Part shown: piece by piece, positions 1 through 64,000 of the stretch
Layout: the number at the start of each line of letters is the position of its first letter
Numbering within the stretch: position 1 is the first letter of the stretch
Source of the DNA: Cloacibacterium caeni
GTDB taxonomy: Bacteria > Bacteroidota > Bacteroidia > Flavobacteriales > Weeksellaceae
Reading direction: 5' to 3'
DNA length: 64,000 bases
NCBI RefSeq assembly: GCF_907163125.1
Contig: NZ_OU015319.1
Coordinates: 2,418,001-2,482,000 of the forward strand
Translations under genes and position numbers: made by a program
Notes under the pieces: generated by a model
What the model saw: only the letters and a program-made list of their open reading frames with translations
Databases searched by the model: none
What the model was told of the DNA's origin: nothing

Positions 1-860
1 GTCATAATCGCTTTCATTCTCTCTTCGAACTGACCTCTGTATTTAGTTCCAGCAACTAGACTTGCTAAATCTAACGTAATTACACGCTTATTAAACAGAA
101 CTCTAGACACTTTTTTCTGCATAATTCTAAGCGCTAAACCTTCTGCAATCGCAGATTTACCAACGCCTGGTTCCCCAATCAAAAGCGGATTATTTTTCTT
201 ACGTCTTGACAGAATCTGAGAAACCCTTTCAATTTCTTTTTCTCTACCAATTACAGGGTCTAATTTCCCTTCAGAAGCTAGCGCAGTAAGATCTCTACCA
301 AAATTATCTAAAGTTGGCGTTTTGCTTTTTCCTGTTCCTAGATTTCCAGTAGGTTTTTTCATTTGACCGTATTCTTCACGCTCTTCGTCATCATCATACG
401 CAGAACTTTTTGGCAATTGACCAGAGTTTTTAAGCATAGATTGATATTCTTTAGCTACGCTATCATAATCAATTTCATAAGCGCTTAAAATATTGGTAGT
501 AGGATCTTCCATTTTATAGAGTATTCCTAACAAAAGATGAACAGTATTAATTTCTGAAGCTCTGTATTGTCTGCATTCTAAATCTGCTCTTTTTACCGCA
601 TAATCTGCTAATTTGGTGAAAGAAATATTTTCCTTTTCTTCTAAAAAAGGATTGGTATTTACATTCATGTTTTCAATCTTTCTGCGAATCTGAGTAAGAT
701 CTGCCTGAAGATTTTCTAAAATTTCTTTAGCAGAATTATCCGTCTGAATAATTCCCAGCAAGAAATGTTCAGTAGATAAAAATTCGCTATGCAAACGTTT
801 TGCTTCGCTTTTACTGTGTTTGAAGACTTTGGTTAAGCCTTCTGAAAATTTATTTTCCAT
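1..860 (-). CDS. clpC: ATP-dependent Clp protease ATP-binding subunit ClpC (partial)
   Basis: AAA+ unfoldase that feeds substrates to ClpP. About 286 N-terminal residues are visible, running off the left edge, so the second half of D1 and all of D2 are missing. The translation begins [20 protein letters not shown], a Clp N-domain with its two repeats, followed by a charged linker and the start of the first AAA+ domain with a GEPGVGKS Walker A, encoded near position 170. The ATG at 860 gives the usual ClpC N-terminus. The gene is divergent from the small membrane protein at 1021. ClpA is less likely because the N-domain and linker are of the ClpC type. Confidence 0.93.
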
Positions 861-915
861 GATAATTTCTCTCAATAAAATTCTAATGAAGTCAATATGA
901 ATTGATTTCGTAAAT

Positions 916-923
916 CAAAGTTA
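916..923 (-). promoter_or_regulatory. -7 promoter box of clpC (TAACTTTG)
   Basis: Read on the minus strand, TAACTTTG fits the Bacteroidetes -7 consensus TAnnTTTG, 55 nt before the clpC start. No good -33 TTG at standard spacing is seen. Confidence 0.35.
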
Positions 924-992
924 CAAATACTTTACCAAACTCATATTATGACTTTATGACATTATTTTACAAAATTAATAGCAGGAAATTAG

Positions 993-1000
993 TAATTTTG
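993..1000 (+). promoter_or_regulatory. -7 promoter box (TAATTTTG)
   Basis: TAATTTTG matches TAnnTTTG and lies 20 nt upstream of the ATG at 1021. It probably drives the small membrane protein and the GT4 gene behind it. Confidence 0.4.
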
Positions 1001-1020
1001 TCGTCTTAAATTTTTTTGAA

Positions 1021-1239
1021 ATGGACGCGAATTGGGCAAATTATGTAGGTTATGCTGCATCATTCTTTGTAGTGCTGAGCTTTATGGTGAAAAACATCAA
1101 GCAAATTAGAGTGATTAATCTTATCGGTTGTATCGCTTTTGTAATTTATGGTGTTTTCAGCGGAATGTTGTGGCCTATCATTATTCCTAACGCAATTCTT
1201 TGCGTTATACAACTTTATCATTTAATAAAACACGATTAA
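1021..1239 (+). CDS. small three-TM membrane protein (SemiSWEET/YgjV-like)
   Basis: A 72-residue, almost wholly hydrophobic protein with three predicted membrane helices, at about residues 8-23, 30-48 and 50-68. Size and three-helix topology recall SemiSWEET-type half-transporters and the C-terminal part of YgjV-like proteins; a proline sits in the third helix. Function is not known. It lies 12 nt upstream of the GT4 gene on the same strand, suggesting co-transcription. The assignment rests on topology, so a generic small membrane protein is the safe call. Confidence 0.7.
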   Translation: MDANWANYVGYAASFFVVLSFMVKNIKQIRVINLIGCIAFVIYGVFSGMLWPIIIPNAILCVIQLYHLIKHD

Positions 1240-1251
1240 AAGTTTTTTATA

Positions 1252-2370
1252 ATGAAAATTTTGGTAAGCGTTTTCAATAATTTATACACCGATCAGCGTG
1301 TGGAAAAATTCTGCAAAACCTTGCACGAAAATGCTTACCAAATAGAAGTAATAGGCAATAATTGGGGTGGAACTACCGAAATGCAAAGACCTTATCCATT
1401 TTCAAGAATTTCTTTACAGTCCAAAAAATTACGTTTCGCTTACTTAGAATTTCAGTGGAAATTATTCTTTGAATTGCTGAAAAAAGCCGACCGAAATACA
1501 ATTCTCCACGCCAACGATTTAGATGCACTTTTACCGAATTATCTGGTTTCAAAAATCAAAGGAATTCCTTTAGTTTGGGACAGTCACGAGATTTTTACCG
1601 AAATGCCAACTGTAACCAACCGTTGGGTTCAGCATGTTTGGAGACTTCTGGAAAATGCTTTGATTAGAAAAATCAAATATTTTATCACGGCAAATGATTC
1701 TTATGCCAACTGGTTTGAGAGCACTTACAAGATTAAGAGACCTATTGTCATTAGAAATTTTCCTCAAAAATCAGAACCACCCAAAAATTTCGTTGAAAAC
1801 TCTCCAAAAATCATTCTTTACCAAGGAACCATCAATTATTCCAGAGGAATTGATAAGATGATTGAAGCGATGCAATTTATTGAAAATGCAGAATTTCACA
1901 TTGCGGGAAGAGGTCCTTTTTTAGAAGAATATCAACAACTTACGAAAAAATTACATCTAGAAAATAAAGTAAAATTCTTAGGGAATCTTCATCCAGATGA
2001 TTTAAGAAAAATCACCGAAAAAGCAGATGTAGGTTTAAGCATTGAAGAAAATAAGGGCTTAAGTTATTACTACTCACTTCCGAATAAAATCTCAGATTAC
2101 ATACAAGCCAGAGTTCCTGTAGTGGTTTCTAAATTCCCCGAAATGCAGAAAATTGTAGAAAATTATCACGTAGGCGAATTCATCACTTCTCACAAACCAA
2201 AACATTTGGCCGAAAAAGTAAAAACCGTTTTAGAAAAGGGGAGAAGTTCTTATCTTCCTCAACTGGAAATTGCAGCAAACGAACTTTGTTGGGAAAATGA
2301 AGCTCCGAAAATTCTGGAACTTTATGAAAGAGTAGCATCAGCACAAGCAATTCAAATTTACAAAAAGTAG
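1252..2370 (+). CDS. glycosyltransferase family 4 protein
   Basis: A 372-residue cytosolic or membrane-associated GT-B glycosyltransferase. The N-terminal Rossmann domain starts MKILVSVFNN and carries HANDLDAL and WDSHEIFTE segments typical of GT4 acceptor domains. The C-terminal domain has GRGPFLEEY and the SIEENKGLSYYYSLPNKISD stretch, corresponding to the E-x7-E nucleotide-sugar site of the family. Likely transfers a sugar during surface glycan or protein glycan synthesis; donor and acceptor cannot be read from sequence. Follows the small membrane protein by 12 nt. Confidence 0.87.
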   Translation: MKILVSVFNNLYTDQRVEKFCKTLHENAYQIEVIGNNWGGTTEMQRPYPFSRISLQSKKLRFAYLEFQWKLFFELLKKADRNTILHANDLDALLPNYLVSKIKGIPLVWDSHEIFTEMPTVTNRWVQHVWRLLENALIRKIKYFITANDSYANWFESTYKIKRPIVIRNFPQKSEPPKNFVENSPKIILYQGTINYSRGIDKMIEAMQFIENAEFHIAGRGPFLEEYQQLTKKLHLENKVKFLGNLHPDDLRKITEKADVGLSIEENKGLSYYYSLPNKISDYIQARVPVVVSKFPEMQKIVENYHVGEFITSHKPKHLAEKVKTVLEKGRSSYLPQLEIAANELCWENEAPKILELYERVASAQAIQIYKK

Positions 2371-2416
2371 TTTATCATAATATTAAAATAGCATTTAATT
2401 GAATTATTAGAATGCT

Positions 2417-2424
2417 TATATTTG
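2417..2424 (+). promoter_or_regulatory. promoter of TraB/GumN-like gene A (TATATTTG)
   Basis: TATATTTG fits the -7 consensus; a TTG lies 15 nt upstream at 2399-2401. The gene starts 29 nt downstream. The paralogue at 37903 has the same box with a 28-nt leader. Confidence 0.5.
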
Positions 2425-2453
2425 AAAGTTAGTAAAAATAATTACACCATAAT

Positions 2454-3287
2454 ATGTTGAAAATCAATTTAACCGCAATATTCATTCTATTTTCATCAAT
2501 TGTTTTATCACAACAATCAATTTTTTGGAAAATCTCAAAAAAAGGTAACGAAGCTTACATATTAGGAACATATCATTATTTGGGAAAAGATTTTTTATTA
2601 AATAACAACATTATTTTAGAAAAACTTAAAAAATCTAAAATTGCATTATCTGAAAATATTGATTCGGCAAAAATTTTTATTAATAATAGAAATGAAAATT
2701 TGCAATTAAAAAGAATGAATAAAAATGAATTGCAAACGATTAAAAATATAGTACCTTATTATATTGATTCAAATAAAATGACTTTAAGAGAATTAATTGT
2801 AACTATTGATGGGAAAATTACGCAAAAATTTTGTTTAACAGATAAAGAAAAAATTGATGAAACGAAAATGGATGATTATTTAAAAGAATATTGTCTAAAA
2901 AATAGAATAAAGTTAGAAGGTCTAGAACCTACAGAAAAAACATTTGACTATCTAAACCGCAATCTCTACTCAAATACTACTGAAGAAAAAATAATAGAAA
3001 TATTAAAATCTAAAATAAAACTTCTTAATTCTGAAAATCAAAATATTAATTGTCTTATTTTAAATGAATATAGAACAAAAAAGCACATTTTTAACTTTGA
3101 GAAAGAAATTCAAGAAAAGTTTATTACCTTAAGAAATAAGGATTGGATTGTGAAAATAGATAATGCAATTCAAGAAAAAGAAAAAGCATTTATATTTGTT
3201 GGATTATACCATCTGGATTTTAAAGAGGGGTTATTAGAGTTATTAAAAAATAGAGGCTACTCAGTAGAAGAAATAATTTTAAATTAG
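2454..3287 (+). CDS. TraB/GumN family protein (paralogue A)
   Basis: 277 residues with an N-terminal signal peptide ending around SQQ at residues 18-21, then SIFWKISK and the family motif GTYH at residues 38-41. The C-terminal GLYH at 250-253, followed by a Gly-Leu-Leu and RGY stretch, is the second conserved TraB/GumN motif. The two GxxH motifs place it near the Tiki/TraB putative metalloprotease clan; substrate unknown. Probably periplasmic. A paralogue of identical length lies at 37903-38736. The gene is richer in A/T and Asn/Lys/Ile codons than its neighbours and sits alone between GT4 and sufE, which hints at insertion. Confidence 0.82.
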   Translation: MLKINLTAIFILFSSIVLSQQSIFWKISKKGNEAYILGTYHYLGKDFLLNNNIILEKLKKSKIALSENIDSAKIFINNRNENLQLKRMNKNELQTIKNIVPYYIDSNKMTLRELIVTIDGKITQKFCLTDKEKIDETKMDDYLKEYCLKNRIKLEGLEPTEKTFDYLNRNLYSNTTEEKIIEILKSKIKLLNSENQNINCLILNEYRTKKHIFNFEKEIQEKFITLRNKDWIVKIDNAIQEKEKAFIFVGLYHLDFKEGLLELLKNRGYSVEEIILN

Positions 3288-3409
3288 AAGTTTGTATCTG
3301 TCAGTTAAAGTTTTAATATAAACATTTAATTTCCAAAAATAAAAATACCTACTATTTTTTTTACAAAACTTCCAACATATTAACTTTCTAGCTTCCCACA
3401 AAAAAGATT

Positions 3410-3417
3410 TACCTTTG
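3410..3417 (+). promoter_or_regulatory. promoter box abutting sufE (TACCTTTG)
   Basis: TACCTTTG ends 4 nt before the sufE ATG at 3422. With transcription starting a few bases after the box, the mRNA would be leaderless or nearly so. Confidence 0.5.
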
Positions 3418-3421
3418 TACC

Positions 3422-3841
3422 ATGACAATTCAAGAAAAACAACAAGAAATCATAGAAGAATTCGAGTTTCTGGACGATTGGGAACAGAAATATGAATACA
3501 TTATAGACTTGGGAAAAGAACTGAAAGGTTTGCCAGAAGAAAAAAAATCTGAAGAAAATCTGATTAAAGGTTGCCAGTCAAAAGTTTGGTTAGACGCCGA
3601 ATTCAGAGACGGAAAACTCTTCTTCAATGCAGATTCTGACGGAATTTTACCGAAAGGAATTGTTTCTCTTTTGGTGAGAATTTACAGCGGTCATTCTACC
3701 CAAGAAATTTTGGATTCTGATTTTGATTTTATCTCAAAAATCGGTTTGCAAGAGTTTTTATCGCCTTCTAGAGCCAATGGTTTAATGGCAATGACCAAAC
3801 AAATTAAGTTCTACGCGGTTGCATTTCAGTTAAAATCGTGA
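3422..3841 (+). CDS. sufE: SufE family Fe-S cluster assembly protein
   Basis: 139-residue sulfur acceptor that takes persulfide from the cysteine desulfurase SufS and passes it to the SUF scaffold. The acceptor cysteine is C51 in KGCQSKVW, the same position as in the E. coli protein. The conserved C-terminal block FLSPSRANG is also present. Length is normal for the family. Its TGA stop overlaps the GTG start of the downstream GT9 gene by 4 nt, so the two are translationally coupled despite unrelated functions. Confidence 0.93.
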   Translation: MTIQEKQQEIIEEFEFLDDWEQKYEYIIDLGKELKGLPEEKKSEENLIKGCQSKVWLDAEFRDGKLFFNADSDGILPKGIVSLLVRIYSGHSTQEILDSDFDFISKIGLQEFLSPSRANGLMAMTKQIKFYAVAFQLKS

Positions 3842-4791
3842 AAAGAATTTTAGCATATCGTTTTTCCGCTTTTGGAGATGTGGCAATGATTGTGCCCGTT
3901 CTGAAAGAATTTTTGGCGCAAAATCCTGACACAGAAATTATTTTCGTTTCCAGAAAAAACTTTGCTGATTTATTCGATGGAGTAGAGCGATTGACTTTTC
4001 GTGGCGTAAATCTAGATGATTACAAAGGATTTTTCGGATTGAGAAAGTTGGCTTTAGAACTGAAAAAGGAATTTCAGCCAGATTTTATAGCCGATTTGCA
4101 CAATGTTTTGCGCACTAAAATTCTGAGTTTTTTCTTCAAAAAAACCGCAACACTTGACAAAGGAAGAACTGAAAAAAAATTACTTACGAGAAAGGAAAAT
4201 AAGGTTAAAAAACCGCTGAAACCAACTACAGAACGTTATGCAGATGTTTTTAGAAAATTAGGTTTTACCCTGACACTTTCTCATCAATTATTCCCAAAAA
4301 CTCAACAAAAATCGGGAATTGGATTTGCTCCTTTTGCGCAACATGCAGGAAAAATGCTTCCGATTGAAAAATCTTTAGATTTGGTAAAAATTCTTTCTAA
4401 AAATCATCCAATTTATCTTTTTGGTGGCGGAAAAAAGGAAGTAGAAATTCTATCAAAATGGGAGCAAGAAGTAGAAAATGTAACTTCTCTCGCTGGGAAA
4501 CTTTCGCTTAAAGAAGAACTTCAGAAAATTTCTGAATTAGAACTCATGATTTCTATGGATTCTGCCAATATGCATTTGGCAAGTTTGGTGGGAACTAGAG
4601 TGGTTTCGGTTTGGGGAGCTACCCATTATTTCGCTGGATTTTTAGGATACGGACAGTCCGAAAATGATATTGTAGAAATTACAGATTTAGCATGCAGACC
4701 TTGTTCTGTTTTTGGCAATAAACCTTGTTTCCGTGGGGATTATGCTTGTCTTCATCAAATAGAAATTTCAGAAATCTTGAAGAAAATTTAG
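3838..4791 (+). CDS. glycosyltransferase family 9 (heptosyltransferase-like)
   Basis: 317-residue GT-B enzyme of the heptosyltransferase/ADP-heptose:LPS family. It has the N-terminal RFSAFGDVAMIVPVL motif, a central GFAPFAQHAGKMLP donor-binding entry, and the C-terminal SMDSANMHLASLVGTRVVSVWG segment typical of GT9. Probably adds a core sugar to lipopolysaccharide at the cytoplasmic face. It uses a GTG start at 3838 inside the end of sufE. Four cysteines near the C-terminus (CRPCSVFGNKPC and YAC) recur in Bacteroidetes homologues. Exact sugar is not inferable. Confidence 0.88.
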   Translation: MKRILAYRFSAFGDVAMIVPVLKEFLAQNPDTEIIFVSRKNFADLFDGVERLTFRGVNLDDYKGFFGLRKLALELKKEFQPDFIADLHNVLRTKILSFFFKKTATLDKGRTEKKLLTRKENKVKKPLKPTTERYADVFRKLGFTLTLSHQLFPKTQQKSGIGFAPFAQHAGKMLPIEKSLDLVKILSKNHPIYLFGGGKKEVEILSKWEQEVENVTSLAGKLSLKEELQKISELELMISMDSANMHLASLVGTRVVSVWGATHYFAGFLGYGQSENDIVEITDLACRPCSVFGNKPCFRGDYACLHQIEISEILKKI

Positions 4792-4825
4792 ATTTAAGTT
4801 AATTCATAGTTTTATTAATTTTTTA

Positions 4826-4844
4826 AAAACATCTAAGATGTTTT
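4826..4844 (+). terminator. hairpin terminator after the GT9 gene
   Basis: AAAACATCT and AGATGTTTT form a 9-bp stem with a one-base loop and T-rich tail, 34 nt after the GT9 stop. Confidence 0.55.
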
Positions 4845-4878
4845 CTTAATGAACTTAATCCCTTAATAGAGACTTAAT
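4845..4878 (+). repeat. CTTAAT-box repeat (copy 1)
   Basis: Four CTTAAT boxes start at 4845, 4854, 4862 and 4873, giving spacings of 9, 8 and 11. The right arm of the inverted repeat at 48754-48842 has exactly the same boxes and spacings. Confidence 0.7.
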
Positions 4879-4914
4879 GTTTAAATTTTAATCTCAATAA
4901 ATACTTGTATTTCT

Positions 4915-4922
4915 TATCTTTG
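4915..4922 (+). promoter_or_regulatory. promoter box abutting the DUF2520 gene (TATCTTTG)
   Basis: TATCTTTG fits TAnnTTTG and ends 4 nt before the ATG at 4927, the same geometry as at sufE and the LysE gene; a leaderless message is predicted. Confidence 0.5.
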
Positions 4923-4926
4923 CTCT

Positions 4927-5682
4927 ATGCAAATTGTACTCATCGGTTCTGGAAATGTGGCATTTCACTTAGCAAAAGCTTTTACCGAAGCTCAAATTCC
5001 TATTTCTCAAATTTTTGGAAGAAATATCACCGAACTTCAGAAAATTTCGGAACAATTTTCCATTCCTTCTTCTACGGAAACGCTTACTGATGCAGATTTG
5101 TACATTATTTCGGTGAGTGATTCTTCGATTGCTGAAGTTTCAGCGCTCATCAAAAATGAAAATGTTTTGGTGGCGCATACTTCTGGCTCGGTTTCACGTG
5201 AAGCATTGAGTGGAAATTACAGAAAATCAGTTTTTTATCCGCTTCAAACGTTTTCAAAATCTAAAAATTTAGACTATTCTAAAATTCCATTTTTCATAGA
5301 TGCAGAAAATGAAAATGATGAAGAAATTTTGAAAAATTTGGCTTCCAAAATTTCTAAAAATGTAATGCTTGCCAATGATGAAAAAAGAAAATACATTCAT
5401 TTGACAGCGGTTTTTGCTTGTAATTTTGTGAATCATTTGTACGCGAGAGCCAAGGAAATTTCTGACAGTCAGGGAATTCCGTTTGATTATTTCTTACCAT
5501 TAATTGACGAAACTACCCAGAAAATTCATGAATTAGAACCAAAATTGGCACAAACTGGACCTGCTATTAGAAATGATGAAAAAGTGCTGAAGCTTCATGA
5601 ATCTTTATTAACCGATGAAGAAAAACTAAAAATCTATAAAACCTTAAACGAATCGATAAAGAAAATGTATCATTTTGAGTAA
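4927..5682 (+). CDS. Rossmann-like and DUF2520 domain-containing protein
   Basis: 251 residues. The N-terminal dinucleotide-binding fold starts MQIVLIGSGNVAFHLAKAF with the GxGNV glycine loop; the C-terminal half is the helical DUF2520 domain (HLTAVFACNFVNHLY and following). The arrangement is like 6-phosphogluconate-dehydrogenase-type NADP oxidoreductases, but no substrate is established for the family. The following kdsC and maf genes lie on the same strand with 80-140 bp gaps. A near-match to the parS palindrome lies inside the coding sequence at 5190-5205. Confidence 0.87.
   Translation: MQIVLIGSGNVAFHLAKAFTEAQIPISQIFGRNITELQKISEQFSIPSSTETLTDADLYIISVSDSSIAEVSALIKNENVLVAHTSGSVSREALSGNYRKSVFYPLQTFSKSKNLDYSKIPFFIDAENENDEEILKNLASKISKNVMLANDEKRKYIHLTAVFACNFVNHLYARAKEISDSQGIPFDYFLPLIDETTQKIHELEPKLAQTGPAIRNDEKVLKLHESLLTDEEKLKIYKTLNESIKKMYHFE
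5190..5205. other. parS-like site, 14 of 16 matches
   Basis: GGTTTCACGTGAAGCA differs at two positions from TGTTTCACGTGAAACA, the 16-mer present perfectly at 20809 and 22746. It lies in coding DNA (Val-Ser-Arg-Glu-Ala), so it may be chance or a weak ParB site. Confidence 0.3.
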
Positions 5683-5716
5683 AATCGCTTATTTGTAAAG
5701 TCGTTAATCGTATTTC

Positions 5717-5756
5717 TTACAACTTTACAACTTAGCGGTTTTACAACTTTACAACA
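5717..5756 (+). repeat. octad word repeat (TTACAACT) upstream of kdsC
   Basis: Five 8-bp units in register: TTACAACT, TTACAACT, TAGCGGTT, TTACAACT, TTACAACA. It ends 8 nt before the kdsC ATG. Confidence 0.75.
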
Positions 5757-5764
5757 TAGAAAAT

Positions 5765-6283
5765 ATGAGTCATTTAGAAAAATTAAAAAATATAAAAGCC
5801 TTTGTTTTTGATGTAGACGGCGTTTTCACAGACGGTAGCGTTTATCTTTTACCAGAAGGAAATATGTGCAGAGTAATGAATGTTTTAGATGGTTTTGCAG
5901 TGGTAAAAGCATTGAAAAAAGACTATAAAATCTGCGTGATTACCGGTGGAGATGATCCCATGGTTAGTCACAGAATTCATTATTTAGGCATTACTGATTA
6001 TTATTCAAAAGTGCATCATAAATTAGAAAAATTCGAAGAGTTTAAAACCAAATATAATCTTCAAAACGAAGAAATTCTTACGATGGGAGATGATATTCCA
6101 GACATCAAGATGATGAAAGTTTCGGGGATTTCGGCTTGTCCGCCCAATTCTGTGGCAGAAGTAAAAGAAATTTCGAACTATATTTCTCCTATTTACGGTG
6201 GAAAAGGTGCTGTAAGAGACGTGATAGAACAGGTCATGAAAGTGCAAGGAACTTGGATTGACGATGATACGCAGTCTATTTAA
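5765..6283 (+). CDS. kdsC: KdsC-type HAD phosphatase (KDO-8-phosphate phosphatase)
   Basis: 172-residue HAD-superfamily phosphatase of the small uncapped KdsC class, which removes phosphate from 3-deoxy-D-manno-octulosonate 8-phosphate in lipopolysaccharide core synthesis. Motif I is DVDGVFTDG with nucleophile D16 and acid D18; motif II is the Thr in VITGG; motif IV is GDDIPD at residues 108-113. Length is normal. The GT9 gene upstream supports an envelope role. The related YrbI-type sugar phosphatases (for example with N-acylneuraminate) cannot be fully excluded. Confidence 0.87.
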   Translation: MSHLEKLKNIKAFVFDVDGVFTDGSVYLLPEGNMCRVMNVLDGFAVVKALKKDYKICVITGGDDPMVSHRIHYLGITDYYSKVHHKLEKFEEFKTKYNLQNEEILTMGDDIPDIKMMKVSGISACPPNSVAEVKEISNYISPIYGGKGAVRDVIEQVMKVQGTWIDDDTQSI

Positions 6284-6366
6284 GTGGGAGAGTTTGTAGA
6301 ATTGGAGAGTAAAAAGTGAAAACAATTTTCCTGTTTGTATTAAAAGTTGTAAATTATATATCTTTT

Positions 6367-6415
6367 TAAAATCTAAAATCTAAAATCTAAAATCTAAAAT
6401 CTAAAATCTAAAATC
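6367..6415 (+). repeat. perfect heptanucleotide tandem repeat (TAAAATC)x7
   Basis: Seven perfect head-to-tail copies of TAAAATC (49 bp), ending 4 nt before the maf ATG at 6420. The array occupies the position of the leader and ribosome binding site. Confidence 0.95.
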
Positions 6416-6419
6416 GTAA

Positions 6420-6980
6420 ATGAAAATATTACTCGGCTCTAATTCACCCAGAAGAAAAGAACTTTTACAAAGTTTAGGTTTTGATTTTGAGGTGGTTTCT
6501 ATAAATTGTGACGAAGTTTTTCCAGAAAATTTATCCGTAGAAAATATTGCAGGATACCTTTCGGAACTCAAAGCAGATGCATATCAAAATCTCCAAAAAG
6601 ATGACGTTTTACTCACTTCTGACACCATTGTCACCTTTGAAGGAAAAGTTCTCGGAAAGCCTAAAAATAGGGAAGAAGTTGTGGAAATGCTTCAACATTT
6701 GTCAGGGAAAACTCACCAAGTTTACACCGCTGTTTCTTTTAAAACTGATGAAAAAATCATCACTAAAACAGATGTAGCAGATGTAGAATTTTCAGAAATT
6801 ACTGACCAAGAAATCAATTTTTACATCGAAAATTATCATCCATTTGACAAAGCAGGAAGCTACGGAATTCAGGAATGGTTAGGCATGGCAAAAATTTCAA
6901 AAATCAATGGAAGTTTTTACACGATTATGGGATTGCCAACACATTTGGTTTACGAAACTTTAAAAGATTTAGGTTTCTAA
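6420..6980 (+). CDS. maf: Maf family nucleoside triphosphate pyrophosphatase
   Basis: 186-residue house-cleaning pyrophosphatase that hydrolyses non-canonical or excess dTTP/UTP-like nucleotides to monophosphates. The N-terminal MKILLGSNSPRRKELL contains the SxSPRR signature; TSDTIV and the GKPKNREEVVEML/LSGKTHQVYTAV blocks follow, with the catalytic Asp in DTIV. Length is normal. The start codon directly follows a seven-copy TAAAATC array, so copy-number change there could alter expression. Confidence 0.94.
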   Translation: MKILLGSNSPRRKELLQSLGFDFEVVSINCDEVFPENLSVENIAGYLSELKADAYQNLQKDDVLLTSDTIVTFEGKVLGKPKNREEVVEMLQHLSGKTHQVYTAVSFKTDEKIITKTDVADVEFSEITDQEINFYIENYHPFDKAGSYGIQEWLGMAKISKINGSFYTIMGLPTHLVYETLKDLGF

Positions 6981-7057
6981 AAAATTCCTTATTTTTACTG
7001 AATGTTTTTCGCCTCAATCACAATAAATTGTGGCAATTTCAGTTATTAAAACACTCC

Positions 7058-9526
7058 ATGAAAAAATATATACTTCTCGCTTTAGGTTCTGCAGTTTTTT
7101 TGGCTTGTTCGCCAAGAAAAGATGGCTATTTGAACCGTAAATATCAAGGTTTCACCACTTTTTACAATGTTTTGTTCAATGGAGAAGAAGCGCTCAATGC
7201 CGAATTGAAACAGCGAGATAAATCTTATCGAGATAATTTTCATGCGCCTTACATTAAATTACTCACTTACGAAGAACAAATTTCTTCTGCTCAAATGGAA
7301 AATTTAGGCGTTTCTGATAACGAAGAAGGAGTAGCACCAGAAGATTTTTACAGAGATAACATCGAAACTGGAGCTTCTGTTGCCAATACTGGAGTTAGCA
7401 CTTTAGAAATCGCAGAAATGAAGGCTCAAAAAGCCATTGAGAAACATTCGATGATGTTTAAGGGCGAAGAAAAAAACAAAACTATTTTTGATGCTTATCT
7501 TGTTTTAGCAAAAGCAAGATTATTTCAAAATAAGCCTTTAGAAGCACTTGACGCACTGAATACAGTTCAAAAAATTTATAAAAAAGACAAGAGATTTTCT
7601 TTAGCCAAAGTTTACGAAGCCTACACTTACGGAAAAATGAAGGACTATTACCGTGCAGATGAAACCTTCCGTGAACTGAAAGAAAATAAAAAACTCAAAA
7701 AATCTGAGAAAAAATTACTCAGTATTTTCTATTCGGAAATGCTTTTAAACGCTGGTAAAAAAGAAGAAGCAGTAACAGAATTAGAAAGTGCCTATAAACT
7801 CAATAAAAACAAAAAATTAAGAAGCAGAATTGCTTTTCTTCGTGGACAAATCCTTGCCAATCTTGGAAAAAATGAAGAAGCGAGAGAAAGTTTTGTCACC
7901 GCTTATAAAAACGCCAGAAATTTTGAATTTGAAGTAAAATCTCAAGTAGAAATTGCCAAAACTTTCAACGGAAAAGATGATGATTACGAAGGAGCAAAAG
8001 AATATTTGGAAAAAATCAGTAAAAAAGGAACCTATGCTTCTAGAAAAAATGAATTTTATTATGCACTAGGTTTAATGGCAAAAAAAGCGGGTAAAAAGGA
8101 AGAAGCGCAAGAATTTTTCCAGAAATCTATTAAAGAAAAAATATCAGATCCTCAAGTAAGAGGTTTGGCTTACTATGAAATCGGGAAAAAGTTTTTCGAA
8201 GATAATGACTATCTAAGCGCTGGTGTTTATTATGACTCTGCTTATGCTGCGATGAATTATGCCCCTGCAAAAGAAGAACTGAAATCGCTTACCGAAAACA
8301 TAAAAGACATTTCTAAAAATTATTATCTCATCAAAAAGAACGACAGTATTCTGAAACTGACTAAAATGTCTAATGATGAGCGAATTGCCTTTTTCAACAA
8401 ACATATTGAAGGCATAAAAGCCAAAGAAGCTAAGGAAGAACTCGAACGTAAAAAAGCAGAAAAAGAAAGCAAAAATAGAGTAGAAACTGTAGATTTTGCC
8501 TTGCTAGGAAATACAGATAACAACAATTCTTTCTTGGATTTTAATGGAAGTAAAGGCTTCTATTTTGCAAATCAAGCCAATATTTCTAAAGGCGAAAAAG
8601 AATTTAAGCAAATCTGGGGAAATAGAGCGCTTACCGATAATTGGAGAACTTCTACCAAGATGAATTCTATAGAAGATCTTAAAAATGAAGCACTCGGAAT
8701 TACGGCTGCTCCAGATCCTAGAAGATATGAACCGGATTTCTACATTGAAAAAATTCCGACCAAAACAGAAGAAATTTTAGCACTCAAAAAAGACAGAGAT
8801 ACGGCAAGTCTTGGTTTGGGAAGAATGTACGAGAACTTTTTTTCTAATACTTCTTTAGCCACCAAAACATTGTATGATTTGGTAGATTCTAAGACTGATG
8901 AAGAAACAGAATTGCAAGCATTGTATCAAATTTTTTCTATGAATTATGAAAAAAATCCGAGTGCTGCAGAACGTGCGAAACAGTTGATTTTAGAGAAATA
9001 TCCTTACACTTCTTATGCAGAATTTGTGAAAAATCCTAAGAAAGCAGATTTCACCACGTCTGATTCTGAAGTAGAAAAAATCTATACACAAGCTTTTGCT
9101 CTTTACTCCGAAGAAAAATTTGATGATTCTAAAAAATTGATTGAAGAAACTTTACCGAAATATCCAAAAGATGTTTTGGTTCCTAAATTTACCTTGTTGA
9201 ATGCCTTTAACACAGGAAAAACAGCAGGAAAAGAAATCATGATTCTTCAACTAGAGCAATTAATGCTGAATTATGCGAAAACTCCTGAAGGTATAAAAGC
9301 AAAGGAAATGCTTCAATATCTGAAAAGCGATATAAAAGTGGAACAGTTCGATGATAATGGAAATCCTATCTCACCGAAAAATGAACCATCAGTTGCGCCT
9401 CAGAATGTGAATTCTAGCACTACAAATCCTGAAAGAATTCAGCAAAATGATTCTAAACAAAGGAATTTGCAAGAAATGCAACAAGATGATCCGTTGCAAC
9501 CAAAAGATTTAAAACCTAAAAAATAA
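7058..9526 (+). CDS. sprE: PorW/SprE-type TPR lipoprotein (type IX secretion/gliding)
   Basis: 822-residue lipoprotein. An open frame runs upstream into maf, but the ATG at 7058 starts a clean signal peptide with lipobox FLAC (MKKYILLALGSAVFLACSPR), so that start was chosen. It then has the family entry NRKYQGFTTFYNVLFNGEEA, many tetratricopeptide repeats across residues 120-420 and 640-780, and a low-complexity Gln/Pro/Lys tail. In Flavobacterium johnsoniae SprE and Porphyromonas PorW are needed for type IX secretion, where PorW links the PorLM motor to the outer-membrane machinery. Anchoring is probably at the outer membrane. Confidence 0.85.
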   Translation: MKKYILLALGSAVFLACSPRKDGYLNRKYQGFTTFYNVLFNGEEALNAELKQRDKSYRDNFHAPYIKLLTYEEQISSAQMENLGVSDNEEGVAPEDFYRDNIETGASVANTGVSTLEIAEMKAQKAIEKHSMMFKGEEKNKTIFDAYLVLAKARLFQNKPLEALDALNTVQKIYKKDKRFSLAKVYEAYTYGKMKDYYRADETFRELKENKKLKKSEKKLLSIFYSEMLLNAGKKEEAVTELESAYKLNKNKKLRSRIAFLRGQILANLGKNEEARESFVTAYKNARNFEFEVKSQVEIAKTFNGKDDDYEGAKEYLEKISKKGTYASRKNEFYYALGLMAKKAGKKEEAQEFFQKSIKEKISDPQVRGLAYYEIGKKFFEDNDYLSAGVYYDSAYAAMNYAPAKEELKSLTENIKDISKNYYLIKKNDSILKLTKMSNDERIAFFNKHIEGIKAKEAKEELERKKAEKESKNRVETVDFALLGNTDNNNSFLDFNGSKGFYFANQANISKGEKEFKQIWGNRALTDNWRTSTKMNSIEDLKNEALGITAAPDPRRYEPDFYIEKIPTKTEEILALKKDRDTASLGLGRMYENFFSNTSLATKTLYDLVDSKTDEETELQALYQIFSMNYEKNPSAAERAKQLILEKYPYTSYAEFVKNPKKADFTTSDSEVEKIYTQAFALYSEEKFDDSKKLIEETLPKYPKDVLVPKFTLLNAFNTGKTAGKEIMILQLEQLMLNYAKTPEGIKAKEMLQYLKSDIKVEQFDDNGNPISPKNEPSVAPQNVNSSTTNPERIQQNDSKQRNLQEMQQDDPLQPKDLKPKK

Positions 9527-9567
9527 GCAGTTTTCTCAACTCCAAGTTTAAATTTTCTACACTCTTT

Positions 9568-9640
9568 AATAGAGTGAGCAAAGTTTTTTTGCTTTGGCGA
9601 ATGAAAAAGCAAACGCTTAAAAGGCGAATTTATTCGCTTC
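9568..9640. other. cluster of overlapping hairpins downstream of sprE
   Basis: CACTCT/AGAGTG, AGCAAA/TTTGCT, TTTGCTT/AAGCAAA and GCGAA/TTCGC (9624-9637) follow one another closely. It may serve as a terminator between the convergent sprE and tsaB genes. Confidence 0.4.
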
Positions 9641-9710
9641 TTTGCTATCTTAATTTTATACCAATTTTTAAGAAATCTTTGCGTGATAAATAGGAAGGAT
9701 TGAAGAAAGA

Positions 9711-10382
9711 TTAAGATTTCTTCTTTACCCCGTGGAAATCTTTTAAATAAAACGGCTCGAAATACGCCACGTCTTCAAAATCTTGTCGGTTGAAATTCTC
9801 CACGGATTTTTTGATGAGATATTTCGCAGATGGATACACATTTTCATTAAAATCTGCTCCCGAAATTTGTAAAATCTCTTGCGATTTTTTGGCTCCATCT
9901 CCTACGAAAAGGATTTTTTTGCCTTCTAATTCTTTGAAAGATTGTTCATCTAAGATTTTTGCTTCTGTCTCCGTCAACATTTCTCCTGAATTTCCATCAA
10001 AAACGGCGCAATAAACCTCCATTCTTCTCGCATCGATTAATGGAATGATTACATCATAGTTTTGACCTAAAAACGGCTCTATCATCGTTTCTAGAGAATT
10101 GACAGCAATGAGAGGAACTTTCAAACCATAACAAAAACCTTTTGCCGAAGCTGCGCCAATTCTAAGTCCAGTGTAAGAACCTGGACCTTTTCCGAGGGAA
10201 ACTGCTTCAATGTCTTTCAAAGAAATTTCTGCGCCTTCTAAAGTCCATTCTACAAAAGTGTGTAGCGATTCTGACTGTTTATAGTTTTCTGAAACTTCTT
10301 CGCAAAGACATAATAATTCTTCGCCATCAGAAATGGCAACTGAACAGTTTTTAGACGAGGTTTCTATATGGAGGATTTTCAT
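9711..10382 (-). CDS. tsaB: tRNA threonylcarbamoyladenosine biosynthesis protein TsaB
   Basis: 223-residue non-catalytic partner of TsaD in making the t6A modification at position 37 of ANN-decoding tRNAs. The N-terminus MKILHIETSSKNCSVAIS is the ASKHA-fold entry, and KGPGSYTGLRIGAASAKGF is the family signature. The frame is open 16 codons upstream, but the ATG at 10382 matches the family start and lies downstream of a promoter box. The C-terminal half is diverged, as usual for TsaB. Confidence 0.92.
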   Translation of the reverse strand: MKILHIETSSKNCSVAISDGEELLCLCEEVSENYKQSESLHTFVEWTLEGAEISLKDIEAVSLGKGPGSYTGLRIGAASAKGFCYGLKVPLIAVNSLETMIEPFLGQNYDVIIPLIDARRMEVYCAVFDGNSGEMLTETEAKILDEQSFKELEGKKILFVGDGAKKSQEILQISGADFNENVYPSAKYLIKKSVENFNRQDFEDVAYFEPFYLKDFHGVKKKS

Positions 10383-10387
10383 TTTTT

Positions 10388-10474
10388 GATGTGGTAATTT
10401 GAAAATGTGATGATGTGATAATTTTTGCAAAGATAATCAACGAATCATCACATTAACAAATCAACAAATTATTT
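10388..10474. repeat. octad word repeat forming an imperfect inverted repeat
   Basis: The left arm repeats TGATGTGA/TAATTTTT words with an 8-bp period (GATGTGGTAATTT at 10388 and GATGTGATAATTT at 10412). The right arm repeats AATCAACA words (10435 and 10459, again 24 bp apart). AATGTGATGAT (10404-10414) and ATCATCACATT (10444-10454) are exact reverse complements; the tsaB promoter box lies between them. Confidence 0.65.
10428..10435 (-). promoter_or_regulatory. -7 promoter box of tsaB (TATCTTTG)
   Basis: TATCTTTG on the minus strand, 45 nt before the tsaB ATG, in the loop of the inverted repeat described above. Confidence 0.5.
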
Positions 10475-11218
10475 ACGGTGAATCGTTCTCGGTTCTGCTT
10501 GTGCTTTTGGATAAATGCATAATTCTGCAATAGAAACTCTTTCTGGTGCATTTACACAATACGAAATCGCATCTGCAATATCTTCTGCTTTCAGTGCTTC
10601 ATAACCCGCGTAAACTGTTGCAGCACGTTGTTCATCTCCTTTGAATCTTACTTTAGAAAAATCAGTTTCTACAGCACCTGGTTGAATATTAGTGACTTTG
10701 ATTCCAAATTCTGTAAGCTCTAAACGCATTCCTTCGGAAATAACGTCTACAGCGCGTTTTGATGCACAATACACCACACCATTTGCATACGTTTGTCTCG
10801 CAGCAACCGAAGAAATATTGATGATATGACCTGTATTTCTTGCTTTCATGATTTTAATAATCGGTTGAGAAACGTAGAGCAATCCTTTTACATTTCCGTC
10901 CATCATCGCATCCCAATCTGCAATATTTCCTTCGGATATCGATTCTAAACCATGAGCATTACCTGCATTATTGACTAAAACATCTATGTTTTTCCATTCT
11001 TCTGGAAGTGAATGGATGGCATTTTCTACTTCTTCTTGGTTTCTTACATCAAAAACCAAACTGTACACTTCTGTAATATTGCTTAATTCGATTTGTAATT
11101 GCTCTAAAACTTCTTTTCTACGACCACAAATGATCAATCTATGACCTTGTTTAGCAAAAGTTTCTGCGGTAGCTTTTCCAATTCCTGAAGTCGCTCCGGT
11201 GATGAATATTGTTTTCAT
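10469..11218 (-). CDS. SDR family NAD(P)-dependent oxidoreductase (YdfG-like)
   Basis: 249-residue short-chain dehydrogenase. It has TGATSGIG cofactor loop, GRR after strand 2 (suggesting NADP), NNAGN, the catalytic Ser in NISSV and the YCASK Tyr/Lys pair, followed by IQPGAVETDF. It most resembles YdfG-type serine/3-hydroxy-acid dehydrogenases; the natural substrate is not known. The frame extends 10 codons upstream, but the ATG at 11218 starts MKTIFITGATSG directly. Confidence 0.9.
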   Translation of the reverse strand: MKTIFITGATSGIGKATAETFAKQGHRLIICGRRKEVLEQLQIELSNITEVYSLVFDVRNQEEVENAIHSLPEEWKNIDVLVNNAGNAHGLESISEGNIADWDAMMDGNVKGLLYVSQPIIKIMKARNTGHIINISSVAARQTYANGVVYCASKRAVDVISEGMRLELTEFGIKVTNIQPGAVETDFSKVRFKGDEQRAATVYAGYEALKAEDIADAISYCVNAPERVSIAELCIYPKAQAEPRTIHRK

Positions 11219-11311
11219 TTTAATATTTTTTTCTCGTGGATTTAGCAAATTATGCTGATTTTATTATTAATTTTAAAAAAATTTCTGCATAATCAGCACA
11301 GAATGCGAGAG

Positions 11312-11683
11312 TTAATTCGCATCAAATGCTTCAAAAGCATCTTCTAAGTGTGAAATTTTAAGTTTTCCTGTTTCGTCTGGAAGGACAGAAATAATATCAA
11401 ACCTCACTTCTTTGTCTATATTTAGAGATTTTAGGTATTCGTCTGTGGCAGAAACGATGGATTTAATTTTCTTTTTGGTCACCGCTTCATGAGGTTCCAT
11501 GAAAATATCTGTTCCTCTCGCTTTTACTTCTATCACTACTATTTTCCCATCAAATTCTGTAATGATATCTACTTCTGCTTTTTGAAAACGAAAGTTTTTG
11601 GCCAAGATTTTATAGTTTTTTTCGACTAAAAATTGCTCTGCCAATTCTTCTGCGAGTTTGCCAAAATCATTGTGTTCTGCCAT
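11312..11683 (-). CDS. YraN family protein (UPF0102)
   Basis: 123-residue protein with the Holliday-junction-resolvase-like endonuclease fold of UPF0102. The motif set GKLAEELAEQFL, EVDIITEFDGKIVVIEVKAR (Glu/Asp and ExK core of a PD-(D/E)xK site) and RFDIISV are visible. Cellular role is not established. The ATG at 11683 (MAEHNDFGK) fits the family better than the upstream in-frame codon, which lies in repeat DNA. Confidence 0.9.
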   Translation of the reverse strand: MAEHNDFGKLAEELAEQFLVEKNYKILAKNFRFQKAEVDIITEFDGKIVVIEVKARGTDIFMEPHEAVTKKKIKSIVSATDEYLKSLNIDKEVRFDIISVLPDETGKLKISHLEDAFEAFDAN

Positions 11684-11713
11684 AATATTTAAACACAGAG
11701 AGCTCCGAGTTTT

Positions 11714-11731
11714 CACTGTGAACACTGTGAA
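11714..11731 (+). repeat. tandem 9-mer CACTGTGAA x2
   Basis: Two perfect adjacent copies of CACTGTGAA in the gap upstream of yraN, next to related words such as CACAGAG and CTCTGTT on either side. Confidence 0.7.
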
Positions 11732-11750
11732 TTCTCTGTTTCAGTGTGGT

Positions 11751-12683
11751 TTATAAAATTTTTACTAATCCTTTTTCCTCAACTTCCATCTTTACCTTAC
11801 TTCCTATAATTAAAGGTCTGTTATCAAAAATATGTCCATTTGGAAAACCAAAAAGAGTAGGGAAGTTGTATTTTTTTATTCTTTGAGCAATGATTTCATA
11901 GGCAAATTCATCGAAAGGTTCATCATAGTTTTTATTTTCTTTTGCATCGCCCATATTGGTCATTCCGCCGATGATTAAACCTTTTATTTTTCTGAAAACG
12001 CCTGCCAAATCTAGACTCATCAACATTCTGTCAAGCGCATAAAAATTCTCGCCAATGTCTTCTATAAAAAGAATTTTATCTTTGAAATCAAATGAATATG
12101 GCGTTCCTAAAAGGGCATAAATCAAAGCTAAATTTCCACCAATGAGCACTCCTTCAGTTTTTCCGTTTTTATTAAGTTGATGTTTTTCTACGGAATATTG
12201 AATTTTTTTTCCTTCTAAAATTTTGAAAATATCTTCATAGCTTCCTTCAGAAACCCCGAAACTAGCTGTTTTAACGGTTTGTCCGTGAATAGAAGCGAAA
12301 TTATTTTTCAATAAATAACTGTTAATGACTGTATTATCAGAATAACCAATATACCATTTCGGATTTTCTCTAAATTCTGAAAGTTTGAGATATCTCAATA
12401 AATGCTGACAACCGTAACCACCTCTGGAAGCCCAAATTGCTGAAATTTCTGGGTTATTTAAAGCCCAATTTAAATCCTGAATCCTTTCTTTTTCGGTTCC
12501 TGAATAATTGTAACCTTTTTCAAATTTTCCTAAAGTATTTTTACCAAGAATAGTTTTGTAACCTTTTGATTTTATCAAATTGATGGTGCTCTGAAGCGAT
12601 GCTTCTTCCACAAATCCTGCAGGAGAAATAATGGCTATTTGGTCACCTTTTTTTAGATTTTTAGGAAAAATAATATTTTTCAT
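11751..12683 (-). CDS. ldcA: LD-carboxypeptidase (peptidase S66 family)
   Basis: 310-residue enzyme that removes the terminal D-Ala from muropeptide tetrapeptides during peptidoglycan recycling. It has IISPAGFV at the N-terminus, ASRGGYGCQHLL, the nucleophile S115 in WYIGYSDNT, and the later Glu and His elements (NGHIFDNRPL near the C-terminus). There is no signal peptide, consistent with a cytoplasmic recycling enzyme. Its start overlaps the stop of the upstream LysE gene by 4 nt, indicating coupling. Confidence 0.9.
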   Translation of the reverse strand: MKNIIFPKNLKKGDQIAIISPAGFVEEASLQSTINLIKSKGYKTILGKNTLGKFEKGYNYSGTEKERIQDLNWALNNPEISAIWASRGGYGCQHLLRYLKLSEFRENPKWYIGYSDNTVINSYLLKNNFASIHGQTVKTASFGVSEGSYEDIFKILEGKKIQYSVEKHQLNKNGKTEGVLIGGNLALIYALLGTPYSFDFKDKILFIEDIGENFYALDRMLMSLDLAGVFRKIKGLIIGGMTNMGDAKENKNYDEPFDEFAYEIIAQRIKKYNFPTLFGFPNGHIFDNRPLIIGSKVKMEVEEKGLVKIL

Positions 12684-13366
12684 TTTGCTTTTTGGTAGAG
12701 GATTTCTTTGCTTTCTGCTTCTTCTAAACGCTTATCAAACTGATTGAATTTTTTATAACTCTGCAGAAAGATGAAAAAACTAAAAATAATAAGAATAATT
12801 CCTACGGTTTTTCTGATTTTATTGGCTAAATTTTGGGTCAATTTATAGTGAAATTGCTTGGCTAACAATATTTTGAATAAATCTATCACAAGATAAGTCG
12901 CAATCACTAAACTGATGTAGAGTAAGAAATTCTGCAAATCTGGATATTCATTTCTCACCGAAATTACCGTAACTAACCAAAATAAAATAACCCCTACATT
13001 CAAAATATTGAACAAGAAACCATTTACAAAGGTTTTGAAATAATTTTGACTGATGATTTTATTCTCATTAGCAACGTGCATTTGAGTTTTGGTAAGCATC
13101 ATAAAAATTCCGTAAACCAAAATAATAAGCGCTGTAATTCTGTAAAATCCTGGATGTTTGTCTATAAGTTCTACCAAGTCTGCGCTGGCAAAATAAGCAG
13201 CTACAATACACAAAATATCTGCAGTAATCACGCCTAAATCTAATGCCAATGCATGACGATGACCTCTACAAAAACTAGTCTCAATCAATAAAAAGAATAT
13301 TGGTCCTATGAAAACAAGACTCAACATAAATCCTAATCCGATTGCCGAAAGTATAAGTTCAAGCAT
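12680..13366 (-). CDS. LysE/RhtB family exporter
   Basis: 228-residue inner-membrane protein with six predicted helices. The first helix FMLSLVFIGPIFFLLIETS contains the Pro of the LysE signature; C-terminal residues form a charged tail. Members export amino acids; here the substrate is unknown. Translationally coupled to ldcA, so it may export products linked to peptidoglycan turnover (inference). Its ATG lies 4 nt after a TACCTTTG promoter box. Confidence 0.85.
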   Translation of the reverse strand: MLELILSAIGLGFMLSLVFIGPIFFLLIETSFCRGHRHALALDLGVITADILCIVAAYFASADLVELIDKHPGFYRITALIILVYGIFMMLTKTQMHVANENKIISQNYFKTFVNGFLFNILNVGVILFWLVTVISVRNEYPDLQNFLLYISLVIATYLVIDLFKILLAKQFHYKLTQNLANKIRKTVGIILIIFSFFIFLQSYKKFNQFDKRLEEAESKEILYQKAK

Positions 13367-13370
13367 TTAA

Positions 13371-13378
13371 CAAAGGTA
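13371..13378 (-). promoter_or_regulatory. promoter box abutting the LysE gene (TACCTTTG)
   Basis: TACCTTTG on the minus strand ends 4 nt before the ATG at 13366. Third case in this window with exactly this geometry. Confidence 0.5.
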
Positions 13379-13477
13379 AGAAATAAGTATTTAAAGATTA
13401 ATATTTTTTAAAACTTTGCTTGTTGTTTAAACTAAAATCTTACAAATTTTAAAGTTACTTCTTAGCGATGAATAGCA

Positions 13478-15625
13478 TTAATCTACCACTTTAAAATCTA
13501 ATTGTTTAGCCACCAAATTCGCTTTCACAACTTTAATTTTTATAGTGTCTCCCAATTGATAGGTTTTACCTGTTCTCATTCCTACAATAGAATGTGTTTT
13601 TGGTTCGTGGAAGTAAGAATCATCCATTAAATCGCGCAATTTAATTAAACCTTCTGCTCCGTTTTCTGGAATTTCTACCCAGAATCCGAAGTCTGCAGTT
13701 CCAGAAATCACCCCTTCGAAAACTTCTCCTACATGTTTTTCCATGAATTTTACTTGCATGAATTTAATAGAATCTCTTTCTGCATCTGATGCGAGACGTT
13801 CCATATCGCTGCAATGTTTGCAATATTCTTCGTATTCTGCAGCAAAAGGAGATTTACCACCATCTAAATAGTGTTGTAACAAACGGTGCGCGATTAAATC
13901 TGGATATCTACGAATAGGAGAGGTAAAGTGCGAGTAATATTCGAATCCTAAACCGTAATGTCCAATAGGATTGGTAGAATAAACTGCTTTACTCATGCTT
14001 CGCATGGCAAGAGTTTCAATCATGTTTTCTTCGCCTTTTCCTTTTACATCTCGCAATAAATTATTGAGAGATTCTGCTACTTTTTTAGAATTAGCAAGGT
14101 TCATTTTATAACCAAAAGTTCCTACGAATTCTCGCAATGCTTCTAATTTTGTAGGATTAGGATCATCGTGAACTCTATACACAAAAGTATTTCCCGTAGT
14201 TTCACCTTTTCTGTTTAATGAAACAAATTCAGATACTTTTCTATTGGCTAAAAGCATGAATTCTTCAATCAAATGATTAGAATCTTTGCTGATTTTAAAA
14301 TAAACACCAATTGGCTCATTATTTTCGTCTAAATTGAATCTTACTTCACTTCTATCAAACGTAATTGCTCCATTTTTAATTCTATTTTTTCTTAGAATTT
14401 TAGCGAGTTTATCTAATACCAGTATTTCTTCTGCCAATTCGCCTGATTTTGTTTCAATTCGTTCTTGCGCTTCTTCATAGGTAAATCTTCTGTCTGAATG
14501 AATAACCGTTCTTCCGAACCATTGATTTTGAACTTCAGCTTTGTCATTGAGTTCAAAAACTGCTGAAAATGTGAATTTATCTTCATTGGGACGAAGCGAA
14601 CAAACATCATTACTCAAAACCTCAGGAAGCATAGGAACAACTCTGTCTACCAAATACACAGAAGTGGCTCTGTTATACGCTTCATCATCTAAAATAGTTC
14701 CCGGTCTTACGTAATGCGAAACATCTGCAATGTGAACACCAATTTCCCAGTTTCCATTTTCTAATTTCTGTAAAGAAAGAGCATCATCAAAATCTTTTGC
14801 ATCTTTTGGGTCAATGGTAAATGTGAGAATTTTACGCATATCTCTGCGTTTTTTCACTTCTGCAGCGGTAATTTTTCTATCAATTTTATCTGCTTCAGCT
14901 TCTACTTCTGGTGGAAATTCATAAGGTAAACCATATTCCGCGAGAATAGAGTGGATTTCAGTTTCATGTTCTCCAGGAAGTCCCAAAACTTGGATAATTT
15001 CGCCTTCTGGATTTTTAGAATTCGCATCCCAATTCAGCATTTTTACTACTACTTTTTCGCCATCTTTAGCGCCGTTTATTTTATTTTTCGGGATAAAGAA
15101 GTCGTTGTTGATTTGTTTTTTGTCAATGACTACAAATCCAAAATCTTTATGCGGAACGAACTGAAAAGTTCCTACAAAAGTATCATTTGCACGTTCTAGA
15201 ACTTCTAAAACAGAACCTTCTAGTTTTTTACCTTTAAAATGATAAGTTACGATAAGAACAGTGTCTCCTTGCAATGCATCTTTTACATTTTTTTGATGAA
15301 TAAAAACATCATCTTCTACTCCTTCTACTTTTACATACGCATTTCCATTGGCTGCAAAATCGATAACTCCTGTTAACGTATCGGTAATTTGAAGGTTTAC
15401 AATATATTTATTCTTCTCCGTTTCCTTAATTTTATCTTCGGCTTTCAATTTATGAAGTGCCTGAATAACGAGTTCTCTTTGTCTAGGATTTTTATATTCT
15501 ATTCCGTCTGCAATCTGTTTGTAATTGTAGATTTTAGACGCTTTTTTATTCATAAAACGCAGAATGAGCTTCCCAATATCGCGAAGTTTCTGGTCTTGTT
15601 TTTGTGATTTATGTTGTTGTTTCAT
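13478..15625 (-). CDS. rnr: ribonuclease R
   Basis: 715-residue 3'-5' exoribonuclease of the RNase II/RNB family, degrading structured RNA. Domains in order: an N-terminal winged-helix region, two cold-shock OB folds (residues 80-230), the RNB catalytic domain with FTIDPKDAKDFDDALS carrying the metal-binding aspartates, and a C-terminal S1 domain (VFEGVISGTADFGFWVE). Length is standard for Bacteroidetes RNase R. The basic N-terminus is short and the usual long Lys-rich tail is absent. Confidence 0.95.
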   Translation of the reverse strand: MKQQHKSQKQDQKLRDIGKLILRFMNKKASKIYNYKQIADGIEYKNPRQRELVIQALHKLKAEDKIKETEKNKYIVNLQITDTLTGVIDFAANGNAYVKVEGVEDDVFIHQKNVKDALQGDTVLIVTYHFKGKKLEGSVLEVLERANDTFVGTFQFVPHKDFGFVVIDKKQINNDFFIPKNKINGAKDGEKVVVKMLNWDANSKNPEGEIIQVLGLPGEHETEIHSILAEYGLPYEFPPEVEAEADKIDRKITAAEVKKRRDMRKILTFTIDPKDAKDFDDALSLQKLENGNWEIGVHIADVSHYVRPGTILDDEAYNRATSVYLVDRVVPMLPEVLSNDVCSLRPNEDKFTFSAVFELNDKAEVQNQWFGRTVIHSDRRFTYEEAQERIETKSGELAEEILVLDKLAKILRKNRIKNGAITFDRSEVRFNLDENNEPIGVYFKISKDSNHLIEEFMLLANRKVSEFVSLNRKGETTGNTFVYRVHDDPNPTKLEALREFVGTFGYKMNLANSKKVAESLNNLLRDVKGKGEENMIETLAMRSMSKAVYSTNPIGHYGLGFEYYSHFTSPIRRYPDLIAHRLLQHYLDGGKSPFAAEYEEYCKHCSDMERLASDAERDSIKFMQVKFMEKHVGEVFEGVISGTADFGFWVEIPENGAEGLIKLRDLMDDSYFHEPKTHSIVGMRTGKTYQLGDTIKIKVVKANLVAKQLDFKVVD

Positions 15626-15757
15626 TTTTTTAAATTGTTATTTTGAATAATTCTAAATAAATGGTTTTTTGTTTTTATTTTATTGTATATCAGTAATATA
15701 TATTTTATTATTTTTCAAACTTGTCTAAATATATATCTAAAAGATGACTAAACTTAT

Positions 15758-17425
15758 CTAATCTTTTTTGATTTCCCAAGTTGCATACTCTCTACTTACT
15801 ATTTTACCCTCTTTTCCTAATGCAAAAAGAAAGTTTCTAATTTTATCTTTTTTCTGTTTCTTTGATAATACTTCTGAAAGCTTTGGAATAACTAAATTAT
15901 CAATCTCGCTTCTTTTTACTTTTTCAGATTTTGCTATATATTCTAAAATTAACTTTTTATAATAATCATTATCAAAACTTTTATTCCTTACATACTCTGC
16001 AAGTAATTCTTTGTTCCCCGTTTTTTTAATCAAATCATGAGATAAGAAAATTCCATTTCTTCTTCCTTCAATGAATTTTTTGCTCCTTAAATATTTAAGT
16101 TCATCTAAAGAAAGTTGTACTTGTTTTTGAACTTTATCAAGAAGGATTATATCTTCTAAAGTAATTTCAGGATTATTAATTAAAATTTTAGCAAACTCTT
16201 CATTAATAACCTTTCCTGTAATAGTGACTTTTACTTTATTTTCAGAAAGATTATACTCTGGCAAAGGAAAAAATCTTTGTTTTTGGAAATTAAAAACTTT
16301 GCGTATTCCTCCTCCTTGAGTTTCAATCATACCAAGATTTCTCATTGCTTCCACAAGAAAAGGATTTCTATAATTTTCTTCAGGAGAATCGTGTAAAACT
16401 ACATCTTCAACTGATTTTGGGATAAATCTTCCATAATTAGTAAATACCAAATGATCATCTTCAAATTCTATAACATTAATTCGAGATTTTTCAGAATAAT
16501 CTTGATGAGCTATAGCATTATTTAGAGGCTCTCTAATTACAAAAGGATCATATCTTAATACTTCATCAGGAAAAAGTGTCCCTTCTTTTAAATATCTGTA
16601 TTTAAGATTTCTTATTTTTTTATAAACTTCATCTACAGAAAGAATAAAAGGAATGTGGAATATCTCAAAATCTTTATCCTGATTATCAATTGTTTTAAGA
16701 TTCCATCTTATTTTAACTGCTGAATCTAAAAAATGTTCTTCTTCTTGTTTACCTAATAGAATAAAGCAAGCACGAGTAATTTTCCCTCTTATAGTAAGTA
16801 TAGCCTTATTTAGAAATTTAGCATTATCCCAACTCTCAATTTCTTCAGAATATTTAGGATTTCTTTTTACAAACTCTATTCTAGCTTTTTTTATTGCTTC
16901 TTCATCTAAATCATTTATTGTAGCATCTTCAATAATTACTTTAGTCCAATCTTCTTTATTAAAATTCTCATTTAAAATAGTATCAAGTCTTTCATTAGTC
17001 ATTCTCACCAAAGAATCGCCTATTCTTTGCCAAGCTTTCTTATGTGCATAAACTGGCAAGCGAAAAGAATGTTTAGGTACTTTTACAATCCAAACTATTT
17101 TTTTTGTATCAGAAGTAATATATTCACTTATTTCTAAATTTTCCGAAGAAAGGTTTATACAATTTTTTACAAGAGTAAGTTTAATATTTTCACTATTATA
17201 GCTATGTAAATTTTGTATTCCTACAATTTCAAATGTCTTATCCTCTATTCCTATTACAATATGTCCTCCTTCCATATTAGAAAAAGCAGAAACATAAGAA
17301 ACCAAATCGTCGCCTTCACTTCCATTAATAGAATTTTTTAAGTTCTTATATTCTTTCCAATCACAATTTTCATTTTCTTTTGGAAAATTCTCTTTCAAAA
17401 AGGATTTTAACTCTAATTCGGTCAT
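15758..17425 (-). CDS. AlbA_2/Schlafen-type ATP-binding protein
   Basis: 555 residues. The N-terminus (about 1-140) is an AlbA_2/Schlafen domain: CDWKEYKN, then SAFSNMEGGHIVIGIEDKT. The middle region has a GHKL-like ATPase_c_4 block with REPLNNAIAHQDYS and NYGRFIPKSVEDVV, followed by winged-helix segments. Such proteins are annotated as RecG-like or transcriptional regulators and often occur in accessory or defence islands; the actual role is unknown. It sits between housekeeping genes rnr and rpiB and is noticeably AT-rich, which suggests a late insertion. Confidence 0.8.
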   Translation of the reverse strand: MTELELKSFLKENFPKENENCDWKEYKNLKNSINGSEGDDLVSYVSAFSNMEGGHIVIGIEDKTFEIVGIQNLHSYNSENIKLTLVKNCINLSSENLEISEYITSDTKKIVWIVKVPKHSFRLPVYAHKKAWQRIGDSLVRMTNERLDTILNENFNKEDWTKVIIEDATINDLDEEAIKKARIEFVKRNPKYSEEIESWDNAKFLNKAILTIRGKITRACFILLGKQEEEHFLDSAVKIRWNLKTIDNQDKDFEIFHIPFILSVDEVYKKIRNLKYRYLKEGTLFPDEVLRYDPFVIREPLNNAIAHQDYSEKSRINVIEFEDDHLVFTNYGRFIPKSVEDVVLHDSPEENYRNPFLVEAMRNLGMIETQGGGIRKVFNFQKQRFFPLPEYNLSENKVKVTITGKVINEEFAKILINNPEITLEDIILLDKVQKQVQLSLDELKYLRSKKFIEGRRNGIFLSHDLIKKTGNKELLAEYVRNKSFDNDYYKKLILEYIAKSEKVKRSEIDNLVIPKLSEVLSKKQKKDKIRNFLFALGKEGKIVSREYATWEIKKD

Positions 17426-17443
17426 TATTAAATTTTCTTACTA

Positions 17444-17477
17444 ATTTAAATAAAAATCTCCAACTTTCGTCGGAGAT
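17444..17477 (-). terminator. terminator of rpiB
   Basis: On the minus strand ATCTCC pairs with GGAGAT around an AC-GAAA-GT cap, giving a GNRA-type loop, followed by a T-rich tail, directly after the rpiB stop. Confidence 0.6.
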
Positions 17478-17481
17478 GGTT

Positions 17482-17913
17482 TTATTTACAAGTGATTTTA
17501 TCAACTCTGTTCTGATGTCTTCCTCCTTCGAAATCCGTGGTGAGAAATTTCTCTATAATTTCTAGCGCCAATTCTTTGGCAATAAATCTGGCAGGCATTG
17601 CAACCATATTACAATTATTATGTTGGCGAGATAATTCTGCAATTTCTGGCATCCAAGCTAGAGCACATCTTATTCCTTGGTGTTTATTAGCACTTAATTG
17701 TACACCTTGTCCGCTTCCACAAAATAAAATTCCAAATTCACAATCTCCGTTTTCTACAGCACTTGCAGCAGGATGTACAAAATCTGGATAATCTACAGAA
17801 TCTAAACCATGGGTTCCAAAATCTACCAATTCATATTTTCCTTCTAATTGTTTCTTTGCAAATTCCTTGTATTCATAGCCTGCGTGATCTGCGGCGATTG
17901 CTATTTTTTTCAT
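17482..17913 (-). CDS. rpiB: ribose-5-phosphate isomerase B
   Basis: 143-residue RpiB, interconverting ribose 5-phosphate and ribulose 5-phosphate in the pentose phosphate pathway. AADHAGYEYK supplies the conserved D/H pair; the active-site Cys is in LFCGSGQG, with SANKHQGIRCALA after it. Length is normal. LacAB-type isomerases share the fold, but the stand-alone gene and CGSG motif favour RpiB. Confidence 0.94.
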   Translation of the reverse strand: MKKIAIAADHAGYEYKEFAKKQLEGKYELVDFGTHGLDSVDYPDFVHPAASAVENGDCEFGILFCGSGQGVQLSANKHQGIRCALAWMPEIAELSRQHNNCNMVAMPARFIAKELALEIIEKFLTTDFEGGRHQNRVDKITCK

Positions 17914-17932
17914 TTTATTCTTATTATTTCTA

Positions 17933-17940
17933 CAAAATTA
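17933..17940 (-). promoter_or_regulatory. -7 promoter box of rpiB (TAATTTTG)
   Basis: TAATTTTG on the minus strand, 19 nt before the rpiB ATG. Confidence 0.5.
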
Positions 17941-18492
17941 ACACTTTAAATGTGAATTGTGGATTAAATTTTAAAATCGATTTTTTAAATGAGCTTTAAA
18001 ATCAAGTGTTTAAGAAAATCTCAGCAAATTACTTTCAATTGTATTATCCTAATTTACAGTAATTTAAGAGAATGTTACACAATTATTAACAGAATGTTAA
18101 TTACTATGTTTAAAACTTCTGCTAAATAAAATAAAAAGGTAAAGAATTTTTGTGTAATAGAAAAAATCTTGCAAGATTATAGATTTTGTTTATCTATTTT
18201 TTTGAGGTCAAATTATTTAGTTTTTCCATAACATGTTTTTCAATATATGCATGAAATAAGAGATATTAACAATTGTTAGTAAACTTATTATTTATTTGAT
18301 TATTAATCTTTTATAATATGGAAAACTTATGAATTGCAGTACAACTCTTTCCGTAAAAAAATTAGAAAATAGTTTTCCCCAATATTCACAACTACAACAA
18401 TAGTATTCATTTCTTTTTTTATTAAAAAGAAGAAAATATGTTAGAAAATGTTTTTCGTCAGTTTGTGGAAATTTTTCTCAGGATTTTTCTTT

Positions 18493-18518
18493 TTGCCATT
18501 TTAGAAATCTTAAATTTG
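18493..18518 (+). promoter_or_regulatory. promoter of pgk (TTG-N15-TAAATTTG)
   Basis: TTG at 18493-18495 and TAAATTTG at 18511-18518. The spacing is slightly short compared with the published Flavobacterium consensus. The leader to the pgk ATG is about 50 nt. Confidence 0.5.
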
Positions 18519-18570
18519 TAAAGCTTTAAAAAAAGCAGAATAATCTAAAAACTTTAAAAAGAAAAAATTT

Positions 18571-19761
18571 ATGAAAACCATTAATGATATCAGTTTCGCT
18601 GGAAAAAAAGCATTAATTAGAGTAGATTTCAATGTACCTCAAGATGAAAATAAAAAAGTAACGGATAATACCAGAATAGTTGCTGCTAAACCTACGATTG
18701 ATAAAATCTTAAATGATGGAGGTTCTGTAATTATCATGACGCATCTTGGTAGACCAAAAGGTAAAGTAAATCCAGAGTTTTCTCTTTCTCAGATAGTAGA
18801 TGAAGTGTCTAAAGTATTAGGTAAAGAAGTGAAATTTGCTTCTGATTGTATAGGAGAAGTAGCGGAAAAAGCTGCTGCAGAGCTTCAACCAGGAGAAATT
18901 TTATTGTTAGAAAACCTTAGATTTTATAATGAAGAAGAAGCTGGAGATGAAGAATTTGCAGGAAAATTAGCAAAATTAGGTGATGTTTATGTAAATGATG
19001 CTTTTGGTACGGCTCACAGAGCACATGCTTCTACTGCTGTAATTGCTAAATTTTTCCCATCAACTAAATTTTTCGGTTTATTGATGGCTAAAGAATTAGA
19101 AGCGATTGATAAAGTATTAGGAAGTGGAGAAAAACCAGTAACTGCTATTTTGGGTGGTTCAAAAGTTTCTACTAAGATTACTATTATCGAAAATATTTTG
19201 CCAGCTGTAGATAATTTAATTATCGGAGGTGGAATGTCTTTTACTTTTATTAAAGCTTTAGGCGGAAATATCGGAACTTCTTTATTAGAGGCTGATAAAA
19301 TGGATTTGGCTTTAGAAATTTTAGAAAAAGCTAAATTAAATAATGTAAAAGTTTTCTTACCTGTAGACGTAATTGCTGCAGATGAATTTAATAATGATGC
19401 ACATAGAGAAGAGGTAGATATTTATCACATTCCAGAAAATATGATGGGAATGGATGCAGGTTCTAAAACTAGAGAAATCTTCCATGATGTGATTATGAAT
19501 TCTAGAACTATTCTTTGGAACGGACCGATTGGAGTTTTTGAAATGGAGAATTTCTCAGCCGGAACTAAAGCCTTAGGAGACAGTATAGACGAAGCTACAC
19601 AATTAGGAGCTTTCTCTTTAGTTGGTGGAGGTGATTCTGTTGCTTTTGTTAAACAAAACGGATATGCAGATAAAGTTTCGTATGTTTCAACAGGAGGAGG
19701 TGCTATGTTAGAATCTTTAGAAGGTTTAGAACTTCCAGGAGTTGCTGCGATTAATAATTAA
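18571..19761 (+). CDS. pgk: phosphoglycerate kinase
   Basis: 396-residue glycolytic kinase converting 1,3-bisphosphoglycerate and ADP to 3-phosphoglycerate and ATP. Visible signatures are RVDFNVP at residues 17-23, HLGRPKGK for substrate binding, [26 protein letters not shown], and the C-terminal GGGDSVAF nucleotide loop. Monocistronic: it has its own promoter and a strong terminator. Confidence 0.98.
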
Positions 19762-19805
19762 AAAATTTTGATTTAAACTTTATCTAAGTTTAAAGGTTTA
19801 AAAAA

Positions 19806-19837
19806 AATCTTCAGAAATTTTTCTGAAGATTTTTTTT
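19806..19837 (+). terminator. rho-independent terminator of pgk
   Basis: AATCTTCAGAAA and TTTCTGAAGATT form a perfect 12-bp stem with a 2-nt loop, followed by a run of seven Ts. Confidence 0.9.
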
Positions 19838-19943
19838 ATTTTATAATAGAAAGAATTTTTTAAAGTATAAAATTTCCAAAAACTAGAATTTTTATCAAAA
19901 TAGCTGAAAATTGACTTTCAGAAATAGCTTAAAAATCGATTTT

Positions 19944-20762
19944 CTAGATTTTTTTGATAATATATAACAAACTTGAAAATTCGCCGTTTTTTGATGCTTT
20001 TATGTTAGAAATTGCTCCAAGAATTCCTCCACAAATCCAAAAAAGTGGATTTTTCTTATATTTTTCACTCAAAATAGAAATGTAATAAGAATCGAGTAGG
20101 AGAGGTTTTATTTTTTCTAATTTCCAATTTTCGGTGTTGAAAAATTTTTCCATTCCTTTTTTTGAGAAATGAAAAATATGACGAGGTACATCATAAGCTG
20201 CCCAAAAATCTTTATAATATTTTGCATCGTAACAAGTACAATTGGGAACCGCAATTATTAAATGACCGTTTGATTTTAATTTGTCATAAAATAATGAGAG
20301 TATCTCAGTCTGATTTTCTATATGTTCGAAAACATGCCAAAGCGTAATAACATCTAAACTACCATTTTCTATTTCATTTAAGTTTTCTATAAATTTTGTT
20401 TTGGTAGTTTTTTGCTTGGCAAAATTTCTGGCAGCGTCACTTGGTTCATATCCCAAAGTTTGAACATCATTTTCTATATGTTTCAAAAATTCACCCGCGC
20501 CGCAACCATAATCTAGAACTTTAGCATTTTCAAAACTTACAGAAGAAAGAATATTTCTTTTATAATTTAAATTAAAAGATTGAGCAAATTTGTAAATTTT
20601 TTCTTTTAAAGAATTAGAATCTTGGTGATGAGAAATGTAATCTTTACTCTCATAATATTTACCTAAATTTTCTGGAATAGGGTAGGTTTTAAAAATTCCT
20701 TCTATTTCGGTTTCTTTAATTTCAAAAATTTCTTTGCTTAAAAAATGATCTTTTATTTTCAT
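19944..20762 (-). CDS. class I SAM-dependent methyltransferase
   Basis: 272 residues with a Methyltransf_23-type domain: AKVLDYGCGAGEFLKHIE is motif I, LGYEPSDAARNFA motif II, and LDVITLWHVFEHIENQ motif IV. A C-terminal hydrophobic stretch (PLFWICGGILGAI) suggests a membrane-associated tail. Substrate unknown; relatives often occur with cell-surface glycan genes. It lies alone between pgk and mnmG. Confidence 0.87.
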   Translation of the reverse strand: MKIKDHFLSKEIFEIKETEIEGIFKTYPIPENLGKYYESKDYISHHQDSNSLKEKIYKFAQSFNLNYKRNILSSVSFENAKVLDYGCGAGEFLKHIENDVQTLGYEPSDAARNFAKQKTTKTKFIENLNEIENGSLDVITLWHVFEHIENQTEILSLFYDKLKSNGHLIIAVPNCTCYDAKYYKDFWAAYDVPRHIFHFSKKGMEKFFNTENWKLEKIKPLLLDSYYISILSEKYKKNPLFWICGGILGAISNIKASKNGEFSSLLYIIKKI

Positions 20763-20808
20763 GTTTAATTTGCTAAGTCCAATCTAAATTTATTACAAAT
20801 TTCCAAAA

Positions 20809-20824
20809 TGTTTCACGTGAAACA
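20809..20824. promoter_or_regulatory. parS site (ParB binding), downstream of mnmG
   Basis: TGTTTCACGTGAAACA is identical to the canonical 16-bp parS consensus defined in Bacillus subtilis and conserved across bacteria. Flanking bases extend the perfect palindrome to 24 bp (20805-20828). It lies 8 bp beyond the mnmG stop codon. Confidence 0.92.
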
Positions 20825-20832
20825 TTTTACTT

Positions 20833-22698
20833 TTATCTTCCTAAATAAATAAGCAATACATTAATATCTGCTGGAGAAACTCCAGAAATCCTTCCGGCTT
20901 GCGCAATGGTTTTAGGTTGAATTTTATTGAGCTTTTGTTTTGCTTCAGCGGAAAGAGATGAAATTTTAGAATAATCAAAATCTTCTGGAATTCTAATGGT
21001 TTCTAATCTTTGTAATTTGGCTACATTATCTCTTTCTTTTTCTATATATCCTTTATACTTGATGTTGATTTCTGCCTGTTCTTTTTGTTCTTCATTATAC
21101 TGTTCTACTTTTTCTTTGATGAAATCAATTGCAGTTAATTTTTCTAAAGATAGGTTAGGTCTTGTAAGGATTTGAGCTGCTCTGTACGCTTGGTCTACAG
21201 GTGAACTTTCATTAGCTTCTAGGATAGGATTGATAATACCAGGCTTTAAAGAAGTTTCTCTCAGAAATTCTTCTAATTCCGAAGATTTAGCCACTTTTTC
21301 TTCCATATTTTTGAGTCTTTCTTCTTTAGCTAGACCAATATTGAAAGCTTTTTCTGTAAGTCTAATATCAGCATTATCTTGTCTTAAAAGCAGTCTGTAT
21401 TCTGCTCTAGAAGTAAACATTCTGTATGGTTCTTCGGTTCCTTTGGTAATTAAATCATCTATTAAAACTCCGATATATGCCTCGTCTCTGCTAAGTATGA
21501 ATTCATCTTTTTCGTGAACTTTATTATGAGCATTAATTCCTGCCATTAAACCTTGTCCTGCAGCTTCTTCGTAACCAGTAGTTCCATTAATTTGACCAGC
21601 AAAATAAAGATTTTCTATCAATTTAGTTTCCAAAGTATGCTTTAATTGAGTAGGAGGGAAGTAATCATATTCTATAGCATAACCAGGTCTGAAAATTTTA
21701 GCTTTTTCAAAGCCAGGAACATGGTGTAAAGCTTTTAATTGCACATCTTCTGGCAGCGAAGAACTGAAACCATTTACATAAACTTCTACGGTATTCCAAC
21801 CTTCAGGTTCTGCAAATAATTGATGACGATTTCTTTCTGCAAAACGATTGATTTTATCTTCAATACTTGGGCAATATCTTGGTCCAATACTTTGGATAGT
21901 ACCATTAAACATTGGAGATTTATCAAATCCAGTTCTTAGAATTTCGTGAACGGTATCATTGGTATAAGTAATGTAGCAACTGCGCTGTTTCGTTAATTTA
22001 GGAGTGTCTAAATAACTGAATTTTTGAGGATTTTTGTCTCCAGCTTGTTCTTCCATTTTAGAATAATCAAGGCTTCTTCCGTCTACACGAACTGGTGTTC
22101 CTGTCTTCATTCTACCAGCTTCAAAGCCTAAATCTACCAATTGTTCGGTAATTCCATAAGCTTTTGGTTCTCCCATTCTTCCTCCTCCTAACTGTTTATC
22201 ACCAACGTGAATGAGTCCATTTAGGAAAGTTCCATTGGTTAAAACCACAGATTTTCCTTTGATTTCTATACCTAAAGAAGTAATTACGCCTTCTACTTTG
22301 CCATTATTGATAATTAAAGATTTCACCATATCCTGAAAAAAGTCAAGATTTGGGGTATTTTCTAGAACATATCTCCATTCTTCTGCGAATTTCATTCTAT
22401 CATTTTGTGTTCTTGGAGACCACATTGCTGGACCTTTTGAAAGGTTGAGCATTTTGAATTGAATAGCAGATTTATCTGCTACTATTCCGCTAAAACCACC
22501 CATTGCATCTATTTCTCTTACAATTTGTCCTTTTGCAATACCACCCATTGCTGGATTACAAGACATTTGTCCGATGGTTTGCATATTCATGGTAATAAGC
22601 ATGGTTTTAGAACCAAGATTAGCAGCAGCAGCAGCAGCTTCGCAACCAGCGTGACCAGCTCCCACTACGATTACATCATATGTTTCGTTAAATAACAT
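20833..22698 (-). CDS. mnmG: tRNA uridine-5-carboxymethylaminomethyl(34) synthesis enzyme MnmG
   Basis: 621-residue FAD enzyme that, with MnmE, modifies U34 of certain tRNAs. VVGAGHAGCEAAAAAANLG is the N-terminal FAD loop; GGGRMGEPKAYGIT and the NGTTGYEEAAGQGLMAG block are GidA signatures; the C-terminal helical MnmE-binding domain ends in ISGVSPADINVLLIYL. The gene is bracketed by two perfect parS palindromes. mnmG (gidA) is near the replication origin in many bacteria, so this may be an origin-proximal region (inference). Confidence 0.97.
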   Translation of the reverse strand: MLFNETYDVIVVGAGHAGCEAAAAAANLGSKTMLITMNMQTIGQMSCNPAMGGIAKGQIVREIDAMGGFSGIVADKSAIQFKMLNLSKGPAMWSPRTQNDRMKFAEEWRYVLENTPNLDFFQDMVKSLIINNGKVEGVITSLGIEIKGKSVVLTNGTFLNGLIHVGDKQLGGGRMGEPKAYGITEQLVDLGFEAGRMKTGTPVRVDGRSLDYSKMEEQAGDKNPQKFSYLDTPKLTKQRSCYITYTNDTVHEILRTGFDKSPMFNGTIQSIGPRYCPSIEDKINRFAERNRHQLFAEPEGWNTVEVYVNGFSSSLPEDVQLKALHHVPGFEKAKIFRPGYAIEYDYFPPTQLKHTLETKLIENLYFAGQINGTTGYEEAAGQGLMAGINAHNKVHEKDEFILSRDEAYIGVLIDDLITKGTEEPYRMFTSRAEYRLLLRQDNADIRLTEKAFNIGLAKEERLKNMEEKVAKSSELEEFLRETSLKPGIINPILEANESSPVDQAYRAAQILTRPNLSLEKLTAIDFIKEKVEQYNEEQKEQAEINIKYKGYIEKERDNVAKLQRLETIRIPEDFDYSKISSLSAEAKQKLNKIQPKTIAQAGRISGVSPADINVLLIYLGR

Positions 22699-22722
22699 TT
22701 ATATCTATTTATAAATTTTCTA

Positions 22723-22741
22723 TTTTTTTTTTTTTTTTTTT
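22723..22741 (+). repeat. 19-base T homopolymer upstream of mnmG
   Basis: Nineteen consecutive T residues between the mnmG start codon and the upstream parS site. Tract length is prone to slippage and to sequencing error. Confidence 0.85.
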
Positions 22742-22745
22742 CAAA

Positions 22746-22761
22746 TGTTTCACGTGAAACA
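22746..22761. promoter_or_regulatory. parS site (ParB binding), upstream of mnmG
   Basis: Second perfect TGTTTCACGTGAAACA, 47 bp upstream of the mnmG start; palindrome extends to 20 bp (22744-22763). Distance between the two sites is 1.94 kb. Confidence 0.92.
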
Positions 22762-22789
22762 TTGTATAAATTTTCTACCAATTACGGAG

Positions 22790-22885
22790 TGTAACTAGCC
22801 CCGATTGCAACGGTTACCCCGCAACAAGCATTTGATTTAGCTTAGGAGTGAGGAGTAAAAGTGGAAAGCGGGAATAGCTTCTAAA
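22790..22885 (+). ncRNA. Flavo-1-like structured element (candidate)
   Basis: A GC-rich block in AT-rich surroundings. CTAGCCCCG near 22795 can pair with CGGGAATAG near 22869, and CCCCGC near 22817 with GCGGG nearby. The interior carries heptad words GGAGTGA and GGAGTAA. This layout recalls the Flavo-1 RNA motif of Flavobacteria, but I identify it from memory of such elements, not from a covariance search. Strand is uncertain. Confidence 0.4.
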
Positions 22886-22890
22886 AATCT

Positions 22891-23301
22891 TTATTCTGTT
22901 TTTAATGACAAATAAAAATCTTCTTTTGCTCGCATTGTTTTTTGTTCTTCTTCGGTTTTATCTTTATAACCACAAAGGTGAAGAATACCGTGTGCAATTA
23001 CTCTTTTCTTTTCTTCTTCGTAATTTTTTGAAATAAGACTAGCATTGTCCTTAATTCGCTGCAAAGATACAAAAATCTCTCCTGAAATGGTTTTTCCACG
23101 AACTTGGTCGAAAGTAATGATGTCTGTATAATAATCATGGTCTAGAAAATCTTGATTGATTTTGAGCAAATATTCATCATCACAGAAAATATAATTGATT
23201 TCTCCGAGTTTTTTTCCTTCGGAAACAATGATATTTTCGATCCAATTTTTAAGATTTTCGTCTATATTTTCGTCTATATTTTCGTAAAAAAAGTGTATCA
23301 T
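22891..23301 (-). CDS. ybeY: rRNA maturation RNase YbeY
   Basis: 136-residue metal-dependent endoribonuclease used in 16S rRNA 3'-end maturation and ribosome quality control. The family motif appears as AHGILHLCGYKDKTEEE: the first two His ligands are present, but the third metal-binding His of the usual HGxLHLxGYDH is replaced here (KD), which is also the form I recall from other Bacteroidetes. A YYTDIITFD segment matches the family. Start is 11 nt after the patatin gene's end region on the same strand. Confidence 0.93.
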   Translation of the reverse strand: MIHFFYENIDENIDENLKNWIENIIVSEGKKLGEINYIFCDDEYLLKINQDFLDHDYYTDIITFDQVRGKTISGEIFVSLQRIKDNASLISKNYEEEKKRVIAHGILHLCGYKDKTEEEQKTMRAKEDFYLSLKTE

Positions 23302-23312
23302 TAATTTATTTT

Positions 23313-25469
23313 TTAGAACCAGTGACCAAGAACTACAGTGAAAATTCCAGGTTTAGATTTAAAGGCGTGACTGTAATTAAGTTTCACCTGACCAAATGGC
23401 GAGTCGTATCCTAGTGTAATTGCGGCTGAATTATATTTCAAATCAAGAAATTTAGAATCATCAAAGTTTTCAAAAATATTGGCTGAATTAATTCCTGCAA
23501 TCACATAAAAATTTCTGTAAAAATTAAATTGGAAGTTATTAGAAACCGTAAAAATATTATTTCCTTTTTCTTCACCAAGGTTATACCCATTAAATCTTAC
23601 AAAATTAACGATTCTTTGGTCAAAAATTCCTCCTAAATGATATTGGTAAAAATCATTAACAGGATTAATAGAAATTCCATAAAAAGTAGACAAACGATAA
23701 GTTAGCCATTTGGTGATAGGAAAATTTCCTCGTAAATCTGCTTTGATTTGAAAGGCTCTTTTATTCTGTTCGTCATCAAAAATATTGTAAATTTTGGCTT
23801 CTAAATTGGTATAAAATCCTCTTTTTGCGAAAGATTTACTGTCTTGATTATCCGCTCTCATAAACATGAAAGGGTTGAAATAATTCCCGAATTTTTCATC
23901 ATTGGTAATAATTTCTGTAGTAGAAAAATTATCATGACTTAAACCTAGACCAAAAGCAAATTTGTCTTTCCAAATAGATTGAATAAATGCTTCATTTCTG
24001 TACCAATTCCATTTACTAACAGCATTTCCGTCTGCATTTTCTGTATCAAAGCTCATTCCAGAAGCATAAAAGCCAAATCCTGGAATATAGCCGTTATCAA
24101 TGAAATAATTGATGTAATACCTAGGTTTGTCCCCGAAAACACCATCTATAGAGATATTAGAGTTCTTAAAAATAAGTCTTTTAATGGTAATATTGGCCAA
24201 TAAACCAGATTTGAAAATCTCATCATAATGCAAACCGAATTTTAAGAAAAATCTAGTGTCGTCTTCACTTACATTCAGTTTTAGAATATTTCTGTTATCT
24301 CGTTGAATAATATCGTAATTGATAATTTTATAGTTGTTAGTAGCGTAGAGTTTATCTACCATTTTATTAATCTTTCCATAGGTTTGTACCGATGGAATCA
24401 GGAGGTTCATCTTTCCTTGAACGTAATATTTGCTGTAAATTTTATTATTTTCTAATTCTAATGCATCAATTTTATAGATATTAGAATAAATAGGATTGAT
24501 AGGAATTCTAAGATATTCGTAGCCTTTTTTAGGAAGTTTATCAAAAAATTCTACATATTTCATCGCTTCTGTGTAGCCAGATTTTAGAATTTTGGCTTTA
24601 TCATCAAAACTGGTTACTCCTAAACCTTCAAGATTAGGCTTGATATTTACATCTGTAAATTTTAATTGATTCTTAGTCTCTTCTACAATCCCAAAATCAA
24701 TGATTTGATTCAAAATATCTACAATACTGTTAATTTTATTCCTTTTATTAAGTCCTTGATTTAAATCTACACCGATTACAATGTCTATTCCCTTCTTCTT
24801 TAGAAATTCTGAAGGATAATTCACCGTCATTGCTCCGTCTACATAAATACTATCGCCTATTTTCACAGGATCCATCAATGATGGAAATGCAGAACTTGCC
24901 AAAATAGATTCTGAGAGATCTCCGTTTTCAAAAATTTTGATTTTTCCAGTTTCTAAATTGGTCGCTACACACATGAAAGGTATTGGTAACTTACTGAAAT
25001 CGTTTATGTTAGATACATTTTTGAATAATTCTTTGAGCAAGTATAGATTTTTTTGACCAGAAGAAATAGAAGTGGGAAGTGTAGCTTTTCCATTTTTTAT
25101 GGGAACTTTTAGTAGATATTTATCAACGGATTTATTGAAAAAAGAACTTTCGGCGCGGTTATTTTGATTAGAAATCAAATTATAAAAATCGGTGTCTAAA
25201 ATAATTTTTTCAATGTCTTTTCCGGTGTAACCAGAAGCGTATAAACCGCCTACAATTGCTCCCATACTAGTTCCAGAGATGTAATCTACTTTTACACCGA
25301 GAGAATCCAGCACTTTTAGAACGCCTACATGCGCAAATCCTTTTGCTCCGCCTCCAGAAAGTGATAATCCAATTTTAGGATTTTTGGGAATTTTTAGATT
25401 TTCTTTCACTTGAGCATTTGCATGTAAAGTAAAGAAAATCAATAATATATAAAATATTAATTTTTTCAT
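23313..25469 (-). CDS. patatin-like phospholipase with outer-membrane barrel
   Basis: 718 residues. A signal peptide (cleavage after ANA, about residue 19) leads into a patatin domain with the GGGAKGFAHVGVL oxyanion loop, nucleophile S68 in GTSMG (66-70) and catalytic Asp D211 in VDGAM. The C-terminal half has a POTRA-like linker and a 16-strand type barrel rich in alternating aromatics, ending VVLGHWF with the terminal Phe of outer-membrane proteins. This is the PlpD/type Vd-like architecture. Likely a lipase displayed at or secreted through the outer membrane. Confidence 0.9.
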   Translation of the reverse strand: MKKLIFYILLIFFTLHANAQVKENLKIPKNPKIGLSLSGGGAKGFAHVGVLKVLDSLGVKVDYISGTSMGAIVGGLYASGYTGKDIEKIILDTDFYNLISNQNNRAESSFFNKSVDKYLLKVPIKNGKATLPTSISSGQKNLYLLKELFKNVSNINDFSKLPIPFMCVATNLETGKIKIFENGDLSESILASSAFPSLMDPVKIGDSIYVDGAMTVNYPSEFLKKKGIDIVIGVDLNQGLNKRNKINSIVDILNQIIDFGIVEETKNQLKFTDVNIKPNLEGLGVTSFDDKAKILKSGYTEAMKYVEFFDKLPKKGYEYLRIPINPIYSNIYKIDALELENNKIYSKYYVQGKMNLLIPSVQTYGKINKMVDKLYATNNYKIINYDIIQRDNRNILKLNVSEDDTRFFLKFGLHYDEIFKSGLLANITIKRLIFKNSNISIDGVFGDKPRYYINYFIDNGYIPGFGFYASGMSFDTENADGNAVSKWNWYRNEAFIQSIWKDKFAFGLGLSHDNFSTTEIITNDEKFGNYFNPFMFMRADNQDSKSFAKRGFYTNLEAKIYNIFDDEQNKRAFQIKADLRGNFPITKWLTYRLSTFYGISINPVNDFYQYHLGGIFDQRIVNFVRFNGYNLGEEKGNNIFTVSNNFQFNFYRNFYVIAGINSANIFENFDDSKFLDLKYNSAAITLGYDSPFGQVKLNYSHAFKSKPGIFTVVLGHWF

Positions 25470-25504
25470 TTGTAAGTAATATTTGGGTGTTTTGGTGTGG
25501 TGTT

Positions 25505-27952
25505 TTAATCTTTTATGTAGATTCTTTTGACTCTTCTAGAAATAGAAGTAAGAACTTCATAAGGAATGGTTTGGCAATATCCAGAGAATTCTTCCAAAGT
25601 AGGATTACCGTTAAAAATAATCACTTCATCTCCTTCTTTGGCTTTAATATTCTGTAAATCAAACATTAACATATCCATGCAAATATTTCCTACGATGGAT
25701 ACTTTTTGGTTTTGAATGCCTACAAATCCTTTTTTATTGCCAATTAGTCTAGGAATTCCGTCTGCATAACCTACAGGAATGGTAGCAATTCTGGTGTCTT
25801 TTTCTGCCTTGTATTTTCTGTTGTAACCAATTGAATCTCCTTGTTTTACCTCAGAAATTTGTGAAATTACGGTTTTAAAAGTTACAGCACTTTGTAATTG
25901 TTTTTTCACTTTTGGATTAGCAGAAATTCCTACCATTCCTATTCCAATTCTTACCATTTCAAACTGATAATCAGAATAATAGGTAATTCCAGCAGTATTT
26001 AAAATGTGTCTGATGGGTTGATAACCCAAAGCTTCAGAAATTTTAGAAGAAACTCTTTGGAACGTGTGAATTTGCTCCATCGTGTAATCATCTTCTTCGG
26101 GAACGTCTGCAGAAGAAAGATGGCTAAAAATACTGGCAACTTTTACATTGTATTTTTTAAGATTTTCTACCAATTTATCTATTTCATGTTCTTTAAAACC
26201 AAGACGATGCATCCCAGTTTCTACCTTGATATGAATAGGATATTTCTGCTGAATTCCCTTTAATTGCAATTGGTTAGCAAAAAGTTCTAATACTCTTAAA
26301 CTGTAAATTTCAGGTTCGAGATTATAATCTATGATTACATCATAACTGCCTTGTTCAGGATTCATGACCAAAATGGGTGTAGTGATTCCATTTTTTCTAA
26401 GGTCTACTCCTTCATCTGCGTATGCAACTCCCAGATAATCAATGTGATGATGTTGTAGAAACTCTGCAATTTCATAACCGCCAAGTCCATAAGAATAGGC
26501 TTTTACCATCGCACACATTTTGGTTTCTGGTTTTAGCAATGACTTATGAACATTGATATTATGCAGAATGGCATTCAGATTTATTTCTAAAACAGTATCG
26601 TGTTTTTGAAGTTCTAAATGTGATTTTATTTTCTCAAATTCAAAAATTCTTGCTCCTTTCAGCAGAATCAGTTGATTTTCAATGGAATTGAGCTGTTGGC
26701 TTTCTAATAATTCTTTTGTGGTAGAAAAAGTATATGTTTTAGCATTAAATTTTTCTTGAAATCTAGAAATTTGATTGCCAACTAAAAATATCTGTTTGAA
26801 ATTTTGCTGATTGGTAATTTCTGCCACTTTATGATAAAGCGATACATCATCATTTTTTACATCAAAAATATCCGAAAGAACTAAGGTTTTTTCGTCTCTA
26901 TTATACTGATTAATAAACTGATATGCAATAATGAGCGAGTCTAAATCTAAGTTAAAAGAGTCATTGATAATCAAATTATTACGAACTCCATTTACACTTT
27001 CTAAGCGCATTTCTACCGCTTTAAGATTGTTGATTTTTTCAACTATTTTTTCGTTGGTAAAACCAAATTCTTTTAAAATACAAATTACAGCCAAAGCATT
27101 GGTCAATGTAGCTTCGTCTCTCTGATTGGCAGGAAAACTCAATTTTTCTGAGAAATACTGAACTAAAATTTCTTGACTTCTGTCTTTATAATCACAGATT
27201 ATTTTTACATCATTATGAGCTTTTAGACCAAAGCTAATGAGTTTTTTATCAGAATACAGCGTTTTTATTTCTTCACAAACTTGCTTACTATCAACATTAT
27301 AGATAATAATTTCTGAATTTTTAAAAAGAATCAGTTTTTCTTTAATCAACTGAAGTTCATTTTCGAAATTAGAAGAGTGCGCAGTTCCAATATGAGTCAA
27401 AATTCCAATTTTAGGAGAAAAAATTTCTTCTAAAGTCTTCATTTCTTGTGGTTTAGAAATTCCCACTTCGAAAATTCCTACTTGATGTTTTTCCGAAGTT
27501 TGCAATAGAGAAATCGGTAAACCAATCTGTGAGTTGAAACTTTTTGGGGATTTCACGGTGGGGAATTCATTCCATAAACATTGGTATAACCATTCTTTCA
27601 CGATGGTTTTTCCGTTACTTCCCGTAATTCCTATGGTTTTAATAGGATGATTTTCAATATGATAGTGTGCTAAATCTTGTAAAAATTTTACAGAATTTTC
27701 TACAATAATCCATGTAATTCCATCGTATTCTGGATAAAAATTTTCAGAAATAATGACTTTAATTCCTTTTTCTATCGCTTGCGAAATGTATTTCTCACCA
27801 GAATTTTTGTGAGTATTGATGGCGATAAAAGCAGTTTTGAGGGTAGAATAAATATTTCTGCTGTCAAAAGCAATATGTTGAATTTGCAGATTTTTATCTC
27901 CAATGATTTGAGATTGAGTAATTTCTGCTATTTCTTTTGTGGTGTAATTCAT
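25505..27952 (-). CDS. bifunctional MurF ligase/alanine racemase
   Basis: 815-residue fusion. Residues 1-450 are MurF (UDP-MurNAc-tripeptide:D-Ala-D-Ala ligase) with ATP loop GITGSNGKTIVKEW near residue 108. Residues 455-815 are a PLP-dependent alanine racemase with the catalytic Lys in MVKAYSYGLG and the C-terminal NICMDMLMFD motif. One chain therefore makes D-Ala and adds the D-Ala dipeptide to the precursor, with Ddl in between. This fusion is characteristic of Bacteroidetes. The start overlaps the tdk stop by one base (TAATG). Confidence 0.96.
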   Translation of the reverse strand: MNYTTKEIAEITQSQIIGDKNLQIQHIAFDSRNIYSTLKTAFIAINTHKNSGEKYISQAIEKGIKVIISENFYPEYDGITWIIVENSVKFLQDLAHYHIENHPIKTIGITGSNGKTIVKEWLYQCLWNEFPTVKSPKSFNSQIGLPISLLQTSEKHQVGIFEVGISKPQEMKTLEEIFSPKIGILTHIGTAHSSNFENELQLIKEKLILFKNSEIIIYNVDSKQVCEEIKTLYSDKKLISFGLKAHNDVKIICDYKDRSQEILVQYFSEKLSFPANQRDEATLTNALAVICILKEFGFTNEKIVEKINNLKAVEMRLESVNGVRNNLIINDSFNLDLDSLIIAYQFINQYNRDEKTLVLSDIFDVKNDDVSLYHKVAEITNQQNFKQIFLVGNQISRFQEKFNAKTYTFSTTKELLESQQLNSIENQLILLKGARIFEFEKIKSHLELQKHDTVLEINLNAILHNINVHKSLLKPETKMCAMVKAYSYGLGGYEIAEFLQHHHIDYLGVAYADEGVDLRKNGITTPILVMNPEQGSYDVIIDYNLEPEIYSLRVLELFANQLQLKGIQQKYPIHIKVETGMHRLGFKEHEIDKLVENLKKYNVKVASIFSHLSSADVPEEDDYTMEQIHTFQRVSSKISEALGYQPIRHILNTAGITYYSDYQFEMVRIGIGMVGISANPKVKKQLQSAVTFKTVISQISEVKQGDSIGYNRKYKAEKDTRIATIPVGYADGIPRLIGNKKGFVGIQNQKVSIVGNICMDMLMFDLQNIKAKEGDEVIIFNGNPTLEEFSGYCQTIPYEVLTSISRRVKRIYIKD

Positions 27953-28536
27953 TATTTTTTATTCAAAACTTCGTCTATGAAAATTCTTCTACTTACTGCT
28001 TCGTAACTATCGGTTTCCCCAAGTTGTACTAAGTCTTTGCTGCTAGAAGTTCTCATAGAATAGTTGGCCAAGTTTCCTGTGGTTTTACAAATGGCGTGCA
28101 CTTTAGTCACGTATTCTGCGGTTGCCATTAAAAAAGGCATCGGTCCGAAAGGTCTTCCTAAGAAATCCATATCTAGACCGGCAATTACTACTCGTATTCC
28201 GTTATTAGCCAATTGATTAGCTACTTCTACAATTCCATCATCGAAAAACTGTGCTTCATCTATTCCTACCACATCACAAGTAGAACCCAGGAGTAAAATT
28301 TCGTTTGAACTTTCTACAGGAGTACTTCTAATTTTGTTGTGATTATGAGAAACAACTTCTTCCTCATCATAGCGAGTATCTATTTTCGGTTTGAAAATTT
28401 CTACTTTTTGTCCAGCCATTTCAGCTCTGCGCAATCTGCGAATTAGTTCTTCGGTTTTCCCCGAAAACATTGAGCCACAAATTACTTCCATCCATCCACT
28501 TTGTTTTGCGTGGTTTATTGTATTTTCTAAAAACAT
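27952..28536 (-). CDS. tdk: thymidine kinase
   Basis: 194-residue type II thymidine kinase of the salvage pathway. P-loop [11 protein letters not shown] at about residues 21-31, the DEAQFF Walker B-like acid, and lasso loop [14 protein letters not shown] are present. The zinc-binding cysteines of the family are largely absent: only the Cys in ICKTT remains and the C-terminal CxxC is replaced (YEAVSRRIF). One-base stop/start overlap with murF-alr makes an operon. Confidence 0.95.
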
Positions 28537-28565
28537 TGTCTAAATTAGCAGATATAAATAAGTTT

Positions 28566-28573
28566 CAAATTTA
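28566..28573 (-). promoter_or_regulatory. -7 promoter box of tdk-murF/alr (TAAATTTG)
   Basis: TAAATTTG on the minus strand, 29 nt before the tdk ATG. Confidence 0.45.
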
Positions 28574-28595
28574 CGCAAAAATTAAAAGATTTGCC

Positions 28596-29603
28596 ATGCA
28601 AAAATTACAAGAAACACAAGAAAGATTATTCGCTGAAATTAAAGAATTGATTTCAAAGATTTCATCTTTTTCAAATGAAGAAGATTTTATAGCAGAAGTA
28701 GGAGTTTTCACAGAACTTCAGGAAAAGGTTATTTCTTTGAAAAATTATTCAGAGATGCTTTCTGTTATTCGTGCTGAAGAAAATGTAGAACAAGATATTG
28801 AAAGACAGGTGATAAACTTTGAAATTGATACTAAAAAAGTAGATGATTTCAGTCAACCAATTGTAGAAATTGAAGAAGAACTAAAAGAGGAATTTGCAGT
28901 TGACGAAAATGCTGTGGCAGAAAAACTTGACGAAGAATATTTTATTGAAAAAGAACAGAATATCAATGAATTAGCTGAAAATATAGAAAAAGAAAAAGAG
29001 CAAGAAATTTCTGAAATTACTTTGGCTAAAGAAGAAATGGAGAAAAAAGATGAAGAAGAAAGACTTCATGAGGAAAGAAGAAAAATTATAGATATTCCTG
29101 CTCCTGTTCATCATCACGAAGAAAAATCTGAGCCATCTTCTGAAGAAAAATCTGCGAGCCAAGAAGAATCTCATCACGAAACCAAAGAACATCACGAGAA
29201 AAAATTCAAATTGGCACATATTAAAGGACTGAAAGCTACTGTTCAAAGCCTTTTTGATGATGATCCTTTAGAACATATTCAAGAAAAAATAGACGTTACT
29301 CATCTTCCAGAAGAGAAAAAAGCACCGAGTTTATTGAAAACTAATCTTCCTACAGATTATATGCAAGCCGAAAAAACACTTCCAGATTTTAAGTTAGATA
29401 TTAATGATAGAATTGCTTTTACCAAAGTTCTTTTTAACGGAAGTCAGGTAGAACTGAATCAAGTGGTGAATCGACTGAATTCTTATGCTACTCTAGAACA
29501 AGCGAAGGAATATCTCAGCGAAGTTTATTATGAAAAAGGCTGGGAAAATGTAGACGAATATGCACAAAGACTGTGGAGTTTAGTAGAAAATAAATTTATG
29601 TAA
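28596..29603 (+). CDS. conserved hypothetical acidic coiled-coil protein
   Basis: 335 residues, no recognised domain. The first 70 residues are helical; residues 75-215 are very rich in Glu/Lys/His and probably coiled or disordered, with His clusters (PAPVHHHEEK). The C-terminal 80 residues form an ordered block (NDRIAFTKVLFNGSQVELNQ ... YEKGWENVDEYAQRLWSLVE) that looks conserved. The ATG at 28596 was chosen because upstream codons overlap tdk on the other strand. No signal peptide or membrane segment. Function unknown. Confidence 0.75.
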   Translation: MQKLQETQERLFAEIKELISKISSFSNEEDFIAEVGVFTELQEKVISLKNYSEMLSVIRAEENVEQDIERQVINFEIDTKKVDDFSQPIVEIEEELKEEFAVDENAVAEKLDEEYFIEKEQNINELAENIEKEKEQEISEITLAKEEMEKKDEEERLHEERRKIIDIPAPVHHHEEKSEPSSEEKSASQEESHHETKEHHEKKFKLAHIKGLKATVQSLFDDDPLEHIQEKIDVTHLPEEKKAPSLLKTNLPTDYMQAEKTLPDFKLDINDRIAFTKVLFNGSQVELNQVVNRLNSYATLEQAKEYLSEVYYEKGWENVDEYAQRLWSLVENKFM

Positions 29604-29615
29604 AATTGGCTGTCT

Positions 29616-29673
29616 GTTGAAGGTTGTTAGTTGATAGAAGAATTCCAACAACCATCAACCATTAACCATCAAC
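29616..29673. repeat. heptad-word inverted repeat (GTTGxxx / CAACCAT)
   Basis: Left arm: GTTG at 29616, 29623 and 29630, a 7-bp period. Right arm: CAACCAT at 29649 and 29656, TAACCAT at 29663 and CAAC at 29670, also 7-bp period. The arms can pair into a long imperfect hairpin that ends 9 nt before the ATG of the Mur-ligase gene. Confidence 0.75.
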
Positions 29674-29682
29674 TAAAAAATA

Positions 29683-31050
29683 ATGAATATTTCAGATTTT
29701 AAAAATCCTTTTTTCATAGGTGTTGCAGGAGTTGGGATGAGTGCAATTGCTCAATACTTGCAGGGAATTGGCAAAAATGTATCGGGAAGCGACCGATATT
29801 TTCATCCTGATGAATACAATAAAACCAAGGAACAACTTGAAAATGAAGGAATAAAGTGTTTTCTACAAGACGGAAGTGGAATTACAGCTGAAACCGATTT
29901 GGTAGTGGTTTCTACTGCGATTGAAGAAACCGTTTACGAAGTAAAAAAAGCCAAAGAACTCGGAATTCCGATTATTAAAAGAAGCCAACTTCTCGCGATG
30001 ATTGCGAAAAGTAAAAAAACGGTAGCAGTTGCGGGAACTTCTGGAAAATCAACCACTTCGGCAATGCTATTTCAAATTTTGTTGGATGCAGGTTTAGAAC
30101 CGTCTATTATTTCTGGAGCGGGTTTAACGAGCATTATCAAACAAGGAAAAATTGGTAACGCTTACGTAGGAAAAGGAGATTGGCTCATTATAGAAGCTGA
30201 TGAAAGCGATGGTTCGGTTGTTCAATACGAACCAGAAATTGGTTTGCTTTTGAATATTGATAAAGACCATCAAGAAATTGATGAATTGATAGAACTTTTC
30301 ACTATTTTCAAAAATAATACAAAAGGTTTATTTGTTGTAAATCAATCAAATACATTAGCAAAAACTTTGTCGGCAAATGTAAATAACGATTTCGGTTTTG
30401 AAACTGATGCAGGTTTTACAGCTAAAAACTTCAAACAAGAAGGTTTTAAATTAAGCTTTGAAATTGACAATCAAGAGTTTACAATGAACGCAATCGGACA
30501 GCACACTGTAGAAAATGCTACGGCTGCAGTTGCGGTAGCCAATCAAATTGGGGTTGATTTAACAACTTGTGCCGAAAGTTTATCAAAATATGAAGGAATT
30601 TATCGTCGTCATCAGATTTTAGGACAAAAAAATGGAGTTTGGGTGATTGATGATTATGCTCACAATCCTGCAAAATGTGCAGCAAGTATTAAGGCTTGTC
30701 AACCTTTGGCAGAAAAAGTTGTGGCTTGGTTTCAACCGCATGGTTATGGACCGACAAGATTTTTGAGACAAGATTTTGTAGAAGAAATCTCGAATACACT
30801 TCGTGAAAATGATGAAATCTGGATGAGCGAAATTTTTTATGCAGGCGGAACCGCTGTGAAAGATATTTCTGCGAATGATTTAATTGAAGACATAAAAGCG
30901 AAAGGCAAAAAAGCTTTTTTTGTAGAAGATAGAAATCAGTTTTTAGAAAAGGTAAAGCCTTTATTATCAGAAAATTCGGTTTTATTGTTGATGGGAGCGA
31001 GAGATCCTAGCTTGGAGGAATTTTGTAAAGATTTGTATGAGAAATTGTAA
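29683..31050 (+). CDS. Mur ligase family protein (MurC/Mpl type)
   Basis: 455-residue ATP-dependent amino-acid/peptide ligase. The N-terminal GVAGVGMSAIAQYLQG is the MurC-type nucleotide-sugar fold, AVAGTSGKSTTSAML the ATP loop, EADESDGS the Walker-type acid and DDYAHNPAK the C-terminal motif. It may be MurC (UDP-MurNAc plus L-Ala) or a recycling ligase of the Mpl class; the NYSPxH-like and N-terminal details do not settle this. It is not in a division/cell-wall cluster here, which favours an accessory or recycling ligase (inference). Confidence 0.82.
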   Translation: MNISDFKNPFFIGVAGVGMSAIAQYLQGIGKNVSGSDRYFHPDEYNKTKEQLENEGIKCFLQDGSGITAETDLVVVSTAIEETVYEVKKAKELGIPIIKRSQLLAMIAKSKKTVAVAGTSGKSTTSAMLFQILLDAGLEPSIISGAGLTSIIKQGKIGNAYVGKGDWLIIEADESDGSVVQYEPEIGLLLNIDKDHQEIDELIELFTIFKNNTKGLFVVNQSNTLAKTLSANVNNDFGFETDAGFTAKNFKQEGFKLSFEIDNQEFTMNAIGQHTVENATAAVAVANQIGVDLTTCAESLSKYEGIYRRHQILGQKNGVWVIDDYAHNPAKCAASIKACQPLAEKVVAWFQPHGYGPTRFLRQDFVEEISNTLRENDEIWMSEIFYAGGTAVKDISANDLIEDIKAKGKKAFFVEDRNQFLEKVKPLLSENSVLLLMGARDPSLEEFCKDLYEKL

Positions 31051-31059
31051 AATTTTGAT

Positions 31060-31614
31060 ATGTTAGAATTTGAAAATGCAAATCCAAATCCAAAGAATGT
31101 TTCAAAAGAAATGAATAAACCTCCTTATTTGTTAGGTTTATTAGGTTTTATTCCTTTAGTTGGTTTTTTTGTTGGAATTGGTTTAACTCTTTATGGATTA
31201 ATTAAATACAAAGACAAAAAGCTAATTATTATCGGAGTTTTATGCATGGTTTTTACCATTTTCGTGTATTCTTTCATGTATTTCGGAATTGAAAAGTCTA
31301 GTAAAGTAAGAGAAAGTTGGGCAGAATTATCACAATATCAAGTTAATGAATTAGTTAAAGATATTGAATATTTTAAGTTAGAAAATGGAAAATATCCAGA
31401 TAGTTTAAAACAGCTTCAAAATGGTGATACTCTTGTTAATATTCAGGATCCCATAAAAGGCTTAAATTCAAGTGAAAAAGATATCTTTATTTATGAAAAT
31501 TTGGGAGATAAATATTCACTTTATTCTGTTGGGTTAGATGGAGTTGCTAAAACAAAAGATGATATTTTTCCGAATGTGAAAAATGATAGTAAAGTAGGCT
31601 GGATAAAAAAATAA
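31060..31614 (+). CDS. two-TM protein with GspG-like C-terminal domain
   Basis: 184 residues. A short polar N-terminus leads to two membrane helices (about residues 22-44 and 53-73). The soluble C-terminus carries LVKDIEYFKLENGKYPDSLK, a DPIKG loop and YSVGLDGVAKTKDDIFP. These match the pattern of type II secretion major pseudopilins (DNGxYP, then SxGxDGxxxTxDDI), but without the pilin N-terminal helix and cleavage site. Role unknown. It fits between the Mur ligase and rsmI with 9- and 1-nt gaps. Confidence 0.72.
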   Translation: MLEFENANPNPKNVSKEMNKPPYLLGLLGFIPLVGFFVGIGLTLYGLIKYKDKKLIIIGVLCMVFTIFVYSFMYFGIEKSSKVRESWAELSQYQVNELVKDIEYFKLENGKYPDSLKQLQNGDTLVNIQDPIKGLNSSEKDIFIYENLGDKYSLYSVGLDGVAKTKDDIFPNVKNDSKVGWIKK

Positions 31615-31615
31615 A

Positions 31616-32290
31616 ATGAGCGGAATCCTATATTTTGTTCCAACACCGATTGGAAACCTAGAAGACATGACTTTCAGAGCGATAAAAGTACTGAAAGAAG
31701 TAGATTATATCCTTTGTGAAGACACCAGAACTTCGGGAATTTTGTTAAAGCACTACGAAATTTCTAAACCTCTAAAATCGTATCATCTTCATAATGAACA
31801 TACTGCAACGGAAAAAGTAATTGCAGATTTAAAATCTGGACAAAACATTGCCATTATTACCGATGCAGGAACTCCTGGAATTTCAGATCCTGGATATTTG
31901 CTCGGAAAAGCTTGTGCAGATGAAGATTTGGAAATGATTTGTTTGCCTGGTGCAACTGCTTTTGTTCCAGCTTTGGTGGTTTCTGGCTTACCGAATCACG
32001 ATTTTTATTTCGCAGGGTTTTTACCTCAAAAAAAAGGCAGACAAACCAAACTGAAACAACTCGCCGAAGAGAAAAAAACCATTGTTTTATACGAAAGTCC
32101 GCATAAAATTAATACCACTTTAGAACAGATTAAAGAATTTTTTGGCGAAAATGCGAAGGTGAGTTTAAGCCGAGAAATCTCTAAAAAATTCGAGGAAACC
32201 AAGCGAGGAACCATTGAAGAGCTGATTGCTTTTTCAAAAAGTAAAACACTGAAAGGCGAAATTGTTTTGATTGTGAATAACGCTTTGTAA
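31616..32290 (+). CDS. rsmI: 16S rRNA (cytidine(1402)-2'-O)-methyltransferase
   Basis: 224-residue SAM enzyme of the tetrapyrrole-methylase fold that methylates the 2'-OH of C1402 in 16S rRNA. YFVPTPIGNLEDMTFRA, CEDTRTSGILL, TDAGTPGISDPGYLL and LPGATAFVPALVVSGL are the family blocks. It is about 60 residues shorter than the E. coli protein because it lacks the C-terminal extension, the usual form in Bacteroidetes. Confidence 0.95.
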   Translation: MSGILYFVPTPIGNLEDMTFRAIKVLKEVDYILCEDTRTSGILLKHYEISKPLKSYHLHNEHTATEKVIADLKSGQNIAIITDAGTPGISDPGYLLGKACADEDLEMICLPGATAFVPALVVSGLPNHDFYFAGFLPQKKGRQTKLKQLAEEKKTIVLYESPHKINTTLEQIKEFFGENAKVSLSREISKKFEETKRGTIEELIAFSKSKTLKGEIVLIVNNAL

Positions 32291-32313
32291 ATTTTTCTGC
32301 ATGAAACCCACCG

Positions 32314-32880
32314 TTGAAGAACTTATTGCCAAAAATAAAAAATTGGAAAGAAGAACTTACAAAACTTCGTTCCATTGTTTTGGATTATGGTTTAACGGAG
32401 GAGGTAAAATGGTATCAACCGTGTTATTCTTTTAATGGAAGCAATCTCATTATTTTGGGTAGTTTCAAAGACTTTTGTACATTGAGTTTTTTCAAAGGAG
32501 TTTTGCTGAAAGACGAATATAAAATCTTAGAATTTGCAGGTCAAAACACACAATCAGCAAAAATCGTAAAGTTTACTAATCTACATCAAATCAATGAATT
32601 AGAATCTATTTTGAAAGACTACATCAAAGAAATGATTGCCCTCGAAAAATCTGGCGCAAAAGTTACTTTCAAAACAATAGAAGAACAAAAATTACCCGAA
32701 GAATTAGAAGAAATTTTTAGCCAAGATAAAGATTTTGAAAAGGCGTTTAAATCTTTAACTCCTGGTAGACAACGCGCATATTTACTGCATTTTTCTTCAG
32801 CAAAACAATCGGCGACTAGAATTTCAAGAATAGAAAAATTAAAACCAAAAATATTTGAGGGAAAAGGTTTAAATGAATAG
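32314..32880 (+). CDS. YdeI/OmpD-associated family protein with a frameshifted N-terminus
   Basis: The open frame gives 188 residues from a TTG, with KLRSIVLDYGLTEEVKWYQP (DUF1801-like domain) and the C-terminal LTPGRQRAYLLHFSSAKQSA block of the YdeI/OmdA family. The family start is instead encoded from an ATG at 32301 in another frame (MKPTVEELIAKNKK), which would join WKEELTKLRS if one base were removed from the A/T run at 32331-32344. So the gene is either frameshifted, mis-sequenced, or starts at the TTG. Function of the family is not established. Confidence 0.75.
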   Translation: MKNLLPKIKNWKEELTKLRSIVLDYGLTEEVKWYQPCYSFNGSNLIILGSFKDFCTLSFFKGVLLKDEYKILEFAGQNTQSAKIVKFTNLHQINELESILKDYIKEMIALEKSGAKVTFKTIEEQKLPEELEEIFSQDKDFEKAFKSLTPGRQRAYLLHFSSAKQSATRISRIEKLKPKIFEGKGLNE

Positions 32881-32940
32881 TCAATAACGCAATTTAAAGT
32901 CTTATCATTATGCAATAAATACAGAATGAATAAATTCTCT

Positions 32941-32948
32941 TACATTTG
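32941..32948 (+). promoter_or_regulatory. -7 promoter box of fabG (TACATTTG)
   Basis: TACATTTG fits TAnnTTTG, 36 nt before the fabG ATG. Confidence 0.45.
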
Positions 32949-32984
32949 CAGAAATTCATATTGAAATATTAAACTTGATATAAA

Positions 32985-33728
32985 ATGAAACTACTTGAAG
33001 GAAAGGTGGCTCTTATCACAGGAGGAACTCGCGGAATCGGAAAAGGAATTGTAGAAGTTTTTGCAGCACAAGGTGCGAAAGTGGCTTTTACTTATGCAGG
33101 TTCTGTAGAAAAAGCACAGGAATTAGAAAAATCATTAAGTTCTGTTACCCAAATCAAAGGTTATCAATCAGATGCTTCAGACCATGAAGCAGCTCAGAAA
33201 TTGGTAGATGATGTAATGGCAGAATTTGGAAAAATCGATATTTTAATCAATAACGCAGGAATTACAAGAGATAATTTGATGCTCAGAATGTCAAAAGAAG
33301 ATTGGGATACGATTATCAAAGTAAATCTAGATTCTGTTTTCAACTTGACCAAAGCGGTAATTAAACCCATGATGAAGGCAAGAAGCGGTTCTATTATTAA
33401 CATGACTTCTGTAGTTGGTGTAAAAGGAAACGCAGGACAAGCGAATTATGCAGCTTCTAAAGCTGGGGTAATTGGTTTTACAAAATCTGTAGCTTTGGAA
33501 TTGGGTTCTAGAAATATCAGATGTAATGCAATTGCGCCAGGATTTATAGAAACTGAAATGACGGCTGTTTTAGACGAGAAAACCGTACAAGGTTGGAGAG
33601 ATGCTATTCCTTTAAAACGTGGCGGAACTCCAGAAGATGTAGCAAATGCTTGTGTTTTCTTCGGAAGCGAAATGTCTGCTTATGTTACAGGTCAAGTCAT
33701 GAATGTAGATGGTGGAATGCTTACTTAA
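32985..33728 (+). CDS. fabG: 3-oxoacyl-[acyl-carrier-protein] reductase
   Basis: 247-residue SDR enzyme reducing 3-oxoacyl-ACP with NADPH in fatty-acid elongation. TGGTRGIGKGI is the cofactor loop, NNAGITRDNLMLRM the diagnostic FabG block, the catalytic Ser is in MTSVVG, and YAASKAG holds the Tyr/Lys pair; the C-terminus VTGQVMNVDGGM is canonical. Own promoter and terminator, so probably monocistronic. Confidence 0.96.
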   Translation: MKLLEGKVALITGGTRGIGKGIVEVFAAQGAKVAFTYAGSVEKAQELEKSLSSVTQIKGYQSDASDHEAAQKLVDDVMAEFGKIDILINNAGITRDNLMLRMSKEDWDTIIKVNLDSVFNLTKAVIKPMMKARSGSIINMTSVVGVKGNAGQANYAASKAGVIGFTKSVALELGSRNIRCNAIAPGFIETEMTAVLDEKTVQGWRDAIPLKRGGTPEDVANACVFFGSEMSAYVTGQVMNVDGGMLT

Positions 33729-33755
33729 AATATTGAAAATCAATAAATAAACATA

Positions 33756-33786
33756 AAAAGGCTTCTTCGGAAGTCTTTTCATTTTT
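33756..33786 (+). terminator. terminator of fabG with TTCG tetraloop
   Basis: AAAAGGCTTC and GAAGTCTTTT pair (one G-T) around a TTCG loop, followed by a short T run. Confidence 0.8.
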
Positions 33787-33835
33787 AGAAAAGTTTGGAT
33801 AGATGATATTCTTTGCGTTTAAAAAAATAAATAAA

Positions 33836-34414
33836 ATGATAGAAATAAATATTAACGGAACTGTTTACCAAAATCCACTTCTGGTTTTTGCTTTAGAAGT
33901 AGAAGCGCAAGAAGAGTTTAATGATTTTCAGAAAATTTTTACTGGAGTAGGGAAGATTAATGCAGCGTATCATCTTTTTAAAGGCATAGAAAAGTACAAT
34001 CCCGATATTATCATTAATCTGGGAACTGCAGGAAGCACGGCTTTTAATAAGGGAAATGTGGTGTGTTGTACGCAATTTATCCAAAGAGATATGGATGTGA
34101 TGGCACTCGGTTTTCAAAAATTTGAAACGCCTTTTGCAAACGGTGAGATTATTCTAGAACACGGCATCTCTTTAGAAGATGTTCCGAGTGGAATTTGCGG
34201 AAGCGGAGACCAATTCGAAATGGAACACTATAATACAGAATACAACGTGATAGAAATGGAAGCTTTTGCTTTGGCTAAAGTGTGCAAAGAAGAAAAATTA
34301 CCATTTTTGTGTCTTAAATATATTTCTGATGGAGCAGATGGAAACGCAGTAGATGATTGGAGTACAGAAGTAAAAAAAGCAGCCCAAAAACTCAGAGAAA
34401 CCCTTCTAAAATAG
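33836..34414 (+). CDS. nucleosidase of the MTA/SAH nucleosidase-phosphorylase family
   Basis: 192 residues. The phosphorylase-superfamily core is visible: GVGKINAAYH, IINLGTAGS, and the C-terminal EMEAFALAKVCKEE with SDGADG (Met-Glu and Asp catalytic/binding residues). Relatives hydrolyse 5'-methylthioadenosine or S-adenosylhomocysteine, or act on futalosine; the substrate is not certain. The ATG at 33836 was preferred over an upstream in-frame ATG because it removes an unconserved Phe/Lys-rich leader. Confidence 0.85.
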   Translation: MIEININGTVYQNPLLVFALEVEAQEEFNDFQKIFTGVGKINAAYHLFKGIEKYNPDIIINLGTAGSTAFNKGNVVCCTQFIQRDMDVMALGFQKFETPFANGEIILEHGISLEDVPSGICGSGDQFEMEHYNTEYNVIEMEAFALAKVCKEEKLPFLCLKYISDGADGNAVDDWSTEVKKAAQKLRETLLK

Positions 34415-34416
34415 AA

Positions 34417-34439
34417 AATCCTCGAGTAATTCGAGGATT
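34417..34439. terminator. hairpin after the nucleosidase gene
   Basis: AATCCTCGA and TCGAGGATT form a 9-bp stem with a 5-nt loop, 3 nt after the stop; no long T tract follows. Confidence 0.5.
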
Positions 34440-34641
34440 AAGCCATTATAATTCAAAGAATTATATTTTATTGGAGCACTTGTGTTTTCGAGTGCAAATA
34501 TAAAAATAATATTTTTTATCTCCAAAAAAAATGTTTAGAAATCGCTTGATTTACAGTAGTTTAGATAATAATTACCATTTCAATTAGCTATTACAAATAA
34601 AATAATTGCATTAACATAAATAAAAAGTTTTTTTATCTAAA

Positions 34642-35685
34642 CTATTCGTTTCCAAAGACTTCGTTATGCTGTTCTTGCACTCTGATAAAGGTGGTTCTTT
34701 TCGATAATTCCTTGAGTTGAGAAGCGCCAACATACGTACAAGTAGAGCGTACTCCGCCTAAAATATCTTTCACCGTTTCCGCAACTGGTCCTTTGTATTT
34801 TACCTTTACGGTTTTCCCTTCAGAAGCGCGATATTCTGCAACGCCGCCACTGTGTTTTTCCATGGCAGTTTTAGAACTCATTCCGTAGAACAATCTGAAT
34901 TTTTTGCCGTTTTCTTCTACCATTTCACCGCCACTTTCGTCGTGACCAGCAAACATTCCGCCTAGCATTACGAAATCTGCGCCTCCACCAAATGCTTTGG
35001 CTACATCTCCCGGAACTTTGCAACCACCATCACCAATGATGTGTCCACCCAAACCATGCGCTGCATCTGCACATTCTATAATTGCCGAAAGTTGAGGATA
35101 ACCCACTCCAGTTTTTACTCGGGTAGTACACACAGAACCTGGCCCAATTCCTACTTTTATAATATCTGCACCAGCTAAAATGAGTTCTTCTACCATTTCG
35201 CCAGTCACCACATTTCCTGCGATGATGGTTTTATCTGGAAAATCTGCGCGAACTTTTTTCACAAAATTCACAAAATGTTCAGAATAACCATTGGCTACAT
35301 CGATGCAGATGAAATTGATCTTCGGAAATTTACTGATGATTTCTTTAATTTTTTCTTCGTCACTGCTTCCAGTTCCAGAGCTGATGGCGATATATTGATA
35401 AATGCTTTCTGGAGAATTTTCTAGAAATGCCGACCATTCTTCTAGCGTGTAATGCTTATGAATGGCAGTAATGATTTTTTCTTCTGCAAGAGCCGTTACC
35501 ATTTCAAAAGTTCCTACCGTATCCATATTGGCAGCGATAATGGGAACACCACGCCAAGTTTTTTTAGAATTTCTAAAGATAAATTCCCTTTCTAGACTTA
35601 CTTGTGAACGAGATTTAAGAGTAGAACGTTTTGGGCGAAACATCACGTCTTTGAAGCCCAATTTTATATCATATTCTATGCGCAT
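34642..35685 (-). CDS. guaC: GMP reductase
   Basis: 347-residue NADPH-dependent enzyme converting GMP to IMP in purine salvage. The N-terminus [20 protein letters not shown] is GuaC-specific, the catalytic Cys is in GPGSVCTTR, and the phosphate-binding GDGGCK and [14 protein letters not shown] blocks are present. Length equals the E. coli enzyme. No CBS domains, which separates it from IMP dehydrogenase. Borders the accessory island to its right. Confidence 0.96.
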
Positions 35686-35721
35686 TTGGTGAAATTTATT
35701 GGGGTAAAAATAGGGAAAAAT

Positions 35722-36021
35722 TTAAACATTTAAATGAGAATCTACATCCATTTGTTGATGCAAGATTCGTATGATTTCTATATCGTTATTTTTGAGATTA
35801 ATTCTGTAAAAAATAAAATGGGATTTTACACGAGAGCGAAAATAACCTTTTCTAACTTCCCCGAAATCTTGTCCGAATTTAGGATTTTCTGCAAGATATT
35901 CTATTTCATTCATTATTAAATCAAAATAGTAATCTGCTTGTTCTATAGACCAATTTTCTAGTGTATAAAGCCAAATATTTTCTAAATCTTTTTCGGCTTC
36001 TATGCTAATTTTGTAATTCAT
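35722..36021 (-). CDS. parE: RelE/ParE family toxin
   Basis: 99-residue type II toxin. The N-terminal MNYKISIEAEKDLENIWLYT helix-hairpin, FGEVRKGYFRSRVKSHFIFY and the C-terminal IEIIRILHQQMD strand are typical of ParE toxins, which poison DNA gyrase; RelE-like mRNA cleavage is less likely with this C-terminus. It follows its antitoxin by 2 nt. Confidence 0.9.
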   Translation of the reverse strand: MNYKISIEAEKDLENIWLYTLENWSIEQADYYFDLIMNEIEYLAENPKFGQDFGEVRKGYFRSRVKSHFIFYRINLKNNDIEIIRILHQQMDVDSHLNV

Positions 36022-36023
36022 TA

Positions 36024-36269
36024 CTATTCAGCATGTTTTTTGTGAAGCTTTTCTTTAAAAGAATCTCGATTAAAATCTTTTGAAAAGCCAGATTTTTCTC
36101 CTTTTTTTAGTTCGTTAATTAATAATGTTTTTTGAGATTCTTGATGTTCAAAAACCCTTAAAGCTGTTCTAATTAATTCACTAGCAGAAGAAAATTTACC
36201 AGACTTAATTTGTTCTGAAATGAAATTCTCAAAATATTCTCCGAGCAAAATAGAAGTATTTTTTGCCAT
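36024..36269 (-). CDS. parD: ParD-like ribbon-helix-helix antitoxin
   Basis: 81 residues. The first 45 residues (KNTSILLGEYFENFISEQIK, then SASELIRTALRVFE) form an RHH/CopG DNA-binding domain; the Lys/Phe-rich C-terminus should wrap the toxin. The gene precedes parE by 2 nt. An operator-like inverted repeat overlaps its promoter, supporting autoregulation by the ParDE complex. Confidence 0.9.
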   Translation of the reverse strand: MAKNTSILLGEYFENFISEQIKSGKFSSASELIRTALRVFEHQESQKTLLINELKKGEKSGFSKDFNRDSFKEKLHKKHAE

Positions 36270-36283
36270 GATTTATTTTTTTG

Positions 36284-36314
36284 TAAATATACCAATTATT
36301 GGTATTTGTGCAAA
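36284..36314 (-). promoter_or_regulatory. parDE promoter with internal operator palindrome
   Basis: On the minus strand: TTTG (36311-36314), 19-nt spacer, then TATATTTA (36284-36291), close to the TAnnTTTG -7 box. A perfect inverted repeat, ATACCAAT-T-ATTGGTAT at 36289-36305, fills the spacer, as expected for an RHH antitoxin operator. Confidence 0.65.
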
Positions 36315-36390
36315 TAAAAAATCCGCTTTTTTGCGGATTTTAGAGTTTATGTTTTATTGTAGTCTCGGTTTTGTAATCCGAGACATCGGG
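36315..36390. repeat. 75-bp hairpin repeat, left copy
   Basis: AAAATCCGC/GCGGATTTT hairpin (36318-36341) followed by AGAGTTT and a GTCTCGG/CCGAGAC hairpin (36362-36384). A related copy in the same orientation lies at 37604-37677; the two bracket the lipoprotein cassette. The first hairpin also serves as terminator of that cassette. Confidence 0.75.
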
Positions 36391-36441
36391 TTTTATATAG
36401 GTCTAATATAGGGTAATATTATCTTTATATATTCTTAATAA

Positions 36442-36627
36442 TTATAAAATAGTAGACAATTTACTTACTATAATATAAATTCCAATAGTAAATAAAAAGA
36501 TACGATAGTTTTTGTCATAAAGTGATAACTTTTTTTTCTTTTTATAGTAAGAAATTGTCTCTTTTGCTAACGAATATAAACCTAGCAAGCAAATAAAAAT
36601 TACTAATAAATTAAATATCGTTTCCAT
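36442..36627 (-). CDS. small two-TM membrane protein of the lipoprotein cassette
   Basis: 61 residues with two predicted membrane helices (about 5-22 and 43-60) around a Lys/Tyr-rich loop. No family recognised. It begins 10 nt after the lipoprotein stop on the same strand, and the pair share a terminator hairpin. Size and topology would suit an immunity-type partner, but that is only a hypothesis. Confidence 0.55.
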   Translation of the reverse strand: METIFNLLVIFICLLGLYSLAKETISYYKKKKKLSLYDKNYRIFLFTIGIYIIVSKLSTIL

Positions 36628-36637
36628 AATTATTTAT

Positions 36638-37369
36638 TTAACCCCACATACAATATGAAAAGTCTGCAACTGCAATTACTGCACCAACATATCCTAGAAA
36701 CCTTGTTGCAACTTTTCCAACAGCAGCTATTAACATTCTTTTTGTTGCAAATTTGCCATACCAACCATCATATAAAGATTGTATACCTGTTGCCTCAAGA
36801 AAGCATTCACCAACAGAGCGACTTACATTTAAATTAGAAGAATAACCATCATAAGTAGGGATACCTAATTTTTGTTCCATCTCAATTACAATATTAGCAG
36901 CATGAATATAATTGGGGCTGTCAGCAGACCATTCATCAGAAAAATCTAATTGGTGAGAAAGTAAATAGTTTTTGGCAGATTCGATAGATTCTGAAAGTTC
37001 ATTTTTAGCTTCGGCTTCTTCAAGACTATTAGCAGCATAAACTATTTCTCCATCCGCCAACAAAACATCATCATATGGGTCACCAACATATTCTCCTGTT
37101 AAATAATAAGTAAATTCATCTGCGGGCATTAATTGTTCAAATGAGTTTCCATCTATACGATAGGTCATACCATTTTTTAAGCTTAACTTCTTTCTTACTT
37201 TCTCTAAAGATTTCAAATACTTATCTTTATATAAAGATTTGTCTTTTTCTTTAAAAATTTTCTGATTTGTCTTGGATACCGTTAAAGAACTCGTATCACT
37301 AATTGAAACAGAGTCTCTTGAACAAGATACAAGTAATAAAATAAATGCATACAATAGTAAATTTTTCAT
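36638..37369 (-). CDS. hypothetical lipoprotein with hydrophobic Gly-rich C-terminus
   Basis: 243 residues. Signal peptide with lipobox LVSC, so Cys16 would be lipidated. The middle is hydrophilic and mostly helical (residues 40-180). The last 32 residues (212-243) are hydrophobic and spaced with Gly at 218, 226 and 229, like a membrane-inserting glycine-zipper helix; C189 and C240 could form a disulfide. Not assigned to any family. It lies in the island between parDE and the second TraB-like gene, bracketed by direct repeats. A lipoprotein toxin or bacteriocin-like role is possible but unproven. Confidence 0.65.
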   Translation of the reverse strand: MKNLLLYAFILLLVSCSRDSVSISDTSSLTVSKTNQKIFKEKDKSLYKDKYLKSLEKVRKKLSLKNGMTYRIDGNSFEQLMPADEFTYYLTGEYVGDPYDDVLLADGEIVYAANSLEEAEAKNELSESIESAKNYLLSHQLDFSDEWSADSPNYIHAANIVIEMEQKLGIPTYDGYSSNLNVSRSVGECFLEATGIQSLYDGWYGKFATKRMLIAAVGKVATRFLGYVGAVIAVADFSYCMWG

Positions 37370-37902
37370 AAATTTTATTTTTAATGTTTATTATTACAAA
37401 TATAAAATGTCATTTTTAATTATGCAAATATTCAAAAAAAATAAAAAATTATTTTGTTTTATATAGAATCGTTGATAATATTGTAATTGAGGCGTAGTCA
37501 GTCAAATAAAATTTTTCGAGATTCGAAGGAAACACGAACAAACCACGAGTAAACACGAAGGAAAACTCCTATTTCACTCCTAGAAAACTCAAAGAATTTC
37601 CCATAAAAAAATCCGCAAAAAGCGGATTTTAGAGTTTGTTTTTATTATAGTCACGGATTACAAATCTGAGATATCGGCACCAAGTTATTTTCCTAAGACA
37701 GGAAGTGCTTTGCTTTTGTAAAAACAGTCTTTTTAGACTTCAATAACTCAATTTTAAGCCTTCTAAAAATTAGAATTCTACACCTGAACTAAAATAAAAC
37801 CTCGCTTAAAAGTACTTAAACGAGGTTGAAATTTTATGTTTTTGAAAGCTATTTTCTAAAAAAAAGGAGTTGTGCAACAGTTACCGATGTTAGTAGAGGT
37901 TT
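37370..37902. other. 533-bp intergenic region upstream of the cassette
   Basis: No gene seen. It contains iterated words around 37524-37567 (CACGA at 37533, 37544 and 37554, with GAAGGAAA at both ends), the right copy of the hairpin repeat (37604-37677), and an AACCTCG/CGAGGTT hairpin at 37798-37827 beyond the TraB-like gene. Confidence 0.55.
37604..37677. repeat. 75-bp hairpin repeat, right copy
   Basis: AAAATCCGC/GCGGATTTT hairpin (37608-37630), then AGAGTTT, TTTATTATAGTC and a degenerate CGG...GATATCGG tail, colinear with the left copy at 36315-36390. Confidence 0.75.
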
Positions 37903-38736
37903 TTATTTTAGTTCAATTGGTGATACAGAATATCCTCTATTTTTTAGTAGTTCCAATAATCCATCTTTAAAATCTAAATGATAAAGTCCAACGAAAATGA
38001 ATATATTTTTATTTTCTTGAATTGATTTGTCTATAGTATTAATCCAATCTTTATTTCTTATTGTTAGCATTTTTTGTTGACTTTCTTTTGAAAAATTAAA
38101 ATTGTGTTTTTTAGTTCTATATTCCTGTAAAATTGCGCAATTAATATTTTGTTCTTTAGAATTTAATGTTTGAATTTTATCTTCAAGTATTTTTAAAAGT
38201 TTGTTCTCATCGTAATCTTTATAAATATTGCTATTTAGGTAGTCGAAGGTTTTTGATGTAGATTCTAACCCAAGTAACTGAATTTTATTTTTTATTGAAT
38301 ACTCTTTCAAATAATCATCTAGTTTAATTGAATCAAGTTTTTCTTTTTCTGACAAACAAAATTTTGAAGTAATTTTTCCATCAATAGTTACAATAAGTTC
38401 TTTTATTGTCATTTTATTCCAATCAACATATTTTGGAACTATTTTTTTTATAGTTTGAAATTCTTTTTCATTCAATTTTTTCAGAACTAAATTTTGATTT
38501 CTTTGATTTATAAACGCTTTGGCAGAATCAATATTCTCGGAATAAGCAACCTTACTATTTTTAAGAGCATTGAAAATAATTTCATCATCTTTAAAAAAAT
38601 CCTTTCCTAAATAATGATAAGTTCCCAATATATAACTATCGTTACCATTTTTTGATATTTTCCAAAAAATTGACTTTTGAGACAATAAAAATGAAGAAAT
38701 TAGTAAGAATGTTAAAATGAAATGTCTTTTTACCAT
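37903..38736 (-). CDS. TraB/GumN family protein (paralogue B)
   Basis: 277 residues, gap-free alignable with the protein at 2454-3287 and clearly more than half identical. Signal peptide up to about residue 19 (LLISSFLLSQ), GTYH at 38-41 and GLYHLDF at 250-256. The ATG at 38736 was chosen over one nine codons upstream because it gives the same signal-peptide length as paralogue A. It is on the other strand and at the edge of the accessory island. Putative periplasmic TraB/Tiki-like metalloprotease; substrate unknown. Confidence 0.82.
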   Translation of the reverse strand: MVKRHFILTFLLISSFLLSQKSIFWKISKNGNDSYILGTYHYLGKDFFKDDEIIFNALKNSKVAYSENIDSAKAFINQRNQNLVLKKLNEKEFQTIKKIVPKYVDWNKMTIKELIVTIDGKITSKFCLSEKEKLDSIKLDDYLKEYSIKNKIQLLGLESTSKTFDYLNSNIYKDYDENKLLKILEDKIQTLNSKEQNINCAILQEYRTKKHNFNFSKESQQKMLTIRNKDWINTIDKSIQENKNIFIFVGLYHLDFKDGLLELLKNRGYSVSPIELK

Positions 38737-38764
38737 AATATTGTTTAAAATTTCTGCTAACACT

Positions 38765-38772
38765 CAAATATA
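38765..38772 (-). promoter_or_regulatory. promoter box of TraB/GumN-like gene B (TATATTTG)
   Basis: TATATTTG on the minus strand, 28 nt before the ATG. The same box and almost the same leader length precede paralogue A. Confidence 0.5.
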
Positions 38773-38924
38773 CGAAAGTTTTACAATAGTGTATATGTTT
38801 TGTGAAATTTGAGTATAGTGATGTAAATCAGTGTTTTTATTTGTATTTTGTTTCGTGTTTTATTTACAATCATAGAAAATGAGTTGCGCTCTATTTTTTT
38901 TCATTTTATATAAAATACGAAATC

Positions 38925-39692
38925 TTAAGAATTCAAAACCTCTCCCAATTCCTGTAAATATTCGTGGGCAGTTAAATCAAATTTCACGGGAACTACAGAG
39001 ATGTAACCATCGGCAAGTGCGTTTTCATCGGCATCTTTTCCTTCGTCTTGGTTGTTAAAATAACCTGTGAGCCAATAGTATTTTTTACCATGAGGATTTA
39101 CACGTTCATCAAAGCTTTCTTCCCATTTTGCTTGGGCTTGCCTGCAAACTTTGATGCCTTTTATTTCTTCTTTTTTCAGTTTCGGGATGTTTACATTTAG
39201 CACAATTCCTTTTGGCAATGGATTTTCTAAAACTTTTTTTACGATATTTTGAATATAGTCTTTGCATTGTGAGAAATCTGCATCCCACGCAAAATCCAGC
39301 AGAGAAAATCCTATAGACTGTAAACCTTCTACACCTGCTTCTACTGCGGCAGACATGGTACCAGAATAAATGACATTAATCGAAGAATTGGCACCGTGAT
39401 TAATTCCCGAAACCACTAAATCTGGTTTTCTGGTCAAGACTTTATCTAGAGCAAATTTTACACAATCTACAGGAGTTCCGCTCAGTGAATAATCACGCTG
39501 AGGTCCTTCTAAATTGATTTCTTCGAAAGTAAGGGTAGAATTGATGGTAATGGCATGTCCTTTTCCAGATTGTGGAGAATTGGGTGCTACAACCACAACT
39601 TCGCCTATTTCGTTCATAAAGTTTACCAGATTTCTAATTCCTGGTGCGGTAATTCCGTCATCATTGGTAACTAATATCAAAGGTTTTTTCAT
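38925..39692 (-). CDS. surE: 5'/3'-nucleotidase SurE
   Basis: 255-residue metal-dependent nucleotidase acting on nucleoside monophosphates. VTNDDGITAPG holds the two metal-binding Asp, NSPQSGKGHAIT and SGTPVDCV the conserved loops, and VSGINHGAN the Asn ligand; the SGTMSAAVEG segment is also present. Length is normal. Survival-protein role in stationary phase is known from E. coli. Confidence 0.95.
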   Translation of the reverse strand: MKKPLILVTNDDGITAPGIRNLVNFMNEIGEVVVVAPNSPQSGKGHAITINSTLTFEEINLEGPQRDYSLSGTPVDCVKFALDKVLTRKPDLVVSGINHGANSSINVIYSGTMSAAVEAGVEGLQSIGFSLLDFAWDADFSQCKDYIQNIVKKVLENPLPKGIVLNVNIPKLKKEEIKGIKVCRQAQAKWEESFDERVNPHGKKYYWLTGYFNNQDEGKDADENALADGYISVVPVKFDLTAHEYLQELGEVLNS

Positions 39693-40106
39693 TCTAAAAA
39701 TTATTTTTATTGATTTTTGTAGTTTCGCAAACTTTTTTGGGGATTGATTATCAATTTAATTAGTGCGATTTTCTTCTTAAAATTAGATTTCAGACAAAAT
39801 TAATTTATTAAAAACAGATTTTTACTATAAAATGGTAAGATTATTGCTTTTTTAATCCGATTAATTTTTTCGTAATTTTTGAAGAATATTTTGTTTGTCA
39901 TACAAAACACAGGCCTAATTGTTTTCTGAAGTGCGAAAACACAGTTTTCAGAATAAAAACGAAAGTTTTTTCGTTTAATGATTGTATTTATAAATTTTAA
40001 ATATAATGAATAATGAAATTTTGGTTACAAAAATAAATCAAAATTAATATTAATTTGCGCCCTTGTTTATTAACAAAAATTGAAAGGATATTTAATACCG
40101 AAGAAT
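39693..40106. other. 414-bp divergent intergenic region, surE / DUF5686 gene
   Basis: Very AT-rich and without a gene. Two hairpins are visible: TTCTGAA/TTCAGAA near 39924-39952 and AAACGAAA/TTTCGTTT at 39957-39976. No convincing TAnnTTTG box for the DUF5686 gene was found. Confidence 0.5.
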
Positions 40107-42386
40107 ATGAACTATTTTAAACTACTTTTAGTCTTTACTTTTCTTATACCAATTGTAGCTTTTTCTCAGATTAAAGAGAAAAATATTGATGCAGTAGTTA
40201 TAAAATCTTCAAAAAAGAAATTGAAGAAAAAAGACAATCCTGCATACGAAATCTTGCAACAAGTGTGGAAACACAAGAAAAACAATGGTCTTTCTCAGTT
40301 TCAAGACTATCAGTATAATGAGTACGAAAAAATACAGGTAGATGTTATTAATTTAGACAGTACTTTTACGCAAAAGAAAATTTTCAACAAAGTAGATTTT
40401 ATTTTTAAATATGCGGATACTGTTGATAATAAATTGTCTTTACCTATTTATTTTAATGAAACGGTCTATAAAAATTGGGGTAAAAAAGAACCTGTAAAAA
40501 AAGAGAAAAAAGAAGTTTTAGCCAATAAAGCTTCAGGATTTTCTAGTAACGAAGTAGTCGCCAATACTGCTAAAAACCTTTATAAAGACATTAATATTTA
40601 TGATAATATTCTGAATTTCTTTAACATAGGCTTTACAAGTCCTGTTGCGAAGGATGGTTTTATGAGTTATGATTATGAACTTTTATCAGACCAAAATTAC
40701 AATAGTGTAGATTGTTATAGAATAAAATATACTCCAAAAAGAAAAGATGTTTTGTCTATTTATGGGATGTTGTATATTTCTAAAGAAAATTATGCGGTTG
40801 TAAGAGCTACTTTGAAATCTAGCAAAAACCTAAACGTAAATTTTGTGAACAATTTTTATAATGAGTTGGATTTTGATAACCCAAATGATAGTATTTTCTT
40901 GCCAAAGAAAAATTATCAGGAAATACAAATGTCTATCTTAAGTAAAAAAGACAAGTCTAAAAGCTTGGTAATCAAAAAGAATACTACTTTTTCTGATTAT
41001 TTATTCAATCAAAATTTAAAAGATGAGGTATTTGAACAGAAAACGGAATTTCTAAGCGATGAACAGTTGCAAAAAGACGAAAATTTTTGGGAAGAAAACA
41101 GAAAAACACCACTTTCTGAATCAGAAAAGAACATTTATGTAATGATGGATGAGCTTAATAATGTTCCGAAATTTAAAAGAGCTGTAAAGCTTTATGAAAC
41201 GCTTGCATCTGGCTATTACAACGTTGGGAACGCTATTGATATTGGCGATTTGTATTCTACCATTGGTTTTAATGATGTTGAAGGCTTTAGGGTGAGGGTT
41301 GGCGCAAGAACCTTTTTTTCGCCAAATGATATGTGGAGGGCTGCATTTTATACCGCCTACGGATTTAAAGACGGGCAGATAAAATACGGTTTCGAGGCCA
41401 GAAAAATGTTCAACCGAGATAATAGATTTACCATAGGAATTGGCACCAGAAGAGATGTAATGCAATTAGGCGCGCAACTTACTACAGATGAGGGAATTAT
41501 GACGCGTTCTTTTGCCTCTTCAGGAGTTCTTAATTCAGGGAATAATTTTAATTTAAGTTCTGTAAATCAGACCAGTGCATTTGCAGCTATAGACCCTTTT
41601 AAAAATTTTACGGTAAGATTAGACGCAACATATCAAACCATAAAATCTGCCAATCCGACTAAATTTTCGCTGGATTTTTATCAAAATAACCAACTTTTTT
41701 CAGAACTTAAAGATAGTAAACTAGCACTGAGCATTACCGCAAGACCTGGCGCAAAATTCTCACAATATGGTGTAGATCGTTACGAACATAGTACTTTGGC
41801 GCCAACATTTGTTTTGAAATATACCAGAGGTTTAGAAGGCGTTTTCAATGCAGATTTTAATTACAATAAATTGCAGTTTTACTATTATCAGCCATTTTTA
41901 TTGAAGAGTTTCGGAAGATTAATTCTGAATGTAGAAGCGGGTAAAAACTTCAATACGGTTCCTTTGGCTTTGCAAAATGTAATCCCAGGCAATCAATCTT
42001 ACGGGCTTACGCCCAACACGTTTTCATTACTCAATTATTATGAATTTGTTACGGATGAGTACCTTAGTTTTCAGGCCGAACATCATTTTAATGGAAAATT
42101 ACTTTCTTATATTCCCTTAATTAAAAAACTGAAATTGAGAGAAGTAGCATTTTACAGAACCGCAATCGGTAGTTTAAGCGATGCGTCTAAAAATATTAAT
42201 TCTACCAATATCTTGCTTTCTGCGCCACATCAAAAACCTTATTACGAGTATGGCTTTGGGATTGAAAATATTGGTTTCGGGAACATCAGAATGCTGAGAA
42301 TAGATTTCAATTGGAGAGGCAATTATTTAGAAAATCCAGGTGCACAAAAATTTGGGATTAAATTCGGATTACAGTATAATTATTAA
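40107..42386 (+). CDS. DUF5686 family outer-membrane protein
   Basis: 759 residues. Signal peptide (LLLVFTFLIPIVAFSQ) from the ATG at 40107; an upstream in-frame TTG would spoil it. Residues 50-330 form the soluble DUF5686 region (AYEILQQVWKHKKNN and following); residues 360-759 look like an outer-membrane beta-barrel with alternating aromatics, ending in KFGLQYNY. Many homologues carry an N-terminal carboxypeptidase-regulatory domain, absent here. Function unknown. Confidence 0.83.
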   Translation: MNYFKLLLVFTFLIPIVAFSQIKEKNIDAVVIKSSKKKLKKKDNPAYEILQQVWKHKKNNGLSQFQDYQYNEYEKIQVDVINLDSTFTQKKIFNKVDFIFKYADTVDNKLSLPIYFNETVYKNWGKKEPVKKEKKEVLANKASGFSSNEVVANTAKNLYKDINIYDNILNFFNIGFTSPVAKDGFMSYDYELLSDQNYNSVDCYRIKYTPKRKDVLSIYGMLYISKENYAVVRATLKSSKNLNVNFVNNFYNELDFDNPNDSIFLPKKNYQEIQMSILSKKDKSKSLVIKKNTTFSDYLFNQNLKDEVFEQKTEFLSDEQLQKDENFWEENRKTPLSESEKNIYVMMDELNNVPKFKRAVKLYETLASGYYNVGNAIDIGDLYSTIGFNDVEGFRVRVGARTFFSPNDMWRAAFYTAYGFKDGQIKYGFEARKMFNRDNRFTIGIGTRRDVMQLGAQLTTDEGIMTRSFASSGVLNSGNNFNLSSVNQTSAFAAIDPFKNFTVRLDATYQTIKSANPTKFSLDFYQNNQLFSELKDSKLALSITARPGAKFSQYGVDRYEHSTLAPTFVLKYTRGLEGVFNADFNYNKLQFYYYQPFLLKSFGRLILNVEAGKNFNTVPLALQNVIPGNQSYGLTPNTFSLLNYYEFVTDEYLSFQAEHHFNGKLLSYIPLIKKLKLREVAFYRTAIGSLSDASKNINSTNILLSAPHQKPYYEYGFGIENIGFGNIRMLRIDFNWRGNYLENPGAQKFGIKFGLQYNY

Positions 42387-42551
42387 GAAAAATACATTCT
42401 TGTTTCTGTAAATTTTTAAAATCGAAGAAAAAAATCAAAAAAATATATCATATTTTTAAATAAGACATTAAATTTGAGCTTTATTTAAAAATGTATTCTG
42501 TAACAAAGCAATAGTTAACCCAACTTATTGTAAATAATTTTATTAAAAAAT

Positions 42552-44672
42552 ATGTTCAAAAAATTCAAACTCAATAAATTATTATTTTTCGCACCATTAA
42601 TCACGCTCATGTTCTGTTTTAATGCACCACAGAATGATGACGAGAAGATGCAAACGATTATGATAAGTGTAAAAAATACGCTTTCTTATCTGCATTATTC
42701 GCCTAAACCGATTAATGATGCTTATTCTGCTGATGTTTATGATAAATACATGGAAATGATAGACCCAGGAAAAAGATTTTTCTTGCAGTCAGAAGTAGAT
42801 GAATTCAGTAAACACAGAACCAAATTAGATGATTATCTGAACAGAGGTGATTTAACTTTTTATAAGTTGACGGTTGATAAATTGTACGACAGAACCGCAG
42901 AAATTGAAAAATATTCTCAGGAAATCTTGAGCAAACCGATTAATTTTGAAGAAAATGATGAATTAATTCTGGAACCAAAACTGAAGAAATATCCACAGAA
43001 TCAAGAAGAATTAAAAAACGAGTGGAAAAAATTCATCAAGTACAATATTCTTCAAGAAATAGAAACGCTCAATGCGAAAGAAGAAACGCAACGTGAGAAG
43101 AAAGACAGTGTAAACCGTCTGAAACTGAAAGATACCATTAAGTTAGAAATTCTTACACCTGCGCAGAAACAAGTAAAAGCGACGGAAGAAGTAAAAGATC
43201 TAATGACTTCTATGTTTAAGAGATTCCAAAAACGTAAAAAAATGGATTGGTTCTCTGTTTACATGAACGCTTACACCGAAGTTTTTGATCCGCATACCAA
43301 TTATTTTTCACCTCAAGACAAAGAAGATTTTGATGTGAATTTCGCAGGAAAAGTCATTGGAATTGGTGCAACGATTCAAGAAAGCAAAGGAAAAATAAAA
43401 ATCGGAACATTGGTAGTTGGCGCTCCCGCTTGGAAATCGAAACAAATTTCAGAAGGAGACGAAATTCTAAAAGTTCAGTCTAAAAAAGGAGAAGAACCGA
43501 TTAATGTAACGGGAATGTTGGTAGATGAAGCGGTGCGTTTTATCCGTGGCGAAAAAGGAACAGAAGTAGTTCTTACGCTCAAGAAAAAAGACGGAACCAT
43601 CAAAGAAGTGAAAATGATTCGTGAAGAAGTAGCGATAGAAGACACTTTTGCGAGAAGTATCATCATCAATGGAGCGAATGGTAAAAAATATGGATTCATC
43701 AATTTACCAAGTTTCAATGCAGATTTTGAAGATGCTAAAGGAAGAAATGCTTCAGACGATATAAAAGCAGAGCTCATTAAACTAAAAGCTCAAAATGTAG
43801 AAGGAATTATCCTTGATTTAAGAAATAACGGAGGCGGTTCTCTTACCGAAGTGGTAGATATTATGGGACTTTTCATGAATAACGGACCTGTAGTTCAAGT
43901 AAAAGACGGAAACGGTAGAGTTCAAGTGATGAGAAACAAACAAAATGACCCAATTTGGACTGGGCCTTTGGTAATCATGCAAAACGAACTTTCGGCTTCT
44001 GCTTCTGAAATTTTAGCAGGTGCGATGAAAGATTACGGAAGAGCAGTGATTGTTGGTTCTCCTAATTCGTTCGGGAAAGGAACAGTGCAGACTTTCGTAG
44101 AACTGAATAGGTTTTTAAATAGTACGGATGATTTCGGCTCACTGAAATTAACCATTCAGAAATTCTATAGAATTAATGGAAAATCTACCCAGTTAAAAGG
44201 TGTAGAGTCTGATATCCCGATGAAAGATGTATTCTCTTATGAAGAAATCGGCGAAAGATTTGATAATTATGCTTTACCTTGGGATCAAGTAAACTCTAGC
44301 AGTTTTACGATGAGTAATCCAATAAATGTTGCAGATTTGGCTAAAAACAGTCAGTCAAGAATGGCTCAAAATAAATTTTATCAATTATTGCTAGAATCTG
44401 CACAATGGAGAGAAAAATTAGACAAAGAAGAAAAGATTTCTCTTAATCTAAAAGATTTTGAAGCAGTGATGAAAACCAGAAAAGCACAGATTGATAAATT
44501 CAAACCATTGATTAAATACAATAACGGATTAAACTTTGCCCTTCATGCAGACGAAGTTTCTAGAGGAAAAACCGATGAGGTTTTCGCAAAAAAATCTGAA
44601 AACTGGATGAAAAATCTGAAAAGAGATATTTACCTTCAAGAAACTGTAAATATTATCTCTGATTTAAAATAA
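42552..44672 (+). CDS. prc: carboxy-terminal processing protease (Prc/Tsp-like, S41)
   Basis: 706-residue periplasmic protease that trims C-termini of envelope proteins. The N-terminal signal-anchor LLFFAPLITLMFCF leads into the TSP/DUF3340-type region, then a PDZ domain (residues 260-340, ATIQESKGKIKIGTLVVGAP), and the S41 catalytic core: NELSASASEILAG with the Ser and SFGKGTVQTF with the Lys of the Ser/Lys dyad. Domain order matches E. coli Prc. Ends at a strong bidirectional terminator shared with the ogt gene. Confidence 0.93.
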   Translation: MFKKFKLNKLLFFAPLITLMFCFNAPQNDDEKMQTIMISVKNTLSYLHYSPKPINDAYSADVYDKYMEMIDPGKRFFLQSEVDEFSKHRTKLDDYLNRGDLTFYKLTVDKLYDRTAEIEKYSQEILSKPINFEENDELILEPKLKKYPQNQEELKNEWKKFIKYNILQEIETLNAKEETQREKKDSVNRLKLKDTIKLEILTPAQKQVKATEEVKDLMTSMFKRFQKRKKMDWFSVYMNAYTEVFDPHTNYFSPQDKEDFDVNFAGKVIGIGATIQESKGKIKIGTLVVGAPAWKSKQISEGDEILKVQSKKGEEPINVTGMLVDEAVRFIRGEKGTEVVLTLKKKDGTIKEVKMIREEVAIEDTFARSIIINGANGKKYGFINLPSFNADFEDAKGRNASDDIKAELIKLKAQNVEGIILDLRNNGGGSLTEVVDIMGLFMNNGPVVQVKDGNGRVQVMRNKQNDPIWTGPLVIMQNELSASASEILAGAMKDYGRAVIVGSPNSFGKGTVQTFVELNRFLNSTDDFGSLKLTIQKFYRINGKSTQLKGVESDIPMKDVFSYEEIGERFDNYALPWDQVNSSSFTMSNPINVADLAKNSQSRMAQNKFYQLLLESAQWREKLDKEEKISLNLKDFEAVMKTRKAQIDKFKPLIKYNNGLNFALHADEVSRGKTDEVFAKKSENWMKNLKRDIYLQETVNIISDLK

Positions 44673-44694
44673 CAGTCTTTGACTGATTTTATAC

Positions 44695-44724
44695 AACTCC
44701 TCCAAATTTTTTGGAGGAGTTTTT
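44695..44724. terminator. bidirectional terminator between prc and ogt
   Basis: AACTCCTCCAA/TTGGAGGAGTT, an 11-bp stem with a 5-nt loop and T tract on the plus strand; it lies between the two convergent genes. Confidence 0.85.
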
Positions 44725-44726
44725 AT

Positions 44727-45239
44727 TTAGAATTTTAATTCTATTCCTTCAAGTTTAAAAAGCGCCGCTTTTCTATCGACGCCACCAGCATAACCCGTTA
44801 ATGAAAGATTTTTACCGATTACTCTGTGACAAGGAACCACTAAGCATAATTTGTTTCTAGAATTGGCATTGGCAACAGCTCTTACCGATTTTGGGCGTTT
44901 CATGGCATCAGCCTGAGACTGATAACTTCTATATTCTCCAAAACTAATGTTCTGCAATTCTTCCCAAACCTTTTTCTGAAAATCTGTACCCGTAAATTCC
45001 ACAGGAACGGTAAATTTTGTCAATTTTCCTTTGAAATATTGGCTCAATTCCTTTTCCAGAAGTTTTAAAACTCTGTTATTGGATGTTTTGATGACGCCAT
45101 AACCTTGCGAAATTTCTTCCATGTGCTTTTCAAAATATTTAGAATCTTCAAAATCGAGAAGAAGCAAGGCATTTTGATTGGCAAAAGCCACCATTTTACC
45201 TAGAGGAGTTTCGTATGATTTGGTGTACAGCATGTTCAT
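44727..45239 (-). CDS. ogt: methylated-DNA-[protein]-cysteine S-methyltransferase
   Basis: 170-residue suicide DNA-repair protein removing O6-alkyl groups from guanine. The acceptor Cys is in VVPCHRVIG; FQKKVWEELQNISFGEYRSY and the helix-turn-helix ANANSRNKL precede it, and GYAGGVDRK follows. The N-terminal half is a diverged ribonuclease-H-like domain, as in Ogt. No Ada regulatory domain is attached. Confidence 0.95.
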   Translation of the reverse strand: MNMLYTKSYETPLGKMVAFANQNALLLLDFEDSKYFEKHMEEISQGYGVIKTSNNRVLKLLEKELSQYFKGKLTKFTVPVEFTGTDFQKKVWEELQNISFGEYRSYQSQADAMKRPKSVRAVANANSRNKLCLVVPCHRVIGKNLSLTGYAGGVDRKAALFKLEGIELKF

Positions 45240-45414
45240 AATGAATGAGTTTTCAACAAATTTAGGAAGAATTTTTACGAAAAGACGGTTTAATTTTTAA
45301 AATACTTTTTCATTTCATCAATTTGAGAATCGTTTTTCGTGAGAAGATGTTTTTAATCAGTAATTCTTTTGAAAAAAACTACGGAAGTCTTATTTAGAAT
45401 TAAAATAAATAAAG

Positions 45415-45422
45415 TATATTTG
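45415..45422 (+). promoter_or_regulatory. -7 promoter box of feoAB (TATATTTG)
   Basis: TATATTTG fits the consensus, 23 nt before the TTG start of feoA. No -33 TTG at standard distance; iron-responsive control is plausible but no Fur box is evident. Confidence 0.45.
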
Positions 45423-45445
45423 CTCCTCAATTAATTATAGAAATC

Positions 45446-45700
45446 TTGCAGACAAATATTTCAAATAAATTGTGCTGTTTTCCTCGAAATAAAAAGGGGA
45501 AAATCAAAGGTTATGATAACGAAAACTTGCAGATGCCCAATAAGATAATCGAAATGGGATTATTGCCAGAAACATCATTTGTTATCTTACATCAAGCGCC
45601 TTTTAGCGGTCCTCTGTACATAGAATACGGAGAAGAAAAAACGAGAGTTGCTCTTCGTGAAGAAGAAGCGAGATTTATTTTCGTAGAACCAGAAAATTAA
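45446..45700 (+). CDS. feoA: ferrous iron transport protein A (FeoA)
   Basis: 84-residue cytosolic SH3-like partner of FeoB. GKIKGYDNENLQMPNKIIEMGLLPETS and IEYGEEKTRVALREEEA match the FeoA domain. No ATG is available upstream of the domain; TTG at 45446 is the likely start, giving a slightly longer N-terminus than usual with CC at residues 10-11. Followed by feoB after a short gap. Confidence 0.88.
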   Translation: MQTNISNKLCCFPRNKKGKIKGYDNENLQMPNKIIEMGLLPETSFVILHQAPFSGPLYIEYGEEKTRVALREEEARFIFVEPEN

Positions 45701-45732
45701 ACCAATATTTCTACTGAAATTTGGAAAATTAT

Positions 45733-47775
45733 ATGCCGAACTCAGCAAAAAAACAAAAACATATTCTTTTGGTAGGAAATCCTAATGTAGGAAAATCTAC
45801 CATCTTCAATTTGCTTTGTAACAAAAACCAAAAAACCGGCAATTACGCTGGCGTTACTGTTGCTTCACACGAAGGAACTTACCTATACAAAGACGAAGAA
45901 GTAGAAATTGTAGATTTGCCAGGTTCTTACAGCATTTATCCCACTTCTGAAGACGAAGCTATTTTCACCAAATATTTGATTGAAGAACAAGAAAAATACA
46001 GCGGTGTTATTTACATCGCAGATGCGCTGAACCTTAAAAGAAGCTTGCTACTTTATCAGCAAATCAAAGATTTGGGAATTCCTGTTTTGATGGTGATTAA
46101 CCAAGTAGATTTGGCGGAAAAAAGAGGTTTACACATCGATTCTAAAAAACTGAGCGAACTTCTTGGTCAAAATATTCTAGAAACCAATGCCAAAAAGAAT
46201 ATAGGAATTGAAGAAATAAGAGAATCTATTTTTAAAGATGAATTTTCGGTTTCGGATAAGCCTTATTTTGATATTCCTTCAGAAAATTTAGGATTGGTTT
46301 TCAAGATTTCAAGACAAATCGAAGAGAATAATTTCTATAAAGTTTGGACACTTATTGCAGCAGATACTTATTTGGGCAAATTAGAAAGTGTAAAAACACA
46401 ACTGAATCAAGAAGACAGAAAATGTATGGTTCCTAAGCGTTTACAAGTGCAGGAAACCATCAGAAGATACCAACAAATTGACGGAATTATCTCTCAAACC
46501 ATTTCTAAAAAACCTCAGTTCAAGGAACTTCTCACCGAAAAATTAGACAAAATTTTAGTACATCCTGTTTTAGGATATTTGGTTTTTGGGTTTATTTTAC
46601 TCACCATTTTCCAAAGTGTGTTTTTCATCGCAGAATATCCCATGAATTGGATTGATGCCGCTTTTGCTTGGTTGTCTGAAACTTCCAGTACTTGGCTTCC
46701 AGAAGGTCCATTAAATTCATTAATTTCTGACGGAATTATTCCAGGAATTGGCGGAATTGTGATTTTTGCTCCGCAAATCGGGATTCTTTTATATTTCTTG
46801 TATTTATTAGAAGATTCTGGTTACATGGCGAGAGTTATTTTCTTGATGGACAGATTCTTACGACCGTTTGGTTTAAACGGAAAAAGTATTGTTCCGCTCG
46901 TTTCGGGAACAGCTTGTGCCATTCCTGCAATTATGAGTACCAGAAACATTGAAAACGTAAAAGAGCGACTCATTACGATTCTCATTACGCCTTTTATGAC
47001 GTGTTCTGCAAGACTTCCGGTTTACAGTATCATTATTGCGCTGATTTTTACTGATGGAACTTTCTTTGGCGTAAAATATAAAGCGATAGCTCTTCTTGGA
47101 ATGTATTTCTTAGGATTTGCGACTTCGCTTATAGCCGCATTTATTTTAAAATATTTCATTAAAAATAAAGGAAAAACCTTCTTGGTAATGGATTTACCAA
47201 CGTATAAAATGCCACTTTGGAAATATGATTTCAAATTGGTTTTAGGTAAAGTTTGGGAATTCATCACAGGCGCTGGAAAAATTATTTTGGCAGTAAGTGT
47301 GATTCTTTGGTTTTTAAGTTATTTCGGACCGAAAGATGATTTCCATATTTTAGAACATCATTCAGATGTGAAATTAGAAAATTCTTATTTGGCTAAAATC
47401 GGGAAGCAAATGGAACCTGTGATTTCGCCATTGGGTTACGATTGGAAAATGGGAGTAGGAATTCTTACCAGTTTTGCAGCAAGAGAAGTGTTTGTCGGCA
47501 CAATGTCAACACTTTACAGTCTTGATGATGATGCTCCAGAAAAATCGGTCATCGAAAAAATGAGAAGTGATGTAAAACCGAATGGCGAAAAAGTATTCAG
47601 TTTTGCAACCGGACTTTCCATACTTATATTCTACGCTTTTGCGATGCAATGTATCTCTACGATTGCTGTAGTCTACAGAGAAACAAAATCTTGGAAATGG
47701 ACAGCGATTCAATTGGTTTTCATGTCTGGTTTAGCTTATCTAGCTTCCATGTTGGTTTACCAATTTTTCAAATAA
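45733..47775 (+). CDS. feoB: ferrous iron transporter B (FeoB)
   Basis: 680-residue GTP-dependent Fe(II) permease. The cytosolic G-domain has GNPNVGKSTIFN (G1), NYAGVT (G2), DLPGSYS (G3) and NQVDLAEKRG (G4); GDI-like helices follow. The C-terminal membrane part starts around residue 275 and includes two Gate domains with PLVSGTACAIPAIM and TCSARLPVY. The ATG at 45733 was chosen over an in-frame TTG 12 nt upstream. Ends at a terminator facing ferritin. Confidence 0.95.
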   Translation: MPNSAKKQKHILLVGNPNVGKSTIFNLLCNKNQKTGNYAGVTVASHEGTYLYKDEEVEIVDLPGSYSIYPTSEDEAIFTKYLIEEQEKYSGVIYIADALNLKRSLLLYQQIKDLGIPVLMVINQVDLAEKRGLHIDSKKLSELLGQNILETNAKKNIGIEEIRESIFKDEFSVSDKPYFDIPSENLGLVFKISRQIEENNFYKVWTLIAADTYLGKLESVKTQLNQEDRKCMVPKRLQVQETIRRYQQIDGIISQTISKKPQFKELLTEKLDKILVHPVLGYLVFGFILLTIFQSVFFIAEYPMNWIDAAFAWLSETSSTWLPEGPLNSLISDGIIPGIGGIVIFAPQIGILLYFLYLLEDSGYMARVIFLMDRFLRPFGLNGKSIVPLVSGTACAIPAIMSTRNIENVKERLITILITPFMTCSARLPVYSIIIALIFTDGTFFGVKYKAIALLGMYFLGFATSLIAAFILKYFIKNKGKTFLVMDLPTYKMPLWKYDFKLVLGKVWEFITGAGKIILAVSVILWFLSYFGPKDDFHILEHHSDVKLENSYLAKIGKQMEPVISPLGYDWKMGVGILTSFAAREVFVGTMSTLYSLDDDAPEKSVIEKMRSDVKPNGEKVFSFATGLSILIFYAFAMQCISTIAVVYRETKSWKWTAIQLVFMSGLAYLASMLVYQFFK

Positions 47776-47776
47776 A

Positions 47777-47802
47777 AAAAACTGCTTTTAAAAGCAGTTT
47801 TT
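47777..47802. terminator. bidirectional terminator feoB / ftnA
   Basis: A perfect 26-bp palindrome centred at 47789/47790 with ACTGC/GCAGT core and A/T flanks, so it can end transcription in both directions. Confidence 0.9.
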
Positions 47803-47806
47803 CATT

Positions 47807-48307
47807 TTATTCAGCTACGAAAACGCGTTTCGCCAGTTCTTGATCAAAAAGATACAAAGCAGAAGGATTGTCTTTCACCATTTTAATTTTCGAAATCAAT
47901 TGAGAAGCATTGGCTTCTTCTTCTACCTGTTCATTCACAAACCATTGTAAGAAAGCAGCAGTAGAGTAGTCTCCTGCATCATTAGCAGCTTTTACAATGT
48001 CAAAAATACTTTTGGTTACTAATTTTTCGTGCTCTAAAGCTTTTTCAAAAATTTCTAAAGCATCTTTGAAATCATGAGGAGGTTGTCTTACTTCTTGTAG
48101 TACAATTCTTCCACCGATATCGTTCAAATAATCAAAGAATTTTTCTGAATGCATCAGTTCTTCTTTAGACTGAACTCTGAAATAATTGGCAATTCCGTCT
48201 AAATCTTGTTCTAAAAACCAAGCGCTCATGGATAGGTACAATTGCGCTGCATATTGTTCTTTTGCAATTTGCTGATTCAGCAAATCAAATATATAATCTC
48301 TGTTCAT
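47807..48307 (-). CDS. ftnA: ferritin
   Basis: 166-residue non-heme ferritin, a 24-mer iron-storage cage with ferroxidase activity. LNQQIAKEQYAAQLYLSMSAWF supplies the first Glu ligand, SKEELMHSEKFFDYL the ExxH ligands, and QWFVNEQVEEEA the further Glu/Gln residues. It is convergent with feoB, pairing uptake with storage. Confidence 0.96.
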   Translation of the reverse strand: MNRDYIFDLLNQQIAKEQYAAQLYLSMSAWFLEQDLDGIANYFRVQSKEELMHSEKFFDYLNDIGGRIVLQEVRQPPHDFKDALEIFEKALEHEKLVTKSIFDIVKAANDAGDYSTAAFLQWFVNEQVEEEANASQLISKIKMVKDNPSALYLFDQELAKRVFVAE

Positions 48308-48323
48308 GATAAATGAATTTATT

Positions 48324-48331
48324 CAAAGATA
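48324..48331 (-). promoter_or_regulatory. -7 promoter box of ftnA (TATCTTTG)
   Basis: TATCTTTG on the minus strand, 16 nt before the ftnA ATG and inside the preceding small gene's 3' flank. Confidence 0.45.
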
Positions 48332-48352
48332 AGAAATAAATGTGATTTAGTT

Positions 48353-48505
48353 TTAAGAAATTTTATCTCTTCCTGGGCATTTTTTACATCTTTTCCCTTT
48401 CTTAAATTTCTTACAACATTTCTTTTTACCACAATATTGTTCGTAGTTTTTGCTCTCCAAAGTTGGAACAACAAGATTGAAATAAGGGTTAGTTCTGAAA
48501 TCCAT
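48353..48505 (-). CDS. 50-residue cysteine- and lysine-rich protein
   Basis: Small open frame: MDFRTNPYFNLVVPTLE, then CGKKKCC, KGKRCKKCPG. Five Cys in 25 residues (two CxxC-like pairs) and about a quarter Lys. It is encoded on the ftnA strand with a 45-nt gap, and divergent to the FeoB-associated protein. It may bind metal or nucleic acid; no named family known to me. Ribosome-binding signal is weak, so expression is unconfirmed. Confidence 0.6.
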   Translation of the reverse strand: MDFRTNPYFNLVVPTLESKNYEQYCGKKKCCKKFKKGKRCKKCPGRDKIS

Positions 48506-48549
48506 GAGACAAAATTAATCTTTATTTAGAATAGTTCAAAATAATTATG

Positions 48550-48557
48550 TAATTTTG
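48550..48557 (+). promoter_or_regulatory. -7 promoter box (TAATTTTG)
   Basis: TAATTTTG, 16 nt before the ATG at 48574. Confidence 0.4.
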
Positions 48558-48573
48558 TCATAAGATTTTTGTC

Positions 48574-48723
48574 ATGGAAAGTTTAGTCCTTCAATATGTT
48601 ATCATTTTTGCAGCTTTATTAGCGGCATCTTATTCTATTTATAAAATCATTAAAAAAACTTTTTCTCCAAAAAAATTCAATAGTAAAAGAACGCATTGCG
48701 ACAAAGATTGCGGATGTTCTTGA
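48574..48723 (+). CDS. FeoB-associated Cys-rich membrane protein
   Basis: 49 residues: a single N-terminal membrane helix (about 6-23, LQYVIIFAALLAASYSIYKI) and a short cytosolic tail ending HCDKDCGCS. Helix plus C-terminal Cys cluster is the hallmark of the FeoB_associated family, found next to feoB in many bacteria and thought to assist Fe(II) handling. Here ferritin and the 50-residue Cys-rich gene separate it from feoB. Confidence 0.75.
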   Translation: MESLVLQYVIIFAALLAASYSIYKIIKKTFSPKKFNSKRTHCDKDCGCS

Positions 48724-48753
48724 TTTTTAAAACGTTGAAAACATTTTTCTAAC

Positions 48754-48842
48754 ATTAAGAGTTTATTAAGGAATTAAGAAAAATAAGTTTCCATTCTTCG
48801 AGTTTTTTCTTAATAAACTTAATCTCTTAATTCTTGCTTAAT
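48754..48842. repeat. TTAAG-box inverted repeat (copy 2)
   Basis: Left arm ATTAAG at 48754, 48765, 48773 and a one-mismatch box at 48782 (spacings 11, 8, 9). Right arm CTTAAT at 48809, 48818, 48826 and 48837 (9, 8, 11), the exact mirror. The arms can form a long imperfect hairpin between the convergent FeoB-associated and M14 genes. Same right arm as at 4845-4878. Confidence 0.75.
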
Positions 48843-48864
48843 GGTTTAAAAATCTATTTTTAAA

Positions 48865-50562
48865 TTATCGAATTCTATAAATAGGATATTGATTTACAGA
48901 ACCTTCGTAATATTCAGAATTTTTATACACCCAATCTAATTGTGCTGCTCCATCTTCTGAAAATTTAGCATCTGAAGCTTTTTTCAGTTCAAAGGCTGTT
49001 TTTAACGCTTTGTTGGTTTTTAATAATTCGGCAGCAGTATCTTCGAAAACGTAGTCAGAAAAATACTCTTTTTGTCCCAAAATTCCATCAAACTCGTTCC
49101 AGTTAAAGTAAGAGTCAACTGCTTCTGGTTCTAGCGTTTCTAAAAGGAATTTCACGCCAGATTGTTTTGTAGAAACCAAATAATCTCCTTTTCTGAATTT
49201 TTTGGTCTTTAATTCTGATGAAACTTGAGTATCAAAATGCAAGTAATGACCTTCATAAGGATTTTTTACGGTTTTAAAATCTACGATTTTATAAGATTCA
49301 ACTGTGATCAAAGAATCAGATTGTAATTCTTTGAATTTGATTTGATTGCGTTTTAAATTTTCTATGATTTTCCCTTCAGATTTTGGAATCACGTAATAAG
49401 TTGGGATTGTAATTTCCTTATCAGATTTATAAGTGTCAAAGAATTTTACTTTTCTTGTAAAAGGTTTATTTCTATCATAGAAAAGTCTCGGTTTTCCAGA
49501 AATTCCGCTTGGTTTTTTCCCTGCTTCATAACCTTTGAAATCAATATAACTGTATTTAGTGCTGTCTAATTTCCAATGAATTGCGTATTTTTTATTTGGT
49601 AAATAATTGGTCAATTCTTGCATTCTTTTTTTAGAAATATCCAAGTAATTTTCATCTACAAAATTGATGGAATGTTTCATGTATTCATACGTTGCTTTTA
49701 CGCGGTCTTGGTAAGGTTTTAGCATGTGCGTTTCTGCTACTGTTCCTGGAATATTGAAAAGGGTAGTGTAACCCGTTGCATAACGTGGAGAATCCATAAA
49801 AGCAGGAAAACCTTCATCTGGAGAATCTCCGTGAATATTGACGTAAGGAACGTTCAAAATTTTAGATTTCTCCATATTTTGAATCAGTTTCGGTTGCATT
49901 TCTTGATGAAAATACGTTCCGAGATAGCTTCCTAATCTTTCTTTATTGGTAGAAATATAGGTAAAAGTGTATTGATAATCTGCGCCGTTACTTACATGAT
50001 TATCAATAAAATAAATCGGTTTTAGCCAATGAAAAATCTCTTGAAAAGCTTTGGCATTTTCTGTATCATTTTTGATAAAATCTCTGTTCAAATCAAAATT
50101 TCTGGCATTCCCTCGGAAACCGTGTTCTTCTGGTCCGTTTTGATTAGCTCTTGAAAATTTCCCTCTTCTCAGCATTCCCGAAATGTTGTATGCTTCAATT
50201 GCGGCAACTTTGGTATTTTGTGGAACTTTTATTTTTCCTAAAGCCAAATCTCGCATTAGCATCATTGTAGCATCAATTCCGTCACTTTCACCAGGATGAA
50301 TTCCGTTATTGATGAAAATTACGTGAATATTTTGTTTTTTTGAGTTATCAAAAATTACGACTCTAATTGGTTCTCCGTTGTCATCTTTTCCTTTTTCTAC
50401 TACGGAAATGCTTTCGAAGTTTTTGTCTAAATCGTCATAGAATTTTACCATTTCTTCGTAGGTGGTGGTTTGATTTCCGTTGCCTTTTTCGTAAGGCGTT
50501 TTGAAATCTTGAGCAAAAGAAAATACGGTTTGAACAAGTAATAGTAGTGTGATTTTTTTCAT
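48865..50562 (-). CDS. M14 family zinc carboxypeptidase
   Basis: 565 residues with a signal peptide (LLLVQTVFSFAQ). The M14 catalytic domain spans about residues 30-290 with IHPGESDG supplying the His and Glu zinc ligands, an Arg/Asn region (RGNARNFDLNRDFIK) for substrate binding, and DNHVSNG with the third His. The C-terminal 270 residues are a family-specific extension of unknown role. Probably periplasmic or secreted; no type IX C-terminal domain was recognised. Confidence 0.88.
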   Translation of the reverse strand: MKKITLLLLVQTVFSFAQDFKTPYEKGNGNQTTTYEEMVKFYDDLDKNFESISVVEKGKDDNGEPIRVVIFDNSKKQNIHVIFINNGIHPGESDGIDATMMLMRDLALGKIKVPQNTKVAAIEAYNISGMLRRGKFSRANQNGPEEHGFRGNARNFDLNRDFIKNDTENAKAFQEIFHWLKPIYFIDNHVSNGADYQYTFTYISTNKERLGSYLGTYFHQEMQPKLIQNMEKSKILNVPYVNIHGDSPDEGFPAFMDSPRYATGYTTLFNIPGTVAETHMLKPYQDRVKATYEYMKHSINFVDENYLDISKKRMQELTNYLPNKKYAIHWKLDSTKYSYIDFKGYEAGKKPSGISGKPRLFYDRNKPFTRKVKFFDTYKSDKEITIPTYYVIPKSEGKIIENLKRNQIKFKELQSDSLITVESYKIVDFKTVKNPYEGHYLHFDTQVSSELKTKKFRKGDYLVSTKQSGVKFLLETLEPEAVDSYFNWNEFDGILGQKEYFSDYVFEDTAAELLKTNKALKTAFELKKASDAKFSEDGAAQLDWVYKNSEYYEGSVNQYPIYRIR

Positions 50563-50597
50563 TGGGAGGAAAATTTTAAACGAATATATTAATTTTA

Positions 50598-50605
50598 TAT
50601 CTTTG
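50598..50605 (+). promoter_or_regulatory. -7 promoter box (TATCTTTG)
   Basis: TATCTTTG, 13 nt before the ATG at 50619. Confidence 0.45.
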
Positions 50606-50618
50606 ATAAAACTAATTC

Positions 50619-51419
50619 ATGAAAACATTCTATCTTCTTTTCATTTCACTATTCATCATCAGTTGTCAAGAGAAAACTTTTGCTGATGACATTACCCTGG
50701 TTTACCCGAAAAATACTCAAATGAAAATACAGGAGTTTAATGAAGATGGTAATTTAGGTGGTGATAATTTAATATATGTTGGAAAAATTATTCCAAAAAT
50801 TGATGTAAAATATTATGAAAGTATTCTACCACCACCTCCTCCTCCGAGGAAATTCAATAAGATAGATAAATCTTTTAATGAGATAATAAAAAAAGAAATT
50901 GATTCTATTTATTTAAGTCAAAAACCATATTTTAAACGAAATTTATTGAAAATTTCTTTGTCTAAAGAAAATGAGCCTTATGATTCTTTAACCAATAAAA
51001 ATCTTGAAATCATTGTAAAACAAAAAGATACAATTCCTATTTATAAACAAGATTATATAAGCCATCAATTTAAAACGTTTAAAGCGTTTCCAGTTTTTAT
51101 TAAAAATATTTCTAAAAAAACTTTAAAAATTCCAACCGAAGCTACAGGCGTAGCTTTTTATACTTTTGATAATGAGAGAAAAAATTTCTATTATCTCAGA
51201 AACAGTAATTATATGATTTGCGGAATAGAAACTAATTTCTATAGCTATTTTGAACTTAAACCCAACGAAATTTTAGTGTACGCTTACCCTTATTTCAAAA
51301 AAGGAAAAACGCATAAAGCTAAAGTGAAATTTTATGATGCTTCTTCCAAAGAATTTGATATTTCTATTGATTATAAAATTATTGAAAATCAAAGGAATAG
51401 ATATATTATGGATTATTAG
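50619..51419 (+). CDS. hypothetical lipoprotein with six-proline run
   Basis: 266 residues. Signal peptide with lipobox FIISC (Cys16). Residues 71-76 are six consecutive prolines, a strong ribosome-stalling sequence that would need EF-P. The rest is beta-rich and without a recognised domain. It is divergent from the M14 gene with a 56-bp gap and ends at a terminator. Function unknown. Confidence 0.72.
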   Translation: MKTFYLLFISLFIISCQEKTFADDITLVYPKNTQMKIQEFNEDGNLGGDNLIYVGKIIPKIDVKYYESILPPPPPPRKFNKIDKSFNEIIKKEIDSIYLSQKPYFKRNLLKISLSKENEPYDSLTNKNLEIIVKQKDTIPIYKQDYISHQFKTFKAFPVFIKNISKKTLKIPTEATGVAFYTFDNERKNFYYLRNSNYMICGIETNFYSYFELKPNEILVYAYPYFKKGKTHKAKVKFYDASSKEFDISIDYKIIENQRNRYIMDY

Positions 51420-51426
51420 AAATAAA

Positions 51427-51455
51427 AAATCCACAGAATTTTCTGTGGATTTTAT
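51427..51455 (+). terminator. terminator of the six-proline lipoprotein gene
   Basis: AAATCCACAGAA/TTCTGTGGATTT, a 12-bp stem with 2-nt loop and T-rich tail. Confidence 0.85.
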
Positions 51456-51458
51456 TTA

Positions 51459-51489
51459 TCTTGATTCTTGGATCTGAAATCTTGAATCT
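51459..51489 (+). repeat. heptad word repeat (TCTTGAT)
   Basis: Four 7-bp units in register plus TCT: TCTTGAT, TCTTGGA, TCTGAAA, TCTTGAA. It lies between the terminator and the lepA stop codon. Confidence 0.75.
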
Positions 51490-51496
51490 ATTTTAT

Positions 51497-53293
51497 TTAA
51501 TCATTCAATTTCAAAACTGCCATAAATGCAGATTGTGGAACTTCGACTCTACCAATTTGCTTCATCTTTTTCTTTCCTTCTTTCTGCTTTTCTAGGAGTT
51601 TACGTTTTCTGGAAATATCACCACCGTAACATTTTGCGGTAACGTCTTTTCTCAGAGCTTTTACGTTTTCACGGGCGATAACTTTTGCACCAAGAGCAGC
51701 CTGAATTGCAATATCAAACTGTTGACGAGGAATCAATTCTCTTAGTTTTTCGCACATTTTTTTACCAATGTAATACGCGTTGCTATCGTGAATTAACGAC
51801 GAAAGGGCATCTACCATATCTCCATTGATTAAAATGTCCATTTTCACCAATTTAGAAGCTCTAAAACCAATTGGATGGTAATCAAAACTTGCATAACCTT
51901 TAGAAATTGATTTTAATCTGTCATAAAAATCAAAAACAACTTCTGACAAAGGCATGTTAAATACCAATTCTACACGGTCTGAAGTCAAATAAGATTGGTT
52001 TACAATTTCGCCACGTTTTTCTATACAAAGCGTCATTACCGCACCCACAAAATCAGATTTTGTAATAATGGTAGCTTTGATATAAGGTTCTTCTACACGA
52101 TCTAAAGCAATAGGATCCATCATTTCTGACGGGTTATTAATCAAAATCGGAACATTCGGTTCTTTTTTAGAATATCCGTAGTAAGAAACGTTAGGAACCG
52201 TAGTAATTACGTTCATGTTGAACTCTCTATCAAGACGTTCCTGTACAATTTCCATGTGAAGCATTCCTAAGAAACCACAACGGAAACCGAAACCAAGAGC
52301 CGCAGAACTTTCTGGCTCGAAAACCAAAGAAGCATCATTCAGCCTTAATTTTTCTAAAGAAAATCTTAATTCTTCAAAATCTTCAGATTCAATAGGATAA
52401 ATTCCCGCGAAAACCATTGGTTTTACATCTTCGAAACCATCAATTGCTTCGGTTGCAGGATTTGCCATAGAAGTAATGGTATCACCTACTTTTACTTCTC
52501 TAGCATCTTTAATTCCAGAAATAATATAGCCTACATCTCCGCATTTGATTTCAGATTTTGGCGCTTGTTTTAGTTTCAGCGTTCCTACTTCATCTGCTTC
52601 GTAGACTTTATCCGTCGCCATGAATTTTACTTTCTCACCTTTAGAAATTTTACCGTTTACTACTTTAAAGTAAGCTTCAATTCCACGGAAAGGATTGTAA
52701 ACTGAGTCAAAAATTAGAGCTTGAAGCGGCGCATTTTCGTCACCTTTTGGCGCAGGAATTCTTTCTACAATTTGTTCAAGCAATTCATGAACACCAGCTC
52801 CTGTTTTCCCAGAAACACGCAATACATCTTCTGGTTTACAGCCGAGAAGATTTACGATTTCATCGGTAACTTCTTCCGGATTAGCAGAAGGTAAGTCAAT
52901 TTTATTCAGAATTGGAATAATTTCCAAATCGTTTTCTAGCGCTAAATATAAGTTGCTAATCGTTTGTGCTTGAATACTTTGTGCAGCGTCTACAATCAGA
53001 AGTGCACCTTCACAAGCAGCGATAGAACGAGATACTTCGTAAGAAAAATCTACGTGTCCCGGTGTATCGATCAGGTTGAGAATATATTTTTCGCCTTTAT
53101 ATTCATAATCCATTTGAATGGCGTGAGATTTTATGGTAATTCCACGCTCTTTTTCCAAATCCATATCGTCAAGAGTTTGCGCTTGCAACTCTCTTTGAGA
53201 AACCGTATTGGTATATTCTAAAAGTCTGTCAGCAAGGGTAGATTTCCCGTGGTCGATATGTGCGATTATACAAAAATTTCTAATGTTCTTCAT
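51497..53293 (-). CDS. lepA: elongation factor 4 (LepA)
   Basis: 598-residue ribosome-dependent GTPase that back-translocates or aids ribosome assembly. [16 protein letters not shown] is G1, DTPGHVDF G3, and NKIDLPSA G4; the LepA-specific C-terminal domain with [21 protein letters not shown] and the [11 protein letters not shown]-type tail ([20 protein letters not shown]) is intact. Length is standard. Confidence 0.97.
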
Positions 53294-53313
53294 TCTTCTT
53301 TTTCAATGATTTG

Positions 53314-53321
53314 CAAAGATA
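53314..53321 (-). promoter_or_regulatory. -7 promoter box of lepA (TATCTTTG)
   Basis: TATCTTTG on the minus strand, 20 nt before the lepA ATG. Confidence 0.5.
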
Positions 53322-53344
53322 TTGATTTTAAGGTAAAATCCTAA

Positions 53345-53375
53345 AAATAAAAAACTCCGAATTGATTTTCGGAGT
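53345..53375 (-). terminator. terminator of the sigma/anti-sigma operon
   Basis: ACTCCGAA (53354-53361) pairs with TTCGGAGT (53368-53375); on the minus strand a T-rich tail follows. It lies 15 nt after the Spy-like gene. Confidence 0.65.
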
Positions 53376-53389
53376 ATATTTTAAAGATT

Positions 53390-53902
53390 TTAAGGATTTG
53401 GCATCGGTTCGCGACCTTTTGGTGGCCCCATTTTTTGTCTGCGTTCCATAAATTTTTCGCGCATTCTTCCTTCTTGATTAAAAAGTTTCAGCACTTGTTG
53501 AGGTGTCAAAATTTTTAGAAACTTATCAGCATACACTTTTCTGTTGTTGAGCAGTTGTTGGCCTAAGTCAAAGCTTTGGTTCAGCATTTTCTTGGCTTCT
53601 GCATCAGAAAGGTTTTCTTGAGAGAAATCTGCTCTGAATTTATTTTTGATGGTTTTTTGACTTTCTTGATATTCTTTGAGAAGGGATTTAAAAGCTTCTT
53701 GTTTTTCGGCAGGAACTTGTAAATTTTTGATGGCCATCATGGTAGCGGCATCTTCCATCAATTGTTTTCTTTGCTCAGGAGACATTTGTCTGATGTATTC
53801 TCTGCGTTGTTCTGGTGTCATTTCTCTAAAATTTGGTTTTTCTTGAGCTTTAAAACTCATAAAGGTTCCAAAAAATAGAAGGATATAGATAAAATTTTTC
53901 AT
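53390..53902 (-). CDS. Spy/CpxP-like periplasmic protein
   Basis: 170 residues: signal peptide (FFGTFMSFKAQ), then an almost fully helical, Gln/Lys/Arg-rich chain with LTPxQ-like repeats (MTPEQRREYIRQMSPEQRKQ, LTPQQVLKLFN). This matches the LTxxQ pattern of Spy/CpxP periplasmic chaperones or stress sensors. Last gene of a sigma/anti-sigma operon, 7 nt after the anti-sigma gene, so it may be an envelope-stress effector or feedback sensor (inference). Confidence 0.72.
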   Translation of the reverse strand: MKNFIYILLFFGTFMSFKAQEKPNFREMTPEQRREYIRQMSPEQRKQLMEDAATMMAIKNLQVPAEKQEAFKSLLKEYQESQKTIKNKFRADFSQENLSDAEAKKMLNQSFDLGQQLLNNRKVYADKFLKILTPQQVLKLFNQEGRMREKFMERRQKMGPPKGREPMPNP

Positions 53903-53909
53903 AAAAGAT

Positions 53910-54413
53910 TTAATTATAAAGGTCTAAATAGATGTCGTGACTAGTGTTTTTTGATAATTCTGCCAATTCTTCTTGAGTCAAAGAATTAAGAAGTTGCTCA
54001 TAATTTTCATCAGTGTTTTTAGAATTCACAATTTGTTCTGTAATTTCTGGGTTTTGGATATGAGCAACTTCACTATTGTTTTCTTTAACAATATTTTGTG
54101 ATGAATTTTGGGTGTTATTTTGTTCTGGTTTTGGCTGTGTAGTTTCTACTTTGGTGATGGATTGCACTGAATCTTGACTTGGTTTAGAAAATTCTGTTTG
54201 GTTGGTTTTCCATAAGAAAGTAAAGCCAAAAATTAATGCTAAAGCGGCAGCAATAGAAGTTACCATTGAAAAATTGATTTTAAAAATCTTCGGTTGATGT
54301 TCTTTTTTTCTTACTGTTTTATTAAGCACATTTTCCTGCATTTCCTCGAAAGTGTTTTCGGGAATTTTGTATGGTGTTTTTTTAGCTAAATGTTCTATAT
54401 TAAAATCTTTCAT
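53910..54413 (-). CDS. single-TM anti-sigma factor-like protein
   Basis: 167 residues: short cytosolic N-terminus (YKIPENTFEEMQENVL), one membrane helix at about residues 48-68 (VTSIAAALALIFGFTFLW), then a Gln/Asn/Ser-rich periplasmic linker and a conserved end (TQEELAELSKNTSHDIYLD). The position between an ECF sigma gene and a Spy-like gene is the usual one for a membrane anti-sigma. No zinc-binding HxxxCxxC motif is seen, so it would be a ZAS-less type. Confidence 0.7.
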   Translation of the reverse strand: MKDFNIEHLAKKTPYKIPENTFEEMQENVLNKTVRKKEHQPKIFKINFSMVTSIAAALALIFGFTFLWKTNQTEFSKPSQDSVQSITKVETTQPKPEQNNTQNSSQNIVKENNSEVAHIQNPEITEQIVNSKNTDENYEQLLNSLTQEELAELSKNTSHDIYLDLYN

Positions 54414-54435
54414 TTTCTAAAAATTTTAAATTTTC

Positions 54436-54987
54436 TTATGATTCGTAGTTTTCTCTGATGTAGTTTTCTATTTTTTCTTTGGCGTAGTGGTAATTGGTTT
54501 TGCAAGTACTTACGCTCATTTCTAGAATATTACTTATTTCTTCGAAAGGCAATTCGTCATAATATCTAATATTGAAAACTAATTTTTGTTTCTCTGGCAA
54601 TGTCTGTATGGCTTTCTGCAATAAAACTTGAATTTCTTCTGCATCATGTTCTGCATTTTGGGCGACTAAGTTTTGCATATAGTATTCTGCATCCTCTTCT
54701 GTTTTTTGCATTTTTTTCAATTTTGCCAATTGCTGAAGCGCTTCATTGGTAGCGATTCTGTATAGCCAAGTGTACAATTTACTGTCTTGTTTGAATTGAC
54801 TAAAATTGTTATATGCCTTAATAAAAGTGTCTTGCAACACATCTTGCGCAAGGTCATGTTGCACAATTAATCTTCTGATATGCCAATAAAGCCGACTTTG
54901 GTAGGTATCCATCATCGCACGAAGTCCTTTTTCCGAAGAATTGGGCTGCAACATCAAGCTGATGATTTCGTCGTCTTTACACTTCAT
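54436..54987 (-). CDS. ECF RNA polymerase sigma factor
   Basis: 183 residues with sigma region 2 (YWHIRRLIVQHDLAQDVLQD, then AYNNFSQFKQDSKLYTWLYR) and region 4 (LPEKQKLVFNIRYYDELPFE, SVSTCKTNYHYAKEKIE). A sigma-70 family, extracytoplasmic-function member. It heads an operon with the anti-sigma-like and Spy-like genes. An upstream TAACTTTC near 55030 on this strand is close to, but not, the housekeeping box, which leaves room for self-activation. Confidence 0.93.
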   Translation of the reverse strand: MKCKDDEIISLMLQPNSSEKGLRAMMDTYQSRLYWHIRRLIVQHDLAQDVLQDTFIKAYNNFSQFKQDSKLYTWLYRIATNEALQQLAKLKKMQKTEEDAEYYMQNLVAQNAEHDAEEIQVLLQKAIQTLPEKQKLVFNIRYYDELPFEEISNILEMSVSTCKTNYHYAKEKIENYIRENYES

Positions 54988-55070
54988 AATTTAGTTTTCA
55001 ATGGTTTGATTGTTCTTTTTAAGGAAAGTTAAATTTAAAAATAAAAAATTACAAAAGTTTATAGAATAAA

Positions 55071-55100
55071 AAAACCATCCCGATATTCGGAATGGTTTTA
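55071..55100 (-). terminator. terminator of rplY
   Basis: ACCAT-CCCGA and TCGG-ATGGT pair with one mismatch and a 3-nt loop, flanked by A/T runs, 24 nt past the rplY stop. Confidence 0.6.
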
Positions 55101-55123
55101 TATGTAGAAAAAAGATTCTCTAA

Positions 55124-55765
55124 TTATTCTGCTGCAGGAGCTTCTGCTTCTGGAGCTGCATCAGTTGCTACTTCATCTTCATCTTCATCATCTTCTACCA
55201 TAGCACCAGCATTTTTCATAGCATTTCTAGACATCTTCACAGCAGCTACTACTGCGTTATCTGGATGTAAGAAAGTGTATTGATCGTTTTTGATGTCTCC
55301 TACATATAATTTGTTACCAATTTTAAGTGGAGTAACATCTACTACGATTTCGTCTGGTAAGTTAGCAGGAATAGCTTTCAATCTTAATTTTCTGAAAGAT
55401 TGTCTTAAAACACCACCCGCTAAAACACCTTTTGCACGACCGGTAATTCTTACAGGAACTTCCATAACTACTGGTTTATCAGCGCTTAATTGATAGAAGT
55501 CTGCGTGAAGAATTTTGTCTGTAATTGGGTGAAATTGGATGTCTTGTAAAACAGCATCAATTTTTTGACCATCTAGCTCAATTACTACCGTGTGTGCATC
55601 TGGAGTGTAAACCAAGTCTTTGAAAGATTTCTCAGTAGAAGAGAAATTGATTGGTTGCTCACCTCCATAAACAACACAAGGAACTAATTCAGCATCACGT
55701 AGAGCTTTGGTAGACTTTTTGCCCACGCTTTCTCTTTTTGTACCTTGAATTGTAATAGATTTCAT
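55124..55765 (-). CDS. rplY: 50S ribosomal protein L25/Ctc
   Basis: 213-residue long-form L25: an N-terminal 5S-rRNA-binding domain ([20 protein letters not shown]), the TL5/Ctc C-terminal domain, and an acidic disordered tail ([20 protein letters not shown]). Binds the 5S rRNA in the large subunit. Precedes nothing on its strand except its own terminator; prs lies 55 bp upstream. Confidence 0.96.
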
Positions 55766-55802
55766 TTAAAAAATATTTAAGTGTGTTAAATTTTTCAGGC
55801 TG

Positions 55803-55810
55803 CAAATATA
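55803..55810 (-). promoter_or_regulatory. -7 promoter box of rplY (TATATTTG)
   Basis: TATATTTG on the minus strand, 37 nt before the rplY ATG. Confidence 0.45.
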
Positions 55811-55820
55811 GTGAAAAAAA

Positions 55821-56759
55821 TTATATAATAAACTTATCACTAATTGATTTGTGCTCGTGTACCATTTTCATTACATCTGCAAAAAGTGCCGCACAAGATA
55901 AAACCTTGATTTTAGAAGAAAGCTCTGATTTTACTGGAATAGTATCAGTTACAATAACTTCGCTTATCTGAGAGTTTTCTATATTTTCATAAGCTTTACC
56001 AGAAAGAACAGCGTGAGTTGCCATAGCTCTTACTGATTTTGCTCCGTTTTTCATTAGAATTTCTGCTGCTTTGCAAAGTGTTCCTGCCGTGTCTATCATG
56101 TCATCAATGAGGATCACGTTTCTGTCTTTTACATCGCCAATCAAGAACATTTCTTCTACTACATTTGCTTTTTTCCTTTCTTTATAAGCAATTACTACTT
56201 CTGCACTTAGGTATCCTGCGTAATTTTTCGCTCTTTTTGCACCACCCATGTCTGGTGAAGCAATCGTAAGATTGTCTAAGTTTAAAGATTTAATGTGATC
56301 TACAAAGATGGTAGAAGCATAAAGATGGTCTACAGGAATTTCAAAGAAACCTTGAATTTGGTCTGCGTGTAAATCAATAGTCATGATTCTGGTTGCGCCG
56401 GCTGCAGTTAAAAGATTAGCTACTAATTTTGCTCCGATTGGTGCTCTAGGCTTATCTTTTCTGTCTTGTCTAGCCAATCCAAAATATGGAATCACTACGG
56501 TAATACTCTTTGCTGATGCTCTTTTTGCTGCATCAATCATTAAAAGAAGTTCTAGAAGATTGTCTGCTGGTGGAAAGGTAGAGCCGATAAGAAAAACTCT
56601 TCCTCCTCTTACAGATTGATCTAATACGGGTTCGAATTCCCCGTCACTAAATTCTTGGAAATTAATTTTCCCTAATTCTTGCCCATAGTGATTTGCAATT
56701 TTTTCTGCTAAATCTCGACTTGTTCTGGTGCAAAACAAATAGGTTGCTTGATCAGCCAT
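55821..56759 (-). CDS. prs: ribose-phosphate pyrophosphokinase
   Basis: 312-residue enzyme making PRPP from ribose 5-phosphate and ATP for nucleotide, His and Trp synthesis. RTSRDLAEKIANHYG, SDGEFEPVL, FPPADNLLELLLMIDAAKRA, FGLARQDRK and the PRPP loop VILIDDMIDTAGT are present. The ATG at 56759 (MADQATYLF) replaces an upstream in-frame start that lies beyond the promoter box. The usual gene order prs-rplY is kept. Confidence 0.96.
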   Translation of the reverse strand: MADQATYLFCTRTSRDLAEKIANHYGQELGKINFQEFSDGEFEPVLDQSVRGGRVFLIGSTFPPADNLLELLLMIDAAKRASAKSITVVIPYFGLARQDRKDKPRAPIGAKLVANLLTAAGATRIMTIDLHADQIQGFFEIPVDHLYASTIFVDHIKSLNLDNLTIASPDMGGAKRAKNYAGYLSAEVVIAYKERKKANVVEEMFLIGDVKDRNVILIDDMIDTAGTLCKAAEILMKNGAKSVRAMATHAVLSGKAYENIENSQISEVIVTDTIPVKSELSSKIKVLSCAALFADVMKMVHEHKSISDKFII

Positions 56760-56780
56760 TTTTACTTTTTTTTGGTTTGG

Positions 56781-56788
56781 CAAATTTA
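56781..56788 (-). promoter_or_regulatory. -7 promoter box of prs (TAAATTTG)
   Basis: TAAATTTG on the minus strand, 21 nt before the prs ATG. Confidence 0.5.
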
Positions 56789-56796
56789 AAAAAAAT

Positions 56797-56826
56797 AAAA
56801 CCACCTGAAAAATATCAGGTGGTTTT
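56797..56826 (-). terminator. terminator of the FadL-SGNH operon
   Basis: AAAACCACCTGA/TCAGGTGGTTTT, 12-bp stem with 6-nt loop; on the minus strand a T-rich tail follows, overlapping the prs promoter region. Confidence 0.85.
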
Positions 56827-56851
56827 TATAAAAATTATTTTTTTATTATCA

Positions 56852-58333
56852 CTATTTTGGGAAAGTTACCCCAGAATAAGCATTAATATCAACAAAAGGA
56901 AGCGTAGAATAGAAAGTATTGTTTATTGCTGAAATAAAAGTATTAGCAATAATTGCATATCCTCTTCCATTAGGGTGAACACCATCAAGAGAAAAAGTTC
57001 CTCCAGTTATAAATGATGCAGTATATTTTACACCGTTATATTGGATCCCTGAGGTTGTGCCTAATTCTTTCATTTTCGCATTAGCATCTACTAGAGCAAG
57101 ACCGTAAGCTGTAGCTAAACTTGAAATTGAAGCGTTGTAAGCATCAGTAGCAGCTATTACTTTAGCAGCTTCTTTTTCAGTTAATACATATTTATCAGCA
57201 AGTGGAGTTGCTGTTCCTCCTTTAATTGTAGTGTCTCTTAACAATGTTAATGCTGGTAAAAGAATTATGTCTTTAGAAGTAGTCTGTCTAAGAGAAGGCA
57301 GGTTGTATCCAGATAAGTTTGTTAGGTCTTTGTCTACGATAACAGCTCCATTTACTCCATTTTCAGAAAACTTAATAAGTCTAGCATTATATTCTGCAGT
57401 AGATATTGCTCCAAGGTTCTTAAGCGTAAGTAAGCCTCCATTGTAAGTTGCATAAGCTGCGTTTAATTGTGAAGCTTGTGCAGATGTAAGACCTGTAATA
57501 GGAGTTGCAGGTACAGTTGTGAAATAAGGTATTGAAGTAACATACGGAATGTTCGCAATAGCACCTTTAGAATTTGCGTACGCTGTTTTTAGACTTGTAA
57601 TAACCGTCTTAATAACATTTGCTACAACGTTAGGGTCAGAAATATCATTAGAGCCATAAGTTGATGGGTCTAAATTTCCTTTTTGGTCTATTCCAGAACC
57701 TCCAGAAGTTGCATAAGAAAGAACGTCATTATTACCAATCCATAATGTATAGAAACTTGGTTTTTGAGCGGCAGCGTCAGCTAAAACTGTAGTAGTAGCA
57801 GATGTAGCAAATCTTACAAAGTATGGATTAGCTTTTCCAGTGGCTAAATTAGCGGCGCTACCATAACCTGGAGTTACTAAATGAAAAGATTTAGCACCTG
57901 GAACGCCCATGTTGTTAAAGTATTTTCCTGCCCCACCAATAACGTCAAGGTTAGCACCTGGAGCTGAAGGGGTTGGTGAAAGAGTTTGGCTTAACGTAAG
58001 TTTTCCATAAAACTCTGTATTTCCTGAAGCGGCAAATAAATCAGTGAATCCACCTACATTATTTGGCATTAAGGGCTGAGTGAAAGTTTGTGTGCCTCCA
58101 GCTAGTGCCATTTGCTGTGCAAGCATGGAAGGGAAAGATTCTTTTTGGCCATCAAGGTATAATGCTCCATCTCTGTATCCAGAAGTTAAAGAGTTTCCAA
58201 TAGATACAAAAGTTTTGAAGTCTGCATTCCCCGTTGAAACAGTCATGTTATTTACGTCTCTTTCGAAATCTGTATTACAGCTTACTAAGGTTAAAGCTGA
58301 AATTGCGAAAGCTGATAATATTATTTTTTTCAT
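56852..58333 (-). CDS. SGNH/GDSL-type lipoprotein
   Basis: 493 residues. Lipobox LVSC (Cys19). SGNH hydrolase blocks: FVSIGNSLTSGYRDG (block I, Ser with GNS instead of GDS), WIGNNDVLSY (block III Asn) and FSLDGVHPNGRGYAIIANTF (block V Asp/His). The chain is longer than a bare SGNH domain, with a Ser/Thr/Ala-rich insertion. It follows a FadL-type transporter by 12 nt in an operon; such pairs recur in Bacteroidetes and suggest cleavage of lipids or esters for uptake (inference). Confidence 0.82.
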   Translation of the reverse strand: MKKIILSAFAISALTLVSCNTDFERDVNNMTVSTGNADFKTFVSIGNSLTSGYRDGALYLDGQKESFPSMLAQQMALAGGTQTFTQPLMPNNVGGFTDLFAASGNTEFYGKLTLSQTLSPTPSAPGANLDVIGGAGKYFNNMGVPGAKSFHLVTPGYGSAANLATGKANPYFVRFATSATTTVLADAAAQKPSFYTLWIGNNDVLSYATSGGSGIDQKGNLDPSTYGSNDISDPNVVANVIKTVITSLKTAYANSKGAIANIPYVTSIPYFTTVPATPITGLTSAQASQLNAAYATYNGGLLTLKNLGAISTAEYNARLIKFSENGVNGAVIVDKDLTNLSGYNLPSLRQTTSKDIILLPALTLLRDTTIKGGTATPLADKYVLTEKEAAKVIAATDAYNASISSLATAYGLALVDANAKMKELGTTSGIQYNGVKYTASFITGGTFSLDGVHPNGRGYAIIANTFISAINNTFYSTLPFVDINAYSGVTFPK

Positions 58334-58345
58334 AATTTTTTTAAA

Positions 58346-59587
58346 TTAAAATGCATTGTAAGTGAAACCTAAACCTAGATACATTGCTTTAGCTTTAGCC
58401 TGTCCTCTGAAGCTTAAGTAATCGTTGTTTACTTTTCTTGCTTCTGGGAATGATAAAGCAGCTGCTAAATCTACTCCTAACTTTCCAAATTTATATCCAA
58501 GACCAGCAGTAAATACGCTTGCATCAAAAGATGGAGTTTCTGGGATGAAATATTTGTCTTCATATGGAGATTCATCAAAATAGTATCCTAATCTACCTGC
58601 TAATTTATCAGTTAGCATATATTGTGTACCAATTCTAAATGTTTTAGCATTTTTGAAGTTTTTAGGAGATACTAAAATGGTTTTATCTGCTTGGTTTCCA
58701 ACTTGAGCATTTTCGAAGTCTAGCGTTAATTTGCTATATCTTTCCCAACCATGGTAATTGAAATCTGCAGATACTAACCATTTTGGTGTGATTTTATAAG
58801 TAAGACCAATTGTATACTCATCTACAAGTGGTAATTTTGCGGTAAATGCATCTTGACCATCTGCTCCTACATTTAATTGAGGAGAAGTAAGTACAGCTTC
58901 TGGTACTCCTGTAAATGTGGCAACTCCGTTATCAGCTTTCATAATAACTGGTGAACGATAAGCAATACTTAAATCTAAATTACTGCTTGGTTTAAGATAG
59001 AAACCTAATCCAAAACCAGAACCTGTTGCTTTTTCGTCATTTATATTAAATGTTCCTCCTAGGTTGGTAACTGCTTTGTCCCAATCTACCATACCTTTTG
59101 CATAGATGTAACTTACACCGATAGAAGCCCAATCATTAAATTTATAAGAAACCATAGGTTGGAAATAGAAGCTTTTCAATTCCATTTTTTGAACGATTTC
59201 TCTACCAGTCCAATCATCTGCCCATTTTACTGTACTTCCGAATGGTGTAGTAACACTTAAACCTACAGAAACATTATTTGTAACTTTATATGCAATTGCT
59301 GCATATAGTGGTGTTCCCAAAGGGTTTTCTGTTTTGTAAGATTGTAAAGTTTCTAGACTTTGGTATTCTACTTCAGTAATTGCACCAAAACCACCCACTG
59401 CAACACTCAATTTGTTAGGAATAAAAGAGATACCTGCAGGGTTAAAAAAAGCTACACTCGCATCTTCAGTATGCGCGCTAGTGTGAGCCATTGCAAGCTG
59501 TTTTACACCTTGTAATGATACTCTAAAACCTCCTGCGTAAGAAAATACGCCAGCTAAAAGAGCTGTAGTTATTAAAATTCTTTTCAT
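58346..59587 (-). CDS. OmpP1/FadL family outer-membrane transporter
   Basis: 413-residue 14-strand barrel of the FadL/TodX family, which imports long-chain fatty acids and other hydrophobic compounds. Signal peptide ends around FSYAG; SLQGVKQLAMAHTSAHTEDA and FFNPAGISFIPNKLSVAVGG are the N-terminal hatch and first strands, and the C-terminus ends YLGLGFTYNAF. It leads the operon with the SGNH lipoprotein. Confidence 0.92.
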   Translation of the reverse strand: MKRILITTALLAGVFSYAGGFRVSLQGVKQLAMAHTSAHTEDASVAFFNPAGISFIPNKLSVAVGGFGAITEVEYQSLETLQSYKTENPLGTPLYAAIAYKVTNNVSVGLSVTTPFGSTVKWADDWTGREIVQKMELKSFYFQPMVSYKFNDWASIGVSYIYAKGMVDWDKAVTNLGGTFNINDEKATGSGFGLGFYLKPSSNLDLSIAYRSPVIMKADNGVATFTGVPEAVLTSPQLNVGADGQDAFTAKLPLVDEYTIGLTYKITPKWLVSADFNYHGWERYSKLTLDFENAQVGNQADKTILVSPKNFKNAKTFRIGTQYMLTDKLAGRLGYYFDESPYEDKYFIPETPSFDASVFTAGLGYKFGKLGVDLAAALSFPEARKVNNDYLSFRGQAKAKAMYLGLGFTYNAF

Positions 59588-59608
59588 GTTAATTAATAAT
59601 TATTGCGC

Positions 59609-59616
59609 CAAATATA
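59609..59616 (-). promoter_or_regulatory. -7 promoter box of the FadL operon (TATATTTG)
   Basis: TATATTTG on the minus strand, 21 nt before the FadL ATG. Confidence 0.5.
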
Positions 59617-59950
59617 GAATTTATTTATATATAAATGTTAAAATTATATTAAAAAAATTAAACAAAAATTAAATATATTTTATTATTTATCATTTTTTTT
59701 TAATTTAAAAAAAAATAAACAATTGAATATCAAATACTTGTTAAGTCAATTAAAATAAATTATTAAACAATTGTTTAATTAAAATAATATTAAACAATAA
59801 TTATGTATTGCATGTAAAGCTTAAAAAATAAAATACGAATAATTTAATAATATTATATAATGTTTATTAATATTGTGCGAAAATATTATTTTTATATAAA
59901 AATATGATAATTTAGACTTCCTGATGATAGACTTATTGTTTTATGATACA

Positions 59951-59975
59951 TTGTTTAAAAATTATACTAAATTTG
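59951..59975 (+). promoter_or_regulatory. promoter of ricT-gldH-PBP1A (TTG-N14-TAAATTTG)
   Basis: TTG at 59951 and TAAATTTG at 59968-59975, 19 nt before the ricT ATG. Spacing is shorter than the family average. Confidence 0.5.
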
Positions 59976-59994
59976 CGAGAATTAAAATATTATT

Positions 59995-61257
59995 ATGAGT
60001 TGTGGATGTAATTCATCCGGAGATTCTAAACATTCTTGTGCTACTAAGAGCGCTACAGGTTGCGAAAATGTCAATACCTGTGGGAATAGTTATAAATTGA
60101 GCGTCTTTGATTGGCTATCTACAATACAAGCACCTAAACAGAATAAGTGTAATTTTGTAGAAGTTAGATTTAAGAACGACAGAAAATGCTATTTCAATAA
60201 TGTAAACCAGTTGCCACTTCATATTGGGAGCGTAGTTACAGTAGAATCTAATCCGGGTCACGATATAGGTGTAGTAAGTTTAACAGGAGAACTTGTTAAA
60301 ATTCAGATGAAAAAGAAACATTTTTCTGAAGATGCTGCCCTAAAAATTTATAGAGTCGCTACACAAAAAGATGTAGAGATTTGGCAAGATGCCAGAAAAA
60401 AAGAAGACCAAACAAAGATTCAGGCAAGAAAAATTGCTAAAAATCTAGGTTTGGAAATGAAAATCACCGATGTAGAATATCAAGGTGATGGTTCGAAAGC
60501 TACTTTTTATTATACCGCAGAAGGTAGAGTAGATTTCCGTCAATTGATTAAAGAATACGCTTCATCTTTCAAAACAAAGATTGATATGAAGCAAATAGGC
60601 TATAGACAAGAATCTGCCAAAGTAGGCGGAATAGGTTCTTGTGGTAGAGAATTATGCTGTTCTACTTGGCTTACAGACTTTCGTTCAGTAAATACCAATG
60701 CGGCAAGATATCAGCAGTTAAGTATCAATCCGCTAAAATTAGCAGGACAATGTGGTAAATTAAAATGCTGTCTTAACTTTGAATTAGACAGTTATGTAGA
60801 TGCATTATCAGATTTTCCTTCTTCTAATACTATTCTAGAAACCGAAAAAGGAAGAGCATTTTGCATTAAAATAGACGTTTTCAAAAAGAAAATGTGGTTT
60901 GCTTATGTAGATAATTCTATGGCTTGGTATGATTTAGACGTGGCTGAGGTTAAAAAATTGATGAAAATCAATAGCAAAGGTCAAAAATCTATCCCATTAG
61001 AAGAATTGAAAACCTTCACAGGAGCAGATAAAGTGGAAACGGTAGATTTAATTCAGGAGAATAATCTGGATAGGTTTGAGAAAAAGAAACCGAACAAGCA
61101 TAGAAATAAAAATACAGGAAATAATAATAGAGCAGAGCAGGTAATCAAAGAGCCAGAAGCTCAAAAGGATAATAATAGACCTGAAAAAACCAACGCTCCT
61201 AAAAAGTTTAATAAAAACAAAAAAAGATTTCCTCCAAAAAGAAATAATAATGATTAA
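59995..61257 (+). CDS. ricT: PSP1 domain protein (RicT/YaaT-like)
   Basis: 420 residues. The N-terminus is Cys-rich (CGCNSSGDSKHSC, CENVNTC). The PSP1 core spans residues 50-290 with RVDFRQLIKEYASSFKTKID and the paired cysteine sites GSCGRELCCSTW and CGKLKCCLNFELD, as in Bacillus RicT, a member of the Fe-S-containing RicAFT complex that affects RNase Y. The C-terminal 70 residues are a Lys/Asn-rich tail. First gene of a conserved ricT-gldH-PBP1A run. Confidence 0.92.
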   Translation: MSCGCNSSGDSKHSCATKSATGCENVNTCGNSYKLSVFDWLSTIQAPKQNKCNFVEVRFKNDRKCYFNNVNQLPLHIGSVVTVESNPGHDIGVVSLTGELVKIQMKKKHFSEDAALKIYRVATQKDVEIWQDARKKEDQTKIQARKIAKNLGLEMKITDVEYQGDGSKATFYYTAEGRVDFRQLIKEYASSFKTKIDMKQIGYRQESAKVGGIGSCGRELCCSTWLTDFRSVNTNAARYQQLSINPLKLAGQCGKLKCCLNFELDSYVDALSDFPSSNTILETEKGRAFCIKIDVFKKKMWFAYVDNSMAWYDLDVAEVKKLMKINSKGQKSIPLEELKTFTGADKVETVDLIQENNLDRFEKKKPNKHRNKNTGNNNRAEQVIKEPEAQKDNNRPEKTNAPKKFNKNKKRFPPKRNNND

Positions 61258-61717
61258 ATATTTTCAGATATTTTTCGTTTCTATAATGCTTATTTCATGT
61301 TCCTATAATAATGAAGTGGTTTCTATGAATGAAGTAAACGGAACTTGGGATAAGAAAAAGGAACTGCTGTTTACTATGAATATAGAAGACACCAGCACTC
61401 CTAAAAACATTATATTTGTTGTAAGAAATAATAACGATTATCCTTATAGTAACCTGTTTTTAATTACTTACCTCAAAGCTGAAAATGAGAAAAATTTTAA
61501 AATAGATACGCTTAACTACGTCATGGCAAAACCTAATGGAGAATGGTTAGGAAAAGGTTTTGGAGAGACTAAAGAAATATTATTTCAATATAAAAACCAA
61601 TATAAATTTCCAAAAAAAGGGAAATACATTATTGGTGTAAAACAAGGAATGAGAACCAATAGTCTAGTAGGAATTGAAGATTTGGGCGTAAAATTAGAAA
61701 ATTCAACACAACCATAA
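61250..61717 (+). CDS. gldH: gliding motility lipoprotein GldH
   Basis: 155 residues with lipobox LISC (Cys17) and a compact beta-rich domain (VNGTWDKKKELLFTMNIEDT, YIIGVKQGMRTNSLVGIEDL). In Flavobacterium johnsoniae GldH is required for gliding and is an outer-membrane-associated lipoprotein. It overlaps the ricT stop by 8 nt and precedes PBP1A by 7 nt. It may be kept for type IX secretion even if the organism does not glide (inference). Confidence 0.9.
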   Translation: MIKYFQIFFVSIMLISCSYNNEVVSMNEVNGTWDKKKELLFTMNIEDTSTPKNIIFVVRNNNDYPYSNLFLITYLKAENEKNFKIDTLNYVMAKPNGEWLGKGFGETKEILFQYKNQYKFPKKGKYIIGVKQGMRTNSLVGIEDLGVKLENSTQP

Positions 61718-61724
61718 TCATTAT

Positions 61725-64000
61725 ATGGAAAACACTGTAAAACAAGGCAGCACACTTAATTTTCCGTTGCCACCTAAAAAGCAAAAAAACTTCGGTTATA
61801 AAAAATGGGTCAAATTCATTTGGCTTGGCTTAGGAGGAATAATTCTAGGAACAGCATTTTTGTTTTTTGCTGTATCTCAAGGATTTTTGGGAGATATGCC
61901 AGATGTAAATGAATTAGAAAATCCAGATATTTACGTAGCTTCAGAAATTATTTCTTCTGATGGCGTTACCTTAGGAAAATTCGAGAAAGAAAAAACCATT
62001 CCGGTTACCTATAAAGATTTGCCACCACATTTGGTGTATGCATTGATGGCAAAAGAAGATGAACGTTTCCGTGAGCATTCAGGAATTGATTTACAGGCTT
62101 TTGCAAGAGCGGTAGCTTATGGTGGGAAAAGAGGTGGTGGTTCTACTATTTCTCAGCAGTTGGCAAAATTGTTGTTTACTAAAGGTGCTTCTCAAAATAA
62201 ATTTCAAAGAGCTTTCCAAAAACTAAAAGAATGGTCTGTTGCAGTAAGTTTGGAGAAAAGATATACCAAAGAAGAAATCATCACGCTTTATTTTAATAAG
62301 TTTGATTTCTTGCACAATGCAAATGGAATAGAACTCGCTTCTAGAATATATTTCAATAAACCTACTAAAGATCTTACGCTTTCAGAAGCAGCCACTTTTG
62401 TAGCAATGCTCGAAAATCCAGTAAGAAATAACCCGATAAAATATCCTGAAAAGGCAAAAGCAAGAAGAAATGTGGTTCTGGAGCAAATGCTTAAAACCAA
62501 CTATATAGACCAAGCTACTTATGATAAAGTAGTAGCGGAACCCATCGTAGTAGATTTCCATCCTGTAGAATCTGTAGACGATGGATATTCTGCTTATTAC
62601 AAGCATTATTTGAGAAAAGAAATCAATAATTACCTAAAAGAATACGAAAAAGAAACCGGTAAAGATGTAAATATTTACAGAGATGGTCTTAAAATCTTTG
62701 TAACCTTAGATTCTAAAATGCAGAAATATGCAGAAGAAGCCATTAAGGAACACATGACGAATCTTCAGAAAAGTTTTGATTCAGAACAACGCAGAAATCC
62801 TAATAGACCTTTCTATTTCTTGAAGAAAAAGCAAATAGATGATATTATGCTAGCTGCAATGAAAAGAACTGGCAGATATAAACAATTGGCTGCAGAAGGT
62901 GTTTCAGAAGATTCTATTATGATGGATTTCAAAACGCCTACCAAAACCACCATCTTTACTTGGGAAGGAGAAAAAGAAACCGAAATGTCTCCGTATGATT
63001 CTATCAGATACCATAAGCAAATTGCACAAGCCGGCTTAATGTCTATGGAACCTGCAACTGGCGATATAAAAGCTTGGGTGGGAGGAATCGACTGGAAACA
63101 TTTTCAATATGACCACGTAAAACAAGGAAAAAGACAAGTAGGTTCTACGTTTAAACCTTTTGTTTATGCTACTGCCATTATGAATTTAGGAATGACTCCT
63201 TGTTCTACTGTTTCTAATGCTACTTATACTAAAGGAGATTGGGAAGTAAAAGGTAATGGTGGTAATCTTACTTTGAGAGACGCTTTAGCACATTCTAAAA
63301 ACCCTGTTGCGGTAAGATTAATAGAATCTGTAAGTCCTAAAAAAGTAATCCAATTGGCTAGAGATTTAGGAGTAACAGAAGAAATGCCAAATGAATATGC
63401 AATCGCTCTAGGTTCTACAGATATTACCATTTACGAAATGTTGGGAGCTTACAGTTCTTTTGCAAATTTTGGAAATTACATAAAACCAGAAATGGTTTGG
63501 CGTATAGAAGATGCTAATGGTAGAGTAATTAAAGAAGTGAAAAACGAAACCAAAGAAGTCATGAACGAAATGTACGCTTATACCATGATAGATTTAATGA
63601 AAGGCGTTACAAGATTCGGTACAGCTTCTGGTGAACTAAGAAGAATGGGGATCCCAGAAACTGTAGAAATTGCTGGTAAAACAGGTACTACTCAGAATAA
63701 CTCAGATGGTTGGTTCATGGGAATTACACCTAATCTAGCAACTGGAGTTTGGGTAGGTTGGGAAGATAGAGCAACACACTTCTTTAGTACAGGTGAAGGT
63801 CAAGGTGCAAAAATGGCATTGCCAATTTGGGGAATTTTCATGAAGAAAGTTTGGGCAGATAAAGAACTCGGAATTACACCAGATGATAAATTTGCCAAAC
63901 CTTCTAATTGGACAGGAGATTGTGCAGATTTACAAGGACTTGGAGGTTATGGAGACGATGGAGGATTACAAACCATAGACCAAATCAAAAATCCTAAACC
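61725..64000 (+). CDS. penicillin-binding protein 1A (partial)
   Basis: Class A bifunctional murein synthase, cut at the right edge after about 758 residues. Short cytosolic start, one membrane helix (about 28-50), glycosyltransferase domain with EDERFREHSGID and GGSTISQQLAKLL, and a transpeptidase domain with the SxxK in GSTFKPFVYAT, a later SKN in HSKNP and KTGTT in GKTGTTQNNSDGWF. Third gene of the ricT-gldH operon. The missing C-terminus prevents naming a precise class. Confidence 0.94.
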   Translation, partial: MENTVKQGSTLNFPLPPKKQKNFGYKKWVKFIWLGLGGIILGTAFLFFAVSQGFLGDMPDVNELENPDIYVASEIISSDGVTLGKFEKEKTIPVTYKDLPPHLVYALMAKEDERFREHSGIDLQAFARAVAYGGKRGGGSTISQQLAKLLFTKGASQNKFQRAFQKLKEWSVAVSLEKRYTKEEIITLYFNKFDFLHNANGIELASRIYFNKPTKDLTLSEAATFVAMLENPVRNNPIKYPEKAKARRNVVLEQMLKTNYIDQATYDKVVAEPIVVDFHPVESVDDGYSAYYKHYLRKEINNYLKEYEKETGKDVNIYRDGLKIFVTLDSKMQKYAEEAIKEHMTNLQKSFDSEQRRNPNRPFYFLKKKQIDDIMLAAMKRTGRYKQLAAEGVSEDSIMMDFKTPTKTTIFTWEGEKETEMSPYDSIRYHKQIAQAGLMSMEPATGDIKAWVGGIDWKHFQYDHVKQGKRQVGSTFKPFVYATAIMNLGMTPCSTVSNATYTKGDWEVKGNGGNLTLRDALAHSKNPVAVRLIESVSPKKVIQLARDLGVTEEMPNEYAIALGSTDITIYEMLGAYSSFANFGNYIKPEMVWRIEDANGRVIKEVKNETKEVMNEMYAYTMIDLMKGVTRFGTASGELRRMGIPETVEIAGKTGTTQNNSDGWFMGITPNLATGVWVGWEDRATHFFSTGEGQGAKMALPIWGIFMKKVWADKELGITPDDKFAKPSNWTGDCADLQGLGGYGDDGGLQTIDQIKNPK

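Follow-up and report, generated by a model that had tools for sequence, protein, structure and literature searches.

Flavo-1 (RF01705) was catalogued in 2010 with a published range of Bacteroidetes, and is classed there as an RNA ('y') and not as cis-regulatory ('n') (Weinberg 2010, PMC2864571). The same article considers single-stranded DNA for another motif, STAXI, and leans against it (PMC2864571). A 2021 transcript map of F. psychrophilum, in its sections that deal with the motif, finds Flavo-1 hits sense or antisense indistinctly, many of them outside transcribed regions, while several 5' transcribed regions overlap such hits (PMC9723704). Literature searches on MITE, REP and structured DNA at the level of article listings, supplements excluded, found no link between Flavo-1 and transposable elements, and searches by sequence pieces returned only subjects that were unrelated as judged by title.

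Compared with REP/REPIN sequences and their RAYT genes, Flavo-1 elements are likewise short intergenic hairpins present in many copies without a gene, but they are longer, branched, do not adjoin PF01797 genes and carry target duplications (TSDs) in one lineage. The core-bearing elements of two Bacteroidota genomes (G064 and G068) resemble MITEs in their size (160-212 bp), inverted repeats (TIRs) and 8-bp TSD. Flavo-1 elements differ from MITEs in their conserved, covarying three-way junction and in tips and inner modules that vary between orthologous copies, and for the subtype described below (type-i) neither TIR nor TSD was found. TIRs together with TSDs of fixed length are the mark of a DDE-kind transposase acting in trans.

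The window copy and its match to Flavo-1

The window, which is the whole 64,000-nt stretch of Cloacibacterium caeni DNA that was analysed, contains a block at 22790-22885 that the initial annotation had described by its two end sequences and had identified as probable Flavo-1. The block was present as described, with CTAGCCCCG at 22795-22803 and CGGGAATAG at 22869-22877, and the covariance-model search that had been proposed for it (cmscan of 301 bases with the Rfam model at permissive settings) gave a match at 22793-22879 on the plus strand (genome 2440793-2440879) that covered the full model (1-76) with 40.9 bits, E 1.2e-7 and GC 0.47. The identification held as to likeness and length and fell short as to score, which lay 1.1 bits under the Rfam gathering cut-off of 42. 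The window copy is a Flavo-1-like copy without formal Rfam membership, probably because its inner module is a variant, and no Rfam family exceeded its own cut-off within the whole 64,000-nt window.

The copy is 87 nt long and lies between two ORFs on the minus strand, one of 621 aa (20833-22698) and one of 136 aa (22891-23301), which are candidates for the mnmG and ybeY of the initial annotation. Just upstream of the element, at 22746-22761, TGTTTCACGTGAAACA is kept in 7 of 7 genus genomes and, being parS-like, presumably corresponds to the ParB parS consensus.

On the plus strand, CTAGC (22795..22799) is the predicted 5' side of a closing helix, P1, through CTA/TAG pairs; by analogy with type-i copies the same bases may instead pair as AGC/GCT. 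The 5' conserved arm (22800..22811) is composed of the outer stem CCCG, an A.G mismatch, TT, the 3x3 loop GCA and AC, and the 3' conserved arm (22861..22872) of GT, the loop GGA, AA, G and CGGG, both in a P2 register that was placed by hand. Between them the inner module 'type B' and its tip (22812..22860), delimited by predicted fold and by comparison with orthologues, would contain a GG/AA 2x2 loop, a TTAC/GTAA helix, further short helices and an AAGC hairpin, so that the loops as placed by hand read GCA/GGA (first) and GG/AA (second). The cmscan alignment and the P2 register agree that the Flavo-1 arms GATTG.A..CGG and ..GGAAAGCGGGA and their pairing are found in this copy. The 3' side of P1 and the tail TAGCTTCTAAAAAT (22875..22888) have counterparts in many type-i copies of G014 and G037, where GCTCCT leads in most cases into runs of A, plain or G-rich, and the tail of the window copy itself occurs in all 7 orthologues when small variants are allowed.

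Taken alone, the window copy folded no better than its dinucleotide shuffles, either as RNA (z -1.2; 27 of 200 shuffles as good) or as DNA (z -0.25; 76 of 200), and for this reason its structure is argued from comparison and not from energy.

The initial annotation had also proposed that the variable centres consist of heptad words and that this connects the RNA family to word-repeat elements. Lag-7 self-identity in the window copy was 0.36 (z 2.3), the top value among the ten lags compared. When 30 copies from the genome were combined, lag 7 gave a z of 0.8 for whole elements and -0.8 for the variable tips (28 long enough), whereas lag 6 in the same copies gave 3.9 and 4.4. The centres are non-periodic at 7 bp, an outcome that the annotation had itself named as contrary to its proposal, and by reading, it is words in the arms (GATTGNA and GCGGAAA), and not the variable centre, that give the heptad look. 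Some adjoining spacers of relatives do hold genuine 7-bp arrays, one of which has a lag-7 identity of 0.82 (z 9.4); since a real array scores this highly while the combined lag-7 signal of the copies is absent, the connection between Flavo-1 and word repeats is unsupported. Such arrays are sequences separate from the Flavo-1 copies. Those in the left flank of site 29 (L093 and L112), one of which has the z of 9.4, are built of the words GATGTTA, GATGTTG and GATGATG beside a Flavo-1 copy, and their copy number is unequal between sister species.

Family architecture and taxonomic distribution

A scan of genome contigs for the 5'-arm pattern yielded at least 120 stretches, and 179 loci, genomic and viral, were taken on among the matches listed. 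Both arms were recognised by pattern in 55 of these 179 listed loci (57 elements), none of them viral; the 59 viral-contig loci, through which phage carriage was considered, matched the 5'-arm pattern and in no case had a 3' arm by pattern. Comparison of the rows suggests that Rfam Flavo-1 is one hairpin (P2) of a larger three-way junction that is closed by P1 and that includes a variable second hairpin, P3, which was noticed by reading. Many printed rows share the layout GCGyr-AGG-GATT...AAAG-CCC-G-[hairpin]-yrCGC-CCAAA. The Rfam entry has the full-length model, the arms and the strand in common with the window copy, but its model spans P2 alone and missed 5 of 18 loci offered, and the family reaches beyond the published 'Bacteroidetes'.

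P1 was scored where the 5-mer before the 5' arm was matched, downstream of the 3' arm, by an exact reverse complement, in those 49 of the 57 elements that had enough flank, all from other taxa and among the matches listed. It was found in 45 of 49, in comparison to a control of 21.0 (sd 3.1, maximum 30 of 1000) in which downstream parts were exchanged between loci. A wider set gave 55 of 64 against a control of 23.7 (maximum 35), and the test gave a weaker result in the genus of the window (19 of 29; control 12.0, sd 2.3, maximum 19).

Covariation within P2 was assessed in 93 distinct elements, of which 29 rows came from the genus and included orthologous copies, and the shuffles ignored relatedness. 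The two outermost pairs (u9-d0 and u8-d1), which the selection patterns left free, covary, being standard in 91 and 93 of 93 elements (shuffle means 42.0 and 56.5; maxima 56 and 66). The two pairs between the loops, restricted by the patterns to transitions, were standard in 93 and 91 of 93 (shuffle means 85.8 and 75.0; maxima 89 and 81). The loops are mostly GNA/GNA with G.A pairs, an invariance that is partly imposed because the selection patterns fix most G.A positions; among copies picked by the covariance model, of which 87 of 90 could be placed, GNA/GNA occurred in 60 of 87 for loop 1 and 49 of 87 for loop 2 under a crude placement. By reading, at least four different outer shells enclose this P2 core, namely CTAGCC..GCTCCTAAA, GTGAAAA..GCTCCTAAA, GCGTG..CACGCCCAAA and the GGCTAAACTAAA TIR.

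Copies are many per genome. The 2.98-Mb genome of the window contained 35 Flavo-1 matches at E <= 10, of which 31, the window copy included, had E <= 1.3e-4 and 23 exceeded the cut-off, and as in MITEs these copies are interspersed, numerous and without coding capacity. Matches at E <= 0.001 were present in 33 of 59 genomes, the genome of the window included. Among 14 control genomes, 10 had matches at E <= 10, none over cut-off, and none of the 14 had a match at E <= 0.01 or at E <= 0.001.

Ten further genomes were reached through the loci and were counted with the Rfam model on at most 150 scored candidates per genome. At E <= 0.01 these held 142 matches in G059 (a Spirochaetia record), 11 in G060 (Spirochaetaceae), 140 in G061 (Spirochaetales), 87 in G062 (Leptospirales), 1 in G063 (Thermodesulfovibrionia), and 139 and 148 in the Bacteroidota genomes G064 and G068, with 6, 34 and 19 in the remaining three. 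Outside Bacteroidetes, Flavo-1 exceeded its cut-off in Spirochaetota, Leptospirales and one Thermodesulfovibrionia record, all of them metagenome bins; most of the ten genomes are such bins and single matches may therefore be binning errors. The spirochaetal bins G059 and G061 (loci L145, L134 and L148), with about 140 matches each, lie far beyond the published range.

Orthologous sites within the genus

The locus of the window copy is occupied in 7 of 7 genus genomes, so that no empty site was available there, and the modules at this one site differ between species. The flank, TGTTTCACGTGAAACA included, and the outer stem persist, the stem apart from small losses in G004 and a single change in G005. 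The inner module is of type B (..GGTTACCCCGCAAC..GGAGTAAAAGTGG..) in G000, G006, G001 and G004 and of type C (..TTTGAGCTCTTTTT..AAAAAGCGAGTGCGG..) in G005, G002 and G003, and an extra segment of the 5' strand is found in G001, G003 and G004. Reading by eye also identified core swaps at sites 14, 15 and 30 and tip swaps at sites 8, 17 and 19. Sites 14 and 30 separate G000, G003 and G005 from G006 and G002, while the window site separates G000 and G006 from G002, G003 and G005; a single tree with one change per site therefore does not account for both splits unless recombination or recurrence is allowed. The swaps may have arisen through recombination between copies or through incoming alleles.

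Presence and absence were compared from a base of 30 copies with the window site kept apart; five copies without a match among the matches listed, one with only a weak match, one ambiguous copy and two with multi-copy flanks were left out, which left 20 sites to be followed in G002, G003, G005 and G006, in 73 site-by-genome comparisons that were all read by eye. The element was present in 55 comparisons, a remnant in 1, absent in 14 and unresolved in 3, and absences were concentrated in G002 (10 of 17) in comparison to G003 (3 of 19), G005 (1 of 18) and G006 (0 of 19). Other copies of the genome thus show presence and absence at orthologous sites, as gain or loss without polarity. Most empty sites were replacements of the whole spacer, without a clean insertion or duplication, the cleanest being site 12 in G002.

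Divergence between orthologues was 2.7-3.0% in arms and tips and 4.8-5.7% in flanks (42 pairs with arms at least 80% alike), a difference that is inflated because the pairs had been chosen for similar arms. The lower divergence could reflect a function in place. In orthologues of sites 10, 15 and 26 (for example L099, L063 and L071), the loops of perfect GC palindromes occurred in either direction between species (CAGCTTTGCTG/CAGCAAAGCTG), which might result from strand switching at cruciforms.

Elements with inverted repeats and the alternative readings

In G064 and G068 the Flavo-1 core lies inside complete elements of 160-212 bp with TIRs and an 8-bp TSD; the copies in G068 are alike and extend past P1 into the inverted repeats GGCTAAACTAAAAATGTAATGA...TCATTANAATTTTAGTATAGCC. 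Among 63 elements located in stretches of the two genomes, 33 had both ends recognised, and their 8-bp flanks were identical at 0.53 in comparison to 0.345 when shuffled (z 6.3). Of 343 frames differing in length and offset, this one scored highest, and its position coincides exactly with the ends of the TIRs. When 8 repeated sites were taken out, the remaining 25 copies had 0.55 against 0.355 (z 5.4; the overlapping 9- and 10-bp frames gave z 5.5), and the excess in these 25 copies, maximised over frames, was 0.21 in comparison to at most 0.143 in 60 shuffled sets. The exact TIR pattern occurred at 40 places in the two genomes together and a reversed control pattern at 3. The 15 elements bounded on both sides, with L470 and L477 kept separate although perhaps orthologous, had a mean of 5.87 matches of 8 (control 3.39, sd 0.38, maximum 4.93 of 2000), and perfect duplications were found at L470, L490 and L540, all with the core. 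A second, reversed copy in G064 that is missing from G068 had a 7/8 duplication. Such features are characteristic of non-autonomous transposons that duplicate 8 bp of their target.

The core was present in 10 of the 15 bounded elements, and 4 of the 5 without it had another hairpin. These sister elements (L472, L485, L487 and L539) share the TIRs and carry a hairpin such as GTAGGAGTTTGTTGCTCCCTTCTCCTAC in place of Flavo-1. Other palindromic sequences were observed in the same genomes: a roughly 50-nt module between ATAG and CGTG that contains two palindromic parts (L397, L399 and L406 of G064; missing in the G068 partners), and a further palindrome family, TACTGTAGCATTAATTTTTTTTCAAAAAATACGCTACAGTAT and its variants, which stands singly or as short arrays next to elements of G064 and G068 (L390, L399 and L410).

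For the subtype of the window copy, no TSD stood out from shuffles in 28 of 40 copies from G037, G014 and G012 with both anchors present (maximum z 3.74; maxima of eight null sets 2.1-4.0), and no TIRs were recognised by reading around copies of this type. It follows that this subtype moves otherwise, that its copies are old, or that its outer ends lie elsewhere.

No parent transposase sharing the TIRs of the elements was found among the IS1595-family and ISL3 candidates. IS1595-family genes were limited to one intact and one broken gene in G064, with none in G068; the intact gene has other candidate inverted ends (TTGTGGCA...GACAGAATCA), and 0 of 3 IS1595 loci matched the element TIR better than shuffles. 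At L493 (approximately 1054-2056, G064) an IS1595-family gene has at its sides a 24-nt inverted repeat unlike the TIR of the elements. ISL3 gave a single match below cut-off, and no gene-bearing candidate for an autonomous copy stood out when the 40 exact-TIR places were inspected for a right-hand TIR and for either the core or the sister hairpin.

We consider it probable that the window copy is one copy of an interspersed, non-coding, MITE-like family of mobile DNA, in which Flavo-1 would be the best conserved part, the P2 of a three-way junction with P1, a variable P3 and a variable P2 tip, where P2 appears to be built of short covarying helices separated by G.A-rich internal loops. A DDE-kind transposase acting in trans would move the elements, and the subtype of the window would have arrived likewise by transposition. 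The hairpin may be read, or merely tolerated, as single-stranded DNA and not as an RNA product. The core could on the other hand be a passenger that was captured by MITEs in one lineage, and such capture is also assumed if Flavo-1 acts as a structured non-coding RNA that is expressed, or as an RNA element in cis, which we consider unlikely. Strong covariation, RNA-like internal loops rich in G.A, arms that diverge less than their flanks in the pre-selected pairs, the 2010 classification and the 5' transcribed regions of F. psychrophilum that overlap hits are consistent with an RNA, but the hits of the same species lie in sense and antisense alike and often outside transcribed regions. Elements of G000 do lean antisense to tandem genes (14 vs 4, or 17 vs 4 with looser rules), a bias that is not general as the count across taxa is 10 vs 8 without preference. 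The latter count, together with a window copy on the plus strand and flanking ORFs on the minus strand, also led us to discard a cis-regulatory leader of the flanking genes. At the window copy no sigma-70-type promoter was found beyond shuffle level, in a scan that does not represent Bacteroidota promoters, and no terminator-like site was present, with 0 intrinsic terminators (GC stem then T run) in 22650-22950. Presence is unequal between species at many sites, the window copy folds like its shuffles, and of the two strands the named one gives the better fold in 25 of 30 copies under DNA parameters, as against 19 of 30 under RNA parameters.

Movement of a REP/BIME-like hairpin by a Y1 transposase (RAYT/IS200-type) appears very improbable, although the distributions at first agree: in raw counts uncorrected for genome size and kinship, 27 of 59 genomes, that of the window included, had both Flavo-1 and PF01797, 22 had neither, 6 had Flavo-1 only and 4 PF01797 only, and PF01797 matches were found in 9 of the 10 further Flavo-1 genomes. 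Adjacency failed, as a pattern search placed an element within 1.5 kb of 2 of 36 PF01797 loci, the two being one gene in two related genomes, and the G059 genome with its 142 Flavo-1 matches had no PF01797 match. Y1 enzymes are not known to make 8-bp duplications or TIRs, both of which are found in one lineage. At L035 (1360-1962) lies an ORF of 200 aa that weakly matches Y1 transposases (23.7 bits) and is flanked on both sides by repeat arrays that appear as repetitive ORFs (KENFGKENF...). A stronger though still doubtful candidate is that the three-way junction is a payload, carried in different lineages by MITE shells that are unrelated to one another, and that it has a putative function of its own, for instance in promoting spread as a folded ssDNA or RNA, or in acting as a host-factor sink. 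The occurrence of the P2 core in at least four shells by reading, and of the TIR shell also without the core, would fit this, but the mobility of the first three shells in their own right is putative. It is possible, and we suggest it tentatively, that Flavo-1 is a mobile three-way junction, built of modules that are arranged concentrically and can be exchanged, which spread across phyla in different transposon shells, its covariation reflecting selection on folded ssDNA or correction of quasi-palindromes during replication and not an RNA gene.

In summary, there is nothing unusual about the window block as a copy of a known motif, and the motif is less ordinary than its label. On the best reading, Flavo-1 may be a structured core within mobile DNA that exchanges modules, and its fold may act as DNA or as RNA or be carried along. 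The mobile reading predicts 8-bp duplications and a trans-acting transposase. If it is true, an RNA catalogued in 2010, and still without an assigned function in the later paper, would be explained in at least one lineage as a transposable DNA's structured core, and covariation with intergenic position can flag mobile DNA hairpins as RNAs. The one site with different modules in sister species would then provide a natural series on how structured repeats exchange parts.

Follow-up and report, generated by a model that had tools for sequence, protein, structure and literature searches.

The two leftward genes between positions 36315 and 37677 of the window, a stretch of 64,000 nucleotides of Cloacibacterium caeni (G000:C1:2418001-2482000, within a single 2.98-Mb contig), probably constitute a bacteriocin-immunity operon, in which a surface lipoprotein with a membrane-active C-terminal module would be the toxin and a transmembrane (TM) protein would confer immunity, the pair being exchanged at a hotspot. 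The probability of this reading is put at roughly 0.6; killing, immunity and membrane activity of the pair are what we infer from its genes.

The first gene (36638..37369, minus strand) specifies a lipoprotein of 243 aa, the proposed bacteriocin precursor, with a signal peptide and the lipobox LLVSC16. The second (36442..36627, minus strand), recognized as an ORF and by TM prediction, starts 10 bp past the lipoprotein gene and specifies the proposed immunity protein, of 61 aa, with two TM segments and no lipobox. Both ORFs are as claimed in an earlier, sequence-only reading of this DNA, and C189, C240 and the Gly-spaced hydrophobic lipoprotein C-terminus match its description. The C-terminal module, residues 189-243 with C189 to C240 (36641..36805, minus strand), was delimited by profile searches and alignments across Bacteroidota. 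A candidate Bacteroidetes-type promoter, TTTG-N20-TATATTTG (37397..37428, minus strand), lies 28 bp upstream of the lipoprotein ATG; with 5 occurrences of the pattern in the window against 3.3 expected, the match is weak alone and right in position. On the 3' side of the two genes is an intrinsic terminator hairpin with a T-rich tail (36318..36341, minus strand), which is the first half of the left repeat described below. The lipoprotein and TM genes form a self-contained leftward operon of ~1.1 kb with its own promoter match and terminator. The cassette contains no transposase gene and has no linked gene for a dedicated exporter, a protease or a thiol oxidoreductase. Assignment of the 61-aa protein to DUF6007 (PF19470) was rejected, the match (18.5 bits, E 0.0019) falling below the Pfam gathering cut-off of 26.7 bits.

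Used as a single query, the lipoprotein matches only itself, its counterpart in C. normanense IMET F (G005) and, weakly and at the C-terminus, a protein of G007, which is also a lipoprotein followed by a small membrane protein. A scan of genome contigs with the window protein likewise found C. normanense IMET F only. With profiles of the C-terminus, built in rounds from two, then 8 and 14 sequences, homologues were found in no fewer than eight Bacteroidota families, the lowest E-value being 5e-29. The distribution is patchy, with members in 6 of 320 genomes in the family (about 2%) and, with weak matches set aside, in ~12 of 395 in the phylum sample (about 3%). The lipidated C16, C189, G195, G226, F237 and C240 are invariant in the 13 full-length proteins aligned, and A193 is nearly so; the middle region is 16-28% identical among aligned members. 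Some members have a non-ATG start or a truncation (L147, L155, L161; L148), and L149 and L165 are fragments. The N-terminal matches of the first family search (L128-L140) were discarded as signal-peptide/lipobox noise, the adjoining ORFs being unrelated lipoproteins, and a profile built on the full-length protein contributed no new member while picking up many lipoproteins falsely through their N-termini. Against Pfam and NCBIfam all matches of the members were below cut-off; PHROG, PADLOC and PDB contained no family covering the lipoprotein; and TBLASTN with two family members found nothing in plasmid and phage records. No part of the C-terminal alignment was sufficiently conserved to serve as a query against viral contigs. 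Paper searches, in open-access papers and libraries that are not exhaustive, returned no description of the family. Judged from these searches it is apparently a phylum-wide, undescribed lipoprotein family.

What accompanies the lipoprotein throughout is a small TM gene. In all 17 members examined, such an ORF, of 49-154 aa as called, comes immediately after the lipoprotein gene in the same orientation and begins no more than about 60 bp from its stop codon; when the same test was applied to the 36 window ORFs of at least 200 aa, only the lipoprotein itself passed. The other gene neighbours of the pair vary by genome, with no further common neighbours seen. A lipobox lipoprotein whose C-terminus is hydrophobic, helical and bounded by Cys, together with a small TM protein as its obligatory partner, makes up a toxin-immunity layout. 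The partners are themselves variable. L145 contains a diverged second copy (62% identical over 34 aa), the two related small TM genes, at 205-402 and 1287-1475, lying near one lipoprotein, a possible case of an orphan immunity gene. L160 has two separate partners, each corresponding to one half of a single fused partner of 154 aa in L161. With duplicated (L145) and fused (L161) forms, the partner genes vary as immunity genes do. The most similar toxins, those of L155, L159 and L204, also have the most similar partners. Family-wide co-variation of toxin and partner found no support, since the correlation (r 0.49) falls to 0.07 once this tight cluster is cut to one member by leaving out two; L148 had been entered in the wrong frame and the test was computed with and without it.

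In G005 the lipoprotein gene is disrupted by two in-frame stop codons and two frameshifts, and the partner gene is intact, with one silent change and a protein sequence identical to that of G000, the window genome. This would be a toxin lost and an immunity kept, the distribution of the disabling mutations (0 of 4 in the shorter partner gene) being non-significant by itself.

Structure prediction of a 66-aa C-terminal segment (mean pLDDT 65) gave, with moderate confidence, three helices at residues 3-17, 33-47 and 50-65; the full-length lipoprotein, predicted alone, was modelled poorly, at a pLDDT of 52. A fold search with the C-terminal model returned nothing better than E 4 and no known toxin fold. 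The PDB profile search brought up designed helical proteins, none of them with a single stretch that passed, and these were set aside.

On the proposed mechanism, the product of the first gene would be exported by Sec and anchored as a lipoprotein in the outer membrane, probably on the outer face. Its last ~55 residues, with a disulfide between C189 and C240 probably closing them, would form a small amphipathic or hydrophobic helical module which, released or presented, probably via proteolysis, would target the cytoplasmic membrane of competing Bacteroidota. In the inner membrane of the producer the two-TM protein would block the module. The pair would be swapped as a unit at a defence and competition hotspot, by homologous recombination between copies of a terminator-plus-REP element. 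The sequence-only reading had mentioned a membrane-active effector with a membrane partner as one possibility, and the phylum-wide two-gene architecture strengthens this suggestion.

Three described groups of Bacteroidota toxins were compared. BcpT of Phocaeicola vulgatus (499 aa, with C270, C412 and C479) is a predicted surface lipoprotein toxin activated by proteolysis, and the immunity gene just downstream specifies BcpI, a 57-aa lipoprotein (PMC9308784). The cassette resembles this system in its predicted surface lipoprotein precursor, putatively active C-terminal part, very small gene directly downstream and mobile carriage. It differs in that the precursor has 243 aa with a ~55-aa two-Cys module, and in that its partner is a two-TM protein without a lipobox whereas BcpI is itself a lipoprotein. 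The cassette family thus appears comparable to BcpT/BcpI in layout while, set apart by description, belonging to a different family. In Bacteroides fragilis, Fab1 is a ~50 kDa protoxin from which fragipain frees a 28-kDa active C-terminal fragment; its immunity gene RFab1 lies directly downstream, orphan immunity genes and horizontal acquisition are known, and the system is rare outside B. fragilis (PMC8406203). Compared by description, the logic is similar, but size and distribution differ. Bacteroidetocins, which are likewise Bacteroidetes peptide toxins with paired cysteines, are made with a double-glycine leader of 15-16 aa and mature to a four-Cys peptide of 42 aa, alongside an ABC peptidase-transporter and a thiol oxidoreductase and without an immunity protein (PMC6671954). 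Classification of the cassette as a bacteroidetocin fails on the leader (a lipobox signal), on the Cys count (two in the ~55-aa module) and on the linked genes, the ABC peptidase-transporter and thiol oxidoreductase being absent from the cassette and neighbouring genes.

The cassette lies between two conserved genes recognized by sequence matches, a GMP reductase/IMPDH-type gene (34642..35685, minus strand), which we take to be guaC, and a 5'-nucleotidase SurE-type gene (38925..39692, minus strand), presumably surE. Within the genus this site is variable. The sister species G001, G002 and G006 have a single element and no cassette, that is, an empty site; G005 has element, cassette and element; in G000 the cassette stands between a truncated element on its left and a full one on its right; and G003 has neither element nor cassette between guaC and surE. 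To the right of the right-hand element of G000 the sequence continues exactly as it does beside the single element of G002 and G006, and the right-end remnant of a DDE (DUF772) insertion sequence found there (GAGTTGTGCAAC inverted repeat; 37681..37884, plus strand) is common to G002 and G006 at the same site. The cassette had been suggested to be mobile or exchangeable, and exchange is supported by the site being empty in G001, G002 and G006 and occupied in G000 and G005; rather than being held at the same locus across the genus without variation, the cassette is absent from guaC-surE in those three genomes.

Between G000 and G005 the lipoprotein gene shows 98.6% identity, with 10 substitutions over 730 bp and, in G005, two further deletions of one base each, and the conserved flanking regions are less alike, at 94.8% and 95.6%. 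That the cassette is more alike than its flanks points to transfer between lineages. G000 and G005 share diagnostic variants in the left part of the right-hand element, and these set it apart from the resident elements; the cassette hence seems to travel with part of an element. Cargo at this site in the other genomes, and beside the cassette in G005, comprises a Type IIG restriction-methyltransferase and Mrr-type restriction (G001), a methyltransferase and an HTH gene (G002), a PIN gene (G005), an esterase (G006) and a large membrane protein (G003).

The direct hairpin repeats that had been reported to bracket the cassette are real (36315-36390 and 37600-37677; 82% over 57 bp, E about 1e-9 to 1e-10), with the correction that the right copy belongs to a longer element of ~160 bp and that the left copy has lost sequence on its outer side. 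Each repeat consists of a terminator hairpin (AATCCGC...GCGGATT) joined to a REP palindrome of the TAGTCACGGATTACAAATCCG type. The AATCCGC-n-GCGGATT hairpin occurs at 2 sites in the window, both in the repeats, against 0 expected by chance. Repeat comparison located the palindrome of the left repeat (GTAGTCTCGG...CCGAGACATCGG) at 36362..36390 (plus strand), and genus comparison defined the full ~160-bp composite element at 37517..37680 (plus strand), made up of CGAAGGAAACACGAACAAACC..., the terminator hairpin at 37608-37630 and the REP at 37649-37675. Related copies of the composite element exist elsewhere in 6 of the 7 genus genomes; those examined adjoin variable genes, restriction and insertion-sequence genes among them. 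Since all cargo at the site is transcribed leftwards, the element places a terminator 3' of each cargo unit. A role for GTTTGTTCGTG of the element as a DNA-uptake word was dropped, since 3 Mb contain only 12 copies of it.

The REP half is dispersed through the genome. In L003, on the same chromosome, ORF 1617-2189 is a Y1_Tnp gene (PF01797, 7e-10) with inverted REP copies on both sides; as inverted REPs flank this IS200-like gene, the REP half belongs to a REP-associated transposase system. The match to these inverted REPs is the likeness to REP/RAYT systems; the difference is that the REP is here fused to a terminator hairpin and ~90 bp of further sequence, a composite that marks cargo boundaries. 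At the same locus (L003 1501-3039, G000:C1 ~1350907-1351714), the left REP of the transposase gene interrupts a transporter-like ORF. From the empty sites it would appear that exchange is driven by the repeats, and homologous recombination would be a simpler route than a transposase for moving the cassette.

Other explanations of the pair were considered against this evidence. An outer-membrane lipoprotein and its inner-membrane partner might serve a non-antibacterial envelope function, such as superinfection exclusion or envelope-stress sensing, which would give a reason for retention in a defence hotspot. A lipoprotein and a small TM partner could indeed work within their own cell, and the sister hotspot cargo includes restriction-modification genes. 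We nevertheless regard such a function as rather unlikely: PADLOC, PHROGs, phage and plasmid records gave no match, the Cys-bounded hydrophobic module and the diverse, duplicated TM partners better suit toxin and immunity, and the broken lipoprotein beside an intact partner in G005 fits poorly if both are needed. Mixed and partly non-defensive cargo, such as the G006 esterase and the G003 large membrane protein, would be expected if the two were ordinary accessory genes, for a lipoprotein and a membrane protein with unrelated functions, hitch-hiking in a recombination hotspot. This is an unlikely account, however, of a pair that is found with the same order and the same module in at least eight families and shares no other neighbours seen.

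Overexpression of small TM proteins that have a charged loop often proves toxic, which counts in favour of reversed roles, the two-TM protein being a membrane-depolarising toxin neutralised by the lipoprotein or its C-terminus. The constraint, however, sits in the lipoprotein C-terminus while the partners are diverse in length and sequence, and an intact TM gene beside a dead lipoprotein, as in G005, would then be lethal or costly; reversal is accordingly considered highly improbable. The reading of the lipoprotein as toxin and of its partner as immunity protein is favoured by the patchy distribution, the restriction and PIN cargo of sister genomes, the three-helix model of the module and the precedent of BcpT.

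So far, only a small number of antibacterial proteins are described from Bacteroidota outside the gut. If the toxin-immunity reading is true, the lipobox, the C-terminal signature C..xA.G...LGpiG...F..C and an adjoining small TM gene would identify a new toxin-immunity family, reaching soil, water and host-associated Bacteroidota, and the site would be a concrete case of single-operon weapons swapped at a chromosomal position that otherwise holds restriction systems. More broadly, and tentatively, at somewhat less than even odds, there may exist across the phylum lipoprotein-anchored bacteriocins with a disulfide-closed helical killing module of ~55 residues and their own TM immunity proteins, carried as single-operon cassettes that are recombined via terminator-plus-REP elements at defence hotspots.

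A site beside a WYL-type regulator gene (L091, L093 and L096, in G006 and G000) has the same composite element with cargo that differs by genome (a DNA methyltransferase, an insertion sequence and other genes), and may be another hotspot.

The genes surrounding the cassette in the window were also as previously read. To the left are a ParD antitoxin gene (36024..36269, minus strand; ParD_antitoxin 2.5e-25) and a ParE toxin gene (35722..36021, minus strand; ParE_toxin 1.1e-16), and to the right is a neighbouring cargo gene of the TraB/PrgY/gumN family (37903..38763, minus strand; Pfam 1.7e-29). The reported duplication of the latter was borne out by a second copy at 2442-3275 which is 66% identical to it. 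This TraB-like gene has decayed matching ends of 5 bases (37869-38757), and at the same locus in G002 and G006 (L053 and L054) the surE-adjacent cargo has the same kind of matching ends, of 10 and 8 bases. An attC-like slot therefore seems to adjoin the repeat-flanked slot within the hotspot. Elsewhere in the window genome, L124 (G000:C1:1626000-1645900, reverse complement ~3600-16460) contains an array of eight cassette-like units, each with a short DDE insertion-sequence remnant. The units start with GTT+NNN... and most end in the reverse complement followed by a GGTTCGGCGGATTTGCGAAGTCCCGAG hairpin; the ends match over 8-10 bases in five of the eight, differing from unit to unit, and the matched bases total 57, where shuffling gives 35 (a total this high arose in 6 of 10000 shuffles). 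By its sequence the array resembles the attC-type arrays of integrons, with no integrase gene adjoining it.
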